Positions 1-64,000 of a stretch of 64,000 nt of DNA are shown here, piece by piece. The DNA comes from Viola odorata (Eukaryota > Streptophyta > Magnoliopsida > Malpighiales > Violaceae). Made by a program: the position numbers and the translations under genes. How positions within the stretch are numbered: the first letter of the stretch is position 1; every line of letters begins with the position of its first letter. Under the pieces are notes generated by a model that did no database searches, was not told the origin of the DNA, and saw only the letters and a list, made by a program, of their open reading frames with translations. The stretch spans positions 52,741,002-52,805,001 of the forward strand of contig OY829542.1 in assembly GCA_963691705.1 (NCBI GenBank), given 5' to 3'.

Positions 1-1345
1 ATATCCACTTTTCTTATTTTTCTTAATATTTTATAAATGGGTTTTAAACTTATTTAGAATTAATTTAGAATTTTTTTCCCGCCTAAAATACTCCCTTCAA
101 ACTAATATTTAAAAAATGGGTCTTATGACGTGGCGGGATGGGATTGGTTTTCCAAATGGAAAATTTTGGAATTAATTTCATTTGGAGAAAAATATTATTG
201 TGCAACAGATTTTGGAAATATATCCAGTTTTGGAAAATTTTCAGAAAATCCCTGTAACATGTTCCAGAATGGAATTTTCAAAAAATTCTCCGTAATTAAA
301 AAACAATGAAAAAAAAACTACTACTATTGTTAATTCAATTTAATTGTCAACTCATTTAATTGATTTTTTAAAATTAAAAGTAAATTCATATTTATTAATT
401 TGCAAAATCAAAATGAGAAAAGTGACCGAACATTAGTTAGTTAAATCATAATTAATTAAACCATTGGTGCGCCACATACCATAAAATTTCTTATAAGACG
501 GTTGGTTATTGAATTTTACTCGTATGGTTTTAATTAGGAGTATTAGTTAGTTCAATATCAATTATAAAGTATTTTTATTACAATTTGTATCAATCTACAT
601 ATTAATCATCAAAATTACGAGGGTAGACATGTCTAAAATAACATTATTATTTTTAGATTAACAATATGAATTTATTGAACTAAAGTAATAAAAAAAAATT
701 GGAAAATGTTTTCCAAATGGAAATATTTCCGAAAATTTGGAAAATGTTTTCCAAATGGAAATATTTCCAAAAATACTACAAATTATTTAATATTAGGAGT
801 GAGTGAGTCCTATGTGTATCTATTAATTTTATTTTTTAAAATGAAAAATTATTAAATATATTCGTTACATATAAGTGTAACTTTAATATGAGCTCATTTA
901 ATTGATTTTTTAAAATTAAAATTGAATTCATATTTATTAATCTGCAAAATCAAAATGAGAAAAGTGACCGAACATTAGTTAGTTAAATCATAATTAATTA
1001 AGCCATTGGTGCGCCACGTGCCATGAAATTTCTTATAACACGGTTGGTTATTGAATTTTACTCGTATGATTTTAATTAGAAGTATCAGTTAGTTAAATAT
1101 CAATTATGAAGTATTTTTATTACAATTTGTATCAATCTACATATTAATTATCAAAATTACGAGGGTAGACATGTCTAAAATAACATATATATTTTGTTTA
1201 GATTAACAATATGAAGTTATTGAACTAAAGTAATAAAAAAAAAAAATTTAAAAATTTGAAAAATGTTTTCCAAATGGAAATATTTCCGAAGTGAAACAGA
1301 TTTTGGAAATAATTCCAGTTTTGGAAAATTTTCAGAAAATTCTCC
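1..1345. repeat. AT-rich DNA with a diverged direct duplication about 542 bp apart
   Basis: The block from about 351 to 740 recurs from about 893 to 1290, offset by 542 bp. Shared landmarks are GTGACCGAACATTAG, GGTGCGCCAC and GAGGGTAGACATGTC. A second motif, CAGATTTTGGAAATA followed by TCCAGTTTTGGAAAATTTTC, occurs at about 207 and again at about 1298. Copies differ by scattered substitutions and small indels. The right side ends in AACTAAACAGCACC followed by TTA, which could be a transposon end, but no matching left end is in the window. No gene is visible. Confidence 0.6.
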
Positions 1346-1755
1346 GTAACTAAACAGCACCTTAGTAACTTTTTTAACATAAATAGGAAAAGAGGAAGAA
1401 ATCTAACAAATTAGTGCTGCGTCAGATCTTGCAGTAGTTATGTTAAATTTGGGCCCATCTTAATGTGAAGACACGTGAAATTAGAGAGAGCTGGGCTGCC
1501 TTTGATCTATTGGGCTTCCAATAAATGGGCTGATATTGTAAAGTTGGGCCCATCTCAAAGTAAAGACACGTGAAGTTGGACAGAGCTGGGCTACCTTTCG
1601 TCTTGGGGTCGTTTTTATCTGGCATGTTTTGATTGAAGGGGGAGTAGGATTCAAACGTAGCTTTGTCATCGCCACAAACATAGAGAATAGTATAAGAAGT
1701 AATTAAATAAAACATTAAAGTATCATCAAACCATTTTCTTCTCGTATACGGTATA

Positions 1756-1883
1756 CTCCCTCCGGTCTCGATTAATTATTCAGATTGCTACTGTAACATT
1801 CAGTAAACTAAACACTAAAAAGTCAAATAAAGTGTACAGTAACATTCCGTACAAAGTGGACAATTAATCGAGACCGGAGGGAG
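1756..1883. mobile_element. Stowaway-type MITE, 128 bp
   Basis: The left end starts CTCCCTCCGGTCTCGATTAA and the right end is its reverse complement, TTAATCGAGACCGGAGGGAG. It is flanked on both sides by the dinucleotide TA (1754-1755 and 1884-1885). The termini and the TA target-site duplication are those of plant Stowaway (Tc1/mariner-derived) elements. It has no coding capacity. Confidence 0.9.
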
Positions 1884-1885
1884 TA

Positions 1886-3232
1886 TAAGTTTATCATTTG
1901 AGTTATTTTTATAAATTTCTATCCACTCAATCTTGCTACCAGCAACTAAACTGGGGGCAACCTAATCAGTCTTTAATCTAAACTACAAGTATTTTTAAAA
2001 CTATTATATCAATTATTTATATCCACACTAAATTAATCCAGAAAGAGTAAAGTGTTTGAAATGAAAAATTACCGCCATACATAAAAATCAAACTGACCAT
2101 TTATTAAATAAGAAATGAAAGCAACAAATAACTCACGAGTTGTAAGAAAAATAGTTGAAAAAGTGAGTTGTTTAGCAAATCATTTTTGTTTTTTTGGTAA
2201 TAGGAGTTTAGCAAGTCAAATACGGAGGAAGAACGTGCCTATTTTAACAAAACAAAATTCTCCAGGGGAACTAAAAAGCTCTCGAAAAATCCAGAATATT
2301 GTCAAATTATTTCACATTTTGAAAAATGTTTTACCAATTCAATTCAAAATTCTCAAAGTGATTATAAATATGAACATGTGTGGGTTTGGGAAACACAAAG
2401 AGATTAGACTTGAAAATATCATCATCATTTTTCTTTTTAAAGTTCGTGTGAATAAAAAGAGTAACACGTAAAAAATCATAATAAGTTCAATTTTATCGGA
2501 CCCTTTAGTCGACTAATCCATACAAACATAACTAATTCATACCTAAAAAGATTAAAAATATTATTAGTACTTCTCGAAAGAAATCGCTCTTATTGGCCAG
2601 TATTTTTTGTGCCCCTTAACAAAAAGAAAATATGCAAAAATAGCAACTAGCTAAAGTTACAAATAACCTCGGTTTTGCACCTAAGGTTAAAAATCATAAT
2701 TTTGTTTTTCTTTACACAGGCAGGTTTTTCAAAACTTACCAAAGTTTGACATTTTGAACGAGTTAACCACACCGTACAGAAGATTGCGGTCTTTTCATGT
2801 AAACTTTTTTAATCATTTTAACTTAATTTTTAAGTCTTATTGAACATGAGTATGCAGTTATATTAAAATTTATAAAGAAAAATTTCGTCACTTTTTAAAT
2901 TCTGTAGGGCACGAGTTTAAAATAATCGATATTCAATACAGTAATTGAATTATTGAATGATTTTGATAATAATAATTTTAAAAAAAAAATTGAAACATTT
3001 TCGTATTTTGAAGTTGCAAACCCACCAAACCCAAGTAAGAAGAATTCAATTTCAACTTCCAATAAACTATACTACTAGTAATTAGTAAAATCGTCTTCAG
3101 TGGAAGAAATAATTTAATCATTTTCATTTCTATCCAAGAAGCGTGATTGGTGGTAGGAAATATTCAAAATTTGGCGTCTTAATCCTCTTTTTCCAATTCT
3201 TCTTCTTATTCTGACACGTCCTCCCATTTAGT
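1886..3232. other. Intergenic AT-rich DNA, no gene recognised
   Basis: The stretch contains one 118-codon open frame (2115-2471, +) that is lysine/asparagine-rich with no motif I recognise, as expected by chance in AT-rich DNA. I see no splice-consistent coding exons, RNA gene or mobile-element termini. Confidence 0.5.
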
Positions 3233-3730
3233 GTCCTGGACATAGTTATCAGAACTGGACCGGACAGCGAACCGAAAATGAAAATTTGGTGGCTCAACCG
3301 GGTTGAACCAGATTCGACCGGATTGTAGTTGCTGGTCCGTCCGGAACTGTTCACACATTAAACCGGTAAATCTTAGACTATTAAACCGGATTAAACCGAA
3401 TTGAACCAGCTGGTTTTTTTACTGTAGCATTTTATAATATATCAAAATAAAGTATATCAAGTAGATCAAAAGTTGAAAATAAAAAAAAAACTATCTAACA
3501 TTCAAATGAAATGATATTCAAAGTTCAAACACACTTAAATATCCAAATTACAAAATAAAGAAATAATCCAACATTCAAATTAAATGATATTCAATTCGAA
3601 AATGTCTTCATAACAACGTCGTAGAGAAGAGAAGATGAAGAACTAGGTTTTTTTTGGGTAGGTAGGAATGAAATTGAATGAAGAACACGACGAAAAGAAG
3701 AAAAGAATTAATGAAGTGAAACGTTCACTA

Positions 3731-3880
3731 GGAGTGAGCGTTCAGATTTCGGATCAGATTTCGACGAGTTTGGATCGGATAAGTTCGAATTCAGATAATT
3801 TCGGAGGATCGAATTTTTTGTCAGCAGATCTGATTCCAATCCGATAAGTTCAGATTCGAATCGAATTGGTCGGATTTTTT
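3731..3880 (+). repeat. Truncated end of a TAGGGGTGAGC-type MITE
   Basis: The sequence AGGAGTGAGCGTTCAGATTT is a diverged copy of the left end of the element at 38542-39473 (AGGGGTGAGCGTTCGGATTT), and similarity runs on through repeats of TCGGATCGGAT. No matching right terminus is found inside the host hAT element, so this is a one-ended fragment nested within it. Confidence 0.55.
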
Positions 3881-4787
3881 AGATATTTTAGAAGTTTATA
3901 AACGTCCATTTAAGGGTAAGGGATAAAGGTTTTTTTGAGATCCTATCAACGTCATGTTTTAACCCAATTATATTAAAAAATTACTGAAAAAAAGACAAAA
4001 TTTAAAAAAGTAAGGATAGGTGAGTACTAATTAACAATACACAATGAAATTATATGTATAATTTATGGCAGTAAATTTTTTCATAGACAATTTATTTACT
4101 ATGAAAAAAGAAGAAGAATTTATTTACATGATATATGATTCCTTATTACCATAATACGATTTAAGTATTTTCTGTTTTTTATAAAATAAAAATTTAGTAT
4201 TTCTATTTGTTTGAAAATATAGAAATTAAAATAAATTTTGATATTAGAAATGTATTTTATATATATATAAATTTTGTTTATTATTGTTTTTTTTTCAAAA
4301 TAGCAAAATCATGTACCAACTAACAACTAACAAGTGATGGGCTGAATTTTTAAAAAAAAAACAAGTGATGGGCTGAATAAAGCCTAGCCCAATCATAACC
4401 AAAGACATCTTTTCCTTCCTTTCATTTTTCCTTTCCCGACATCTTTTTCTTTTACTTTTCTTCCTCTCTTTTTCTTTTACTTTTCTTTCCTTCTCTCACC
4501 ATTTTCTCTCTATTTTCTTTTCTCATTCAAAGCCATCTCTTATTCTATTTCTTTCCTGCTCTATTTTTTTCTTTCCTTTCACTGCTTTTCCTTCCCTTAT
4601 TTTTCTGTGGAGGTGGTGAGATGGTGATGGGTGTGTGACAGTGATGATGTGGGGGTGGTGGGTGGATCGTGGCGGTTGGTGCAGTGGTTGTGTTGATGTG
4701 GTGATTCGGGTTGTTGGATGGTTGTAGTCGGAGGTTGTGATGGGTGGATCATGGCTGATCGGCGAGGGAGATGAGTTTGGTGGTTGG

Positions 4788-4862
4788 GATGGGTTTGATC
4801 TGGTGTGATGGGTTTGATCCGGTTTGATCTGGTGTGATGGGTTTGATCTGGTGTGATGGGAG
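4788..4862. repeat. Minisatellite of GGTTTGATCTGGTGTGAT units
   Basis: About four imperfect head-to-tail copies of an 18-20 bp unit lie inside the hAT-like element. The minus-strand reading through it is a low-complexity HTRSNPS-type repeat and is not a gene. Confidence 0.6.
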
Positions 4863-6254
4863 ATGAATTTGGTTTGGGTTTGCCTAAACGGCGTCGTTTG
4901 GGCATGGGGTTTTGAGAAGTCATCAAACCGGACAGTTTGGCAGAAAACCGACCGGTTCGCTGGTTGATAAAAAACCAGCCGGTTTGTCCGGTCCAACCCG
5001 GGTCAGAGGCACATCCGGTCGGAAAGATGAATCGGACCGGAAACCTGAAAATGGCCGGTTGAACCGGACGGACCGGCCGGTCCGGTTCTGATAACTATGG
5101 TCCTGGATAACACAAGACAAGTACTAAACATATTCAATCAGTAAAATTTGAGTAGATCATGATCTACCTACATCATGATGTAGGATGATAACACGTGTCC
5201 AAAAGTGTCAAGAATAGTGGTATTTGTCGCACCCCTTTTTTCGTTGAAAACGAGTTTAAGGTTTGGGATGGATGCTAAGCATAAATGGATGCCTCGTATA
5301 ATGCAATGAAGTCTCCACCCTATTTTCTAAGGTTTAGGGAACCTAATGTCATGGCATAAAATAAAAAAAACTAAGGCACAATTGGTCTAAACCAAAGAAC
5401 GAAGGTTCGAGGTCGTATTATGGACTTGGGAAGGTGTTAGGCACCCAAGTCACATCCTTAAAAAGGTTACCGATAGAAAGGTGTTGGAAAATAATTTTGA
5501 TATACAAAGATTTGTTTAATGATCGAAGCATGTCAACCAATTCTTCCCATGAACTCAAGTCACTTTCTAATCATTTACATAGGCCAATGATTGAATCGTG
5601 TCAACAGAGTCCGCTTACCAAATTGGGACACTTTCCGATTATTTAAACATTTTTTACGTGATTTGGCCGTCAAAGGTGACGTTACATCTTAGCATTTTCG
5701 TAGGGACATGTTATTTCCGATCGGGACACGAAGGACGGGGTTACCGTTTGTTCGTTATGCTAGAGCGGACGTTCCCCCCTTTATATCATTGGGCCATGCA
5801 TGATTAATTAATTAATTACTAAGTGATCCTAACATGGATAATACTAACATCGTACGTTTTCGTGAATGCAAATAACTGTGTGGAATTTGAAGCCACCATG
5901 CTCACATATCAATATATATATAGCAATTAATTTCATGGTATAAAGCAAGTGATCTAAACATGTAAGCATGTGAGTTTATTTTATCATGCATACGATTATA
6001 AGCTTTTTGGTATTTTTAAATGACATGTGTATGAATAATATTTGCAAAAAGACATTGAATAAATAAAAAGAGACTTAGAGAGCTTACTTGCGTTGCGTGC
6101 TCTTGATCTTCCTTGCAAGTTAAGAGTGTTAGTAATGCTTTCGAAAATGATAAGTAATAAAGAGCGCATGCAAGCCTTCATTTAAGTTGACGAAAAATAA
6201 ATAAACACGATAAATAAGTAGCAATTTGTTTCATATGAGTACATATATAATTAA

Positions 6255-6470
6255 AACATGGCATAATCATTATTATCATACAAATTTTGATTAAACAAAA
6301 CATGGCATAATTATTATTATCATACAAACTTAACTAACATGGCGTAATTATTATTATCATATAAATTTAATTAACATGGCATAATTATTATTATCATACA
6401 AATTTTGATTAACATGGCATAATCATTATTATCATACAAATTTTGATTAAACAAAACATGGCATAACACA
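6255..6470. repeat. Minisatellite inside the solo LTR (about 40-bp ACATGGCATAATTATTATTA units)
   Basis: About five imperfect units each begin ACATGGCATAAT and end in CATACAAATTT plus GATTAA. The equivalent segment in the other LTR (58118-58400) has a different unit number and order, so copy number varies between family members. Confidence 0.7.
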
Positions 6471-7250
6471 TCATTTAAATCATGCCAACTTTCATGTAAT
6501 TAAAATACAAAAATAAAACATGTAAACATTTTATTCATTTTATCACAAAAGCATATAATCATTTTTCATCATTTTAATCGCGAAAATAAACATATGAACA
6601 TTTTTTAACATCATTTAAGCATAAAAATAAGCATACGAATATTTATACGATTTTTTACGAAAACATTAATGGATCGGGCCCCACGTTGGAAATTTGAGCA
6701 TTAAAAAATGGGTTTGGCCAAAGCCAAGCCCAAATTTTAATTTAACACATAAAATGGGCCAAAGCCCATCACCTTTTGTCTTACCATTCCCGCCCTTACC
6801 CTTCTTCTTCCTTCCTCCTTCTTTTCCCAGCCGGCCACCATGGCCAAACATCCAAATTTTAATCTTTCACCATTCTTACCCAAAATGGTTGCAATAATTA
6901 CACTACTAAAGCATTAAATCATGGCAACAAAAACAACAAAAAATCAAGTCCAAAACAGCGTCAATTTTACATGGAAAAAGCAAGCTAGTTAATATGCATA
7001 TATGTCCATTAATTACTCAAAGCATCATGCATTCAAATTGGAGCAAGGGAAGCATACATAGCATGAAAACTAAGCATATTATGCAAGTTCTTACAGTTTA
7101 TTCATGCATTATAATGAAAAACGAAAATTAAAGAAGCTAGAGAGAGAGAGGTAGCTTACCTTTCCGGGAGAGCAATTGGCCAAGAAGGTAGTGCAAGAAG
7201 TAGAGATTAAGAGGAGGATTTGGTGCCCTTTTCTTGTTGATAGAAGCAAG

Positions 7251-7260
7251 CTATTTATAG
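7251..7260 (-). promoter_or_regulatory. TATA box of the solo LTR
   Basis: CTATAAATAG on the minus strand is a near-consensus plant TATA box. It points away from the downstream kinase gene and supports the minus orientation of the LTR. The homologous site in the other LTR (about 59170-59180) is altered. Confidence 0.55.
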
Positions 7261-8359
7261 GAAAAATATCAAGGTGGAGTCGGTTGGTTGCTTGGCCGAG
7301 AATCGCCGGGAAGAAAATATCTTGGGTGATGATGATGCTCTAGGGCGGAATAGTGAGCTAGCTAGGGTTTTTTGTGGCCAAGAATGATCATAGGGGGCTT
7401 GGTGATGATCCAATTGAGGTGGAACCGAGCTGGAGGATAAGATTGCATTGATTGTGCATTAATGTGGTATTTATCCTATTTTTTGGATACGAACGGGATA
7501 TTTTTGTACGAGCGAAATCGCTCGAAAATGAAAATAAATCCGAGCCGAGGGTACAACTATGTGTAGAAAAATAAGGCAAGAAAACTAATATACAGTGAAG
7601 AAATGCGAAAGTTGATTTAACGTATTTATTTTCTCTTTCGGAAGTGTCAAAATGTTCGCGCGCAAAATAAATGTCTTTACGATGAAAATTGAACGAAACT
7701 GAACGCGGTGGCGTGAAAGAGAAAATTAGCACGTCATTATCAAACAAAGAAATAGTGCGTTCGACCCTCGGTCCCGGGAAACTTACTCGGGATCGAAAGA
7801 AGTTCGCGTAAAGACAGTTAAAAATACGAGAAAGTAAAAAGACACGAGATGACACGGAATATTAAACAAACTAGTCTAGGACCAAGAATCGGCAGGAATT
7901 TGACCTAGACGAGTTATTAAATGCGGTAAACATAAAAATATGTACATACGTCGACGAAAACCGAAAAATACAGTTTTAGTCGAAAATACGAGAAAAATAC
8001 GAAAAATTTAAAAGACATGAAATGACATGAAACATTAAAACAAACAGTCCTTGATCAAAAATCGATTGAAATTTGACGTAAACGGGCTATTAATGAAAAA
8101 AAATGAATAAGTTGCGACGTAAGTCAAAATTCGGGTAGCTACAGTATTCTAGCACTATTTAGGGCACGTGTCATCATCCTAGATCATGATGTAGGTAGAT
8201 CATGATCTACCCAATTTTTTCCCCATATTCAAGTATCCAATCAGGAAAAGGTTGAAATAACTATCCAAGTCCAAAGACCTGAAACAACTATAATATGGTC
8301 CAAAATCTACCAGCAAATTTCTATCCGCAGACACTAAATTTACAACAACAAAACCAACA

Positions 8360-10744
8360 ATGGTTTTTTTCCCTATTCCTTTTCTTTTCCTCTTCCTCTC
8401 TCTTCAACCCAACTTGTCCTCAGCAAATGTAACTCTGAGTTCATCCTTAACCACCAACGATAACTCTTTCTGGCCTTCACCGTCAGGCGACTTCGTGTTC
8501 GGATTACGCAAGCTGAACAACTCAAACCTGTTCCTTCTAGCCATTTGGTTCAACAAAATTCCTGACAGAACTATAGTCTGGAATGCAAACGGCAACAACC
8601 CGGCCCCAGCAGGATCAAAAGTTGAGCTCACTGCAAGTAACATTGTCCTGACAGACCCGAATGGCCTGGTGATATGGGATGCACAACCTGCCTCAGCAGT
8701 ATCCTATGGCGCGATGCTCGATTCGGGGAATTTTGTGCTTGCAGGTAATGATTCTTCTACCTATATTTGGCAGAGTTTTAAGAATCCTACAGACACAATC
8801 TTGCCTACCCAAATCTTGGATTTGGGGAGCAAGTTGATTTCTAGAGTGACAGAATTCAACTACTCTAAAGGAAGATTTGGGCTTAGCTTCACTAATGGAA
8901 GTCTCCAGCTCAACCCTATTGCTTGGCCGAGCGATTTTCAGTATGATTTTTACTATAACAGTAGAACTTACAACACCAATCCTTCCGAATCCGGCTATCA
9001 GCTGGTTTTCAATGAGTCTGCAAATATTTACATAGTCAAAATGAATGGAGGAATTTCTCAAATCCCAAGTTGGGATCCTATTAATTACACACAAGATTCG
9101 TATTATCGAGCAACATTAGATTTTGATGGAGTTTTCACACAATATTCTCATCAGAAGAACTCCTCTACGAATCAAGGTTGGTGGCCGATTCAGTCCATTC
9201 CTAGAGACATTTGTACAGCTATTATGCAAGATATCGGTAGTGGCCCTTGTGGGATTAATAGCTACTGCACAATTCAAGAAAACAGGAAACCAATTTGCGA
9301 TTGTCCACCTGGGTATGTGTTGGTGGATCCAAACAACAGACATGGTGGATGTAAACCTACTTTTTTGCACGAGTGTGGAGTAGATGATGCATCGAGAGAT
9401 GCGGAGGAGTTGTTTGAGATTCGAGAGTTTGACGGTGTAGATTGGCCTTTGAATGATTATGAGAGGTTAGTGCCTTATAATCAGAGTGAATGTGAGAAAT
9501 CTTGCTTGCATGATTGCTCATGTGCAGTTGCTATTTTCGAGGGCTGACAGTGTTGGAAGAAGAGATTGCCACTGTCCAATGGAAGATTCAGAATGACAGG
9601 ATTTTCTAGAGTTCTGTTCAAAGCAAGGAAAGGAGCTCCTCCACCAGATTCTCCTGATGTCAGGAATGAGAAAGATAAACCTGTTTTGTTGGGAGTTCTA
9701 TTGGGAAGTTCTGCATTTGGAAATGTTGTTTTGCTTTCTCTTACTTGCCTATTTATGTTCAGGAAGAAACAGAGGAAAGCAGAGAAGGATGTCACTGAAT
9801 CGAGCAGTTTCGAAACGAATCTGCGTTTCTTCACTTATATGGAACTTGTAAAGGCAACAGATGGTTTCAGAGAAGAACTCGGCAGAGGATCATTTGGCAT
9901 TGTGTACAGAGGAGTCCTTAAGTCTGATCCTGAAATTCTCATCGCGGTCAAGAAACTAGACAAGTCAGCGCATGAAACCAAGAAAGAATTCAGGACTGAA
10001 GTGAACGCAATTGGGAAGACTCATCACAAGAATCTAGTCCGGTTGCTAGGCTACTGCGACGAAGGATCCAATCGCCTTCTAGTATACGAATACATGAGCT
10101 ACGGTACTCTTGCAAATTTCTTATTCTCACTTCCAAGACCGAATTGGCAGCAAAGAGTCAAGGTTGCATTAGGCATTGCAAGAGGGCTTCTGTATCTCCA
10201 CGAAGAATGCGACGTCCCCATCATACATTGCGACATAAAGCCTCAAAACATCCTGCTAGACAGCAACCTCTCCGCGAGGATATCTGATTTCGGGTTAGCG
10301 AAACTGTTGCTGTCTGAACAAACCAAGACTCACACAATGATCAGAGGGACAAGAGGGTACGTCGCGCCCGAATGGTTCAAGAACGTGCCGATTACTGCTA
10401 AGGTAGACGTGTACAGCTTTGGTGTGATGCTGTTAGAGATCATTTCATGCAGGAAGAGTGTGGTTATGGAAGCTGAAGAGGACGAAAGAGCGATCCTGAC
10501 AGATTGGGCTTATGATTGCTATGTTGAAGGGAGGATTGATCTTTTGGTGGGTGGTGGCGATGATGAGATGGCATTGGAAGATAAAGAGAGATTAGAAAAA
10601 TGGGTGGCGATAGCTATGTGGTGGATTCAAGAAGATCCTTCAAGAAGGCCTACAATGAAGTTGGTGGTGGAAATGTTAGAAGGGTTTTATCAAGTTCCTT
10701 CCCTTCAGCCTTCAGTTTCTCAGATCGAAACTTTTGGGAGTTAA
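8360..10744 (+). pseudogene. G-type lectin receptor-like kinase, intact except for one in-frame TGA
   Basis: A plasma-membrane receptor kinase of the RLK1/LECRK group, encoded in a single exon of 794 sense-frame codons. It has a hydrophobic signal peptide (1 to about 22) and a B-lectin (mannose-binding-like) domain (about 25-150). A cysteine-rich EGF-like segment (about 285-335) and a PAN-like segment (about 339-410) follow. A membrane helix lies at about 441-467. The Ser/Thr kinase has glycine loop GRGSFG (508-513), catalytic Lys at about 531 (AVKK), HCDIKPQN (623-630), DFG (643-645) and GTRGYVAPEW. HCD instead of HRD makes it a non-RD kinase. Codon 396 (9545-9547) is TGA, inside the PAN-like region just before CWKKRLPLSNGRF, and the same frame continues intact to 10744. 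Translation would stop before the membrane helix and release an ectodomain. It may be a recent pseudogene, a null allele or a base error. The start ATG gives the signal peptide directly. The proximal promoter is short, with the split MITE and LTR ending 140 bp upstream. Confidence 0.88.
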
Positions 10745-11659
10745 ACTTCCTAACCAGAGTCTGCTCTAAGGTCTTGCAGTGCGAGTCATGCACTCGATAT
10801 ATGCAAAATTGGAATAATTAATTGCACTATTTTCGTTCAGAGGAAGTAGGTAACTGGATTATTAGCTTTTTAAGTTTGGAGAATTTATTAACATATAAAG
10901 CATTTTTCTAAGTTATAAATAGAAATACACATCAAATTACAAATTTAGAGCAGAAAGTTGAGATTAGTCTTGGATTAAATTAGTGATAATAAAATAAATG
11001 CATGTACTTAAACTGAGAACTAAGCCCCTTCTGTTTTCAGGTTGATTTTTTCTTTTTCTTTCTCCGACCAAAAAAGAAAGATTTCTTCTTCTTTCTTTTT
11101 TTATAAGATTGATTTCTTTTTCTTTTTACATCAAAAATTTACCGGCCAAAACTATTTTTGACAAAAATTATGGTGGAAAAAATTGAAGTTTAATTCCTAC
11201 ATGTGAAATAGGAGTGTTTTTGTTTTAAGAATGATAAAATTGTCATCAATATAACACAATAGATTACCGGGAAGAGTCGGCCTTAAAAACTTCGAAAACG
11301 ACTTGTAATTTTTCTAGAATTTACCTTTTTAGAGGTCGGTTCTAAACTTTTTTTCAACGCATTTCTTATGTAATGGTTTTAATTAAAATTCCAAATTTAG
11401 GGGGGAACATAGTCTTAGTAGAGGTTCACATTTGAATCGTCCGTCCATAATTTTTTTTTTTATAAAATTAGTATTTATTTCATGAATAAAAAAAATCAGT
11501 AATTTATTTTATAAAAATAAAAAAAAGCACTGGGTACTGGGTTTATTTTTTCAGTCTCTCTTTTCAATTTGTACTTTTAAAACCTTTTGCTAGCGAAAAG
11601 AAAAAACCCGTTTCCAGCTTGTGATGCACCAGGCCCACGTTAGTAAACCCAGCAGTTAC
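10745..11659. other. Intergenic: kinase 3' flank and CSN7 5' flank
   Basis: AT-rich with pyrimidine tracts. I see no coding exons or transposon termini. It should contain the kinase 3' untranslated region and the CSN7 upstream region. Confidence 0.5.
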
Positions 11660-11666
11660 TATAAAA
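11660..11666 (+). promoter_or_regulatory. Candidate TATA box of CSN7
   Basis: TATAAAA lies 151 bp before the CSN7 start codon and is followed by a CT-rich leader (CTCTTCTTCTTCTTCTT), as in many plant promoters. The position is plausible but nothing else confirms it. Confidence 0.35.
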
Positions 11667-11816
11667 TCCAAATCCCTACATATATGTATATACTCCTTAT
11701 TTACCCATGATAAGCCATAACCCCTCTTCTTCTTCTTCTTTTCCCTCTGCAACTAAAACCCTTTTCGCCACTGAAATCGTCTTTCAATTTTGAATCATCA
11801 AGGAAAAACAAGAATA

Positions 11817-14800
11817 ATGTCAATGGAGATAGAGCAACAGCAATCTCAAGTGATCCAGCAGTTCGTATCGCAGGCGCCTACTCTGAATGCTTCAGCTCTC
11901 GTATCACTCATCGTCCAAGCCACCTCCCACCCTTCCCTCTTCGCCTTCTCCGAAATTCTTTCGCTCCCTGCCATCCTCCAGGTTTCCCTCTCTTCTAGTT
12001 TCTTGTTTCATTGTCTTTCATGTTTTTTTCTTAAATTTCTTTTTGTTGGTGTATCCGCATGTTTTGATTCGTTGTTGTTGTTGTTGTTGTTATGTCTCTG
12101 TCAGTTGCAAGGGACTGAGAATGCTGCATATCTTGATTTGCTTCGCCTCTTTGCCTATGGAACATGGCGCGAATACAAAAGTAGTATACCTTTTAGCCTC
12201 CGATTTTATGTATTTGTTTGTTTGTTTGTTTGTTTGATGGATTTTAATTGTGATTGAATTCATTGTAAATAGACACTGCTAGTCTTCTGCCTAAGCTGGT
12301 GCCTGATCAAATCCTTAAGCTGAAACAGCTCACTGTGCTTACTCTTGCTGAGGCAACCAAGGTTTGTCACTTGAAATTGTTCATTTTATATGTGGTACAA
12401 ATATTGCGTGTGTAGGGTAATTCTGTTTTCTTTTATCTTGGGTTCGGTCAATTTGCTCTTGTCAAGAATTAGTGAAGCTGTTCTGTGATGTTTTTTTCTA
12501 GGTTCTCTCATATGATATGCTTCTGGCGGAACTTGAGCTTTCAAATGTGCGGGAATTGGAAGACTTTCTCATTAATGACTGCATGTATTCGGTAGGCTAA
12601 TTTATAATGGATGATGTTTAATACTTTCGAAATTAGTTTTTATTTCTTTGTTCATTTCTTATGGTGCAGATATTATGTAATGGAATATGTTCTTATGTTG
12701 TTTCTTCTATAGGGCATAGTCAAGGGGAAGTTGGATCAGTTGAGAAGATGCTTTCAGGTTGGGTTCTTAACCTTGCAGCTGTATATTCATATATCAGTAG
12801 TTTTCTGACATTATTCTGTTTGCAGGTGCAATTTGCTGCAGGGAGAGATTTGATGCATGGGCAGCTTGGGAGTATGTTAGAAACCTTGACAAATTGGTAT
12901 GTTTTCTGCTAAAACTGTTGCGCCAGACAAATTCTAGTCATAGAGTCAATGTTGAAGTTGTTCAGTTTCTTTAAACATAATGTTGCTTGTTTAATTCTCT
13001 CTCTCGATTGTTGTTGTTGAAGTTGGTTGCGGTCTCTGCGCTTGATATCCATGTTGGAGGCAAACACATATATTGCTTGTCTTTAATTGAGCTCTGGCCA
13101 GCCATAGACTTGACCTCCTTCTAGGAGCAGAAATAATACACTCCATAGATTTGAATGTAAATGAAGGAGTAAGGGTGGTGGGGTGTTTTTGAGCAGGAGT
13201 CAAGAAAAATGATGCTTCAGTTTTGAATTGTAGTGAACAGATTAGGTTGGGATTTTCTTCTGCTATGGCTACAGTCATATTCCTTCATGTAAAAGGCATA
13301 ATTTTAGGTGGTCACAGGACAAACCATGCTGAAAAGAAAACATGGCCAAGAAGGTCCATGTGAAAAATTGGAGAATACTGGTAAAAAAAGTGTTTTGCAT
13401 GAACACCTAGAATCCTACATTCTATAATACCTAAGCCTACTTAACTGATCAATACTTCCTTTTTGGTGGAAGTCAGATCCTGTAAGCGCAGCAGCCAGCA
13501 TGTAGTCCATTTGTATTTCATAATTCTCTGTTGGTAGAACATCAACCTAGCAATACTTCAAGAGTATCTATTAGTCTTTAGAGAAAATGAACAGCTTGTT
13601 ATGCACACATTTTGTGGCCCAAGCCGAGTAGCAAAAACAGACCCTGAACTTGCAGGATCCCTTGTTCGTGAATAGTTCCAGGCAACACAGTACATGGCTG
13701 GACTCATTTAGGACAGGCCGTTGCGGCCTATTGAGCAGTGTGGCCCTCTGGCCAGCGCTCTCATGTGTTGTCATGCGACATAATTAGTTACGCTCACACA
13801 ATGTCAAAATTACACGATCGGTGTAACTGCTGGATCGATGATTACATCCTAATGTAACTGCTCACCCTGTTTCTATAACCATCTGTACTTACCCCTATAT
13901 AAGGGAAATCTGTGTACCTTTATGATTCTAATGAATTTTCTATTGTTTAACCGGATCTATGCTTCTTGGGCTGTAATCTAAGCCTCCTGTATTCTTAAAG
14001 TCAACACAGCTAATTTCTCATTTTTACACGACTGGCATTTCTCTTTGTATCTGGTGCTTGTTTGTAGTTGATAATACTTTATTTTCTGAATTTAATAGCG
14101 GTCCATTCTTCTTGCTCTATATGTATATTTTGTGATGCTTCTGCTAGTTAAGACAAGGGTCCCCTAGCCTCATGGATCTCATATTCATGTTTGTAATATG
14201 ATTTGCAGGTGCTTTTTAACAATGACTTTCAATCTTTCCTATTATTTCCAACAACAGTATCTTGAATTCCATTTGCTGTGTCCTGCATAAGTTCTATGCC
14301 TTTTTTAATTCAGCTAAATGCTTAAAGGCATAAGCTTTAATATTTAAATGCCAAAGTAAAGGTCTTAGGACCAATGCATGAAAATTCGACTGTAATGCCT
14401 ATTGTGATAAATGTATTGCCTTATATAATATTTATATGGTGTCAGCTAGATTGATCTTGGTTTTTTTCTTGTTAACAAACTTCTTTTGCTATGAACAGTA
14501 TGGTCATGAAAAATCATTATGCTAGTTGCAACACTTTTTTTAAATTGTTTTTTCTTAGAGTGAACCTAAAAGTGTTTCTATTTGGGATATAACATTTTTT
14601 GTTCATAAATTCCAGGTTGGATGTTTCAAACAATATGCTTCCCTTGATTGAAGAGAAGATTGAATGGGCTAGCCAGATGTGTAAAAGCCATGAGGATCAC
14701 CAAAAGGACGTCAAAAATAGGATAGAGCAAGCCAAGGAAGCTTTTCATGCCAATGTAGGTGGAAGTTTTCTTTTCTTTCATGAACTTTCTGTTTCTTACG

Positions 14801-16019
14801 TGGGTTCCACCTTGGATTCAGTTGTCTATTAATGCATTTATAGATCTTCAGTGTAGTCTGATAAAATAAAAAAAAGATCTTCAGTGTAGGGCAAAGGCTT
14901 GGTTTTACATTCGTTGCATGTGCAATATTCTGATATATTTGATATATTTGCATGCTGGGATTAGAATGATCAATCTTTGTGCTAGAAAAATGTAGTCAAT
15001 ATATTGGCCTTATAATAGGGTGGATTCTTATCAAAGAAATTGATTCCAGGGGTGCTTGACCAGGGAAGCAAATAGACATCCTTGACAAATCATGTTGGGA
15101 AACTAATTTTGCTCCTTGACAATTTCTTAAGCATCCATGCCATTTTGAGGTGTAGGCTCATTAAATTTTAATGTAAAGGGAAATTGCATTAGTTGTTATG
15201 TGTCACTCGATTACTTTTCTTTGTGTGCAGAGCCAGAGGCAACACATCTCGAGAGGTCTTAATATCTGGGGACGCGAGGATTTCTACCATTTTCCTGATG
15301 GTGAAATGGATCATGAAGTGGATAGTTTCCGATCGAAGAGGTAATTCATTTAAACTTTTTGCACCCTACATGGGTCTGTGATTACTTATTTCATTTATGC
15401 TTGGTAATTTGTTCTCTGATGATTGAATATGTTGAAGAGGCGTGAGTTTTTACCTGAAGTTTCATCGATGAATGGACTGCATTTTATAACCTCGTCTCTG
15501 AGGCCTAGAAATCTATTGTTCAAGCTGTATTTGTTGCTTATTTACTGAATATTTTATTCATCTAGGTTCGTAAGAGATATTTTCGTACCATCTTCATCCA
15601 GAGTGAATGTAAGGTTCACTTTGTGGATGTCTTCCTTGCTCACGGGGCCATGCTACTCTTCTCTGTTTCATTCCTTTTATTAGACAGTTTGTTTTTTGGC
15701 TTGGTTTAATACAGATTTATCTAGGGCATTGCAATTGCCTAGTTATTAAATTTACATTATCTGTACAAGTATTTGGCAAGAACAGAAGATGAAGAAACAT
15801 TGTAGTTTAATCACATCTTCTAACTGTTTGCTATGTTTAACCTTTTCAATTTCATTTAATGTCCAGCTTCAAGTCATGGGTTCATTTAATCAGATTGTTG
15901 CGCTTGAAATTAGATTGATTACTTCATTCCCAATTAGACTTAATCTCTACCCTTTGTCTCATTAATGCAGGAGGCGGTCACCAAATTCTCACGGGAGACG
16001 GAGGCCAACACACCACTGA
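11817..16019 (+). CDS. CSN7: COP9 signalosome complex subunit 7, nine exons
   Basis: A subunit of the nuclear COP9 signalosome, which removes NEDD8/RUB from cullin-RING ubiquitin ligases. In plants it is needed for repression of photomorphogenesis (CSN7/FUSCA5). The nine exons I assemble are 11817-11981, 12105-12180, 12273-12361, 12502-12591, 12713-12757, 12826-12896, 14616-14754, 15231-15340 and 15971-16019. All introns are GT...AG and phases agree, giving 277 residues. Conserved stretches include SHPSLFAFSEIL, YLDLLRLFAYGTW, DQILKLKQLTVLTLAE, ELEDFLINDCMY, GIVKGKLDQL and AAGRDLMHGQLGSML. These form the PCI domain (roughly residues 60-200). A charged helix (about 205-235) and a basic tail rich in RRR follow. 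The ATG at 11817 is the first in frame; a second at 11823 also fits. The length is close to Arabidopsis CSN7 as I recall it. Intron 6 (1.7 kb) holds a solo LTR. Confidence 0.95.
13597..14006. mobile_element. Solo LTR, 410 bp, in CSN7 intron 6
   Basis: The unit begins TGTTATGCAC and ends GTCAACA, giving TGTT...AACA termini. It is flanked by a perfect 5-bp duplication, CAGCT, at 13592-13596 and 14007-14011. It contains a TATA-like CCCTATATAAGG (about 13893-13904) followed by a transcript-like region, suggesting plus orientation. The short length fits a Ty1/copia LTR, but there is no internal region to prove the superfamily. Confidence 0.85.
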
Positions 16020-17546
16020 GGAACCTCTAGGCACATCACATGACATCCATATTTTATTCCCAGATAACAGCTTATTGGGATTTAGAAGTCATTAACTCTG
16101 ACTTGGAAGCTGTCATCGTTTTCCCTTTTCGCTTTTAAACCATGAAACTCTCTACTTCCGGCAGCTTCATTATTCGAAGCTTTACTCGTTTTGTGTTCGT
16201 ATTGCAACTTTTAGGTCTGAATTACAGATATCCCTAAGTATGATAGTGTTATTATAAATATAGTGAGGCAACTTAATTTGCCTGTTAACGAATTTAGTCA
16301 TTAAAAGTTCTCAAAAACCGGTCTTTAACAGCGTGTTCGTGCAGGCGGCCGACACAAAGATGCTTGTAATTGCTTTAAGCAGTGCTTTTTATTAATTTCT
16401 TATCATCATGCCGACAATTTTGGAGTAATTGAATGTATTTTATTTTTTGTCTTTTTCAATAATTCATGAGAGGGGAATTACAAATCTTATTACAACTCTA
16501 TTGATTTGTGGTTTTATACTGTAGATTATGTGGTTTATTTGGGGGAAAACTTGGATATAATCGGATTATACTCGTTCTTTTAGTAGGACCAAATAATAGT
16601 ACTTCGCGAGGAATGAACTCTCGTAAAGTATTAACACTGTCTTATGAAAAGTAAGGGGATACATGCTCGGGTTGTAACGAAAAATTTTCCGGCAACCTTA
16701 CCTTCCCTTCTTCTGGTCGTTGGTCAGCGGCTTAGGACGACAGAAGTAGAAAAATGAAGAATTGGCATCTATTTTTTATGTACATGGGAACGTAAATTAT
16801 TTTGGATGTGTTTTTTTAGATTTGTTGAAAAAGGAAGGGAAGGTTGAAACTTGAAATAATTAAAATGTTAAAAGAATTTTTAAAAGTCAAAGAATGGATA
16901 AGGTAAGGTAAGGCTGACAGGTTGACCGTACAACTGTCGCTACTCTACCGCCAGTGTGCCTGATACTGTTATGTTTGACGGGACCAAGTAGTTTAGTGCT
17001 GCTGCTGCAGCGCCGGCGCCGGCTTCCATTTTTGCTTCCGAGGAAAACAAAAAATTAATAATTATTTTCTTATTCCTGAAATAGAGAAGACTCAATTCAA
17101 TCGAATGCTTGCTTAACCGATGATATTTCTATTATTGGAAAGGAAAACGAACTTGCTTTGGACTAATTTATGTTCTGTTTAATCTCACGTTTAATAATAC
17201 ATGAATGAGAATAATATTTTTTTAGTTTTTAATATGTCACTGTATCTCTTGTACACAAATAATTCAATTATTTTAAATTTTATATTCATTTTTATCTTTA
17301 TTGTAACTTTATATTCGCAAAATCGTGGCAATTTGAATATTGGTTAAATACTAAATAGCACGTCCTAAATTCTCGGCCCGACATGTCAACTTGTCTCGTC
17401 AGATTGTGATAATGTAACATGATACGTGTCATGTGACATATCACCAGGACCCATCGGACAAAATCGGACCCGACGGAATCAAGTCCTCTCCCTAACATTA
17501 CCCAGATATGGTAACATGGATTCAAGTTCCTTTTCCACTTTCCAGA
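16020..17546. other. Intergenic DNA between CSN7 and the EPSPS relic
   Basis: This includes the CSN7 3' untranslated region. I find no exons, RNA genes or clear transposon ends. A short GC-rich patch (about 16995-17030, GCTGCTGCTGCAGCGCCGGC) stands out but has no assigned role. Confidence 0.5.
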
Positions 17547-17873
17547 TCACGAACTCAAACTTCCATCCTCATCTTCAGTATTCAACAAATCATCCACAAT
17601 CGTAGTCCCCTAAATAGTATAGACAGCAATTACCAACCAATAAAAGAAAACATCCACTGATAATGAACTGGAATGATAAAAAAGAAGAAGCCATTTAAAT
17701 ACCTCAGAGATGACAGCAAGGAGGAGGATCCGATTGGAGAGAGACGTGGAGCCGGGCAAAGTGACGGTACTGGAGATTTCTTTAATGGGTTGCAACATAA
17801 TTTCCGGTACGATTGTCGGCTTCTCGGCTGTGACTACTGAAGCTGAAACCGTAAGAGCTCTACGAGTATACAT
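17547..17873 (-). pseudogene. EPSP synthase (shikimate pathway) gene fragment
   Basis: On the minus strand 17873-17703 reads through [31 protein letters not shown] and ISE, the N-terminal domain of plant plastid 5-enolpyruvylshikimate-3-phosphate synthase. At 17703 a GT donor opens a 93-bp intron that ends in TTTAG. At 17609 the frame resumes as GTTIVDDLLNTED, the known start of exon 2. It then diverges and meets TGA at 17547-17549. The conserved substrate-binding Lys in LPGSKS is Thr here. The transit peptide region and all later exons are missing. Intron retention shows this is a piece of genomic DNA, not a processed copy. It is a relic or captured fragment and cannot make enzyme. A LINE remnant abuts its 5' side. 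Confidence 0.85.
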
Positions 17874-17889
17874 ATTTAACTTAAATCTA

Positions 17890-18620
17890 TTTTCTTTTAA
17901 TTTATTAGGAGTGTTTGGTTTGGTAGAACTGATTTTCCAGAGGTGGCTTCTTTTTGCTAGCGGTGGACCTCTTTTTTTGTGGATCAGTATTTTGCAGAAT
18001 CATGAAAGAATGGTTCGGATTTCCTATGTCTGTTAGAACTTGTGGAAAGCTAGAAACAAGTTTGTTTTTGAAGACACAACTACACACCCAGTGTTTTTTA
18101 TCTCTCAGGTGCCAAAAGAGGTTCAAGAACTAGCTGAGATTGGGGTCCATTCGGCTCAATATCCTTCCCCTGAAATTAGTACATGGTTTCCTCCTACAAA
18201 GGGTACAGTCAAGATTAATTGTGATGCATCTAAGGTGGACTCTTCCCCGGTTACTGGCATTGGAGTGGTCTGTAGAGATTTCAAAGCTCAGGTTATTGAC
18301 GGAGTTGCAAGGAGACTCAAGTGCGGTTCTATCCTGCAAGCAGAGGCTAAAGCTATTACAAAGGTGGTAATTTGGCGTTGTTCAGAAATTTCAGCAACGT
18401 TGTTATTGAGACTGACTCTTTGATCCTTGCTGAGTGTTTGAATGATGCAAATTTGTCAGTTCCATGGCAGATCAAAGCTCATGTTAATTACATTAAGGGT
18501 AAGATAAGGATGTTGGATAATTTCTTCTTTGTTAAGATTAATCACAAAGCTAATTAAATAGGTGATTGGGTTTTTAGGGCTGCTAGACTGCAGCAATGTC
18601 CGCACATGTTTACAATGCTT
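17890..18620 (+). pseudogene. LINE-derived reverse-transcriptase tail with RNase H-like domain
   Basis: The plus-strand reading has NLWKARNKFVFE, the linker commonly found after plant LINE reverse transcriptases. It continues with WFPPTKGTVKINCDAS, GIGVVCRDF and AEAKAIT, the start of an RVT_3 (RNase H-like) domain. The frame then shifts near 18365-18375 and continues as NVVIETDSLILAECLN and INHKAN. There is a stop just before LWKARN (18034-18036) and another at about 18556. The fragment ends near an A-rich stretch (about 18630). Stops, a frameshift and no upstream RT show a dead 5'-truncated copy. Confidence 0.8.
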
Positions 18621-18624
18621 TATT

Positions 18625-19071
18625 TAAATAAATAAAAATACTACACTGCACGTTTTGCAGGACAAAAATACCCCACTTGATTTATTTATTTTCTAAATGG
18701 TACTTCATCGTAATTTTACATCCTAAATGAAAAAGAAAAACCATTATAATAATAGTAAGAGAGTGAGTTAATTTACTTATCTATGAAAATTAATCTTATA
18801 ATTAAGTTTAATTGTAAGTTTAGGTAAATTAATTTAAGAAGAATTAAGCTCAAAATTCACTATCCATAAAGACATAAAATTAATGAAATATTTTCCATTA
18901 AAACCACACAAATATCCTGTATTCACAAGCCAAAACAAACATGATCTCTTTCCACCCTCTTTTTCTCTATTTTTTTAATTTGTATTTCCCTCCCCTAACA
19001 ATTTCAAAATTACGGGAATTGCCCTTAAGAACGTTAGATGGAGAGAGATTTTTTTTGCCACTGTATTTTCA
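18625..19071. other. Intergenic: ERF 3' flank
   Basis: AT-rich, with no exon or element termini seen. It should hold the ERF gene 3' untranslated region, on the minus strand. Confidence 0.5.
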
Positions 19072-19899
19072 CTAGCTAACCAATAGCTGCTCGCCATGTG
19101 TATCATTAGTTGATGCCACCTGGTACCCAACCATCCCATTTCCCATTTGCAACCCACTTTGACCAACCACAGCTCCGTGACTATTCTCCACCGCCGGCGC
19201 GGCAACCGCCTTCTTCCGCCTCTTCAGTGACCCATTTCCCGACGACGATGAAGGTTCCGGCGACGACCTTTTCGAGGTCACTCTAACTGGCTCGGGTTCC
19301 CCGGAATTAATTCTCAGAGGAAAATTCAACAACGCCCTTGAACCTCTCATTCTGTAGGCGGCGCGGTCATAAGCCAACGCCGCATCCTCCGCCGTCTCAA
19401 ACGTCCCCAACCACACCCGAGCCCCGTTCTTCGCCGGATCCCGAATCTCCGCCGCGAACTTCCCCCACGGCCGCTGTCTCACACCCCTATAGTGCTTCCC
19501 CTTCGCTGGAACCACCGCAGGCGGCGGTGGTGGCGTCACCGCTGTGGGCTCCGACACCTCCGACAGCTCCGCTTTCACCGCCTGGAAAATGGGTTGCTCG
19601 TAGTTCGGAGATTCGGGTTCGGTCTTGAGAGATGGGACCCAGCCGACGGTGATGGCGTCACGGAGGACGCCGTACAGGAACATGTCCTCGGAATCGTCAA
19701 CTTTTAAAGGCAGTTCACCCCATTTTTCCGTCAAACATGGGTACAAGCTGTTGAAGCTTGAGCTCCGGCAATACATGGGTGTAGCTGTGGTGGTGGCGTT
19801 TGAATTTAGATTTGGAAGTGTGTTTGTTTCGCCTAATAAGTGGTGGCGAATAGAATCTAGGAGAGCAAAATCGGATTCGACAAAGTTTTGCCCGTACAT
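19072..19899 (-). CDS. Ethylene-response-factor type AP2/ERF transcription factor (group IX)
   Basis: A nuclear DNA-binding regulator of 275 residues in one exon. The single AP2 domain (about 136-194) contains [39 protein letters not shown] and [10 protein letters not shown]. Ala and Asp at the two specificity positions (AAEIRD) are ERF-type, so GCC-box binding is expected. The N-terminal [17 protein letters not shown] and the acidic block [23 protein letters not shown] (about 60-82) match group IX activators such as tobacco EREBP-2 and Arabidopsis ERF1A/ERF2. These act in ethylene, jasmonate and pathogen responses. A basic cluster KRRKK (about 225-230) is a probable nuclear signal. I start at the ATG at 19899. 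An in-frame ATG at 20034 would add a hydrophobic unrelated leader and lies upstream of the TATA box. Confidence 0.93.
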
Positions 19900-20013
19900 T
19901 TGCAAAGAAATGAAGTTCTTCCAGTTTTGCAAGTGTTGGATTTGGAAATGGAGTAAAAGAAGAAGAAAGGAAAGGGGTTTTAATTTTTTTGGGTTTTGGG
20001 TCTTAATGGAGGG

Positions 20014-20020
20014 ATATATA
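20014..20020 (-). promoter_or_regulatory. TATA box of the ERF gene
   Basis: TATATAT on the minus strand, within CCCCCTATATATCCCTCC, lies about 115 bp before the chosen ATG at 19899. It supports that start over the upstream ATG at 20034. Confidence 0.55.
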
Positions 20021-20034
20021 GGGGGATGGTTCAT

Positions 20035-22839
20035 TGAACTTAGAGGGGTGAGGATTTTTTTTTAAAAAATAATGAAAAATGAAGTAATGTATTAAATTAT
20101 TGGTGGAGGTATTTTAATTTTTTTAATGGTGGAATTGATTTTCATTGTGTTTCATAGAAATTTCTTAAATGTGGGTTTTAAAACGCACGTGCCTAATTGT
20201 ACGATTTGTTCATGTGTTTAGTATTGTTGAGTCATTTGGTTGATTGGGAAAAGGGGAATGACGTCACGGGTCTCACCTTTCAGGCAGCAAATTGTTGTTT
20301 GTTGCTTTGCTTGTCATTTTGGTTTGCTTTCTAGTCGGCTAGTTTGCCAAATGTGTAAGTGGAAAATAGTGACCAACCAAATTGAAATTTGATTCAGCAA
20401 AATCGATTCATTCAATGATTTTTTTGTTTTTCTTTGTCTATATTTTCAGTCTTCATTTTTTCTTTTTTACATAGACAGATAATTCAAATTCGTTATCCTT
20501 CTTATTTTATAAAAAATATTACTAAATTACAAATTTATCGGTATATTTTAATCTTTTTAAACACTATCGTTTTGCGAAAAGAGTAGTAGTTGCCTTGCCC
20601 GTCCCAATATCATTTGCTCCATGCTTTTGAAGTTCGAATTCAAAACATGAGTTAAAAGTTGATCGTCTTTTATCATTTAATAAAAACTAACACTCACGAT
20701 TTGAATTGTTGTTTTTGCGCTTCCTATAATTTTCTTACACACTAAATTGGATTGAAGTGAATGTTAATTAAGAGCGGGTTGAGATTAAAGGGTGATTAGC
20801 AGGCGATTAATCGGGGAGAAAAGCATGATAATGACGGGGTTTAAAATTTAAACAAGGATTAGGAGGATACATCCAGCCTAGACAGATAGTACAATAATCT
20901 AAGAGCAAGTGGATAAAATAAAGTCGCCAATAAAGTCAATTTGTCCATTATGATAATACCACTCTAGTCTTAAATTCTATGCCCCACATCTTTTACAATG
21001 CCCTCTTTCTTTATAACTCACCTTCAAGGAAAGTGTCATTTTAGTGGAACAATATTTTTACTTCACTAATTATTAATTAACATAGGATTAGCTATAATTA
21101 TTATAGAATCTATATATAATTACTAATTACTAATCCTTCTAAAGCAAAATGGGTGGGGAACAGTGACAATTTTGTTAGTATAATCTTCGTATTCGTAAAA
21201 AAAAAAAAATTAAACCCAAACAAATAATATAGGGTACAAATATTCGTAAAAAATTTGTAATGAAATTTCTAAATATTTAATTTAGTCTCACCTTTGTAAT
21301 ATATTTGCAATCATATAATAATTATGTTACTGTATAAACATAATAACTATATTATTGAAAATCATAACTACGTTACTCCATCCGTTTCATATTACTTGTT
21401 CATTTAAACATAATCATACGTATCAACGTAATAGTTAATTTCGGTTACAAATATACTTCAATAATTACTCTATTTTAAATTGATCAATCCAAAATTAATA
21501 TATTTTAAATTGTTAAATTAATTGAATTGGATTTTATAATTTATAAAAAAGATTAAAAACTACCGACTAACAGCATCGGAAATGAAAAATGGACGACTAC
21601 AAAAAATTGCAAATTATGTCTATTAAAAAAAAAAAATCCACAGAGTAGGCCAAATATCTTAGTCTTATCTATAGCCAATAGCGGACAAATTAGCCAGCGA
21701 ATCCCTTAACCGTTTAGTGGTTTAAAAAAAATGTTAGCTATTAAATGAAGTACTTTTTTTAAAGGGGAATTATTAGAATACTTGAAATTAATGGTACTTT
21801 AAATGTGTTAAGATAACCACTAACTAACGATGTTTATTTTGTTGTCCAGAGTATCCGATAATTTAATTATCATATTAAATATCGATTATTCAAATTTAAA
21901 TGACACATAAGATAAAAAAAAGGCATTGTTATCTCGTTACGTTTGATAAGCCGGAAGAAAGACAAAATAAAAACATATTCTTTGAATTAATAGTGATGAT
22001 TAAGGATATTTTTGTAAGAAGAACAAGAGTTGATATTAATACACCCTTGATTTTAAGTTTTAATCTTAAGAATGAAGTAAAACTAGCTTTGATTATAAAA
22101 AGCACCCATTTTTTAAGGGCCACTCATGGCCTTACGCGTGCTGTGCATTTGTGCACGCATCCATTGCTGTGTGTAATGTACTAGTAAGTTGACATTATCA
22201 AGATTCTCTAGTCCCTGTTTTGTTTTCTTGCTGCTGCTTTAGTGTTTTCTGTTGGATCCTGATAATGATACGTGGCATGGCAGCTGTGGCAATTGGAGAC
22301 ACTTCTTTTACAAAAGGACACGCATCTAAGCTACAGTCAAGCCCTCAGCATACACAAGCAAGGCCTTGAGCCAGAACTTACCCGACATCAATTAAGAGAA
22401 CACTAAACTATATATATTTAGTAAGTTTGTGACGTGATATTCTTATATTTAACAATTTAAAAAGATGAATATCTCAAAAACAATTCGTTTTCAAAATCGT
22501 TAACGCTGATGTGGAGGGATGGAGTTGTGATTTCATGGGATGTCTCCGAAACGGAAGAAGTTGTGATTTTATTGGTAGGTGACATATAGACAGTCGTGGC
22601 CTCTTTTCCCATCTTGTTGTTGTTGTTTAGGATTTGCGGCCTTAGTTTAATTAAAATTAGTAGTCGGCAAAAGGAAGATATGCACTAACACTTAACCGCA
22701 GCAATCGTCCTCATTCCCATTAATGATGCACGTCATTTGTCACATATTTAATTCGCAACTTGTCTTTTCTCTGTTCTGCCATCTTTTTCTTCTCTTTTAA
22801 TTTTGCCCCACATACCACCGGTTGTGCTGCAATTTGCTA
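20035..22839. other. Intergenic AT-rich DNA, no gene recognised
   Basis: This is the upstream region of the ERF gene and beyond. A lone Stowaway-like end (TTACTCCATCCGTTTCATAT at about 21373) has no visible partner. A 94-codon plus-strand frame at 21900-22184 has no recognisable motif. Nothing else can be supported. Confidence 0.5.
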
Positions 22840-23099
22840 CTCCCTCTGCCACGAATTAAATGACTTCCTCGCATCTCAATATTCAGTAGGGAACGCATAT
22901 TGAAGAGGCCGAATGACTCATTATTTGACCCCAAAAAAATTCGTACTTTTTTTCGAACGTACGTTAATCCTTAACGTACTTTCGAGAAAAAATTAGGGGC
23001 AAAATTGTCTCAAATAGTGGCTGTTCCAGCCGTTTTAAGATACGTGTCGAAACAATAAAAGCAAATGCTAAAACGTCATTTAATTCGGACCGGAGGGAG
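22840..23099. mobile_element. Stowaway-type MITE, 260 bp (copy A)
   Basis: Starts CTCCCTCTGCCACGAATTAA and ends AATTCGGACCGGAGGGAG, with TA on both sides (22838-22839 and 23100-23101). Its interior matches the element at 32084-32343 in reverse orientation. For example, CGCATCTCAATATTCAGTAG here pairs with CTACTGAATATTAGGATGCG there. Confidence 0.85.
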
Positions 23100-23101
23100 T
23101 A

Positions 23102-24708
23102 ATTGCTAGCTACTCTCCTTTCCTTTTCTTCTTAACAACTCACTTACTAGTTTTTTTTTAAGAGTCTGATGTTCGAATTTGAATCTAATGTTTCATTTAT
23201 TTTGAGAAAATAATTTGTTTGAGAGAAATAGTTTTTCGTGGAATCTAATTTCTTAAAAAATGGATTATTTTTTGTTGTTTGATTGTTTAACTGGAAAATA
23301 TTTCCGGTATTTGGATGCAGTAAGAAAATGATTTCTTGAAAAGTTATTTTCTCGTACTTTATACAGTACTAGTCGAACCCTTGTGCACGCGAGATTATGA
23401 ATTATTGTAAGGTTCTAAAAATATATTCACAATATATAGTATATACTACAATATATGCTATGATACACCATTTTATTAATAGATGTGTCGGTTGTAATAA
23501 TCACATAATTTTCATTAGATTTTTTCGTTGTAAAAGACATACATTTTTATATTACATTCTTTCATCAATACATGTATTTGTTTGTAGCAATACATCCTTT
23601 GAATTAATATTAATATTTTTTTAAAATTTAAATTATCATCAAGTGTACCAAAATACTAAAACATAATGATATTTACTTAGACATCTTAAAATTATTTCTT
23701 ACATTTTTGTGCTTCTGCTTTATAGTAGTAGTATAGAATATAAATAATATCTTTTTTTAATAATTTATAAGATAAAACAGTTATGCACATTTTAAACAAT
23801 TTTTTAGAGCAAGTATATAATTAAAGTTATGATAATACAAATAATTTAATTTTATATATTTACTTCTATATTAATTATAAAACTTCTAAATTAATTTAAA
23901 ATATATTTAAATTTTGAATGGTGCCATATTTCATGGTCTGGTTTATGCCATGAACAAGTAAACCATGAGTAGCCATTGAAAGTATAAAACCGATTTATGA
24001 AAGATTAAAAAAAAAAGGGTATGGAATTAATTACCTTGGAGATTATGATTTTATAATTTTTATTTTGATTTGATCACTTTATAAAGAGATGGGATCTAAT
24101 GTGATAATGAGAAAGAAAAAGGAATTAGGAGAACGATAAGAGAAACAAAGGGGAAAGGTTGAGGAAAATGATTTCGGGCCATTGTTGGGGGAACTTGTTT
24201 TCTCTAAATTTGCTACTTTTTTTCCTTTCACAGTAAGTTGTTTTCCTCGACCCCGTCTCATTTTCCAGCACCAAACATTGAAAAATAAGGGGAAAAGACT
24301 TCTAGGAAAATGATTTCCCAAAACAAACGAGGCATAAATTTTTATTGATGTTTTTGCCATCAGTAAAATAATTACTCTCTCTAGTATATTATTTGTCTTT
24401 TTTTTTATTCAACCGTCAAAACTAAGGAAGTAATTATGATGTTATTTTTTTTGATATATTTATCCTTGTAATCTTGAAAAAATATCGCATTTGATTATCA
24501 TTAAGATTGTTAATTAAATTCATATTAAGTAGTGATTGAGTAAGATTACACTAAGATTTACCTAAAAAGAAGAAAACCGACTAATAATTTCAATAAAAAG
24601 AAAATGTCTAAAATGACAAGTAATATAGAAAAGAGAGAGGAATAAATTACATACTAGTTACTACCCCTTTCTTGTTCTTTCAACAACTTTGTATTCGATT
24701 TAACTATG
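23102..24708. other. AT-rich DNA with possible unassigned MITE remnants
   Basis: Motifs such as GAAAATGATTTC occur at both sides (about 23326 and 24167, also 24306). This hints at an inverted-repeat element, but I could not define termini or a target-site duplication. No gene is recognised. Confidence 0.4.
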
Positions 24709-24718
24709 TTTCCTCAAT

Positions 24719-25622
24719 GGGTTAATGAAATAAATGGTACCTACACTCGTTTACGTGTATTGATTTTTCCCTTCATCTCATTTTCGGTCACATTTGACAC
24801 TCGCACTTGAATGATCGTTCACATTTGGCCCATCATAGTGACGCCGTCAAACACATTCCGTTAAGTGTTCGACGTGGCATGACACATCAGATGCCACGTG
24901 TAATTTTGCTGATGTGTCATACACGTCAGCAAAATTGACCCGAAGTTTAAAAAACGGGTTTGGGTAAACAGGTTCCTAAATATTAGAGGAACCTGTTTTC
25001 CTCCCAAAAGCGACGTCGTTTGGGAGAAGCTCCCAGCTCCCAGGATCCACATCCATGTAGCCCACAAAATCGACAACAACATTTTCCTAACCAACGACTT
25101 GCCGTCTCCGTCACTATATCGCCAAACCATCGACGACGACCAAGACCATAAAGCCACCAAACCCCGCTGTTTCTCCTCCACTTCAGCCAGCTCCTCATCC
25201 CTATCACCGTCAATATCCTTCTCACCGATAAATGTTGAGAAGCTTATCCACCTCGTTCCTCTCCTCACACTCTTCTGCTTCCTCGTCCTCTGCCTTGTCT
25301 CTCATCATCCCATCCAAACAGGTCCTTCGATTATTAATTAGTTTATTTCCCTCTCACCATTGACATGAATCTTGTAATAATCAATGATAACATCCGCACC
25401 AATTTTGTTTTTATGACTTTGTTGCTCTGATTGGAGAAGATGGAAGAAGCGATGTCGTTTGGCAAATTGGAGAAGATGGAAGAAGCGACGTCATTTTGGA
25501 AGAAATTGCACTGGATCAGAAGCGACGTCATTCTGGAAGACATTGCTGAAATTGGTGGATTGTAGACTCGTTTACCCAAAACAGTCTCACTCTCACTCTC
25601 ACTCTCACTCTAACCCATAGAC
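24719..25622 (+). repeat. Left terminal inverted repeat of the Mutator-like element
   Basis: It pairs with 29450-30348 on the opposite strand. It contains a palindromic CACGTCAGCAAAATTGACC region, a coding-like stretch (about 25095-25340, +) and a CTCTCA repeat near the inner end (about 25585-25612). Similarity fades just inside ACTCTAACCCA. Confidence 0.85.
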
Positions 25623-26135
25623 TGCATTTTCCCCCAACTCTCTTTCCCCAAAATTGTAGACTACATCGCGTGCGTGTTGAATTTGATCCACCGCATCTGA
25701 TTTGACGATCCAATCGACTGCATTGCGTGCGTGTTGACTTCATTGGAGGAGGCGACTGTATTGTTGCTATTCGGGCATGGATTGAATTATGATGGGTCGG
25801 GTTTTGGAGGTTGGGTTTGCGTAAAGCAAGACAGTGATTGGTCGAGTCTAGAGGTTGGGTTGTCGTAAAGTGAAGACAGTGACAGGTAATAGATTCGATT
25901 CTTGTCTTCCTTTTCTCTTACAATTTTATATGTTTACTGTATTTAGAGTTTGTGGTCCAACAACTTTAAACCAATTGTTATCTTGGAATAATTAAACTGT
26001 TGTCTTTTATGTAGTCCTTCTGTCATATATCTTGGAAGAGTTAGTGGAAGAGATAAGAATGGAAATTGGCAGAAGAGTAGAGGTGCATATAAATATTAGT
26101 ATGACATAGAGGAAAGTTGTTGAGGAGAAAATGAG

Positions 26136-27330
26136 GTGTCTTTTGAGAGTGACAAAGAGGAAAGTTTCTTGACATCCAACAGTGAAAGTGAGGCAGAACA
26201 TGGCAGGAGGGTTCCCTATAGAAGGCCTCGGTTCAAAACAGGTGAGAAAATTTTAGAATTTTCAGTTTGTATGGTGTTTCCTAACAAGAGTGAGTTTAAA
26301 AAAAGTTATGGTGAGACATGCAATACACTTCAGAAGAGATGTGAGGTTCACCCAAAATGATAAAAAAATGTGTAGAGTTGTATGTAAGAATAGTGAATGT
26401 GAGTGGAGAATTTTATTCTCAATTGATGAGAGGAGCAAACAATGGATGGTTAAAATATATGTAGGCCACCACAGTTGTCAAAACTAGTTCCACATCTCTT
26501 GTCTCAATTACAAAATTCTAGCTGAGTAGTTTATTTATAATCTAAGGAAAGTTACATTGAAACTGAGTCTAATGGAAATGAAAGACAATTTCAATGGGCA
26601 GACCAAGATCAAAGTGTCTAAAGGGCAATGTAGGCATGCTAAGTAGAAAGTAATTGAGCATTATATTGGTGATCCTTGAAGGAGTTCGCTAGGTTGGAAG
26701 ATTATGTTGAGGAACTTAAAAGGAATTATCCTGGTAGCACAATAGGCACCACATGGAATATTCAAGAGGATGTATGTTTGTTTTGATGGTTCAATACTGC
26801 TTGCAGAATGATAATTGGACTGGATGGTTGTTTTTTCAAGGGACCATTTAAAGGTGAAATTCTTGCTACAGTTGGTAGAGATCCAAATGACCAAATCTAC
26901 CCAATTGCCTGGGCTGTTGTGGGATATGAGTAGAAGGAAAATATGGAAATGGTTCTTAGATTTTCTCATGGTGGACTTGGATGTTGCTGGAGGAAACTAA
27001 ATTTATGCTTCAGATAGTGCTCCTGTTATTGCTCGAGGAGAAGGTTTCACCTTCATGTCTGATCAACAAAAGGTATTTGACCTATTGATTTTATTCTTTT
27101 TACTTTGGAAACTTATGAAAATATGTATCTTAACTTATTGATTTTAATATGTAGGGATTGCTTTTTGCTATTAATGAACTGATGCCATCAGCTATTAGTA
27201 GAAGATGTGTCAGACACATTTTTGCCAAGTGGAGGAAAGAACACAACAGTGTGGCTTTTCAGATACAGTTTGGAGAACTTGCAGGGTATCCACGACACCA
27301 GAGTTCCTTGCTGAACTGGAAGTTTTAAAA
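26136..27330 (+). pseudogene. Decayed MuDR-type transposase
   Basis: The first part carries the N-terminal DNA-binding domain of MuDR transposases, read across two frames. VCMVFPNKSEFKK joins, after an A-run at about 26298-26304, to RHAIHFRRDVRF, NDKKMCRVVCKNSECEWRI and GHHSCQN. The catalytic MULE domain follows as MIIGLDGCFFKGPFKGEILA and VGRDPNDQIYPIAWAVVGYE (about 26808-26930). After a probable intron (GT at about 27074, AG before 27155) comes GLLFAINELMPSA and RRCVRHIFAKWRKEH. Several stops (for example 26486, and the TAG after VVGYE at about 26930) and frameshifts make it inactive. Its family role is to cut and move the element by its terminal inverted repeats. Confidence 0.85.
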
Positions 27331-28880
27331 GGTATGTTCATAACAAGACCTTAAGCAATATCTGAGTTTTAAGAGATCCCTCCAATTTTCTGGTGCAAAA
27401 CCTTCCAGAATACATCATGTTGTTCTGATGTACTAGATAATAAAATGAGTGAGACATTTAATAGTCTGATAATAGAGTCTAGGTATAAAAGTATTGTTAA
27501 AATATTTGAGACCATTTGTAAGATAGTGTTCAAGTGCAAGCTTCTCAGGTGTCTATTGCGCAAGAGTCAATTGCACAAGTGTCAACTACACCACTACTTG
27601 ATATAGCACAACAACTATTGCAAGAACTCAGACTATCATGTGGCACTGCTGGAGCTACTAAAGGGAGAAAAAAAAAAGGTGTCTGCAAAAAAAAAGGGTA
27701 AACTTCCAAGAGGTTTAGGATGTTTTGTTGCATAATCAAGGTGGACTTGCTATGATGTGAGTTTCATAATTTTTTTGGTCTTTAGAGCTACTAATTTTGT
27801 CTATCTATAAATTATAGTATAATACTTTGTGATATTGCATTGTACTATGCAACCTAAAACCCCACAACAAAAGGTCATTGATGTCCCAAAAAGAAGAAAG
27901 ACAATGGATGTCACAGGAAGAGGTACAATTGTGGAAGACCACCTTGCAAGAGTGAGAGCTGAGAATGACATTTTGGGTAGTTAGGGCTCCAATGTTGGAG
28001 CTGGGACTTCAAGAAAATAGTAATCTGGGGTGAAATGGAAACATAGGGTTTGCTTGGTTTCTCACTTAAGTAGTAATCAGATAGGTTTTAAGGTAAATTG
28101 AACAGTAATTACTTAACCTCTCTTTGTCCTATGTTTCAATCTCTCCCTAGAATACCAAAATCTAGGGTGAAATGGAAACATGTGGAGTTTTTATTGGGTT
28201 TTTGTTTTCACTTAAGAAGGCAGTCATGAAGTAACCAATATACTCGTCGCTTTTTGTCAAACTACACAAAATTTACGTTCATGACTACGTTCATGGCTTC
28301 GAGAAAATAGCCATGTGGTCACCCATGAAAATAATATATTTTTCATAATTTTGTTTAGTATTTTAAATTTAGTTATGCTAGTATGGTCAAACAGTACAAA
28401 AAAACTACACCATAAAAAAACTCCATTTTTATTTACATTGCAAAGTAGTATAACTCATTCAACAACTTCATGCTACACTGACACTGAATATAGCCAAGGA
28501 GTTCTAAACAAATAACTAAGAAGATACGTTGAATCAAATATAATCTTCACCATAAAGTCCAAAAATTCACAGTATTTCAGTAAGAACTAACCTTGGCTAA
28601 TACAAAATAGAAGCAGACACTAGAGTGGAATGCAGAGCAAGATTGTCAAGAAAGGGTTTACTCAGCTTCTTGTTCTTATATCAGTTATAACAATCACAAA
28701 CTGTGACTGCAACATGAACCATGCCATTTCTGAAAATATCCAATCTAAAAATTCTAGAAATATAACAAATTCTGGAAATCTAACAAATCAATCTAAAAAT
28801 ATTAACCATTTCTGAAAATCTTCCTCATTACAATTTGGAAATCTAATACATCACCATTTTTTTAATAATCGGCCACATGC

Positions 28881-29393
28881 TTAATTGAATAAAGTCAAAT
28901 ATCCAATTACAAAAATAATAAAGGAAAAAATGGCTAGTATCAACCTCAATTTCTTTACCATTTTCGTCAGATAATCATTTTCATCCTTCAAACTGAGCAA
29001 CTCATCCACCATGCCATTGAAAACCATGTCCCGCATCTTCAATTCTTTATTTTCGTCAATAATTGCTCGATTCTCTAACTTTAGTTTTCTGTTTTTAGCC
29101 ACTAGATTCTCAATCTTCTCCACTTGTTCCTTCTCACTTTCACACAGACCTATAATAATTGCACGAGCTCTATCTGGGAAAGGAGAATCAATGAACTGAT
29201 AATAGCCACATCCACCCTCGTCGACGCTGCGCTTGCACTTGTTGAATCGAAGCCCGTGATTCCTCTTTGTCTATGAAATCCATCTGGATATCTTCTCTCC
29301 GCACCAGTAGTAAATACTTGGCTTGTGATCGTAGTTTGACTTCTGCTTCAACACCGAGCTAAACTTCTCACCACTTTCTTCTATCTTCACCAT
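28881..29393 (-). pseudogene. GRF-type zinc finger, coiled coil and C-terminal membrane segment (element-borne)
   Basis: From the ATG at 29393 the minus strand reads 171 codons with one internal TAG (codon 40, about 29274-29276). After it come NHGLRFNKCKR, CGYYQFIDSPFPDRAR and IIIGLCESEKEQVEKIENL. The WCGE, KCK, GGCGYYQF spacing is that of a plant GRF-type zinc finger. A heptad-rich coiled coil follows (ENLVAKNRKLKLEN through LKDENDYLTKMVKKL). A final hydrophobic helix (LILAIFSFIIFVIGYLTLF) looks like a tail anchor. Many such small GRF proteins are annotated in plant genomes. Here the gene lies inside a Mutator-like element, antisense to and downstream of the transposase. Nucleic-acid binding is inferred from GRF fingers elsewhere. 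The TAG probably kills this copy. Confidence 0.78.
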
Positions 29394-29449
29394 TTCAGCT
29401 TCGTGCGGCTAGGTTTGGGAGAGGAGAGTTAGGGCCTACAATCCGCTAT

Positions 29450-30348
29450 ACAGACAGTGGGTTAGAGTGAGAGTGAGAGTGTTTTGGGTAAACGAGTGTA
29501 CAATCCACTTCTGATCCAGTGCAATTTCTTCCAAAATGACGTCGCTTCTTCCATCTTCTCCAATCCTCCAAACGACGTCGCTTCTTCCATCTTCTCCAAT
29601 CCACCAAACGATAAGATCGGAGCAACAAAGGCATAAAAACAAAATTGGTGCGGATGTTATCATTGATTATTACAAGATTCATGTCAATGATGAGAGGGAA
29701 ACAAACTAATTAATAATCGAAGGACCTGTTTGGGTGGGATGATGAGAGACAAGGTAGAGGACGAGGAAGCAGAAGAGTATGAGGAGAGGAACGAGGTGGA
29801 TAAGCTTCTCGGCGTTTATCGGTGAGAAGGATATTGACGGTGATAGGGAAGAGGAGCTGGCTGAAGTGGAGGAGAAACGACGGGGTTTGGTGGCTTTTTG
29901 GTCTTGGTCGTCGTCGATATTGTCGATGGTTTGGCGATATAGTGACGGAGACGGCAAGTCGTTGGTTAGGAGAGTGTTGTTGTCGATTTTGTAGGCTACA
30001 TGGATGTGGATCTTGGGAGCTGGGAGCTTCTCCCAAACGACGTCACTTTTGGGAACCTGGTTTTTAGGAAAACGGGTTCCTCTAATATTTGGGAACCCGT
30101 TTACCCAAACCTCTTTTTTTAACTTCAGGTCAATTTTGCTGACGTGGCATGACACGTCAGCAAAATTACATGTGGCATTTGACGTCATGCCATGTCGAAC
30201 ACATAACGGAATGTGTTGGACTGCGTCACTATGAGGGACCAAATGTGAATGATCATTCGAGTGCGAGTGTCAAATGTGACTGAAAATAAGATGATGGGCC
30301 AAATCAATATACTTAAGCGAGTATATGTACCATTTATTTCATTAACCC
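29450..30348 (-). repeat. Right terminal inverted repeat of the Mutator-like element
   Basis: It is the reverse complement of 24719-25622 with scattered substitutions and small indels. It contains the same palindromic CACGTCAGCAAAATT segment and the same coding-like stretch on the minus strand (about 29706-30000). The inner end is the GAGAGTGAGAGTG repeat at about 29465-29480. Confidence 0.85.
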
Positions 30349-30358
30349 TTTCCTCAAT

Positions 30359-31688
30359 CAAACAACAACCATTTTTTTACATAAAATTAGAGATGTAAAG
30401 TCTAAATAATCAACTATGAATACGCTTCAACAAAGATATACTTGTTCTATCTTTCAGGAGATTCAAATTAGAGGACGAATGACGAGAAATCGAGAACTAA
30501 AAAGAATGAGAGTACCCAAATAAAAAACGAGATTAATCAAATTGTCAACAACTAAATTGGCTTCTCTCTATGCATGCACTAGTCACATGTCCCAATCATT
30601 TGACAACAACAATGGAACAACAAATTAATGTGTTTTGGCCTTCATTGTAAGTTTGTAACCCATTATATTTGGGATTTTCTTTTAGTCAAATTATTTGAGG
30701 ACATTTTGTGGTATATTACTTTATTTAATTAAGTCTATATGGTATAAACATGACTAATTTAGTCTACTAGTATAATACTTTAATTAATTTAGTCCCTAAA
30801 TAAGTTATAAATCGTGTTAGTTTTTGTTTATAAACATCAACTACCTAATCTGGTCCATGTGATACACATATTTGGTTAATTGGGTCCTTGTGGTATGTAA
30901 ATTTGATTAATTCAATCCCTCTAGAAGGTATACACGTGACATGTTACGTTGGTAAAGACTTACATGTCAACATACCCAACCGTTTACATCTTTCAATAAG
31001 ATCAAATTAACCAAAATATTATACCATTAAGATTAGATTAGTCACATTTGTATAACAAAGATATTAACTAAACAACTAATAGTATCTATTATTGAAAGAA
31101 AAAACTTGATTTTTTTCTTTTATTTTATATAGAATAAAAATAAATAGTTATTTTGTGCTTAAAAAAACTATTTATAATAATTATTCTTCCCATTAACTCC
31201 AAAAGTACTGTCCACTTAAATGAGTCATTGTTTTTCTTTTTATCTTAAGGAGTAAGTAAAAAAATGCCTTATAGTTTTTTGAAAATTTTAAATTTTGCAA
31301 TTTAAATTCTATAATTTACTAAAAAATAAAATTTTAATTTTAAAATTTTCCAAAAAATATAAAAGTTGAAGAAAAAAATGTATCAAATATCATAACTTTT
31401 GTAGCTTTGTAACCATCGGAAAAATCAAAATTACAACTTTCAAAAATTTAGAAGAACTTTATCGGACTAGACTTGAGGCTTTATCATTTAGCTCAAAGAG
31501 GGATTATTCTCGTGCATTGAATTCACATCTAAATTTGCATAAGAAATGAAAATAAAAGCAAGTCAATACTAGAAATTTTCAATAATTTGGGCAGTGGTCC
31601 TCATTTTTTAAAATGATATAATATTTGCCGTTTTTCCTTTAAAATTTATGGTTAATTTGTTTTCTCCGGAGAAATCAATATATGCATA
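30359..31688. other. Intergenic AT-rich DNA, no gene recognised
   Basis: I see no coding exons, RNA genes or definable mobile elements. Motifs such as AATTTAGTC and TTAATT recur, but without a regular period. Confidence 0.5.
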
Positions 31689-32066
31689 TAGGGGTGAGTA
31701 CGGATTTTCGATCCGATCCGATTCTAACTAACATATCTGATTCGATTCGAACTGTACTAAATGGAATTCAGATGGAGGGTTGAGAATTCGATAAATTTCG
31801 AAATTTGATCCGACATTTTTGAAAATCCGAAATATTCGAATAACTTTTGAATTTAATTTCCATATCTTAATTTTATTTCAATTTTCTTGTATTTTTCTTC
31901 TTTTCATGCTTTCGACTGAGTAGGTTGTAATATTATTGTGACGACTTATTAGATTGCATAAAAGAAAAAGCTTGTTCAAATACTTCAAATGACTGAGGCT
32001 GAAATCCAATTTAATCTAATTTGAAATTGTGGGAATCCGAATTAAAATTATGAATGTTCACCCCTA
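31689..32066. mobile_element. hAT-type MITE, TAGGGGTGAG termini
   Basis: Left end TAGGGGTGAGTACGGATTTT and right end (reverse strand) TAGGGGTGAACATTCATAAT share a TAGGGGTGA terminus. The subterminal TCCGATCCGATT motifs resemble those of the element at 38542-39473. Flanking 8-mers only partly match, so the target duplication is eroded or the boundary is off by a base. Confidence 0.6.
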
Positions 32067-32083
32067 TGTGTATCTACGTATTA

Positions 32084-32343
32084 CTCCCTCCGGTCTGAAA
32101 TATATGACGTTTTAGCATTTACTTTTACTGTTCCAGAACGTATCTTAATACGACCGGAACAGTCACTATTTAAGATAATTTTGCCCCGAATTTTTTCTCA
32201 GAAGTACGTTAAGGATTAACGTACGGTCGAAAAAAAGTACGGAATTTTTTGAGGTCAAATAATGCATCATCCGACCTCCTCGATATGCGTTCTCTACTGA
32301 ATATTAGGATGCGAGGAAGTCATACATTTCGGATTAGAGGGAG
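32084..32343. mobile_element. Stowaway-type MITE, 260 bp (copy B, inverted relative to copy A)
   Basis: Starts CTCCCTCCGGTCTGAAATAT and ends CATTTCGGATTAGAGGGAG, with TA on both sides (32082-32083 and 32344-32345). It has the same length and interior as 22840-23099 but in reverse orientation. Confidence 0.85.
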
Positions 32344-32345
32344 TA

Positions 32346-34973
32346 CATCAGTCGCCCCCATTATAGGAAATACTTACCTTTCTAAGTAAAGTCCAATCGA
32401 ACACAAGCACACTGTATAATTATGAGAAAAGTAATATGAAGCGCAAGGCAAAGGCAGCCAAGTAACTGTCGGCGGCAATTAGTTTTTCAAGGGAGTAATA
32501 TGTAATCACGGCAAGCTTCAGTGACCAAATGATGAAGAAAATATTAACCCTTGAACGAGGATGCTTGCCTTGACACGACTGTAACGCAGAAACGTTGAAG
32601 CTGACCCCTGATTGGTCAAATGGACTATGACAAGATAGAATTGCCAGCTTTCTCTTTATTTTATTAATTTAGTAGCCAATCCGAATCCAGCATTTTACTA
32701 TTCGCCCGTGCGGTCGCATCGCAATGCTTTTGTCATATTCTAAAATCAATTATAATTTCATAGCAAAACGACAACGGAGGAAACTAATTAAATATTCTTC
32801 TGTCATTTTTTGAGATTTTGATTTTTGACCTTTTGCAAGTTGCAAAAATAAAATATAGTAAATAATTAATAACAGTCGGCACACGTATTCCTAATAGGAG
32901 GCGGAATGGTCCTTCTCTTAATCCTTCCCGCTTAAAAAAATTAATTAATAACAGTCGGCAATTATTTATGTTTAAAGTTTAAATAATTACTATTAAAAAC
33001 TTTGGATATGTTCAATAATGACATGGATCTATCGGGGGGATGACATCGGATAAACTAAAATAATTAATGATGATTAAAAATAACTTGGATGGTTTAATAA
33101 TGAACTTTTTTTTGCTTGTTTCTTCTATTTTCTTCCAATATCAACAGAAAACTTCCATTACTACAAAAAAAAAAAAATACTAGTATATTAGGAGTATTAA
33201 CTTTTACCATTTTTAAACATCCAACGGCCATTCCATATGTTAGAGATTTTTTTATTAATTAGACAATTCATACGAATATGCTTATGTGAAAAAGCCAGAC
33301 ATAACGTAGACTCATCGATATGTATTTTTATTTAGATGATGCAATCTTTTCGACCTTGTATTTAGGCAAACTTACTTGAGCCTTCGTTAATTTTTTTGTC
33401 ATTATAATCTTATATTTGCGGAAAATTGATATATTAGACATAGAAAAATGATGATGTGACTCTCTTTTTTCCAATTTCTTTTGGTATTTCACATCATTTT
33501 CATGTATTTTTATTTTATTTTTGGGTAGTGAAACAGAGTCCTACGTGGACAAAAAAATTGAAAGAAAAAAATCATATCATCACTTAACGACTACATCAGC
33601 ACATAAAATCTAATATATTAGTTTCCTACGAGTATAAAATTCAAAATGACAAAAAAAAATTTAATCATGTATCAAATCCATGAAATTTTAGTAGATACAT
33701 AATCTTAAAAAATAAAAATGAGAACAACCGACATGGGTGGGGAAAAGTTTAATACAAAGAGGAAGACATGATTAAGGATCTAACGATGGCTCCAAAACAC
33801 CTTATAAAGTGCGTGCATTGTATCCAAAATTATAAAAATTTTAATATTTCATGCCCGACAATAAAAAGAAAAAATATTTTTTTGTCGTATATTTATTACA
33901 TGTTGTTTATGGACCGTTAAATGAGAATTATATCAATTTATGTTTTACGATTAAAATAAAATATATTACAAGAACAAAAAAGGGGTTAAATGACACCCGC
34001 GTTCTCTTTTTAATTATTATTATAAATTAAAATACTCGATCTCTAAATTTAAATCTTTTTTTCTATCGTACAATAAGTAATATTTAGTTACAAATTTATT
34101 ACTAGCACCTATGCGCAATGTTGATGAATAGCGGATATATACGACTGTATTAAAATGGTTTCATTGTGTTGAAAATTTATCTAGAATCCAAGTTTGAAGA
34201 TTCTCATGATGAAAAGAAAAGAAAAGCATTAAATTTAAACCCCCTTACAAAAGCTATGACCCCTCCTTAATTAGCTATCATCCTTCCAAAAAGAAAGGTC
34301 AATTTGTAGGGTGTTTAGGTCTCATCGATTGTCGTGCACGTATGTCCAAGTTCACTTGAATTTAAGAGGGCTCAGCTACTATATTCTTTAGAATTTAATA
34401 CTACCAAAGATCATATTTCCGGTGATCGGAAACATTTTATCCTCATAATTATCGTTATCTTGTTTTAAATTTAGCACATATGACTTCATCGCTCATATTT
34501 GTATATACTAATTTAAACGTTGGAGTGCTAATGTTTGAAAAACTTTCAAATTTTGTGTAGGATTAAATGATAAAACAAACCAATGATGGAAAGCTCTCAT
34601 CGACAAGACCTTCCATCACCAAGAAAACTCTAAGAGAAAAACTTGAATACCCTTATATTCCACCCTATGATGCATACCCTATAATTGAGAGCTATCAAAT
34701 ATTAATTATTCAATGAGTAGAATTCACAATATATTCATACATATATGAGAGAATAAAAGACCAATGCTTCAATTTTCTACTTAGAAATGAGAAATAAAAA
34801 AAAAAAAGTTGCGTTAAAATTTGCAAGAAAGAGTTTGTCATATTTAAGAATTAATCTAATTCGAGTTCAGAATAATCAATATCTAATATAATGACTGGAA
34901 ACTAAATGATCTAAGAGATATTTAAATATTATTTTTTTTTTAAAAAAGGAAGTCTAAAAGTTAGTAATTATAT
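32346..34973. other. Intergenic AT-rich DNA, no gene recognised
   Basis: A short repeated phrase, TTAATTAATAACAGTCGGCA, occurs at about 32860 and again at about 32942, so there is a small local duplication. No exons, RNA genes or bounded elements can be supported. Confidence 0.5.
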
Positions 34974-34976
34974 TAA

Positions 34977-36132
34977 AGTGACGTTTGATTTTCAGAATGG
35001 AACTAGTCATAGAATGTAACTTTCTCCAGAAAATTATTCCTAAGAAAGTGATTCCTCGAAAAGTTACATTTTATTGTTTTATTGATACACGTAGACTCCT
35101 CGAAAAGTTATGTTTCTTTGTTTGGTAATCTTTTGGGAATCCTCAAATAAATAGTTAAAAATATTTTTATACTCTTGGTTTAAATTAATTATTAATAGTC
35201 TTAAATTTTAGTTTTTGATAGCAACATCAGGTAATTTTAGTACTATTACATCTACACTTCATAAAAATAACACAATTAAATATAAAATTAATTATTCATA
35301 ATTCAAATAAATCAAACTTATTGAAGTGTTCCTTGGAAATATCATAAAAAAAATCCAACCAAAATTTAAAAGAGGTTTACGTTGTATGAAAAATCAAATT
35401 CCGTAATCACTTCTGAAACAAAATTAAATGATGGCTTGTATCCTTCTTGTGTCTCCCTGAGTTGCTTGATAACATAAATTTTTTGAAATGCGTTTGGCAA
35501 CCCAAAAAAATAATCAACCTTATGGTTATCTTTGATGATCACTTCTCCAGTTTCTAATATATCATTATTAGATAATCTATCAAGTTTTATGATCTTTTCG
35601 AATAATTTTATTCTTCTATCACTGCCTTCTATCTCTTTCTTAAAAAAAGTGGTTATATTTTTGATCTCTTCTCTAGATTCTTTGTAGGTATTTCCAAAAC
35701 GTTCCTGCTCCTGCATCAGTCCTTCAAACAAATTATCATTGCTTCTAGACCTTTTTTTCTTATCACTCTTTTTGGTTATTTGAGTAAGCGACCTGGATGT
35801 CGGTCGGGGAGTAAGCGACTTCTACTGCTAGTAGGGTTTATGCTCGTATAAGATATTTTATGATAAATATGTAATTTTTATTACTTATAAAAATAAAAAA
35901 ATGAGGTTTTAATTGTCAAAATATAAATATTAATTTTCCAAAGGATTTGGAAAAGTTGGATTCTTGACCTTTTTTTCAGAAATCACTCCTTTTTTTATTA
36001 CCATATTTAAAGACTTGAGAATGTGAGATTGCCCGGAATGTAACGTTCCGAAGATGAACTAAACACTAAAAAGACAGAAATTTAACTTTCTAGACCTATT
36101 TTCTCCTCACTTTCCGAGGACCAAACGAACCC
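34977..36132. mobile_element. Probable PIF/Harbinger-like element, 1.16 kb
   Basis: The left end AGTGACGTTTGATTTTCAG and the right end (reverse strand) GGGTTCGTTTGGTCCTCGG share CGTTTG at the same offset and a similar subterminal sequence rich in GGAA and TTCC. The trinucleotide TAA flanks both ends (34974-34976 and 36133-36135), the usual target of this superfamily. A MYB/SANT-like tail is encoded inside on the minus strand, and PIF/Harbinger elements carry a MYB-like accessory ORF. No transposase is seen. The ends are imperfect, so the call is moderate. Confidence 0.5.
35366..35818 (-). pseudogene. C-terminal part of a MYB/SANT-like (transposon-associated) protein
   Basis: The minus-strand frame is open from about 35818 to the stop at 35366 without a start codon at its beginning. 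It has a basic, nuclear-signal-like stretch (TKKSDKKKRSRSND), then a charged helical region (MQEQERFGNTYKESREEIKN) and a tail ending VNLF. This order resembles the region after the MYB/SANT domain in L10-interacting MYB-like and Harbinger-associated proteins. The DNA-binding domain itself is absent. It could instead be an unrelated coiled-coil remnant. Confidence 0.35.
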
Positions 36133-36135
36133 TAA

Positions 36136-38541
36136 GTTCCGAGCACAATTTTAGAGTTCAACATTAGGAATCTTGACTAGTTACAAAAATAATTGTGTAT
36201 GGTGTCATTCCCTTCTTCGTTTCAGAAAAATAATAAAGGTAGGAATATGGAGCTTTCACTAGGCCCTACGACTGAAACAAAATTATTTTGAACTACAATT
36301 TCAGTAAGAGAGAATTTAAATATATATAAGTAATTTCAATCCAACATGAGAGATTTTAAGATGTGATTGAGGAAAATCTACTGATAAGGATTTTCTCTTC
36401 TTTCTTCTAGTGTCTGGATGAAGACTGATAGAGGATATATTCCCTCTTCGCATACGATGTTCTCATTATTGTCCCTAAGTTGCTCTGAAAATCTGAAATT
36501 TAAAAATATATTTGTTTAGAAATTTCCTATTATTTAAAAAGATGCAGAAAATAATAGAATTCACTGCAATTAAGAGTGTGGTTTGCATCGACCATCATCT
36601 TCCACAACTTCATTCCTCCTCTCGTTTTTTAGTTACTCTTATGCTTAGCAAGGGAAAGCAAGAGAAATTTAAGAGGGAAATGAAAGGAATAGAAAGGGAT
36701 GTAAATAAATTTTTTATTTCCTTCGTATGAGTATCATTTTAGGAAGAGAGGAAATGAGAGGAAAAATGATGAGTGAATTTACTTTTATATCTAATTTATC
36801 AACATTAAAAAGATGGAATATAAAAGGTTAAAATAGGAACACATGAGTTAAAATTTTAATTTCCTTCCATTTCCTCCCACTTATGGGAGGAAATATTTTT
36901 TAAATTAGGAGGGAAATTAAGCTCTAAATTTCCCTTCCTTTCTACTCCTTTCTCTCCTTTTTCACCGCTCACTTTTATTCTCATACGGAGAAATTTTAAC
37001 AAAATTCCATTCCTTTCCTTTTCTTTCCCTCATCCCATAGTAAGCATTAGTGGCAGAGTATTAAAAAACATTTCCAAATAAAATGGACGTACATTCATAT
37101 ATATTCAGGCCCATTTTGCGTACAGAGGTAAATCTCTTCTATTCAAACATTGGCCCAATTCCTTGATCATTTTTTTATTTGCAGAATCCCAAGTCTTTTT
37201 TTGTTTGTTTTTCCCCGGTAAAATCTCGATAGTGCGAGCTTCTAAAAAAGAGCGACTTTTTTAAAATATTTTTATTTATTTTCAAGGCTCATATTTTGAA
37301 ATTTTAATTAAGAATGGATAAATCATCTATCACTTAATCATTATTATTTAATCACAACCAATATTGGTAGAATTCAAATCGATGAGGAAGTGTCGCAGAT
37401 GGCATCTGGAAGAAAGCTTCTTTCTTACAATTTCATGCCATATTTAGCACCCTACTTGTCCTGTTGTCCACCTCTTGTGTGGTTGTTGCCTTGATTGGAA
37501 CTTACTAGAGTAATGCTGAACTCCCTATCTTTGGTGCCCAGATGATTTTGGTTGCGCATGATTGTCAAACTAAACCACTAATGTCTAGAGTTTGAATTTT
37601 TGGGATGGAAAAAAACTATATTGGGAGAGTTATTAAATTTATTGGAATAAGTTGTAACTCAATTATACAGTTGATCTGCTATTGTGGCTACACTATCTTT
37701 TTCACACACCTTGAAACTGCTGAAATTCCTTTGTATAATGGCAATGAGATAAAATCATTTATCAGGAATTATGTGCACAACGTTCTAATCATTTCGATTT
37801 TTAATAGTTGTCTTTTTAACTATAATCACACAGACTAAGCTAATTATTAATTTTAGTTATAAATACTCTTCCCTTATTATCTCTCTTCACTATATTAATT
37901 ACGTTGAAATATTAAAACCAACAATAAAAAAGTTTACGCTGATCAGTAGAACGTTGTCAAATTAAAGAGATCTAATTAATTATTTTATTTTAATAATAGT
38001 AATATTATTGTTTAAATGATATTTTAACTTTTTAATAAAAAATTACAACAAAAATGTGCTATCTAAACCCTATTGTTTTTTAAAAGTTACAATTTTTACT
38101 TTTATAATAGTTACACAATTCAAATAAAATGATAAAAAATTGGAATTTGGACAAAATTGTAATTAACATAATACATCATAAGAAAAAAAAATTAATTTTT
38201 ATTTACAATTTCTTTCATTATTTCCCTTTTTAATACTTTATAAATATTTCTCATTTACTTTTTTAAAATCTAATGAAGTAGAGTCTCACATATTTGTTAC
38301 ATTAAATTTGCATATTTTTTAAAATTATTTTACCATTTGTTTTGAATTTACAGAAACTAAAAAGGTTAAAATTGTAACTTTTAAAAACTATAAAGTTTAT
38401 ATTGCAACCCTTAAAACTATAGAGGGAAAGTAGAACATTTTGTGAGCTCTAGAATTTTTTAATGTAATTTACTCTAATTTTTTTGGGTAAATAAATACTA
38501 AATACTAAATATACCATTTTTTTAAACTTAAACATACTAGA
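36136..38541. other. Intergenic AT-rich DNA, no gene recognised
   Basis: A segment at about 37380-37560 is less AT-rich and reads briefly like coding sequence, but it has stops in all frames and no homology I recognise. A CATTTCCT/AGGAAATG-rich patch (36640-37030) hints at an old inverted-repeat element without definable ends. Confidence 0.45.
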
Positions 38542-39473
38542 TAGGGGTGAGCGTTCGGATTTCGGATCGGATTCTGACGAGTTCGGATCGGATATTTTCA
38601 GATTTTTTGATGGCAAATCCGAATACAATCCGACAAATTCGGATTCGAATCGGTTCGGATCGGATTGGGCCGGGCCGACCCATTACCACCAGACATTGCC
38701 AACTTCCAACCCCTCTCTTTTCTTCCTTTTTTTATTCTTTTCTTTTTTTCTCCTTGGGCCCAACCCCTCTCCTTTTTTGTTTCTTTTCTTTATTTTTTCC
38801 TTCCCTTTTATTCTTCTTCAACAACTCACTCGCTCCCTTTTTCTTTCTTTGGCAGCTCTGGTACGACGGTGGGAATCGGAGGAAATGAAAATCAGGTGGT
38901 CGGAGTTGGTGGCGATTAAGGAGAGTAAGAGTGATGGTGTGTTGATTTGGTGGTTTGTTGACTGAGTTTGGATTTTACTTTAGAGTAGATCGGGTCGGTT
39001 ATTTTGTCTGTTTGGACAGTAAGGGGGTGGTGGCCGGTTTGGGCGTTGAAGTGGTGGTGATCGGTTTGATTTTTAGTGGTGTTGTTGTTTTCGGGTGTGA
39101 TGGTTTTTGCAGAAGATTGGTAGTTTCAATTTAATTGGGCAGGAGATTGGTTCGAATTAATTTGACAGGGAGGTGAATTGGGATTTAATTTGGTAGTGAG
39201 GTGAATTTGGATTTGCCAGAGATTGGTTTTAATTTGGATTTGATGGAGATTGGAATTAATTTGGCAGTGGATTGCTTCGATTGCAAAATTAATAGTTTGG
39301 AGAATTAATTGGGTTAGCTAAGGTTATATCATATATTGAAATCCGTCGGATTCCGATAATCCGACTGTCGGAATCCGAAACATCCACCACTGAAGTCTAT
39401 TCGACAGCCTGTCGGATCGGGTCGGATGGGTGAGATCGGATCGGTCGGATCCGCCGATCCGCGCTCACCCCTA
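38542..39473. mobile_element. hAT-type non-autonomous element, 0.93 kb
   Basis: Left terminus TAGGGGTGAGCGTTCGGATT and right terminus (reverse strand) TAGGGGTGAGCGCGGATCGG form inverted ends. They are flanked by ATACTAGA (38534-38541) and ATATTAGA (39474-39481), an 8-bp duplication with one mismatch. TCGGATCGGAT repeats fill both subterminal regions. The interior is a pyrimidine-rich block (38700-38830) and GGTGG-rich DNA with no transposase. Open frames in the pyrimidine block are low-complexity and not genes. Confidence 0.75.
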
Positions 39474-40108
39474 ATATTAGACATGATATTGATTGATCAT
39501 TATTTTCTCATATTTTAACTATCTAAATTGTAGTAAATTGGATAGTAAATCTATTGATTTCCATTAGTTCTCCCCATTTTTGTAGGGATCATTTGGAGGC
39601 AGAAAGAATGGAGAAAGCAATCTTGGCCGCAAAAAAATCAGACAATCAGCAATCTTGGCCGCAAAAAAATCAGACAATCAGTAGTGGATTTGACAGCTGG
39701 AGACAGATAGAGAAGATCAGTTGTGATCCAAGATTACATCCTTTAAGGGATTATCCTCTATTTGAACGAACAAATCAAATATTTATTTATTTTGAATTTG
39801 AATAATTTAACTTTGTAACAATTAGAATTTTGAATGAGTTGGAGTTAGAGTAGGACGATTTTGAGGAGATTTATTAGCTGCAGGTCTCCATCTCTCCATC
39901 CATCCATCACATCATCTCTTTCCTGGGTTCAAAACGCTTTGCTCTGCAATTATTCCAATTCGGAAAATTGCAGATTTAATTCCAATTTTATATTCTGCAA
40001 TTATTTATCTTCTTCAATGATTATGTCCCGTAGCTAAACCCCCAATCCTTGGTAAGGGTTGAGTGAGTGCTCTTATGTATCCATGAGACCAAATCGACCT
40101 TAACAACC
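39474..40108 (+). repeat. Left flank, probably start of an older retrotransposon LTR, with a 32-bp tandem duplication
   Basis: The young Athila element at 40109 interrupts sequence that resumes at 53544, where an old LTR, primer-binding site and gag follow. At least the part just before 40108 therefore belongs to that older LTR. Its left boundary cannot be placed because no second LTR is in view. At 39617-39648 and 39649-39680 a 32-bp unit (GCAATCTTGGCCGC then AAAAAAATCAGACAATCA) is repeated exactly in tandem. Confidence 0.5.
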
Positions 40109-41832
40109 TGATAGCACGTTTTTATGCATGATTTTCCCTCAATTTTCTCCCCATTTAAGGCATGATTCTGCTAATTTACCCTTGATTTCATGACTATTGC
40201 AGATTTAGGCCTAAAAATGGAGTTTATGCTAAACACATGCGTTTTTGGTGCATTTTGAGCGAACTCGAGCTTCAAGACCCAGAGTCGAGGTCCCGAGCCC
40301 AAAGCAGCGTTCAAGGTCCCGAGTCGGATTCCCAGTTCGGGACCCCGAAGGGCAAAGGATGTCATTTCCACGTGTCATCCCACCTAAAACGCCCATGTGA
40401 CTCCTCTGACACTGTTCCTGCGCTCTGCACTGATTACCAAACACCCACCGAACTGACCAGTTCAGCCTCGAGCTCAGTCCAGACCTGCCAAAGCTGGAAA
40501 ATCAGACAGCTTTATGCTTTCTCAGCTTTGTGCTTTTAGGAACATAGATCCATATTTTTAGGCTTTCAATTAATGCATTTTGTCCCTAGTTTTAGGCTGA
40601 AGATATTTTGTGCTTAAGGCTCTACTATATAAAGGGCATCTAGGATTAGTTTAGATCATCTCTTCCTAGCTTTTAATCACTTAGCATAATTTAGAAGTAG
40701 CTTAGACTTCTCTCTAGTTTCTCTCTCTAGCCATTGTTAGCTTCTTCAACATTGCTGCCGAGCTATAAACGGAATTTTAGTAACAAGTTTTCTTCCCTTC
40801 ATCTATTTATTTACTAGTTATGCTTTCTTTAATCGTTATTTGTTTATCTTTAAGTATGAGTAGCTAAATTTCTAGTTCTTGGCAAGGCTGATTCAAGGGT
40901 TGCAAGGGCAGATTCGAGGCCTTAATGTGCTTAATATATTCTTGATGCTGTATTTAACTATTCATCGATTTAATTACATCTTTGCATGATTTAATTTAAG
41001 GTCTGATCAACTAAGAATTATTTTGTGTAAATGCTGCCATTCATGTGATGAATACGAAAGGAAAATTGCATGAGTAAGTAGGCATCTGTTTAGTCTTGAC
41101 TGTGTCAAAGTGGTCTTGAATAGATAGGTTGGGTAGTTGATTAGGGCTGGGTCACGAGCCTGACAAACTGAGGGACTTTAGCTCTAGATCTGTCTTTTCT
41201 TAGCTTCATGGGCAGTTTGAGTATGGCCCTCCCGCATTCGTGCCTGGAGGGATGGGAAACTGTCAAGACTACCTCATATGTGGAAACGGGGGGTAGTTTC
41301 TCTTAAGAGAAAAGTAGGGGATATCCGAGGAATCTGGTCCCCATGTCATTTCTATGACATCTCGAATGGAATACCCTTGAGCTGATGACGATCTGGTCCC
41401 GAATGCAACCCAGAATGCCTTTGCCGAGAACACTTTCTCCATCTGATTATTCGTGCTTATTTCGCTCCTGATCTATTTCACGCCTGCGTTGATACTTCTG
41501 CATCTGTTTCTGATTTGTTTTATTATTTCTGGAATTATTTGCTTACTTGCTTTATTTTATCATTCGGGACTCCCGAATTGACACCTCGGGACCCCGAATA
41601 CTGCTTTCCTAGATAAAAATTGTTAGCTCCCGAAATCTGCCTTGGCCAACTCGTTTGGCCAAGTAAAACCCCCCCTAACAGTTACCTTTCGTGCATTTCA
41701 CCCCCGAATACACTCAAGACCTTAGATCAGTCTCTCACAATCCCTGTGTTCGACCCTGACTACCACTGTACACTTTATCTCTTGTGCACACACGTTTTCA
41801 GGCACTATAAATCTGTATTTGACTGACGATCA
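40109..41832 (+). repeat. 5' LTR of the Athila-type element
   Basis: Runs from TGATAGCACG to GACGATCA, with a TATA box at 40626-40634. GTCCCGA/CCCGAA-type motifs are frequent here and throughout the element. The 66-100 codon frames inside it are duplicated exactly in the 3' LTR and are not genes. Confidence 0.95.
40626..40634 (+). promoter_or_regulatory. LTR TATA box
   Basis: TATATAAAG sits within the 5' LTR, and the identical site is at 52331-52339 in the 3' LTR. It is the likely core promoter for element transcription, with the transcript starting roughly 30 bp downstream. Confidence 0.6.
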
Positions 41833-41835
41833 AAT

Positions 41836-41853
41836 TGGCGCCGTTGCCGGGGA
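41836..41853 (+). other. Primer-binding site (tRNA-Asp type)
   Basis: TGGCGCCGTTGCCGGGGA begins 3 bp after the LTR end. It corresponds to the 3' end of plant tRNA-Asp, the usual primer of Athila-lineage elements. Confidence 0.85.
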
Positions 41854-41886
41854 TTGTTTCAAGACTGATTTATTTTTCTTGTTTGT

Positions 41887-43545
41887 ATGACCAGGAGATC
41901 TGCACCCGAATTACTGCCCCTTGATCACGAGCTTGGACGAACCGAAAGAGGACTTCGACGACTAGCACGAGGAGACTCCAACCCTTGTGTTCGGGACCTC
42001 GAACGTCTTTTTAACCTGGAAGATAGTCCAGACCCCGAAAACCTACCCCCGGTCTACCCAGAAAGACCTGATATGGATAATCCCGGTCCCGAAGGGAATG
42101 CTGTTAACCTGCACCCCCCACCAATCCAGACCATCGATGATTTCAATGCCGCTCCCGAAGCCCCAACCAGTTGCATTGTCTGGCCAGCAGTCCCGAATGA
42201 CTGGGAACTCAAGTCTGCAACCATGCATCATCTGCCACTCTTTCGAGGGCTGGCCAAGGAGAATCCACACCGCCACCTACAGCAGCTACACTCCATTTGC
42301 GACGCCATGAAGCCTCACAACGTTTCGGTTGAGCATGCCAAGCTTCGTGCCTTTATGTGGTCCCTCAAGGACGACGCTCTTGACTGGTTTTATGATTTGC
42401 AGCCGCAATCTATCAATTCATGGGCCGAGATGTCTAAGGCTTTCACGGATAAATACTACCCCGTGTCCATAGCAATGGTGACCCGAAAGCAGCTTGTATC
42501 CATCCTCCAAAAGGATTCGGAAGACCTTGAGCAATACTATGAGCGGTTTAAGAAGATGCAAGCCCTATGCCCCTCGCATAATCTCTCCGAACATGCCCTC
42601 ATGCAGTATTTTTGTGAAGGACTCAACGGTCGGGACAAGGCCTTGTTGAACGCTGCCGCTAATGGATCCATCACTAGACTCACTCCAGCTGCTGCCAAGG
42701 CCACTATCGAACTCATGGCCAAGAACAACCTCCAGCTCAACAACTCCACTAGCGTTCAAGACGCCCGTTCAGCCGCTATGGAGAATCAACTTGCAGCCAT
42801 CACGGGCATGTTGCAAAACATGGCTTCCGGACAGCCAGTCCAGGTCAAGGCCTGCCAGATTTGTCAATTTTCAGACCACCCAACGGATGCTTGCCCATTC
42901 ATCCCCGATGAGATTCCAGTCAATGCAGCTGGCGGATTCAATGCCCCATATGGCCAACACCACAATCAAGGGTGGAAGCAACCTAACTATGGATGGAACA
43001 ACAACCAGCAGGCCGGACCTAGCCATCAGTATGGACAAAATCCATACGGAAATCACCCCCCTCCTTTCAACATGCAAGCCTTCAAGCCCAGGCCCAATTT
43101 TCAGAATTACCAGTACCAGAGGCAGCCTCCCCCAGACCAGAATTTCACCATGCCACCGCCCCCGAATGAGGACCCCTCCCCCGATAAAAAGAAAATCGCA
43201 GAGCTGGAAAAACAGATTCGGACCCTCATGGCCGAAATGAAAGAAGTAAAAAATGGAGGGAGATTTCCAGGGCAGACAGAACCTAACCCAAAGCATGAAG
43301 CGTGTGCCATGAACCTCCGCAGTGGCCTCGAGATCCCTTCTCGTGTCCACCCAGGCCCCGAAGCCGATACTGCTCTTCCTGATCCCGAAGTCGACGATAC
43401 TGCACCACCACCTCCCGAACAACCTACTGACCAGCCCAAGAAATCCCGATTTGGCGACGCAGCTCTGGACCATTTCTTCTCAAGTACAAAATCTCGCTGT
43501 AAGCAGAAGAAGAAGCAGCCCATCGAGGAGGAAGAATTCTCTTGA
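41887..43545 (+). CDS. Athila Gag polyprotein region
   Basis: A structural capsid/nucleocapsid protein of 552 residues, ending at TGA. The capsid (retrotransposon gag) domain lies at about 118-265, with HHLPLFRGLAKENPHRHL, KLRAFMWSLKDDALDWFYDL and FTDKYYP. A CCHC-type knuckle, CQICQFSDHPTDAC (about 326-339), is the nucleic-acid-binding part. A Gln/Asn/Pro-rich linker follows, then a coiled stretch (IAELEKQIRTLMAEMKEVKN) and the family motif CAMNLRSG. The next codons after the TGA continue the same frame (EFINKVFEPPFPQR), which relatives have as part of a gag-pro fusion. The stop is therefore probably a mutation, although programmed readthrough cannot be excluded. The start follows the primer-binding site by 33 bp. 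Confidence 0.9.
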   Translation: MTRRSAPELLPLDHELGRTERGLRRLARGDSNPCVRDLERLFNLEDSPDPENLPPVYPERPDMDNPGPEGNAVNLHPPPIQTIDDFNAAPEAPTSCIVWPAVPNDWELKSATMHHLPLFRGLAKENPHRHLQQLHSICDAMKPHNVSVEHAKLRAFMWSLKDDALDWFYDLQPQSINSWAEMSKAFTDKYYPVSIAMVTRKQLVSILQKDSEDLEQYYERFKKMQALCPSHNLSEHALMQYFCEGLNGRDKALLNAAANGSITRLTPAAAKATIELMAKNNLQLNNSTSVQDARSAAMENQLAAITGMLQNMASGQPVQVKACQICQFSDHPTDACPFIPDEIPVNAAGGFNAPYGQHHNQGWKQPNYGWNNNQQAGPSHQYGQNPYGNHPPPFNMQAFKPRPNFQNYQYQRQPPPDQNFTMPPPPNEDPSPDKKKIAELEKQIRTLMAEMKEVKNGGRFPGQTEPNPKHEACAMNLRSGLEIPSRVHPGPEADTALPDPEVDDTAPPPPEQPTDQPKKSRFGDAALDHFFSSTKSRCKQKKKQPIEEEEFS

Positions 43546-46500
43546 GAATTCATAAACAAAGTCTTCGAGCCCCCATTCCCTCAGCGGTTGATCAAAAAGA
43601 AGAAAGAGGAAGAAGATCGGGACATCTTTGAGATGTTTAGCAAGGTTGTCATCAATATTCCGCTCCTCAAGACCATCAAGAACATGCCCCGATATGCCAA
43701 GTTTTTGAAGCAGCTGTGCACCAACAAGAACAAATTCACTGAGGTGAACAGAATCAGTGTGGGAGCTAATCTATCCGCCCACATCCAACGAAAAATTCCA
43801 CCCAAGTGCAAAGACTAGGGCATGTTCACGGTCCCGTGCAGGATCGGGACTATCGATATCGGGAAAGCAATGTGCGACCTGGGGGCTGGGATTAATGTTA
43901 TGCCTCTGACCATCTACGACAGCCTCGGACTCGGGCCCTTAAAGGAAACCACTCTGGTAATCCAACTTGCAGACCGTTCGGTAGTATATCCCAAAGGAAT
44001 CATCACGGATGTTCTGGTCCAGATTGGTGAATTCTTATTCCCAGCAGATTTCTATGTTCTCTCCATGGAAAACCCCATGAACACCAAGTCTTCGGACCTA
44101 CTCTTGGGACGTCCTTTCTTGGCTACTGCCCGCGCAAAGATTGACTGCTATGAAGCCTCGATATCCCTCGAGTTCGACGGGGAAATTATCCGTTTCAACA
44201 TGCTAGACTCCATGAAGTACCCTCCCGAATTTTCCAGTGTCAATTTTGTTGATATAATAGATCCCCTTGTGGAGGAGGTTGCTGAACTGAATTCCGTCGA
44301 GCCCTTGAAACTGATTCTTGACCGAAGTCTCACCCCCGAATCTCTGCAAGAGATGACAGCTTCCATTACGGTCCCATCTGAACTAGGCACAGTTGCGGCA
44401 GCCCTCGAAGAAAATTCTGCTCTGGTGGTTGAACCCCCGAGCGATTCTCCCGAATGCGCAGATCATGTACGAGTTCCACCATCTCTGGAACAAGCCCCAG
44501 ACCTCGAACTCAAAACACTGCCCTCACACTTGAAGTATGCATACCTCGGGGAGGGAGAGTCGCTTCCAGTCATAATTTCCAACAAGTTAGAAGCAGACCA
44601 AGAGACTGAGCTCGTGGACCTCCTCCAGAGTTTCAAGAAGGCTATCGGATGGACGATCGCCGACATCAAGGGACTGTCACCATCCTTATGCACTCACCGC
44701 ATACATCTTGAAGACGACTCCAAGACAGTGAGACAGCCTCAAAGGCGTTTGAACCCCCCCATGATGGAGGTGGTCAAGAAAGAGATCTTGAAGCTACTCG
44801 ATGCCGGAGTTATCTATCCCATTTCTGATTCCCCATGGGTTAGCCCAGTTCAGGTGGTCCCAAAGAAAACTGGCATCACAATCATTCCAGGTCCCGAGGG
44901 TCAGCCAATCCCCTCCCGAATCCAGAATGGCTGGCGTGTCTGCATTGATTATCGACGCCTGAACGAAACCACCCGAAAAGACCATTTCCCACTTCCCTTC
45001 ATAGATCAGATGCTGGAGCGCCTTGCGGGCAAGACACATTATTGCTGCCTGGATGGGTATTCGGGATTCCACCAGATTCCAGTAGCCCTTGAAGACCAGG
45101 AGAAAACCACCTTCACGTGCCCCTTCGGGACCTTTGCTTACAGACGCATGCCCTTTGGGTTATGCAATGCCCCGGCCACATTCCAGAGGTGCATGGTCAG
45201 CATCTTTTCAGAATTTGTAGAAGAATGCATCGAGGTATTCATGGATGACTTCACGGTCTATGGTAACTCCTTTTCCGAATGCCTCTTGAATTTAAAGAAA
45301 ATTTTGCAAAGATGTATAGAAACAAACCTTGTTCTTAATTTCGAAAAATGTCATTTCATGGTTGATCAAGGACTAATCCTGGGCCACATCGTGTCCCGAA
45401 AGGGTATCGAAGTGGACAAGGCCAAAATTCAAGCTATCGAGACCTTGCCTTACCCCTCGAATATTCGAGACGTGCGCTCTTTTCTTGGACATGCAGGTTT
45501 TTATAGGAGGTTCATCCGGGATTTCTCCAAGATTGCCCAGCCAATGTGCCAATTACTACACAAGGATGTGGACTTCGTATTCGATGACCAGTGCAAGAAG
45601 GCATTCGAGACTCTGAAAGCTAAGCTCATTTCTGCTCCTATCATTCGAGCCCCCGACTGGACACTCCCGTTCGAAATCATGTGCGACGCAAGCAACCAGG
45701 CTTTGGGAGCTGTTCTGGGTCAGAAGAAAGCCAAGGAGACTTATGTTATTTATTATGCCTCCAAGTTGTTGGATCCCGCCCAACAAAACTATACAACAAC
45801 AGAAAAAGAGCTTCTGGCCATTGTCTATGCCCTTGACAAGTTTCGGCAGTACCTCCTGGGCACAGAAGTGATAGTGTACTCTGACCACTCCGCTCTTCGA
45901 TGCCTGCTCAAGAAGACAGACGCGAAGCCTAGGCTTATCCGCTGGATTCTCCTGCTTCAAGAGTTCAACCTAGCCATCAAAGATAAAAAAGGGACCGAAA
46001 ACTGTGTAGCTGATCATTTAAGTCGACTCCCACATCAAGAAGACGACTCCCAAGTAACCATTCGGGAGTCTTTCCCTGATGAGCATTTGTGCTCAGTTGA
46101 CATGGCCAAATACCCCTGGTTCACGGACATAGCTAATTATTGTGCCACTGGTGCGCTCCCAGTCGAGGCCTCGAGTGCAGAACATAACCGAATCCGCAAA
46201 CAAGCCAAGTACTATGTTTGGGACAACCCTTACCTATGGAAACATTGTTCAGATCAGATCGTTAGGCGATGTGTCTCCACAGACGAGGTCTCATCCATCC
46301 TCAAGTTCTGCCATTCAACAACCGAAGGGGGACATTTTGCTGCAAAGAAGACCGCACTCAAAGTCCTAGAAGCGGGTCTTTACTGGCCCTCCATCTTCAA
46401 GGACAGTTATTTATTTTGTGCAGCATGCCCTCGATGCCAAGCCATGGGAAATATCGGAGCCCGAAACCAAATGCCCTTGACCAGTATCATTGCATGCGAT

Positions 46501-47398
46501 ATTTTCGATATTTGGGGCATTGACTTCATGGGACCGTTCCCGAGTTCATTCGGACATACGTATATTCTGCTTGCAGTAGATTATGTCTCCAAATGGATCG
46601 AAGCCAAGGCCACCAAAACTGACGATTCAAGGGTGGTCGCCGATTTTCTCAGAACACACATCTTTAACCGATTCGGGACACCTCGAGCTCTCATCAGCGA
46701 TCGGGGGACTCATTTCTGCAATCGAACAGTCGCATCGCTACTTAACAAGTATGGAGTGACTCATCGAGTGTCCACAGCTTACCACCCCCAAACCAATGGG
46801 CAGGCTGAGGTCTCGAATCGGGAGATCAAGGCTATCCTAGAAAAAACAGTGAATCAGTCCAGAAAAGATTGGAGTCTCAAGCTAGGAGACGCGCTTTGGG
46901 ACCCCGATCGGCATGACGCCATATCGGTTGGTCTATGGCAAACCGTGTCACCTTCCGGTCGAAATAGAACACAAGGCCTTCTGGGCACTCAAGAAAGTCA
47001 ACATGGACTTGAATTTGGCAGGAAAGGAACGTTGTTTGCAAATTCAAGAGCTTGAAGAACTTCGGGGGAACGCCTATGAAAATTCCTTGATCTACAAGGA
47101 CAAGACCAAAGCCCAGCACGACAAGCACCTCGTAGTCAAAAACTTCACCATTGGGCAGAAAGTTTTGCTCTACAACTCAAGACTACGGATTTTTTCGGGC
47201 AAGCTCAAGTCCAAATGGACGGGACCATACCGAATCACTGCAGTATTTGATCATGGAGCTGTTGAGATCCAGAACCTGGATAAGGGTGAGCCATTTAAAG
47301 TGAACGGTCACAGGTTGAAACCTTTCTATGAAGGATTCAAGCCTTCGACTGCAGAAGAAGCAAGGGTCGAGGACCCAGCAATCCACACTCCCGAATGA
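43546..47398 (+). pseudogene. Athila pol: protease, reverse transcriptase, RNase H, integrase (broken)
   Basis: In frame with gag, the frame crosses a TAG at 43816-43818, then runs open to about 46905. The aspartic protease has the active-site variant [11 protein letters not shown]. Reverse transcriptase (about 44690-45300) has [22 protein letters not shown] and the FMDD catalytic motif (about 45235-45246). RNase H has [13 protein letters not shown] and YSDHSALR. Integrase shows an HHCC finger (about 46310-46450) and the three catalytic acidic residues in [17 protein letters not shown] and the SNREIK region. Near 46902-46912 about 20 bases are missing relative to the family pattern. The integrase C-terminus therefore continues in another frame (46913-47398, [17 protein letters not shown] to the stop). 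Enzyme production from this copy is unlikely. Confidence 0.9.
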
Positions 47399-48119
47399 GG
47401 ACACGACGTCCAGGCCTGGACGATAATCAAGGCCAATGTGGGGACAAGCCCCGAATTTCTAACCCTCTTCCTTTAATTTTCTTGTCTCTTAATTCTGCAA
47501 CCAAAACCCTCTCTTCTCTCTTCCCAAAGCCCATTCCTTATCTTCCCTAGGTGGTTTTAATTTGTCCTGTCCATTCTCATTCCTTTTGTCCGTTGGTTTC
47601 TTTAGTTTATTTTTATTTCCATTTTTTTTTATTCGAGTCAACTCTAGCTTTTTGAATTTTTTTTTTTATGTGCACTTTTTATGTTACCTAGGTAAATTTT
47701 GAATTTTCTTTGTCCTCTTTCCCTCTCATTTAATTTTTATACCTCTCCCTCTCTCCTATTTAATGCCTTGTCCCCTCCTTTATCATCTCCCATTTAATTG
47801 CCTCTGATTTTATTCTTATCTCTCCTCTTTCCCACATCCCAAAAGCTGATTTGCTTTCTCTGATTCCCGTGCAGGTGTAAGAGCACGCTGCCCATGGCAC
47901 TTAGCGCCCTCTCCCATCACGCCACGTGGACAACGGAGACCGAAGCGTCAGTTCCCGCCTCTCTCTCCACGTTGCCACGCCTGCCACAACCTACTCACCC
48001 ACGCCACCTAAACCGTCACCCTTCCACGTTACCCAACCAAAACCCCCTCATCACTCCCAATCAAATCAAAACACCTCTTTTTCTCTTCTTTCCAAAAACG
48101 AAACCCTCTCTTCTTCCTT
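47399..48119 (+). other. pol-to-env spacer with a likely splice acceptor
   Basis: Pyrimidine-rich DNA (about 47460-47870) ends in TTCCCGTGCAG (acceptor at about 47874), followed 245 bp later by the envelope-position ATG. A polypyrimidine tract plus CAG just before that ORF fits expression from a spliced subgenomic RNA, as proposed for Athila-like elements. The donor is not identified. Confidence 0.5.
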
Positions 48120-50108
48120 ATGGCACGCACTCCCCTTAACCTAAACAAAGACCCCACTTCTCACTCTTCTACTCCAACTCCTACTCTTCCCCCTCACCAA
48201 AACCAACCTAACACCACCACTTCCGACCACTCTCCAGCAGCCACTGAACGGCTCGAATCTCCATCTTCCGACGCCACCATCAACCTAGACGAAATCTCTT
48301 CCACTACCCCTCTCCCAGACATGACCAGATCTGGAAAAGTCCACCGTGTCCCTCCAACCACCACCGCCGGAAGCAAAAAGAAAACACCTCCCAGCCCAGT
48401 CAACTCCGTTCCTCTCGATGTTAAGCCTATTGGCTACGTCATTCCTTCTGACACCGAAGGCGAGGAGGAGCCCCAGTCCAGTTCTAGCCTCCGTGAGGCC
48501 CGACGGGTGGAAAAGGAGAACGAGGAACAATTTCCGTGGGACTCCGACGACCAGCACGTTGAGGACGACGACGGCGGGCAAGACAGAGAGGAGGCAGTCG
48601 AGCTGACAGAGCGACCGGTCGACCACGACGCCCAAGACCCCGAGCACACTGCTCCAGGCCCCGAGGAGGTTCAGACGGGCACTGCAGAAGAGGATGCCGC
48701 AGAAGGGGAAGGAGAGATCGACCCACCCAAACCCCCGAGTCCACCCCCGAAACCGACCAAGTGCAAGGCCCGAGCGGGGAGGAACGCCCCCAAAGCTCCT
48801 ACTCCCAAGGCCCCAGCCTCTAAGCCCCCGGCCAGTAAGAAGAGGAAGCTCCCGGCCACTCCAAAAGGCAAAGCACTGGCAGTCGAACCGCCCCACAAAT
48901 CCCAACGCATTGAGGAGGACGACGATGAGCTGGAATCCGCCTCGGGATCCAAACCTAGCTACCTGGTAACAGCCAATCTCGACACCTTTAATGAACTCTT
49001 CATTTTTAATGATAAGCACTCTTTGGACAAGGTGGCCTTGCTGAACTTCAAGGGCGTAGCCCCGTGTCCTAGGCTAGATTTTGAATTCTATGACAAGATG
49101 GGTGTTGGATCCCGCATTCGGGAGTATATTAGTGGCATAGGGTGGGAGAGTTTCTTTTACATGGATCAGCCTACATATTTGGAGCTCAGCCTTGAGTTCT
49201 TTGCGAGTTTCTGGTACAAGGTCGATCTATTCAAGCCCAGGGGTGGGGAAGGTCCCGATTTGTCTGCACCGGGGTGTGTGAACTTTCGGCTGGCCAGTAA
49301 ATGGCACCCGATGTCCCTCAATGACTTCAATGTTTACCTAGGTTTTGTCAGTCGTGAAGGTACTCAGGAGGCCGCATATCGGACTGCCCTGACCACTATC
49401 CCTGCCGAGTTTAACAATCACAAAGCCCTTCGGGAGCTCTCTGGCAATTCCACAGTCAAGTTCGACTCTCGCCACACCAAGGCTCACTGCATTCAAGACC
49501 CCGCGCTCCGCATTCTGCAACGCTTCTTGTCCATTGCCCTCGCGGGTAAGTTCGGGACCTCTGGACAGCTTGCCCAAACAGAGTTGTTTTTTCTATGGGC
49601 CATGTACCACAAGAAGCGAGTCAACCTTGGCTACTGGATCGCCACCGCTGCTCACAATGTCGCAAATGCCCCCCAGGGTCGCTCTCCTGTTCTCGGATCC
49701 ATTATTACCAGCCTCGCCTCGCAGCTCTACACCTCGACACTCCGGGAGCTCAACTTGTATCGACACCCGAATTCCTTCAAGCTCATTGGTCTCAAGACCT
49801 TGGACGCGATGGAATTTCTTTGTGTTATTAACGGTGTCTTGAGCTTTCATGCAGATAACAAAGGCAAGATTGAGGGCAAGTACGAGTACCCGGACCTATC
49901 CAAACCCCGAGCCCAGACTGATGCCCCCGAGCCTCCTTCTGCCAAGACGAACGCTTCCACTGCCCCCGAGGAGAATGCCCCAAGTCCCGACCAAATGCCG
50001 AACAACAGCACCATCATCCGCTTACTCACTGACATCCTGGAAACCAATCGCGCCATCCTCAAGGAATTTTGGGAGCAAGTTGCCTCCCTGTTTCCTCCTC
50101 ACCCCTGA
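48120..50108 (+). CDS. Envelope-position ORF, ATHILA ORF-1 family
   Basis: An uninterrupted 662-codon ORF between pol and the 3' LTR, in the place of env in retroviruses. Residues 1 to about 200 are Ser/Thr/Pro-rich and then strongly acidic. About 205-260 is a Lys/Pro/Ala-rich basic block with KKRK, which looks like a nuclear signal. About 280-580 is the conserved domain (FYDKMGVGSRIREYI, GWESFFYMDQPTYLELSLEF, SLNDFNVYLGF, LFFLWAMYHKKRVNLGYWI) of the ATHILA ORF-1 family. I see no signal peptide and no convincing membrane helix, so an envelope function is not supported by the sequence. Its function is unknown. It is the only long coding region of the element apart from gag without an internal stop or frameshift. 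Confidence 0.85.
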   Translation: MARTPLNLNKDPTSHSSTPTPTLPPHQNQPNTTTSDHSPAATERLESPSSDATINLDEISSTTPLPDMTRSGKVHRVPPTTTAGSKKKTPPSPVNSVPLDVKPIGYVIPSDTEGEEEPQSSSSLREARRVEKENEEQFPWDSDDQHVEDDDGGQDREEAVELTERPVDHDAQDPEHTAPGPEEVQTGTAEEDAAEGEGEIDPPKPPSPPPKPTKCKARAGRNAPKAPTPKAPASKPPASKKRKLPATPKGKALAVEPPHKSQRIEEDDDELESASGSKPSYLVTANLDTFNELFIFNDKHSLDKVALLNFKGVAPCPRLDFEFYDKMGVGSRIREYISGIGWESFFYMDQPTYLELSLEFFASFWYKVDLFKPRGGEGPDLSAPGCVNFRLASKWHPMSLNDFNVYLGFVSREGTQEAAYRTALTTIPAEFNNHKALRELSGNSTVKFDSRHTKAHCIQDPALRILQRFLSIALAGKFGTSGQLAQTELFFLWAMYHKKRVNLGYWIATAAHNVANAPQGRSPVLGSIITSLASQLYTSTLRELNLYRHPNSFKLIGLKTLDAMEFLCVINGVLSFHADNKGKIEGKYEYPDLSKPRAQTDAPEPPSAKTNASTAPEENAPSPDQMPNNSTIIRLLTDILETNRAILKEFWEQVASLFPPHP

Positions 50109-51802
50109 TCCCGAACATTTTCAAACCCCCCCTTTTTTTGCCCCTGCGTGGGCTGATTATCTTCGCTTGAACAATTTCCATTTCTGCTTTAAGTTTGAAC
50201 TGCTATCTCTTTTGTCTCCTTCTCGCATTGAGGACAATGCGCTGCCTAAGTGTGGGGAGGAGTTTAAACTGCTAGTATTTATTATGCATATTATAATTAT
50301 ATTCTAGTTTATTTTTCCTAAGTTTATGCATGAGTTAATTTCTAGTTTTTATTTTTTCAGATTTTTATCTTTATTTTGCTGCCTAGTTTTTGAAAACACC
50401 CCAATGATGGACACACACCTGACTTGTGCACATAGAATAAAAATGCTGTCTATAGTCAAGGTCCCGAATGTGATATCCTTTGCCTGTTATGCCTTATATC
50501 TGCTTCAAGACCTAGACACCAGTAGTCACGAAATAACACCTTGTGAGCATTTGAGCCTTCATACCTATGTTTATTAATTGAGTGAATGCATGACTAGGTA
50601 CTGGCTGGGTTTGCATGATATCCATGGGTATAGACACATTCAGACATAGGAAAGCAACAAAAAGATTAAGACCTCGCATCGAATTGTTCTCTCTCATTTT
50701 TTCTGCTCTGTTCTTTTTCTTGACCCCGAATCCCTTCTTGACCTCTCCAATTCTAACCACTTGAAGTTTCTTTGATCTTTCTCTTGGCAGGTGAGTGATG
50801 TTGTTGGGAGCACCATCGAGGGCTAGACTAGACAAACAAAGCAGCAAAGGCAAAGTGTGGGGATCCCGCAAAAATTCAAGACCCTGAATGTTGGCACCGA
50901 TTCAAGACCTCGAAGCTAAAACGAAGAAATCAAGGGCACACCAGAACGAAAAATCACTTCCCACCCACAGCAAAACACAAGTGTGGGGAAGTGAAATCAG
51001 AATATCCAGCCCCCGAAGAATAAGGTCTCGATCCTCAATTCAGATCTCTCTCTCTCTCTCTCTCGAAAAAAATAAAAAAGAAAAAAAGAAAGAAAAAGAA
51101 AGAAAGAAATATAAATAAAAGAGAGAGAGAAGAGACCAAATTTCATGAAGAAGAGGAAAATCAACAGCCAGCGTTCATTCAAGGTCCCGAGCCTAGGTCC
51201 CGAATGAAGAAAGCAAGGATCCCCCTCGAAGAAGAAAAGCCTAGTCTAGCTTTCGCTCCAGCAACATTGTCTCACCACTTCGATTCTTTCTTGCCAAGGG
51301 AGCGTTCCAGGTTCGAGTTGGTTTAACCACCTTATTTCGCTTCCTTACTCTCCCTCTTCTCCACTTTTTCTTCTCATTATGCTTCTTCCATTCCCTCTTA
51401 TCATTTATTCTCTTTATTCCCCCTTCTTGCCCCGATGCGAAGTCTTTTGATTGCTAGATTGCCTATGCATGTGTCTAATGTACTCGGATTAACTTGCAAA
51501 CTTGGTCTTGTGCTGCGTTTTTGCATACTTGAGTGTTTAAACACCTACCCTTGTTCATGAGCATGAGCGCAAACACGAATCTATGCGAGGACTGCTGGTA
51601 TATAGGCTAATGTGGAAAAGTCTCTTCTCAAGGGTCGTTACCCTTCTGATTTGATGCAGGTGTATCTAGGGAAAGTCTGTTTTCATTCGGGGTCCCGAAT
51701 CTTTTCAAGCATGCTTATTCTCTGTGCTATTGTTTGGTGTGTCTGTTCTGTTTTGGGACTGTTTTAAATTTTGTGAATGCTCGAAGGCGAGCATTGGGCA
51801 GT
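50109..51802 (+). other. Athila 3' untranslated region with repeated GTGTGGGGA motifs
   Basis: Non-coding, with polypurine-like GTGTGGGGA copies at about 50250, 50854 and 50981 before the functional one at 51801. An ATTGAGGACAAT phrase precedes the first. A CT dinucleotide repeat (51044-51063) and a purine-rich GAAAGAAA stretch (51068-51135) follow. CCCGAA/GTCCCGA motifs recur. Short frames here are not genes. Confidence 0.7.
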
Positions 51803-51814
51803 GTGGGGATTATT
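51803..51814 (+). other. Polypurine tract of the Athila element
   Basis: GTGTGGGGATTATT (51801-51814) abuts the TG that begins the 3' LTR. This is the expected primer site for plus-strand DNA synthesis. Confidence 0.75.
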
Positions 51815-53538
51815 TGATAGCACGTTTTTATGCATGATTTTCCCTCCATTTTCTCCCCATTTAAGGCATGATTCTGCTAATTTACCCTTGATTTCATGAC
51901 TATTGCAGATTTAGGCCTAAAAATGGAGTTTATGCTAAAACATGCGTTTTTGGTGCATTTTGAGCGAACTCGAGCTTCAAGACCCAGAGTCGAGGTCCCG
52001 AGCCCAAAGCAGCGTTCAAGGTCCCGAGTCGGATTCCCAGTTCGGGACCCCGAAGGGCAAAGGATGTCATTTCCACGTGTCATCCCACCTAAAACGCCCA
52101 TGTGACTCCTCTGACACTGTTCCTGCGCTCTGCACTGATTACCAAACACCCACCGAACTGACCAGTTCAGCCTCGAGCTCAGTCCAGACCTGCCAAAGCT
52201 GGAAAATCAGACAGCTTTATGCTTTCTCAGCTTTGTGCTTTTAGGAACATAGATCCATATTTTTAGGCTTTCAATTAATGCATTTTGTCCCTAGTTTTAG
52301 GCTGAAGATATTTTGTGCTTAAGGCTCTACTATATAAAGGGCATCTAGGATTAGTTTAGATCATCTCTTCCTAGCTTTTAATCACTTAGCATAATTTAGA
52401 AGTAGCTTAGACTTCTCTCTAGTTTCTCTCTCTAGCCATTGTTAGCTTCTTCAACATTGCTGCCGAGCTATAAACGGAATTTTAGTAACAAGTTTTCTTC
52501 CCTTCATCTATTTATTTACTAGTTATGCTTTCTTTAATCGTTATTTGTTTATCTTTAAGTATGAGTAGCTAAATTTCTAGTTCTTGGCAAGGCTGATTCA
52601 AGGGTTGCAAGGGCAGATTCGAGGCCTTAATGTGCTTAATATATTCTTGATGCTGTATTTAACTATTCATCGATTTAATTACATCTTTGCATGATTTAAT
52701 TTAAGGTCTGATCAACTGAGAATTATTTTGTGTAAATGCTGCCATTCATGTGATGAATACGAAAGGAAAATTGTATGAGTAAGTAGGCATCTGTTTAGTC
52801 TTGACTGTGTCAAAGTGGTCTTGAATAGATAGGTTGGGTAGTTGATTAGGGCTGGGTCACGAGCCTGACAAACTGAGGGACTTTAGCTCTAGATCTGTCT
52901 TTTCTTAGCTTCATGGGCAGTTTGAGTATGGCCCTCCCGCATTCGTGCCTGGAGGGATGGCAAACTGTCAAGACTACCTCATATGTGGAAACGGGGGGTA
53001 GTTTCTCTTAAGAGAAAAGTAGGGGATATCCGAGGAATCTGGTCCCCATGTCATTTCTATGACATCTCGAATGGAATACCCTTGAGCTGATGACGATCTG
53101 GTCCCGAATGCAACCCAGAATGCCTTTGCCGAGAACACTTTCTCCATCTGATTATTCGTGCTTATTTCGCTCCTGATCTATTTCACGCCTGCGTTGATAC
53201 TTCTGCATCTGTTTCTGATTTGTTTTATTATTTCTGGAATTATTTGCTTACTTGCTTTATTTTATCATTCGGGACTCCCGAATTGACACCTCGGGACCCC
53301 GAATACTGCTTTCCTAGATAAAAATTGTTAGCTCCCGAAATCTGCCTTGGCCAACTCGTTTGGCCAAGTAAAACCCCCCCCTAACAGTTACCTTTCGTGC
53401 ATTTCACCCCCGAATACACTCAAGACCTTAGATCAGTCTCTCACAATCCCTGTGTTCGACCCTGACTACCACTGTACACTTTATCTCTTGTGCACACACG
53501 TTTTCAGGCACTATAAATCTGTATTTGACTGACGATCA
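51815..53538 (+). repeat. 3' LTR of the Athila-type element
   Basis: Same length as the 5' LTR. Differences I can find are A/C near 51847, one missing C near 51938, A/G near 52718, C/T near 52772, G/C near 52961 and one extra C near 53380. Confidence 0.95.
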
Positions 53539-53543
53539 CAACC

Positions 53544-54348
53544 TCTCCATTGTAATCAATCCAAGCTCTAGTTCAACAAACTGGTCTCCATTAGAGTCAG
53601 GACTTGGCCACTCTTAGGTTTTTATGAGAGATTTGTAGCCAGTCACGAAGGGGACGAGTTGAAACCGGAGTGACGCAAGTAGGCAGCTAGCTTCGCTGAA
53701 GCTAGTGGGTTTGGAGTGATATAGGCCTAACCAGACTGACAATCTAGGGCTCCGACTGGGGAGTACCTTGGGCCTAGACTCTGTCTTTCCCTGCACCATT
53801 GAGAAAGCGCATGCGACTCAAGCCAGCAGCCAATTTGGATATTTAACCAGCAAGGTGTCCGTTGGCTAGGATCATTAGGAGAGGGAGTTCCCACCGAGTG
53901 ATTTCATGATGAGGAAAGTAGGATTGGAAATGAGTACCTCCCAATCTATAGCAGCGTTATAAAGGAGGAGGCGAATATCTATGAGTCAATGATTGGATTA
54001 TAAGAACCACGCTCACGAACTCACCCTTGCTAGGAGTTTCCCATTATTAGTTTACAACCAATCTTAACCACCAATCTTAGCTAAGATTCATTCTTACCTA
54101 AGATTATTTTTTTAAATTATTTTTCTCTTGTTCCTTTTAATTGCTTTGTTTATCTTAACTGCAGAACAAAACCACTAAACTCAAGTGACGAGGAAGTCGA
54201 GCCAAGACTACAATTTCTTGAAAGATCTGTGGACGATCCTCTTACCACGATCTACAAGTTCCTTGTGGACAAGTGATAAGTTGTACTCCTACCCTTGAAT
54301 TCGTATTTTTTATACAACTAAATTTGATGCCCTCGACACGCAATCAAA
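53544..54348 (+). repeat. Right part of an older LTR interrupted by the Athila insertion
   Basis: Sequence continuous with 40108 and before resumes after the CAACC duplication and ends ...ACGCAATCA at about 54346. A primer-binding site follows directly, so this is the 3' portion of an older retrotransposon's 5' LTR plus leader. The matching 3' LTR is not in the window. Confidence 0.6.
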
Positions 54349-54351
54349 TTT

Positions 54352-54370
54352 TGGCACCGTTGTCGGGGAT
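54352..54370 (+). other. Primer-binding site of the older element
   Basis: TGGCACCGTTGTCGGGGATC differs from the young element's site (TGGCGCCGTTGCCGGGGA) by two transitions. It marks the start of the older internal region. Confidence 0.75.
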
Positions 54371-54486
54371 CTTTTGACGGTATTTTTGTAGTTTTGTTTT
54401 TATTTTTTTATTTTTGCAGCTGGTTCACGGACAAATTTTAGCTAGACAGTGATCTTGGCCAAGACAGTAGGCCAAACAGAAAAATC

Positions 54487-55658
54487 ATGCTCAATAATTC
54501 TATCCCTCATAATTTGAATGCATTTAATGTTGAGCATAAATTATTTGAAATATCTAACATGCTTCAAAATCTCTCTACAAGGTACAACCGGGGACAACAT
54601 AAATTCCACCTCCTTTTCCACCCAAATCTGAGATGGAGGCAAGATCCACCACAACCAAGCCTGACATTCCAGCAGTACCAACAACCTCAACAAACCCCCA
54701 TAAACTCCCAGTATTTTGTACCAAGAGCTCCCCAAAATCAGGCCCATGTGCCTCAGTTCCCACATGCCCCTCAACCTCTAAACATTACTGGTGTGCCCAT
54801 AGAAGAGACCTTGCAAACATTTATGCAGGCCACCCAATCAATCTTGGTAGAGATGTAGAACCAGATTAGCCAATTGGCACAACGAAATTAGTCGGATGAC
54901 CAAGGCAGATTAACCTCCACCATAATAGACAACCCGAAGTACAGTGTGTGCGCTATCAATCTCAGGAGTGGAAATATATTGGCGGAAAGGGAAGGTGCAA
55001 AGTCGGGTAAGGATATGAGGAAGTTTTATGAGGAAGATGAGGAGGAAGATGAAGAAATTCAAGCAGAACAGATCTTAGCCGAGCCAGAGGCCAAGACTGA
55101 TATTCTAGAAAAAACAGTCAAAGAGGAACCGATCTTGGCCAAGTCCGTGGCCAAGACAAATGAGAAGGTTGCAGTGCAGGAGGAAACAATAGAGATTCCA
55201 CCCCCTTTTCCTCCCAGATCTTCAAAACAAAAGAAATTAGAGGAGGCTAAGGAATTTATGAACATTTTTTGCAAAATTGCAGTAAACATTCAATGCTTAA
55301 TTTAATTGCTAAAGTGCCTTCTTATGCTAAATTTTTGAAAGAGCTTTGTACTAACAAGAGAAAACTTGTAGGTATTGAAAGGATTAATCTTAATCATAAT
55401 ATTTTTGCAGTTTTACAGGCCAAGCTCCCCGAGAAGTGCTAGGACTAAGGCACTTTTGCAATCCCATGTAAGATAGGTAATAAAACCGTGAAGAGAGCTC
55501 TCTGGGTGAGTATGGGACATTACAGATGGGTACAATGAAGGACACTAGAGTGGTGATCCAACTTGCCGATGGGTCAATAATACATCCGAAAGGTGTGGTA
55601 GAGGATGTACTTATACAGGTTAATGATTTCATTTATCCTGTTGATTTTTACATTGTTG
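54487..55658 (+). pseudogene. Decayed gag-protease region of the older Ty3/gypsy element
   Basis: Fragments in shifting frames match the Athila pattern. They are a Gln/Pro-rich linker (about 54600-54780), CAINLRSG (about 54949), a Glu-rich stretch and IEIPPPFPPR (about 55189). Next come AKFLKELCTNKRKL (about 55330), a D-stop-GTFAIPCKIG protease start (about 55443) and VDFYIVE (about 55640). The capsid domain is largely deleted, and stops are frequent (for example 54856, 55439, 55446). The coding signal ends abruptly near 55658, where a different repeat begins. Confidence 0.75.
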
Positions 55659-55661
55659 AAA

Positions 55662-55817
55662 TTTAGAGACGCTATTACCCAGGCTCGTCAATGGGGTTGG
55701 GACAAGATTATTGTTGAGTCTGACTGCCTGCAGAACATCCAAGCCCTGACCAATGGCAATTTCCCTTTAAGCTATGCAGGATTAGTGCTGGAGGAGGTGG
55801 CACACCTAGGGGTGTAA
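55662..55817 (+). pseudogene. RNase H-like (RVT_3) fragment from a LINE
   Basis: FRDAITQARQWGWDKIIVES followed by DCLQNIQALTNG is the second half of a plant LINE-type RNase H-like domain, the same family as 17890-18620. It is fused directly to the old protease remnant on its left and runs into a TAGGGGTG-type element end on its right. Confidence 0.65.
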
Positions 55818-56540
55818 GAAACCGGACCAGAACCGGAAAATTTTAGCCCGAACTGGTCCGAACAGTAACATTTCGGTTCGGTCCGGTTCTATTTTACTAG
55901 AACCGAAAATTTCCGGTTCGGGTCCGGGTCTGTCTAATAAAAAACCCATAACCGAACCGTAGAACCGTTTGAACCGGAAAGTTTTATATATATAACTATA
56001 TATATATGCATTAATTATTAAAAGTTCAGCTTTGCTTCAGCGGTTAAATCTTACCCTTCCTTTCAAAAGGGAAGGGGTTCGAATCCCCTTCCCCTCAAAT
56101 TTCTTTATGTTTTTTCTTTCATGGCTGGGCTGGGCCGGGCCGGGCCCGTTTCTTTATTTAATTTTTTTTTTGAAAAATCCACTTTTTTATTTAAAAATAA
56201 ATCATCCAACTACCAATTTTATAATTGTATCAATACATTTTAATTATAATCAATTGATCTCATTATAAACTAGGGCTGTACACGGGTCGGGTCGGATCGG
56301 TTATAGACCCAACCCGCCACCGACCAGCCCGAAATTTAGCGGGTCGGTTATAGATACATATAACCGCGGGTTGGCGGGTGTGTCGGGTCGGATCGGTTAT
56401 CCGCGGGTTGGCGGTTATATTTCTGGACCTAAAATAATGGGCCGGGCTTAGCCATAAATTACAACCAATCGCATTAATAATGGGCCGGTTATGAGATCAA
56501 AGCCATAAATTACAACCTGTTTGTAATAAAACCTACTCCA
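55810..56540. repeat. One-ended hAT-like MITE fragments
   Basis: Two starts are visible: TAGGGGTGTAAGAAACCGGA (55810) with ACCGGAAC-type subterminal repeats, and TAGGGCTGTACACGGGTCGG (56272) with CGGGTCGG/CGGTTATA repeats. Neither has a matching inverted end in the window, so each is truncated or joined to foreign sequence. Confidence 0.5.
56033..56092 (+). repeat. tRNA-like A and B boxes, probable SINE remnant
   Basis: TGCTTCAGCGG (56033-56043) resembles a pol III A box and GGTTCGAATCC (56076-56086) is a perfect B box, about 33 bp apart. GGAAGGGG and CCCCTTCC form an 8-bp stem around the TTCGAAT loop. No acceptor or anticodon arm can be folded, so it is not a functional tRNA gene. A tRNA-derived SINE head is the best explanation. 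Confidence 0.5.
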
Positions 56541-56707
56541 ACTGCTAAACAAAATCAAAGGAAAGCAAATTAAACTCAGATCCAGAACAACAAAACCCAC
56601 AAATTGAACATAAATTTAGTATTAGACATAAATTGCAAATTAACAAAATAATTAACCTAACAATACGAGGAAACATCAGAGCAAATAAAAAAAAATTGCA
56701 AATTAAA

Positions 56708-57087
56708 CATGAGTGGACTATCGAGTTCAACCCAGTGAAAGTAAACATTCCGATTTGTTTAATTATGTGACTCCAGTCGCCAGGTGTTCCTGCCCAGATA
56801 CGAACCCAACATGAATATATAAGCATAGAAATTCAGTTGAAAAATAATTGAAACCCATAACAAAAACTTTGAATTCTCCGCCACAGCCTTGCAAAGCCAA
56901 TAATATACAAATATTTTTGTATCAACCACGCAGAAGATCAAATATTGAAGAAATCAGACTAAAGGGATTGACAAAAAAGAGAGGCTAACCTCTGGCCCGC
57001 AAAGCATCAAAGAGTTGCTGGCGCATGCTAATAATACGATCAACCATGGCCTTCAACTCGATAGTCCACTCATGACCTTGTTGGGTT
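56708..57087 (-). pseudogene. Aspartate aminotransferase gene fragment (two exons)
   Basis: On the minus strand the exon at about 57074-56990 reads [20 protein letters not shown] then [11 protein letters not shown] donor follows, then an intron (56989-56790) ending in GGGCAG. The exon at 56789-56725 reads [21 protein letters not shown]. Both segments match the C-terminal domain of plant pyridoxal-phosphate-dependent aspartate aminotransferases, which interconvert aspartate and oxaloacetate with glutamate and 2-oxoglutarate. Homology stops immediately after GLN. The final exons are not found to the left, and on the right the gene is cut by the retrotransposon at 57090. The active-site lysine region is not in view. 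It is a relic unless the window edge hides a rearranged gene. Confidence 0.85.
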
Positions 57088-57089
57088 GC

Positions 57090-60078
57090 AGTCGCACCCC
57101 CTTTTTTCGTTGAAAATGAGTTTAAGGTTCGGGACGGATGCTAAGCATGAATGGATGCTTCGCATAATACAATGGAGTCGCCACCCTAATTTCTAAGGTT
57201 TAGGGAACCTAAGCGTCATGGCATAAAAATAAAAACTAAGGCACGATGGTCAAAACCAAAGAACGATGGTTCGAGGTCGTTTTATGGACTTGGGAAGGTG
57301 TTAGCCACCCAAGTCACATCCTTAAAAAGGTTACCGGTTATAAAGTGAGAGGTGTTTGTTATGTTTAATATTTTTGACACGAAAATAAATAATCGAAGCA
57401 TGTCAACCAATTCTTCCCACGAACTCAAGTCACTCTCCAATCATTTACATAGGCCAATGATTGGATTATGTCAACGTAGTCCGCTTACCGACTTGGGACA
57501 CTTTCCGATTATTTAACATTTTTGGCACGATTTGGCCCTCAAAGGTGACGTTACATCTTAGCATATTTCGTTGGGTCATGTTATTTCCGATCGGGACACG
57601 AAGGACGGGGTTACCGTTTGTTCGTTATGCTAGAGCGGACGTTCCCCCTTTTCATCGAGCCATGCATGATTAATTAATTAATTACTACGTGATCCTAACA
57701 TGGACAATACTAACATCGTACGTTTTCGTGAATGCAAATAATTGTGTGGGGTTTGAAGCCACCATGCTCACATATCAATATATATAGCAATTAATTGCAT
57801 GGCATAAAGCGAGTGATCTAAACATGTAAGCATGTGAATTTATTTTATCATGCATACGATTATAAGCTTTTTGGCATTTTTAAATAACATTTATACGAAT
57901 AATATTTGCGAAAAGACATGGAATAAATAAAAATAGACTTAGAGAGCTTACTTGCGTTGCGTGCTCTTGATCTTCCTTGCAAAGTGAGGATGTTAGTAAC
58001 GTTTTCAGAAATAATAAATAAAGAAAAGCGCATGCAATACTTGCTTAAATTGACGAAAAATAAATGAACACGATAAACACGTAGCGATTTATTTTGTATG
58101 AGCACATATATAATTAAAACATGGCATAATCATTATTATCATACAAATTTAATTAACATGGCATAATTATTATTGTCATACAAATTCAATTAACATGGCA
58201 TAATTATTATTATCATATAACTTTAATTAACATGGTATAATTATTATTATCATACAAATTTGATTAAACAAAACATGGCATAATTATTATTATCATACAA
58301 ATTTAATTAACATGGCATAATTACTATTATCATACAATCATTTGATTAAACAAAACATGGCATGATTATTATTGTCATACAATCATCTTAACAAGGCATA
58401 ACACATCATTTAAATCATGCCAACTTTCATGTAATAAAAATACAAAAATAAAACATGTACACATTTTATTCATTTTATCATAAAAGCATATAATCGTTTT
58501 TCATCATTTTAATCACAAAAATAAACATATGATCATTTTTTATCATCACTTAAGCATGAAAATAAGCATACGAATATTTATATGATTTTGACGAAAACAT
58601 TAATGGACCGGGTCCCACGTTGAAAATTTGAGCATTAAAAAATGGGCTTGGCTTTTTAATTTAACACATAAAATGGGCCAAAGCCCATCACCTTTTGCCT
58701 TACCATTCCTGCCCTTACCTTTCTTCTTCCTCCTTTCTTCATTTCCCAGCCGGCCACCATGGCCATTTATGCAATTTTCAATCCCCCACCATTCTTACCC
58801 AAAATGGTTGCAATCTTTACACTACTAAAGCATTAAATCATGGCAACAAAAACAGCAAAAAAAAAGAGTCCAAAACAACCTTAATTTTACATAGGAAAAG
58901 TGAGCTAATTAATATGCATATATGTCCATTAATTACTCAAAGCATTATGCATTCAAATTGGAGCAAGGGAAGCATATATAGCATGACAACTAAGCATATT
59001 ATGCATGTTTTTACAGTTTATTCATGCACTATAATGAAAAATGAAAATTAAAGAAGCTTAGAGAGAGAGAGGTAGCTTACCTTTCCGGGAGAGCGAATGG
59101 CCAAGAAGGATGAGCAAGAGATAGAGGTTAAGAGGAGGATTTGGTGCCCTTGATTTGTTGGTTGAAGCTTGCTATGTATAGAGGAGGGAAAAATTTGAGT
59201 CGGTTTGCATGTGTGGCTGCAAACCAACGGGAAGAAAAGAAGGAAAATGATGATGATGAACAGTGGCCGGAGTGGTGAGCAAGTTTGATTGTGTGGCTAG
59301 GTGGTGAGCAAGTTTGATTGTATGGCTAGGTGATGAGCAAGGCAAGCTGGAATAAAGCTGGAGGGTAAGAAGGCATTGATTGTGCATTAATGTGGTATTT
59401 ATCTTATTTTTTGGGACGAACGGGATATTTTTTGTACGAGCGAAATCGCTCGAAAATGAAAATAAATCCAAGCCGAGGGTACAACTATGTGTAGAAAAAT
59501 AAGGCAAGAAAACTAATACACAGTGAAGAAATGCGAAAGTTGATTTAACGTATTTATTTTCTCTTTCGGAAGTGTCAAAATGTTCGCGCGCAAAATAAAT
59601 GTCCTTACGACATAAATTGAACGAAACTGAACGCAGTGGCGTGAAAGAGAAAATTAGTACGTAATTATCAAATAAATAAATAACGCGTCCGACCCTCGGT
59701 CCCGGGAAACTTACTTGGGATCGAAAGAAGTTCGCAAAAAGACAGTTAAAAATACGAAAAAATTAAAAAGGCACGAAATGACACGAAATTTTAAACAAAC
59801 TAGCCTAGGATCAAGAATCGACAAGGATTTGACCTAGAAGAGTTATTAAATGTGGTAAACATAAAAATACGTAAATACGTTGACGAAAACCGAAAAATAC
59901 AGTTTTAGTCGAAAATACGAGAAAAATACGAAAAATTTAAAAGACATGAAATGGCATGAAACATTAAAACAAATAGTCCTTGATAAAAAATCGATTGAAA
60001 TTGACGTAAACGGGATATTAATGGGACATGAAATAAAACGAAAAAGTTGCGACGTAAGTCAAAATTCGGGTAGCAACA
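57090..60078 (-). repeat. Long LTR of the Tat/Ogre-like element, 2.99 kb
   Basis: Homologous along its whole length to the solo LTR at 5225-8143, with scattered differences and a different minisatellite length. On the minus strand it begins TGTTGCTACCCGAATTTTGA. The outer end has AGTCGCACC on the plus strand where the other copy has TGTCGCACC. GTTGC occurs on both sides (57085-57089 and 60079-60083). On the inner side this may simply be the end of the polypurine tract. Confidence 0.85.
58118..58400. repeat. Minisatellite inside the LTR (ACATGGCATAATTATTATTA units)
   Basis: About six to seven imperfect units of roughly 37-43 bp, equivalent to 6255-6470 in the solo LTR but with different copy number and order. 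Confidence 0.7.
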
Positions 60079-60165
60079 GTTGCCCCCTCTTTACTGTCTG
60101 ATCAAAAATATAGTGTAACTGAGATTTTTGATTAGCAGTAAAGACAGTTGCCCCCAAGTGCTACC
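60079..60165 (-). other. Polypurine tract, hairpin and second polypurine-like tract
   Basis: On the minus strand CTTGGGGGCAACTGTC (about 60150-60165) is followed by an inverted repeat and then GAGGGGGCAAC abutting the LTR. The arms are TTTACTGTCTGATCAAAAAT at 60090-60109 and its near-complement at 60124-60142. Two polypurine-like copies flanking a stem-loop may set the primer for plus-strand synthesis. This function is inferred from position only. Confidence 0.6.
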
Positions 60166-60259
60166 ACGGTTTTGGGAAACGCATTGCAAAATTATATGTT
60201 TTGGAAATGGTGTAACGGGAAAGCATGTCTTACCTCGAACTTACCGTGCAAACTGGAAC

Positions 60260-61180
60260 AGAGAGTGGTTGAAGGTGGGCGACCAAGTCGCCGTATGAAA
60301 TGAAGAGGAAGTGGGTGACAAAATCACCGCACGACGCAAGTGAGAAAGTGTACGACCAAGTCGTCACACGACATAACTGAAAACGTGGGTAACCAAGTCA
60401 CCACACGACATTACTTGAGGAAGTGTACGACCAAGTCGTTTACACGACATAACTAAAAACGTGGGTAACCAAGTCACCACACGACACTACTTGAGAAAGT
60501 GTACGACCAAGTCGTTACACGACATAACTGAAAACGTGGGTAACCAAGTCACCACACAACATAGGGAGAAGAGTGGACAACCAAGTCGTCACACCGACAT
60601 GGGTGACCAAGTCACCGCACAACATAGGGAGAAAAGTAGACGACCAAGTCGTCACACAGACGTGGGTGACCAAGTCACCGCACAACATAGGGAGAAAAGT
60701 AGACAACCAAGTCGTGACACCGACGTGGGCGACTAAGTCACCGCACAACATAGGGAGAAAAGTGGACAACCAAGTCATTACACCGACGTGGGCGACCAAG
60801 TCACCGCACAACATAGGGAGAAAAGTGGACAACCAAGTCGTCACACCGACGTGGGCGACCAAGTCACCGCACAACATAGGGAGAAAAGTGGACAACCAAG
60901 TCGTCACACTGACGTGGGTGACCAAGTCACCGCACAACATAGGGAGAAAAGTGGACAACCAAGTCGTCACACCGACGTGGGTGACCAAGTCACCGCACAA
61001 CATAGGGAGAAAAGAGGGAGAAAAGTGGACAACTAAGTCGTCACACCGACGTGGGTGACCAAGTCACCGCACAACATAGGGAGAAAAGTGGACAACCAAG
61101 TCGTCACACCGACGTGGGTGGCCAAGTCACCGCACAACATAGAAAGAAAGTGGACGATCAAATCATCACACGACATAAGT
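60260..61180. repeat. 63-bp tandem repeats in the element's 3' region
   Basis: About nine regular 63-bp units (60545-61140) each contain GTGGGTGACCAAGTCACCGC, ACAACATAGGGAGAAAAGTG and ACAACCAAGTCGTCACACCG. A less regular array with ACGACATAACTGAAAACGTG lies at about 60280-60545. Because 63 is divisible by three, frames stay open on both strands (161-162 codons). These are repeat artefacts, not proteins. Short spacer-less units exclude a CRISPR array. Confidence 0.9.
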
Positions 61181-63235
61181 TGAGAGTGAAGTGGTAACGT
61201 ACCTTTATTCGGGAATTGATTGGATCTTAACAAAAATCCATGACGAGGGCTTTACAATGATTTTGTCATTGAAGACCCATTTTGAGGCATGATTCCAATG
61301 AAGCCTACCTGTGTCCTGCAAATAGGAAGGAAGCAAACACAAAAGCAGCAACAGATAGAAAAAAGAGAGAGCAATTGATAATGTGAGAAATATCAAATAT
61401 TTCTACATTTAACCCATGGCTTGCCCCCAAGTTTTTTTGTTTAGAATGAAAATGACCCCTTTGTTTAAGAGGAAATCAATTCAAGTATATTTTCGAAAAA
61501 TGCGTTCAATTTTCGCTATATAAACATGATCGATACAAGTCTAGATAACGTCTGCGTCTTATTCAGGAAATAACGACCTCAAGAACAAGACTTTCCCACG
61601 ACATGCAGCTGTAAGCAATCCTCACCAGATATTAGTGTTTGCGCTCACGCTCAGAAAACTAGGTTATGTGTTTACACTCCTAAAAATGCAATAAACATTA
61701 GCACAAAAATTAAATTTGCAATGTCAATCCGAGTGAATAGACTTCAAATGAAGATGCACATGCATGGGTCCGCTGATAATCGAAAGGACTTTGCAAGGGA
61801 GGAAGAAAGGAGGAATTATAGAAGAAAGGATTGCATTTTTTTACGAAAAATTTTAATGAGCTTTGTGCTCGACTTGCGATGAGGACAAATTGCGGTGAAC
61901 GATGTTTGACGACTTGATCGTGGGGAGAGCAAAGTGCACAAATTCTTGAATCCTTAACTGTAGATGTTCCTTCTGGTTTGTTTAGAGGGCATCGAGCCCA
62001 AGTTTCCGATGATCTTTTTGAGATTATTTTGTTGTTTTGATGTTTGACCATTTTTGTAAGTGTTTGCTTCTGCTTTTGTTTTGTTGATTGTGTTCCTTGA
62101 ACACACTTTTTATTTTTGTTGTTGTTTTTTTTTTTTGGTTTGTCATCCTCTCTGTTTTTTGCAGAGGCCTCCAAGTCTTGTTTTATTTGGCCTTCTTTCG
62201 ACGTTGATTTGTTAGCGATCCTCTAAGGGCTCCCTTGTCATTCCCTTGCTTGATGTGTACTCCAGTTTAGCGGTCCCAATCGAGCACTACTCATTTGGTT
62301 TAGGAGGCTTTTAGGTGTTTGATAGAGTTGTACATGGTGTATAAAATATGTGTTTGGGGGGGGGGGGGGGGGGGGCAAAAAAGGTTAAAAAATGAAAATG
62401 TGGAAGAATAGCAAAAGCAAAGTCCAATGTCATTTTACTGCTATCCTATGTCTGATTGTTCATGTACCCTGGATATTATGCAAATCTAACTAGCACCTAG
62501 TTTAGCATTTACACTCATGAAGGAAAATAAGGCGTGAAGGCCCAAAGTGCTCACAGGGATATGTTTTGTGACTGCTTACATCTAAACATGCCATGGATAT
62601 AAGAGCTAACAGACAAGATCATGTATGTTTATAATTTCTAATGAACGCACAAGCCATCCATGAATTAATAAAAATGATGAATATGCTTGATCTAAGGAAT
62701 ATTAAAAAAACGTGGGAGTTTTTCTTCTTTTTTTTTTTTTTACCCAAGCAATATGTATTTTTGGCAAAAGCTAAGAAATTTTTGCAAACATTACGCACGT
62801 ACTCTTGCAACAATGTAAATAGTTAAAAATGGCGAAAATATAAATTGCGAAAACATAAATTACAAAAACGTAAATTGTAGAAGAAGAAATTGCAAAAATG
62901 TGAAGGACAACTTCCCTGAAAAATGAGCTTCGACATCTTTCGACACCTTCTTTTGGTTGTCAGTTCACTCGCTTGCCCCCAAGTTTATAAGTCTCGTTGC
63001 ACTTGTAATGAAGAGGGAATTAAATAGTAAATTCACAAGGAAAAGGTATCTTGAGATGTTGAATTTAACGGAGAAAAGAAAAAAAAATGGATATATTGAA
63101 AAGAACACGTGGGTTGTCTCCCACGAAGCGCCCTTGTTTATAGTCGTAGGCTTGACTATTTTACAAAGATATCATAGGTACTGCTACCGAACGATTAAAC
63201 AAAATGGGTCCACCGTGGGTCGGGAGAGCGATCAT
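61181..63235 (-). other. Non-coding 3' region of the Tat/Ogre-like element
   Basis: No protease, RT, RNase H or integrase motif in any frame. A 21-base G run sits at 62356-62376. CTTGGGGGCAAG-type tracts on the minus strand (about 61422 and 62972) look like further polypurine copies. A 154-codon minus-strand frame (61710-62174) is Lys/Asn-rich and unrecognised. CCACGAAGCGCCC (about 63121-63133) lies close to the gag stop. Confidence 0.55.
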
Positions 63236-64000
63236 TCAAGAGTTGGTGGCCGTGCAGGATCCTTCGGCTAACCCTTCGAAAGAGATGCATCTGCTATTGA
63301 GTAAGTGATCAACTTTTCTCTTGAAGGTAAAGCATTTTTCTAGCATGTGGCCCTGGGCTCCGGCATGATACTCGCATCTTGCATCAGGATCATACCATTT
63401 TGGGTAGGGAGGTTGTAGCGGTTGGGCCAGGATCGGTACAATTTGCCCAGCTGCTATGAGATGTTCGTAAATCTCCGTCAAGGGAATTGGAAGAGGTATT
63501 AGTGGCTCCCGATTCCCATGATTATTTGGGTTATTTTGGTGGTTTAAATTCTTTGGTGGGTTATAGGGTCTAGGTTGTGCGGGTTGTAGTATTTGTGGTG
63601 GAGGTGACGGGAAAGGTTGATTGAAACTATGTTGGGGAGAAATCAAACTAACATTCTTCTCCATGGGAGGTGCTTTCTTGGGCGTTGCTTCGGGTGCGGA
63701 AACAATGATTTTTCCGGACTTAATTCCTTGCTCGACTCTTTCCGCGATGAAGACCATGTCGGAGAAGTTGTTTGACGGGTTGGAGATGAGGTAGGTGTAG
63801 TAAGGGACTTTGAAGGTGTTTACAAAGATGGCTATGAGCTCTTTGTCGCTTAACGGAGGGGAAATTCTGGAAGCTAGTTCTCTCCACCTCTGAGCGTAGG
63901 TTTTTACCGTCTCGTCCATTTTCTTCTCTTGGTTTTGGAGGTCGGAGCGGTCCGGCTCTACTTCCATGTTGAATTTATATTGTTTAAAGAAGGCGTCAGA
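63236..64000 (-). CDS. Gag of the Tat/Ogre-like element (5' end beyond the window)
   Basis: The frame is open from the window edge, with 11 codons before the first ATG in view at 63967, so the true start is outside. The capsid (retrotransposon gag) domain is shown by DRSDLQNQEKKMDETVKTYA, QRWRELASRISPPLSDKEL and FVNTFKVPYYTYLI. A Pro/Gln/Asn-rich linker follows, then a knuckle-like CEYHAGAQGHMLEKCFTFK (about 63340-63400), the Tat/Ogre variant of the zinc knuckle. The stop TGA (63236-63238) comes about 30 residues after the knuckle, and no protease follows. It would form the virus-like particle of the element. The frame shown has no internal stop. Confidence 0.85.
   Translation of the reverse strand, partial: SDAFFKQYKFNMEVEPDRSDLQNQEKKMDETVKTYAQRWRELASRISPPLSDKELIAIFVNTFKVPYYTYLISNPSNNFSDMVFIAERVEQGIKSGKIIVSAPEATPKKAPPMEKNVSLISPQHSFNQPFPSPPPQILQPAQPRPYNPPKNLNHQNNPNNHGNREPLIPLPIPLTEIYEHLIAAGQIVPILAQPLQPPYPKWYDPDARCEYHAGAQGHMLEKCFTFKRKVDHLLNSRCISFEGLAEGSCTATNS

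What the first reader, a model, noticed from the sequence alone, without database searches (positions are those of the whole stretch)
28881..29393. Antisense GRF zinc-finger, coiled-coil, tail-anchor ORF carried by the Mutator-like element
A small protein with WCGE...KCK...CGYYQF, a heptad coil and a C-terminal hydrophobic helix sits inside the element, opposite to the transposase. It is neither MuDR transposase nor the maize mudrB product as far as I can tell. If other copies keep it intact, it may be an accessory factor of the transposon, for example nucleic-acid binding at the nuclear envelope. It could also explain the many orphan GRF genes in plants.
Basis: partly seen in the sequence, partly recalled or inferred. 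Interest (0 to 1): 0.75.

Follow-up and report, generated by a model that had tools for sequence, protein, structure and literature searches.

The report
Dead zinc-finger gene inside plant transposon
A decayed plant jumping gene carries, next to its broken transposase and pointing towards it, the remains of a small zinc-finger protein with a membrane-like tail; that a jumping gene carries it is interesting, but this copy is dead and it is not known whether other copies keep it.

Summary
The stretch lies in a Mutator-like element (MULE), 24719-30348, with perfect 10-bp target-site duplications and inverted repeats of about 0.89 kb. On the minus strand, 68 bp inside the right repeat, a 170-codon frame encodes a GRF zinc ribbon, a linker typical of small plant GRF proteins, a predicted long helix and a C-terminal hydrophobic segment. 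A profile of 41 GRF-type proteins, built without the ORF, scores it 57.8 bits (E 1.7e-16); the best of 1000 shuffles scores 8.0.

This copy is dead: one in-frame stop inside the finger, Tyr at the first zinc-ligand column, 8 of 23 conserved positions lost. The transposase is broken too.

The two genes are convergent and, as far as recognisable, do not overlap: the layout of mudrA/mudrB in maize MuDR. Whether other MULE copies carry an intact GRF gene under selection could not be answered, as no plant DNA beyond the window was reachable. One printed 'GRF domain-containing gene' inside a grass MULE exists, read there as gene capture.

Verdict: a MULE-borne pseudogene of a known plant family in the mudrB position; accessory function plausible, unproven.

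The parts
24709..24718 (.). left target-site duplication, 10 bp
   Evidence: identical to 30349-30358, directly abutting the inverted repeat ends
24719..25602 (+). left terminal inverted repeat of the MULE
   Evidence: 795 of 852 aligned bases identical to the reverse complement of the right arm, 74 gap positions
26124..27981 (+). remnant of a MULE transposase gene, in several frames with stops; extent beyond 26930 read by eye
   Evidence: DBD_Tnp_Mut at 26257-26484, E 1.1e-6, 28.6 bits; weak MULE-domain match at 26787-26930, E 0.12; read through as a whole frame the DBD scores 23.2 bits, below its cut-off of 25, and no other Pfam family appears; frames read
28881..29393 (-). GRF-family pseudogene: 170 codons from ATG at 29393, terminal stop at 28881-28883, one stop inside
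   Evidence: 57.8 bits with a profile of 41 GRF-type proteins; 59.4 bits with the 32 of them that carry Pfam GRF, 37.6 bits with the 16 of those least like the ORF
29187..29309 (-). GRF zinc ribbon, residues 29-69; 3 of 4 ligand columns are Cys
   Evidence: alignment columns; strands 36-39, 49-52, 65-67 in the model
29271..29273 (-). in-frame stop, codon 41, inside the finger
29142..29186 (-). linker residues 70-84, matching the family motif PPMCxRAxxIIPGLL
   Evidence: consensus of A3; profile alignment
28944..29141 (-). long polar helix, residues 85-150, possible coiled coil
   Evidence: helix 74-169 in the model; heptad test not significant
28887..28943 (-). C-terminal hydrophobic segment, residues 151-169, possible tail anchor
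   Evidence: mean Kyte-Doolittle 2.7 over 19 residues
29461..30348 (-). right terminal inverted repeat; the GRF start codon lies 68 bp inside it
30349..30358 (.). right target-site duplication, 10 bp

Best explanation
It is a dead copy of a MULE whose second gene, convergent to the transposase and abutting the right inverted repeat, encodes a member of the plant small-GRF family (GRF zinc ribbon, IIPGLL-type linker, long helix, hydrophobic tail). Shown: the element, the family resemblance, the layout, the decay. Inferred: the gene was transcribed from a promoter in the right inverted repeat, as mudrB is in MuDR. Its ancestor was most likely a host GRF gene that the element picked up nearly whole and kept for a time as its second gene. 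When intact, the product would bind single-stranded nucleic acid with the ribbon, pair or cluster through the helix, and sit on the nuclear envelope or ER by its tail. There it could hold excised or gapped transposition intermediates, or shield them from host surveillance. This copy makes no such protein.
For: Clean MULE with 10-bp TSD. Mutator DNA-binding domain, E 1.1e-6. ORF 57.8 bits with a GRF-family profile that excludes it, 1000 shuffles at most 8.0; still 37.6 bits, E 3e-10, with the 16 least similar of the 32 Pfam-annotated relatives. The match continues past the finger into the family linker. A model built on 36 aligned rows, the stop read as Q, has three strands plus one long helix, mean pLDDT 84.5, pTM 0.40. 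NEIL3 GRF is the top Foldseek PDB row, though not significant (E 0.18); a family profile that includes the ORF finds NEIL3 GRF at 3.1e-11 and an APE2-type GRF at 0.005. GRF fingers of NEIL3 bind single-stranded DNA (PMC9266487, passages). MuDR inverted repeats are promoters for mudrA and mudrB, and mudrB is needed for integration (PMC8224964, passages). Abermu MULEs carry a convergent ORFR between ORF1 and the 3' repeat, Ka/Ks 0.39-0.56 in three pairs (PMC9168764, passages).
Against: Only one copy was seen. It has an inner stop, lacks one zinc ligand and keeps 15 of 23 conserved positions (65%), less than any of the 41 relatives (minimum 70%), so it may have been decaying since it arrived. MULEs often pick up host genes that do nothing for them. 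Osa_Abermu, which lacks ORFR, appears to have moved recently (stated as data not shown in PMC9168764, passage). Nothing here tests transcription, binding or location. A direct phmmer of the ORF against the PDB found no GRF chain, a database search with the ORF alone found no relative, and the Pfam GRF score is below cut-off.
Confidence: 0.5

Rival explanations
1. One-off capture: this single element swallowed a host GRF gene (Pack-MULE-like), which never served the element and decayed. The layout next to the inverted repeat is a by-product of how MULEs acquire genes.
For: MULE capture of host genes is widespread in plants (PMC6446971, passages). A 'GRF domain-containing gene', GLU-U7, was reported inside a MULE (TNR12/MuDR) and read as capture of a gene fragment (PMC3503983, passages). 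The copy is broken. The transposase body is strongly CpG-depleted (5 seen, 58.4 expected) and the GRF ORF is not (14 against 16.7), as if the two had different histories.
Against: The frame is full length from ATG to hydrophobic tail, not a fragment. The CpG pattern has another reading: 25603-26123 beside the left repeat also keeps most of its CpG (15 against 19.7), so the position near the repeats may explain it.
Confidence: 0.4
2. Unrelated reading frame: a chance ORF with a chance GRF-like motif.
For: 8 of 500 shuffles give as long a frame with one stop. The Pfam match alone is below cut-off. The heptad test failed.
Against: 57.8 bits with a family profile against at most 8.0 for 1000 shuffles; 37.6 bits with the 16 least similar Pfam-annotated relatives; the linker and the tail also match.
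Confidence: 0.02
3. Host GRF gene that was already at this site, with the element's parts around it by nested insertion.
For: The 41 relatives are listed as proteins without surroundings, so free host genes of this family are possible here.
Against: A single pair of 10-bp TSDs and paired repeats enclose transposase and GRF alike.
Confidence: 0.05

Closest known systems
Plant small GRF-type zinc-finger proteins (Pfam PF06839; names such as 'zinc finger, GRF-type'; that Arabidopsis At4g04775-like proteins belong to the same group is recalled, not from a call)
   Same: GRF ribbon, DPPMCxRxxxIIPGLL-like linker, C-terminal hydrophobic segment (30 of 41 relatives)
   Different: 18-35% identity in the alignments; first zinc-ligand column is Tyr here; inner stop; carried by a MULE, while the surroundings of the relatives are not known here
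Maize MuDR, second gene mudrB
   Same: second gene opposite to the transposase gene, starting next to the other inverted repeat (PMC8224964 and PMC9168764, passages)
   Different: the MURB sequence was not compared (none at hand); repeats are about 200 bp in MuDR against about 0.89 kb here
Abermu MULEs, ORFR
   Same: opposite ORF between transposase and 3' repeat in the type II elements, fast-evolving, function unknown (PMC9168764, passages)
   Different: 'GRF' occurs 0 times in that paper's main text; sequences not compared
MULE clades with an antisense PMD ORF (PMC6446971, table passage; that PMD means plant mobile domain is recalled)
   Same: extra ORF opposite to the transposase
   Different: GRF ribbon instead of PMD; 'GRF' occurs 0 times in that paper's main text
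GLU-U7, 'GRF domain-containing gene' in a TNR12/MuDR element (PMC3503983, passages; an Oryza species by its label, my inference)
   Same: GRF-named gene inside a MULE
   Different: read by its authors as capture of a gene fragment; the passage does not say whether GRF means the zinc finger or growth-regulating factor
GRF fingers of NEIL3 and APE2
   Different: DNA-repair enzymes, not small helix-and-tail proteins (from general knowledge)

Membership tests
Mutator-like element (MULE) | 8-11 bp target-site duplication | tested here: met
   10 of 10 bp identical at 24709-24718 and 30349-30358
Mutator-like element (MULE) | long terminal inverted repeats | tested here: met
   about 0.89 kb, 795 of 852 aligned bases identical
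Mutator-like element (MULE) | MULE transposase | tested here: met
   PF03108 DBD_Tnp_Mut 28.6 bits in the piece 26257-26484, above cut-off 25, 23.2 bits in the whole read-through frame; PF10551 only E 0.12, below cut-off, in a 48-aa piece; gene broken, catalytic residues not tested
Plant small GRF family | GRF zinc ribbon sequence | tested here: met
   57.8 bits with the family profile; Pfam alone below cut-off
Plant small GRF family | four cysteine zinc ligands | tested here: not met
   3 of 4 in this decayed copy, so it is called a pseudogene of the family and not a working member
Plant small GRF family | linker, long helix, C-terminal hydrophobic segment | tested here: met
   30 of 41 relatives have the segment
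Plant small GRF family | coiled coil | tested here: inconclusive
   helix predicted but 1896 of 10000 shuffles match the heptad score
MULE accessory gene (mudrB-like) | convergent second gene starting beside an inverted repeat | tested here: met
   ATG 68 bp inside the right repeat, minus strand
MULE accessory gene (mudrB-like) | present and conserved in several copies of the element | not testable with these tools
   genome search unanswered in all 14 tries; no plant DNA collection open
MULE accessory gene (mudrB-like) | needed for transposition | not testable with these tools
   needs an active element
MULE accessory gene (mudrB-like) | sequence similarity to MURB | not tested
   no MURB sequence at hand

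The most novel reading that the evidence does not exclude
A lineage of plant MULEs carries a GRF-helix-tail protein as its standing second gene: a membrane-anchored single-strand-binding factor that acts on transposition intermediates at the nuclear envelope. The many small GRF genes of plants are then largely copies spread by, or descended from, such elements.
Probability: 0.2. Interest if true: 0.75.

Novelty: new variant of a known kind. Interest (0 to 1): 0.42.

Why it matters
Extra genes opposite the transposase recur in plant MULEs (mudrB, ORFR, PMD) and the roles of several are unknown, though mudrB is needed for insertion. If a GRF protein is one of them, a testable activity (single-strand binding and membrane anchoring) attaches to this puzzle, and a poorly explained plant gene family gets a possible source. 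If it is a one-off capture, it is an ordinary Pack-MULE story.

Tried and rejected

Rejected: a chance motif. A mudrB homologue is neither shown nor excluded, as no sequence was at hand. CpG as proof of late capture: the pattern also fits mere distance from the repeats.

The ORF and baits were left out of the profile, and the result stood with the 16 least similar of the 32 Pfam-annotated relatives. Still, the choice of relatives is not wholly independent of the ORF; the Pfam match is. The contrast of conserved with variable columns is no test of selection: conserved columns are easier to match by their definition.

Those joining 'GRF zinc finger' with Mutator-like (7), GRF-type with MULE and transposon (22), 'zinc finger GRF-type' with transposable (44) and 'GRF-type zinc finger' with Mutator (65) found no paper. 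zf-GRF with MULE (8) found one NEIL paper, by its title unrelated. 'GRF zinc finger' with transpos (21) listed nine, seen as a listing only. One search held 134 papers with at least 2 of 3 terms, of which 15 were listed; it led to PMC3503983. At4g04775 (15) listed two papers, not opened. The library holds open-licence papers only.

Full report
What is there. Between 24719 and 30348 lies a 5.6-kb Mutator-like element. Its ends are inverted repeats of about 0.89 kb, 795 of 852 aligned bases identical with 74 gap positions, and a perfect 10-bp duplication flanks it (24709-24718 and 30349-30358). The interior holds on the plus strand the wreck of a transposase: the Mutator DNA-binding domain PF03108 at 26257-26484 (E 1.1e-6) and a weak piece of the MULE domain at 26787-26930 (E 0.12), in different frames and with many stops. 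Read through as whole frames, only the DNA-binding domain is found, at 23.2 bits.

The GRF frame. On the minus strand, from ATG at 29393 to a terminal stop at 28881-28883, 170 codons read through with one inner stop at codon 41. Its start is 68 bp inside the right repeat. It ends about 0.9 kb short of the last plus-strand frame that I read by eye as transposase tail (to 27981), so the two genes appear convergent without overlap. Frame length is only moderately unusual: 8 of 500 dinucleotide shuffles of the interior do as well with one stop allowed, and 42 of 500 for the stop-free piece.

Family. Pfam GRF alone is sub-threshold (13.8 bits, E 0.064). I searched a protein collection with an alignment of the ORF and two typed baits and got 41 proteins with E up to 0.01; 32 have Pfam GRF annotated, 35 name an organism and all 35 are plants, 6 are unnamed. 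A profile from these 41, without ORF or baits, gives the ORF 57.8 bits (E 1.7e-16); the best of 1000 shuffles scores 8.0 and the best other frame of the window 6.6. With the 32 Pfam-annotated proteins the score is 59.4, and with the 16 of these least like the ORF it is 37.6 bits, E 3e-10. The match runs past the finger into the linker (consensus DPPMCxRAxxIIPGLL); the Pfam match itself ends at residue 70. 30 of the 41 relatives carry a hydrophobic segment in their last 50 residues, as the ORF does. 6 of 23 members of A2 also match DUF730 at E up to 0.1.

Decay. Besides the stop, the first of four zinc-ligand columns holds Tyr (Cys in 21 of the 22 aligned relatives). Of 23 columns conserved at 80% or more in the 41 relatives the ORF keeps 15, and in 68 variable columns it has the commonest residue in 19 (Fisher p 0.0024). 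The relatives keep a median of 96% and a minimum of 70% of those columns. So the frame descends from a working protein, but this copy has lost function. How much of the divergence came before the decay cannot be told from one copy, and the contrast of columns is not a test of selection.

CpG pattern. The transposase body has 5 CpG where 58.4 are expected, 27982-28883 has 7 of 23.2, the GRF frame 14 of 16.7, the repeats 39 of 41.5 and 40 of 41.2, and 25603-26123 beside the left repeat 15 of 19.7. This may mean that the middle was long methylated while the ends were not, or that the GRF part is a later arrival.

Comparison with what is known. MULEs with a second gene opposite the transposase are known. 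MuDR has mudrB, needed for integration, with promoters in the repeats (PMC8224964, passages). Abermu has ORFR, of unknown function and fast-evolving (PMC9168764, passages). Several clades have an antisense PMD ORF (PMC6446971, passages). A GRF-named gene inside a grass MULE was reported and read as capture (PMC3503983, passages); there GRF may mean something else. My searches found no paper that joins the GRF zinc finger with MULE second genes, within an open-licence library and without opening all listed papers.

Judgement. Identity, layout and death of the copy are well supported. Whether the gene is a standing accessory gene or a passenger is open, roughly even. The test that decides it, other copies in the host genome, could not be run because the genome search did not complete (14 tries) and no plant DNA collection was open.

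Noticed in passing
29709-30269 (-) and 24913-25338 (+): Both inverted repeats hold an inward-facing frame with a Ser-rich stretch and a strongly hydrophobic segment (EKLIHLVPLLILFCFLVLYLVSHHP in the right one); no Pfam family above cut-off. It may be a host gene piece captured into the repeat and present in both arms.
   Followed up: partly
26124-27981: Extreme CpG depletion of the transposase body (5 seen, 58.4 expected), not shared by the repeats or the GRF frame.
   Followed up: partly
22838-23113 and 32070-32345: Inverted pair, 85% complementary over 276 nt, each arm itself with inverted ends (TACTCCCTC...): looks like two copies of a MITE on either side of the MULE.
   Followed up: no
41869-50108: Gypsy-like LTR retroelement frames (by eye) with an extra 698-aa frame at 48012-50108 downstream of pol that weakly matches Pfam Transposase_32, a 'putative plant transposon protein' (E 0.00035, below cut-off).
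   Followed up: no
8294-10744: Two adjoining frames of a lectin receptor-like kinase: B_lectin, then protein kinase.
   Followed up: no
19072-20061 (-): Ethylene-response-factor gene with an AP2 domain; the best-ranked row is 68% identical and unnamed, the next three name Manihot, Salix and Jatropha, so the host is probably a eudicot, perhaps a rosid (inference).
   Followed up: partly
60515-61063: Tandem-repeat region open on both strands, with a repeated motif of about 21 residues seen by eye.
   Followed up: no
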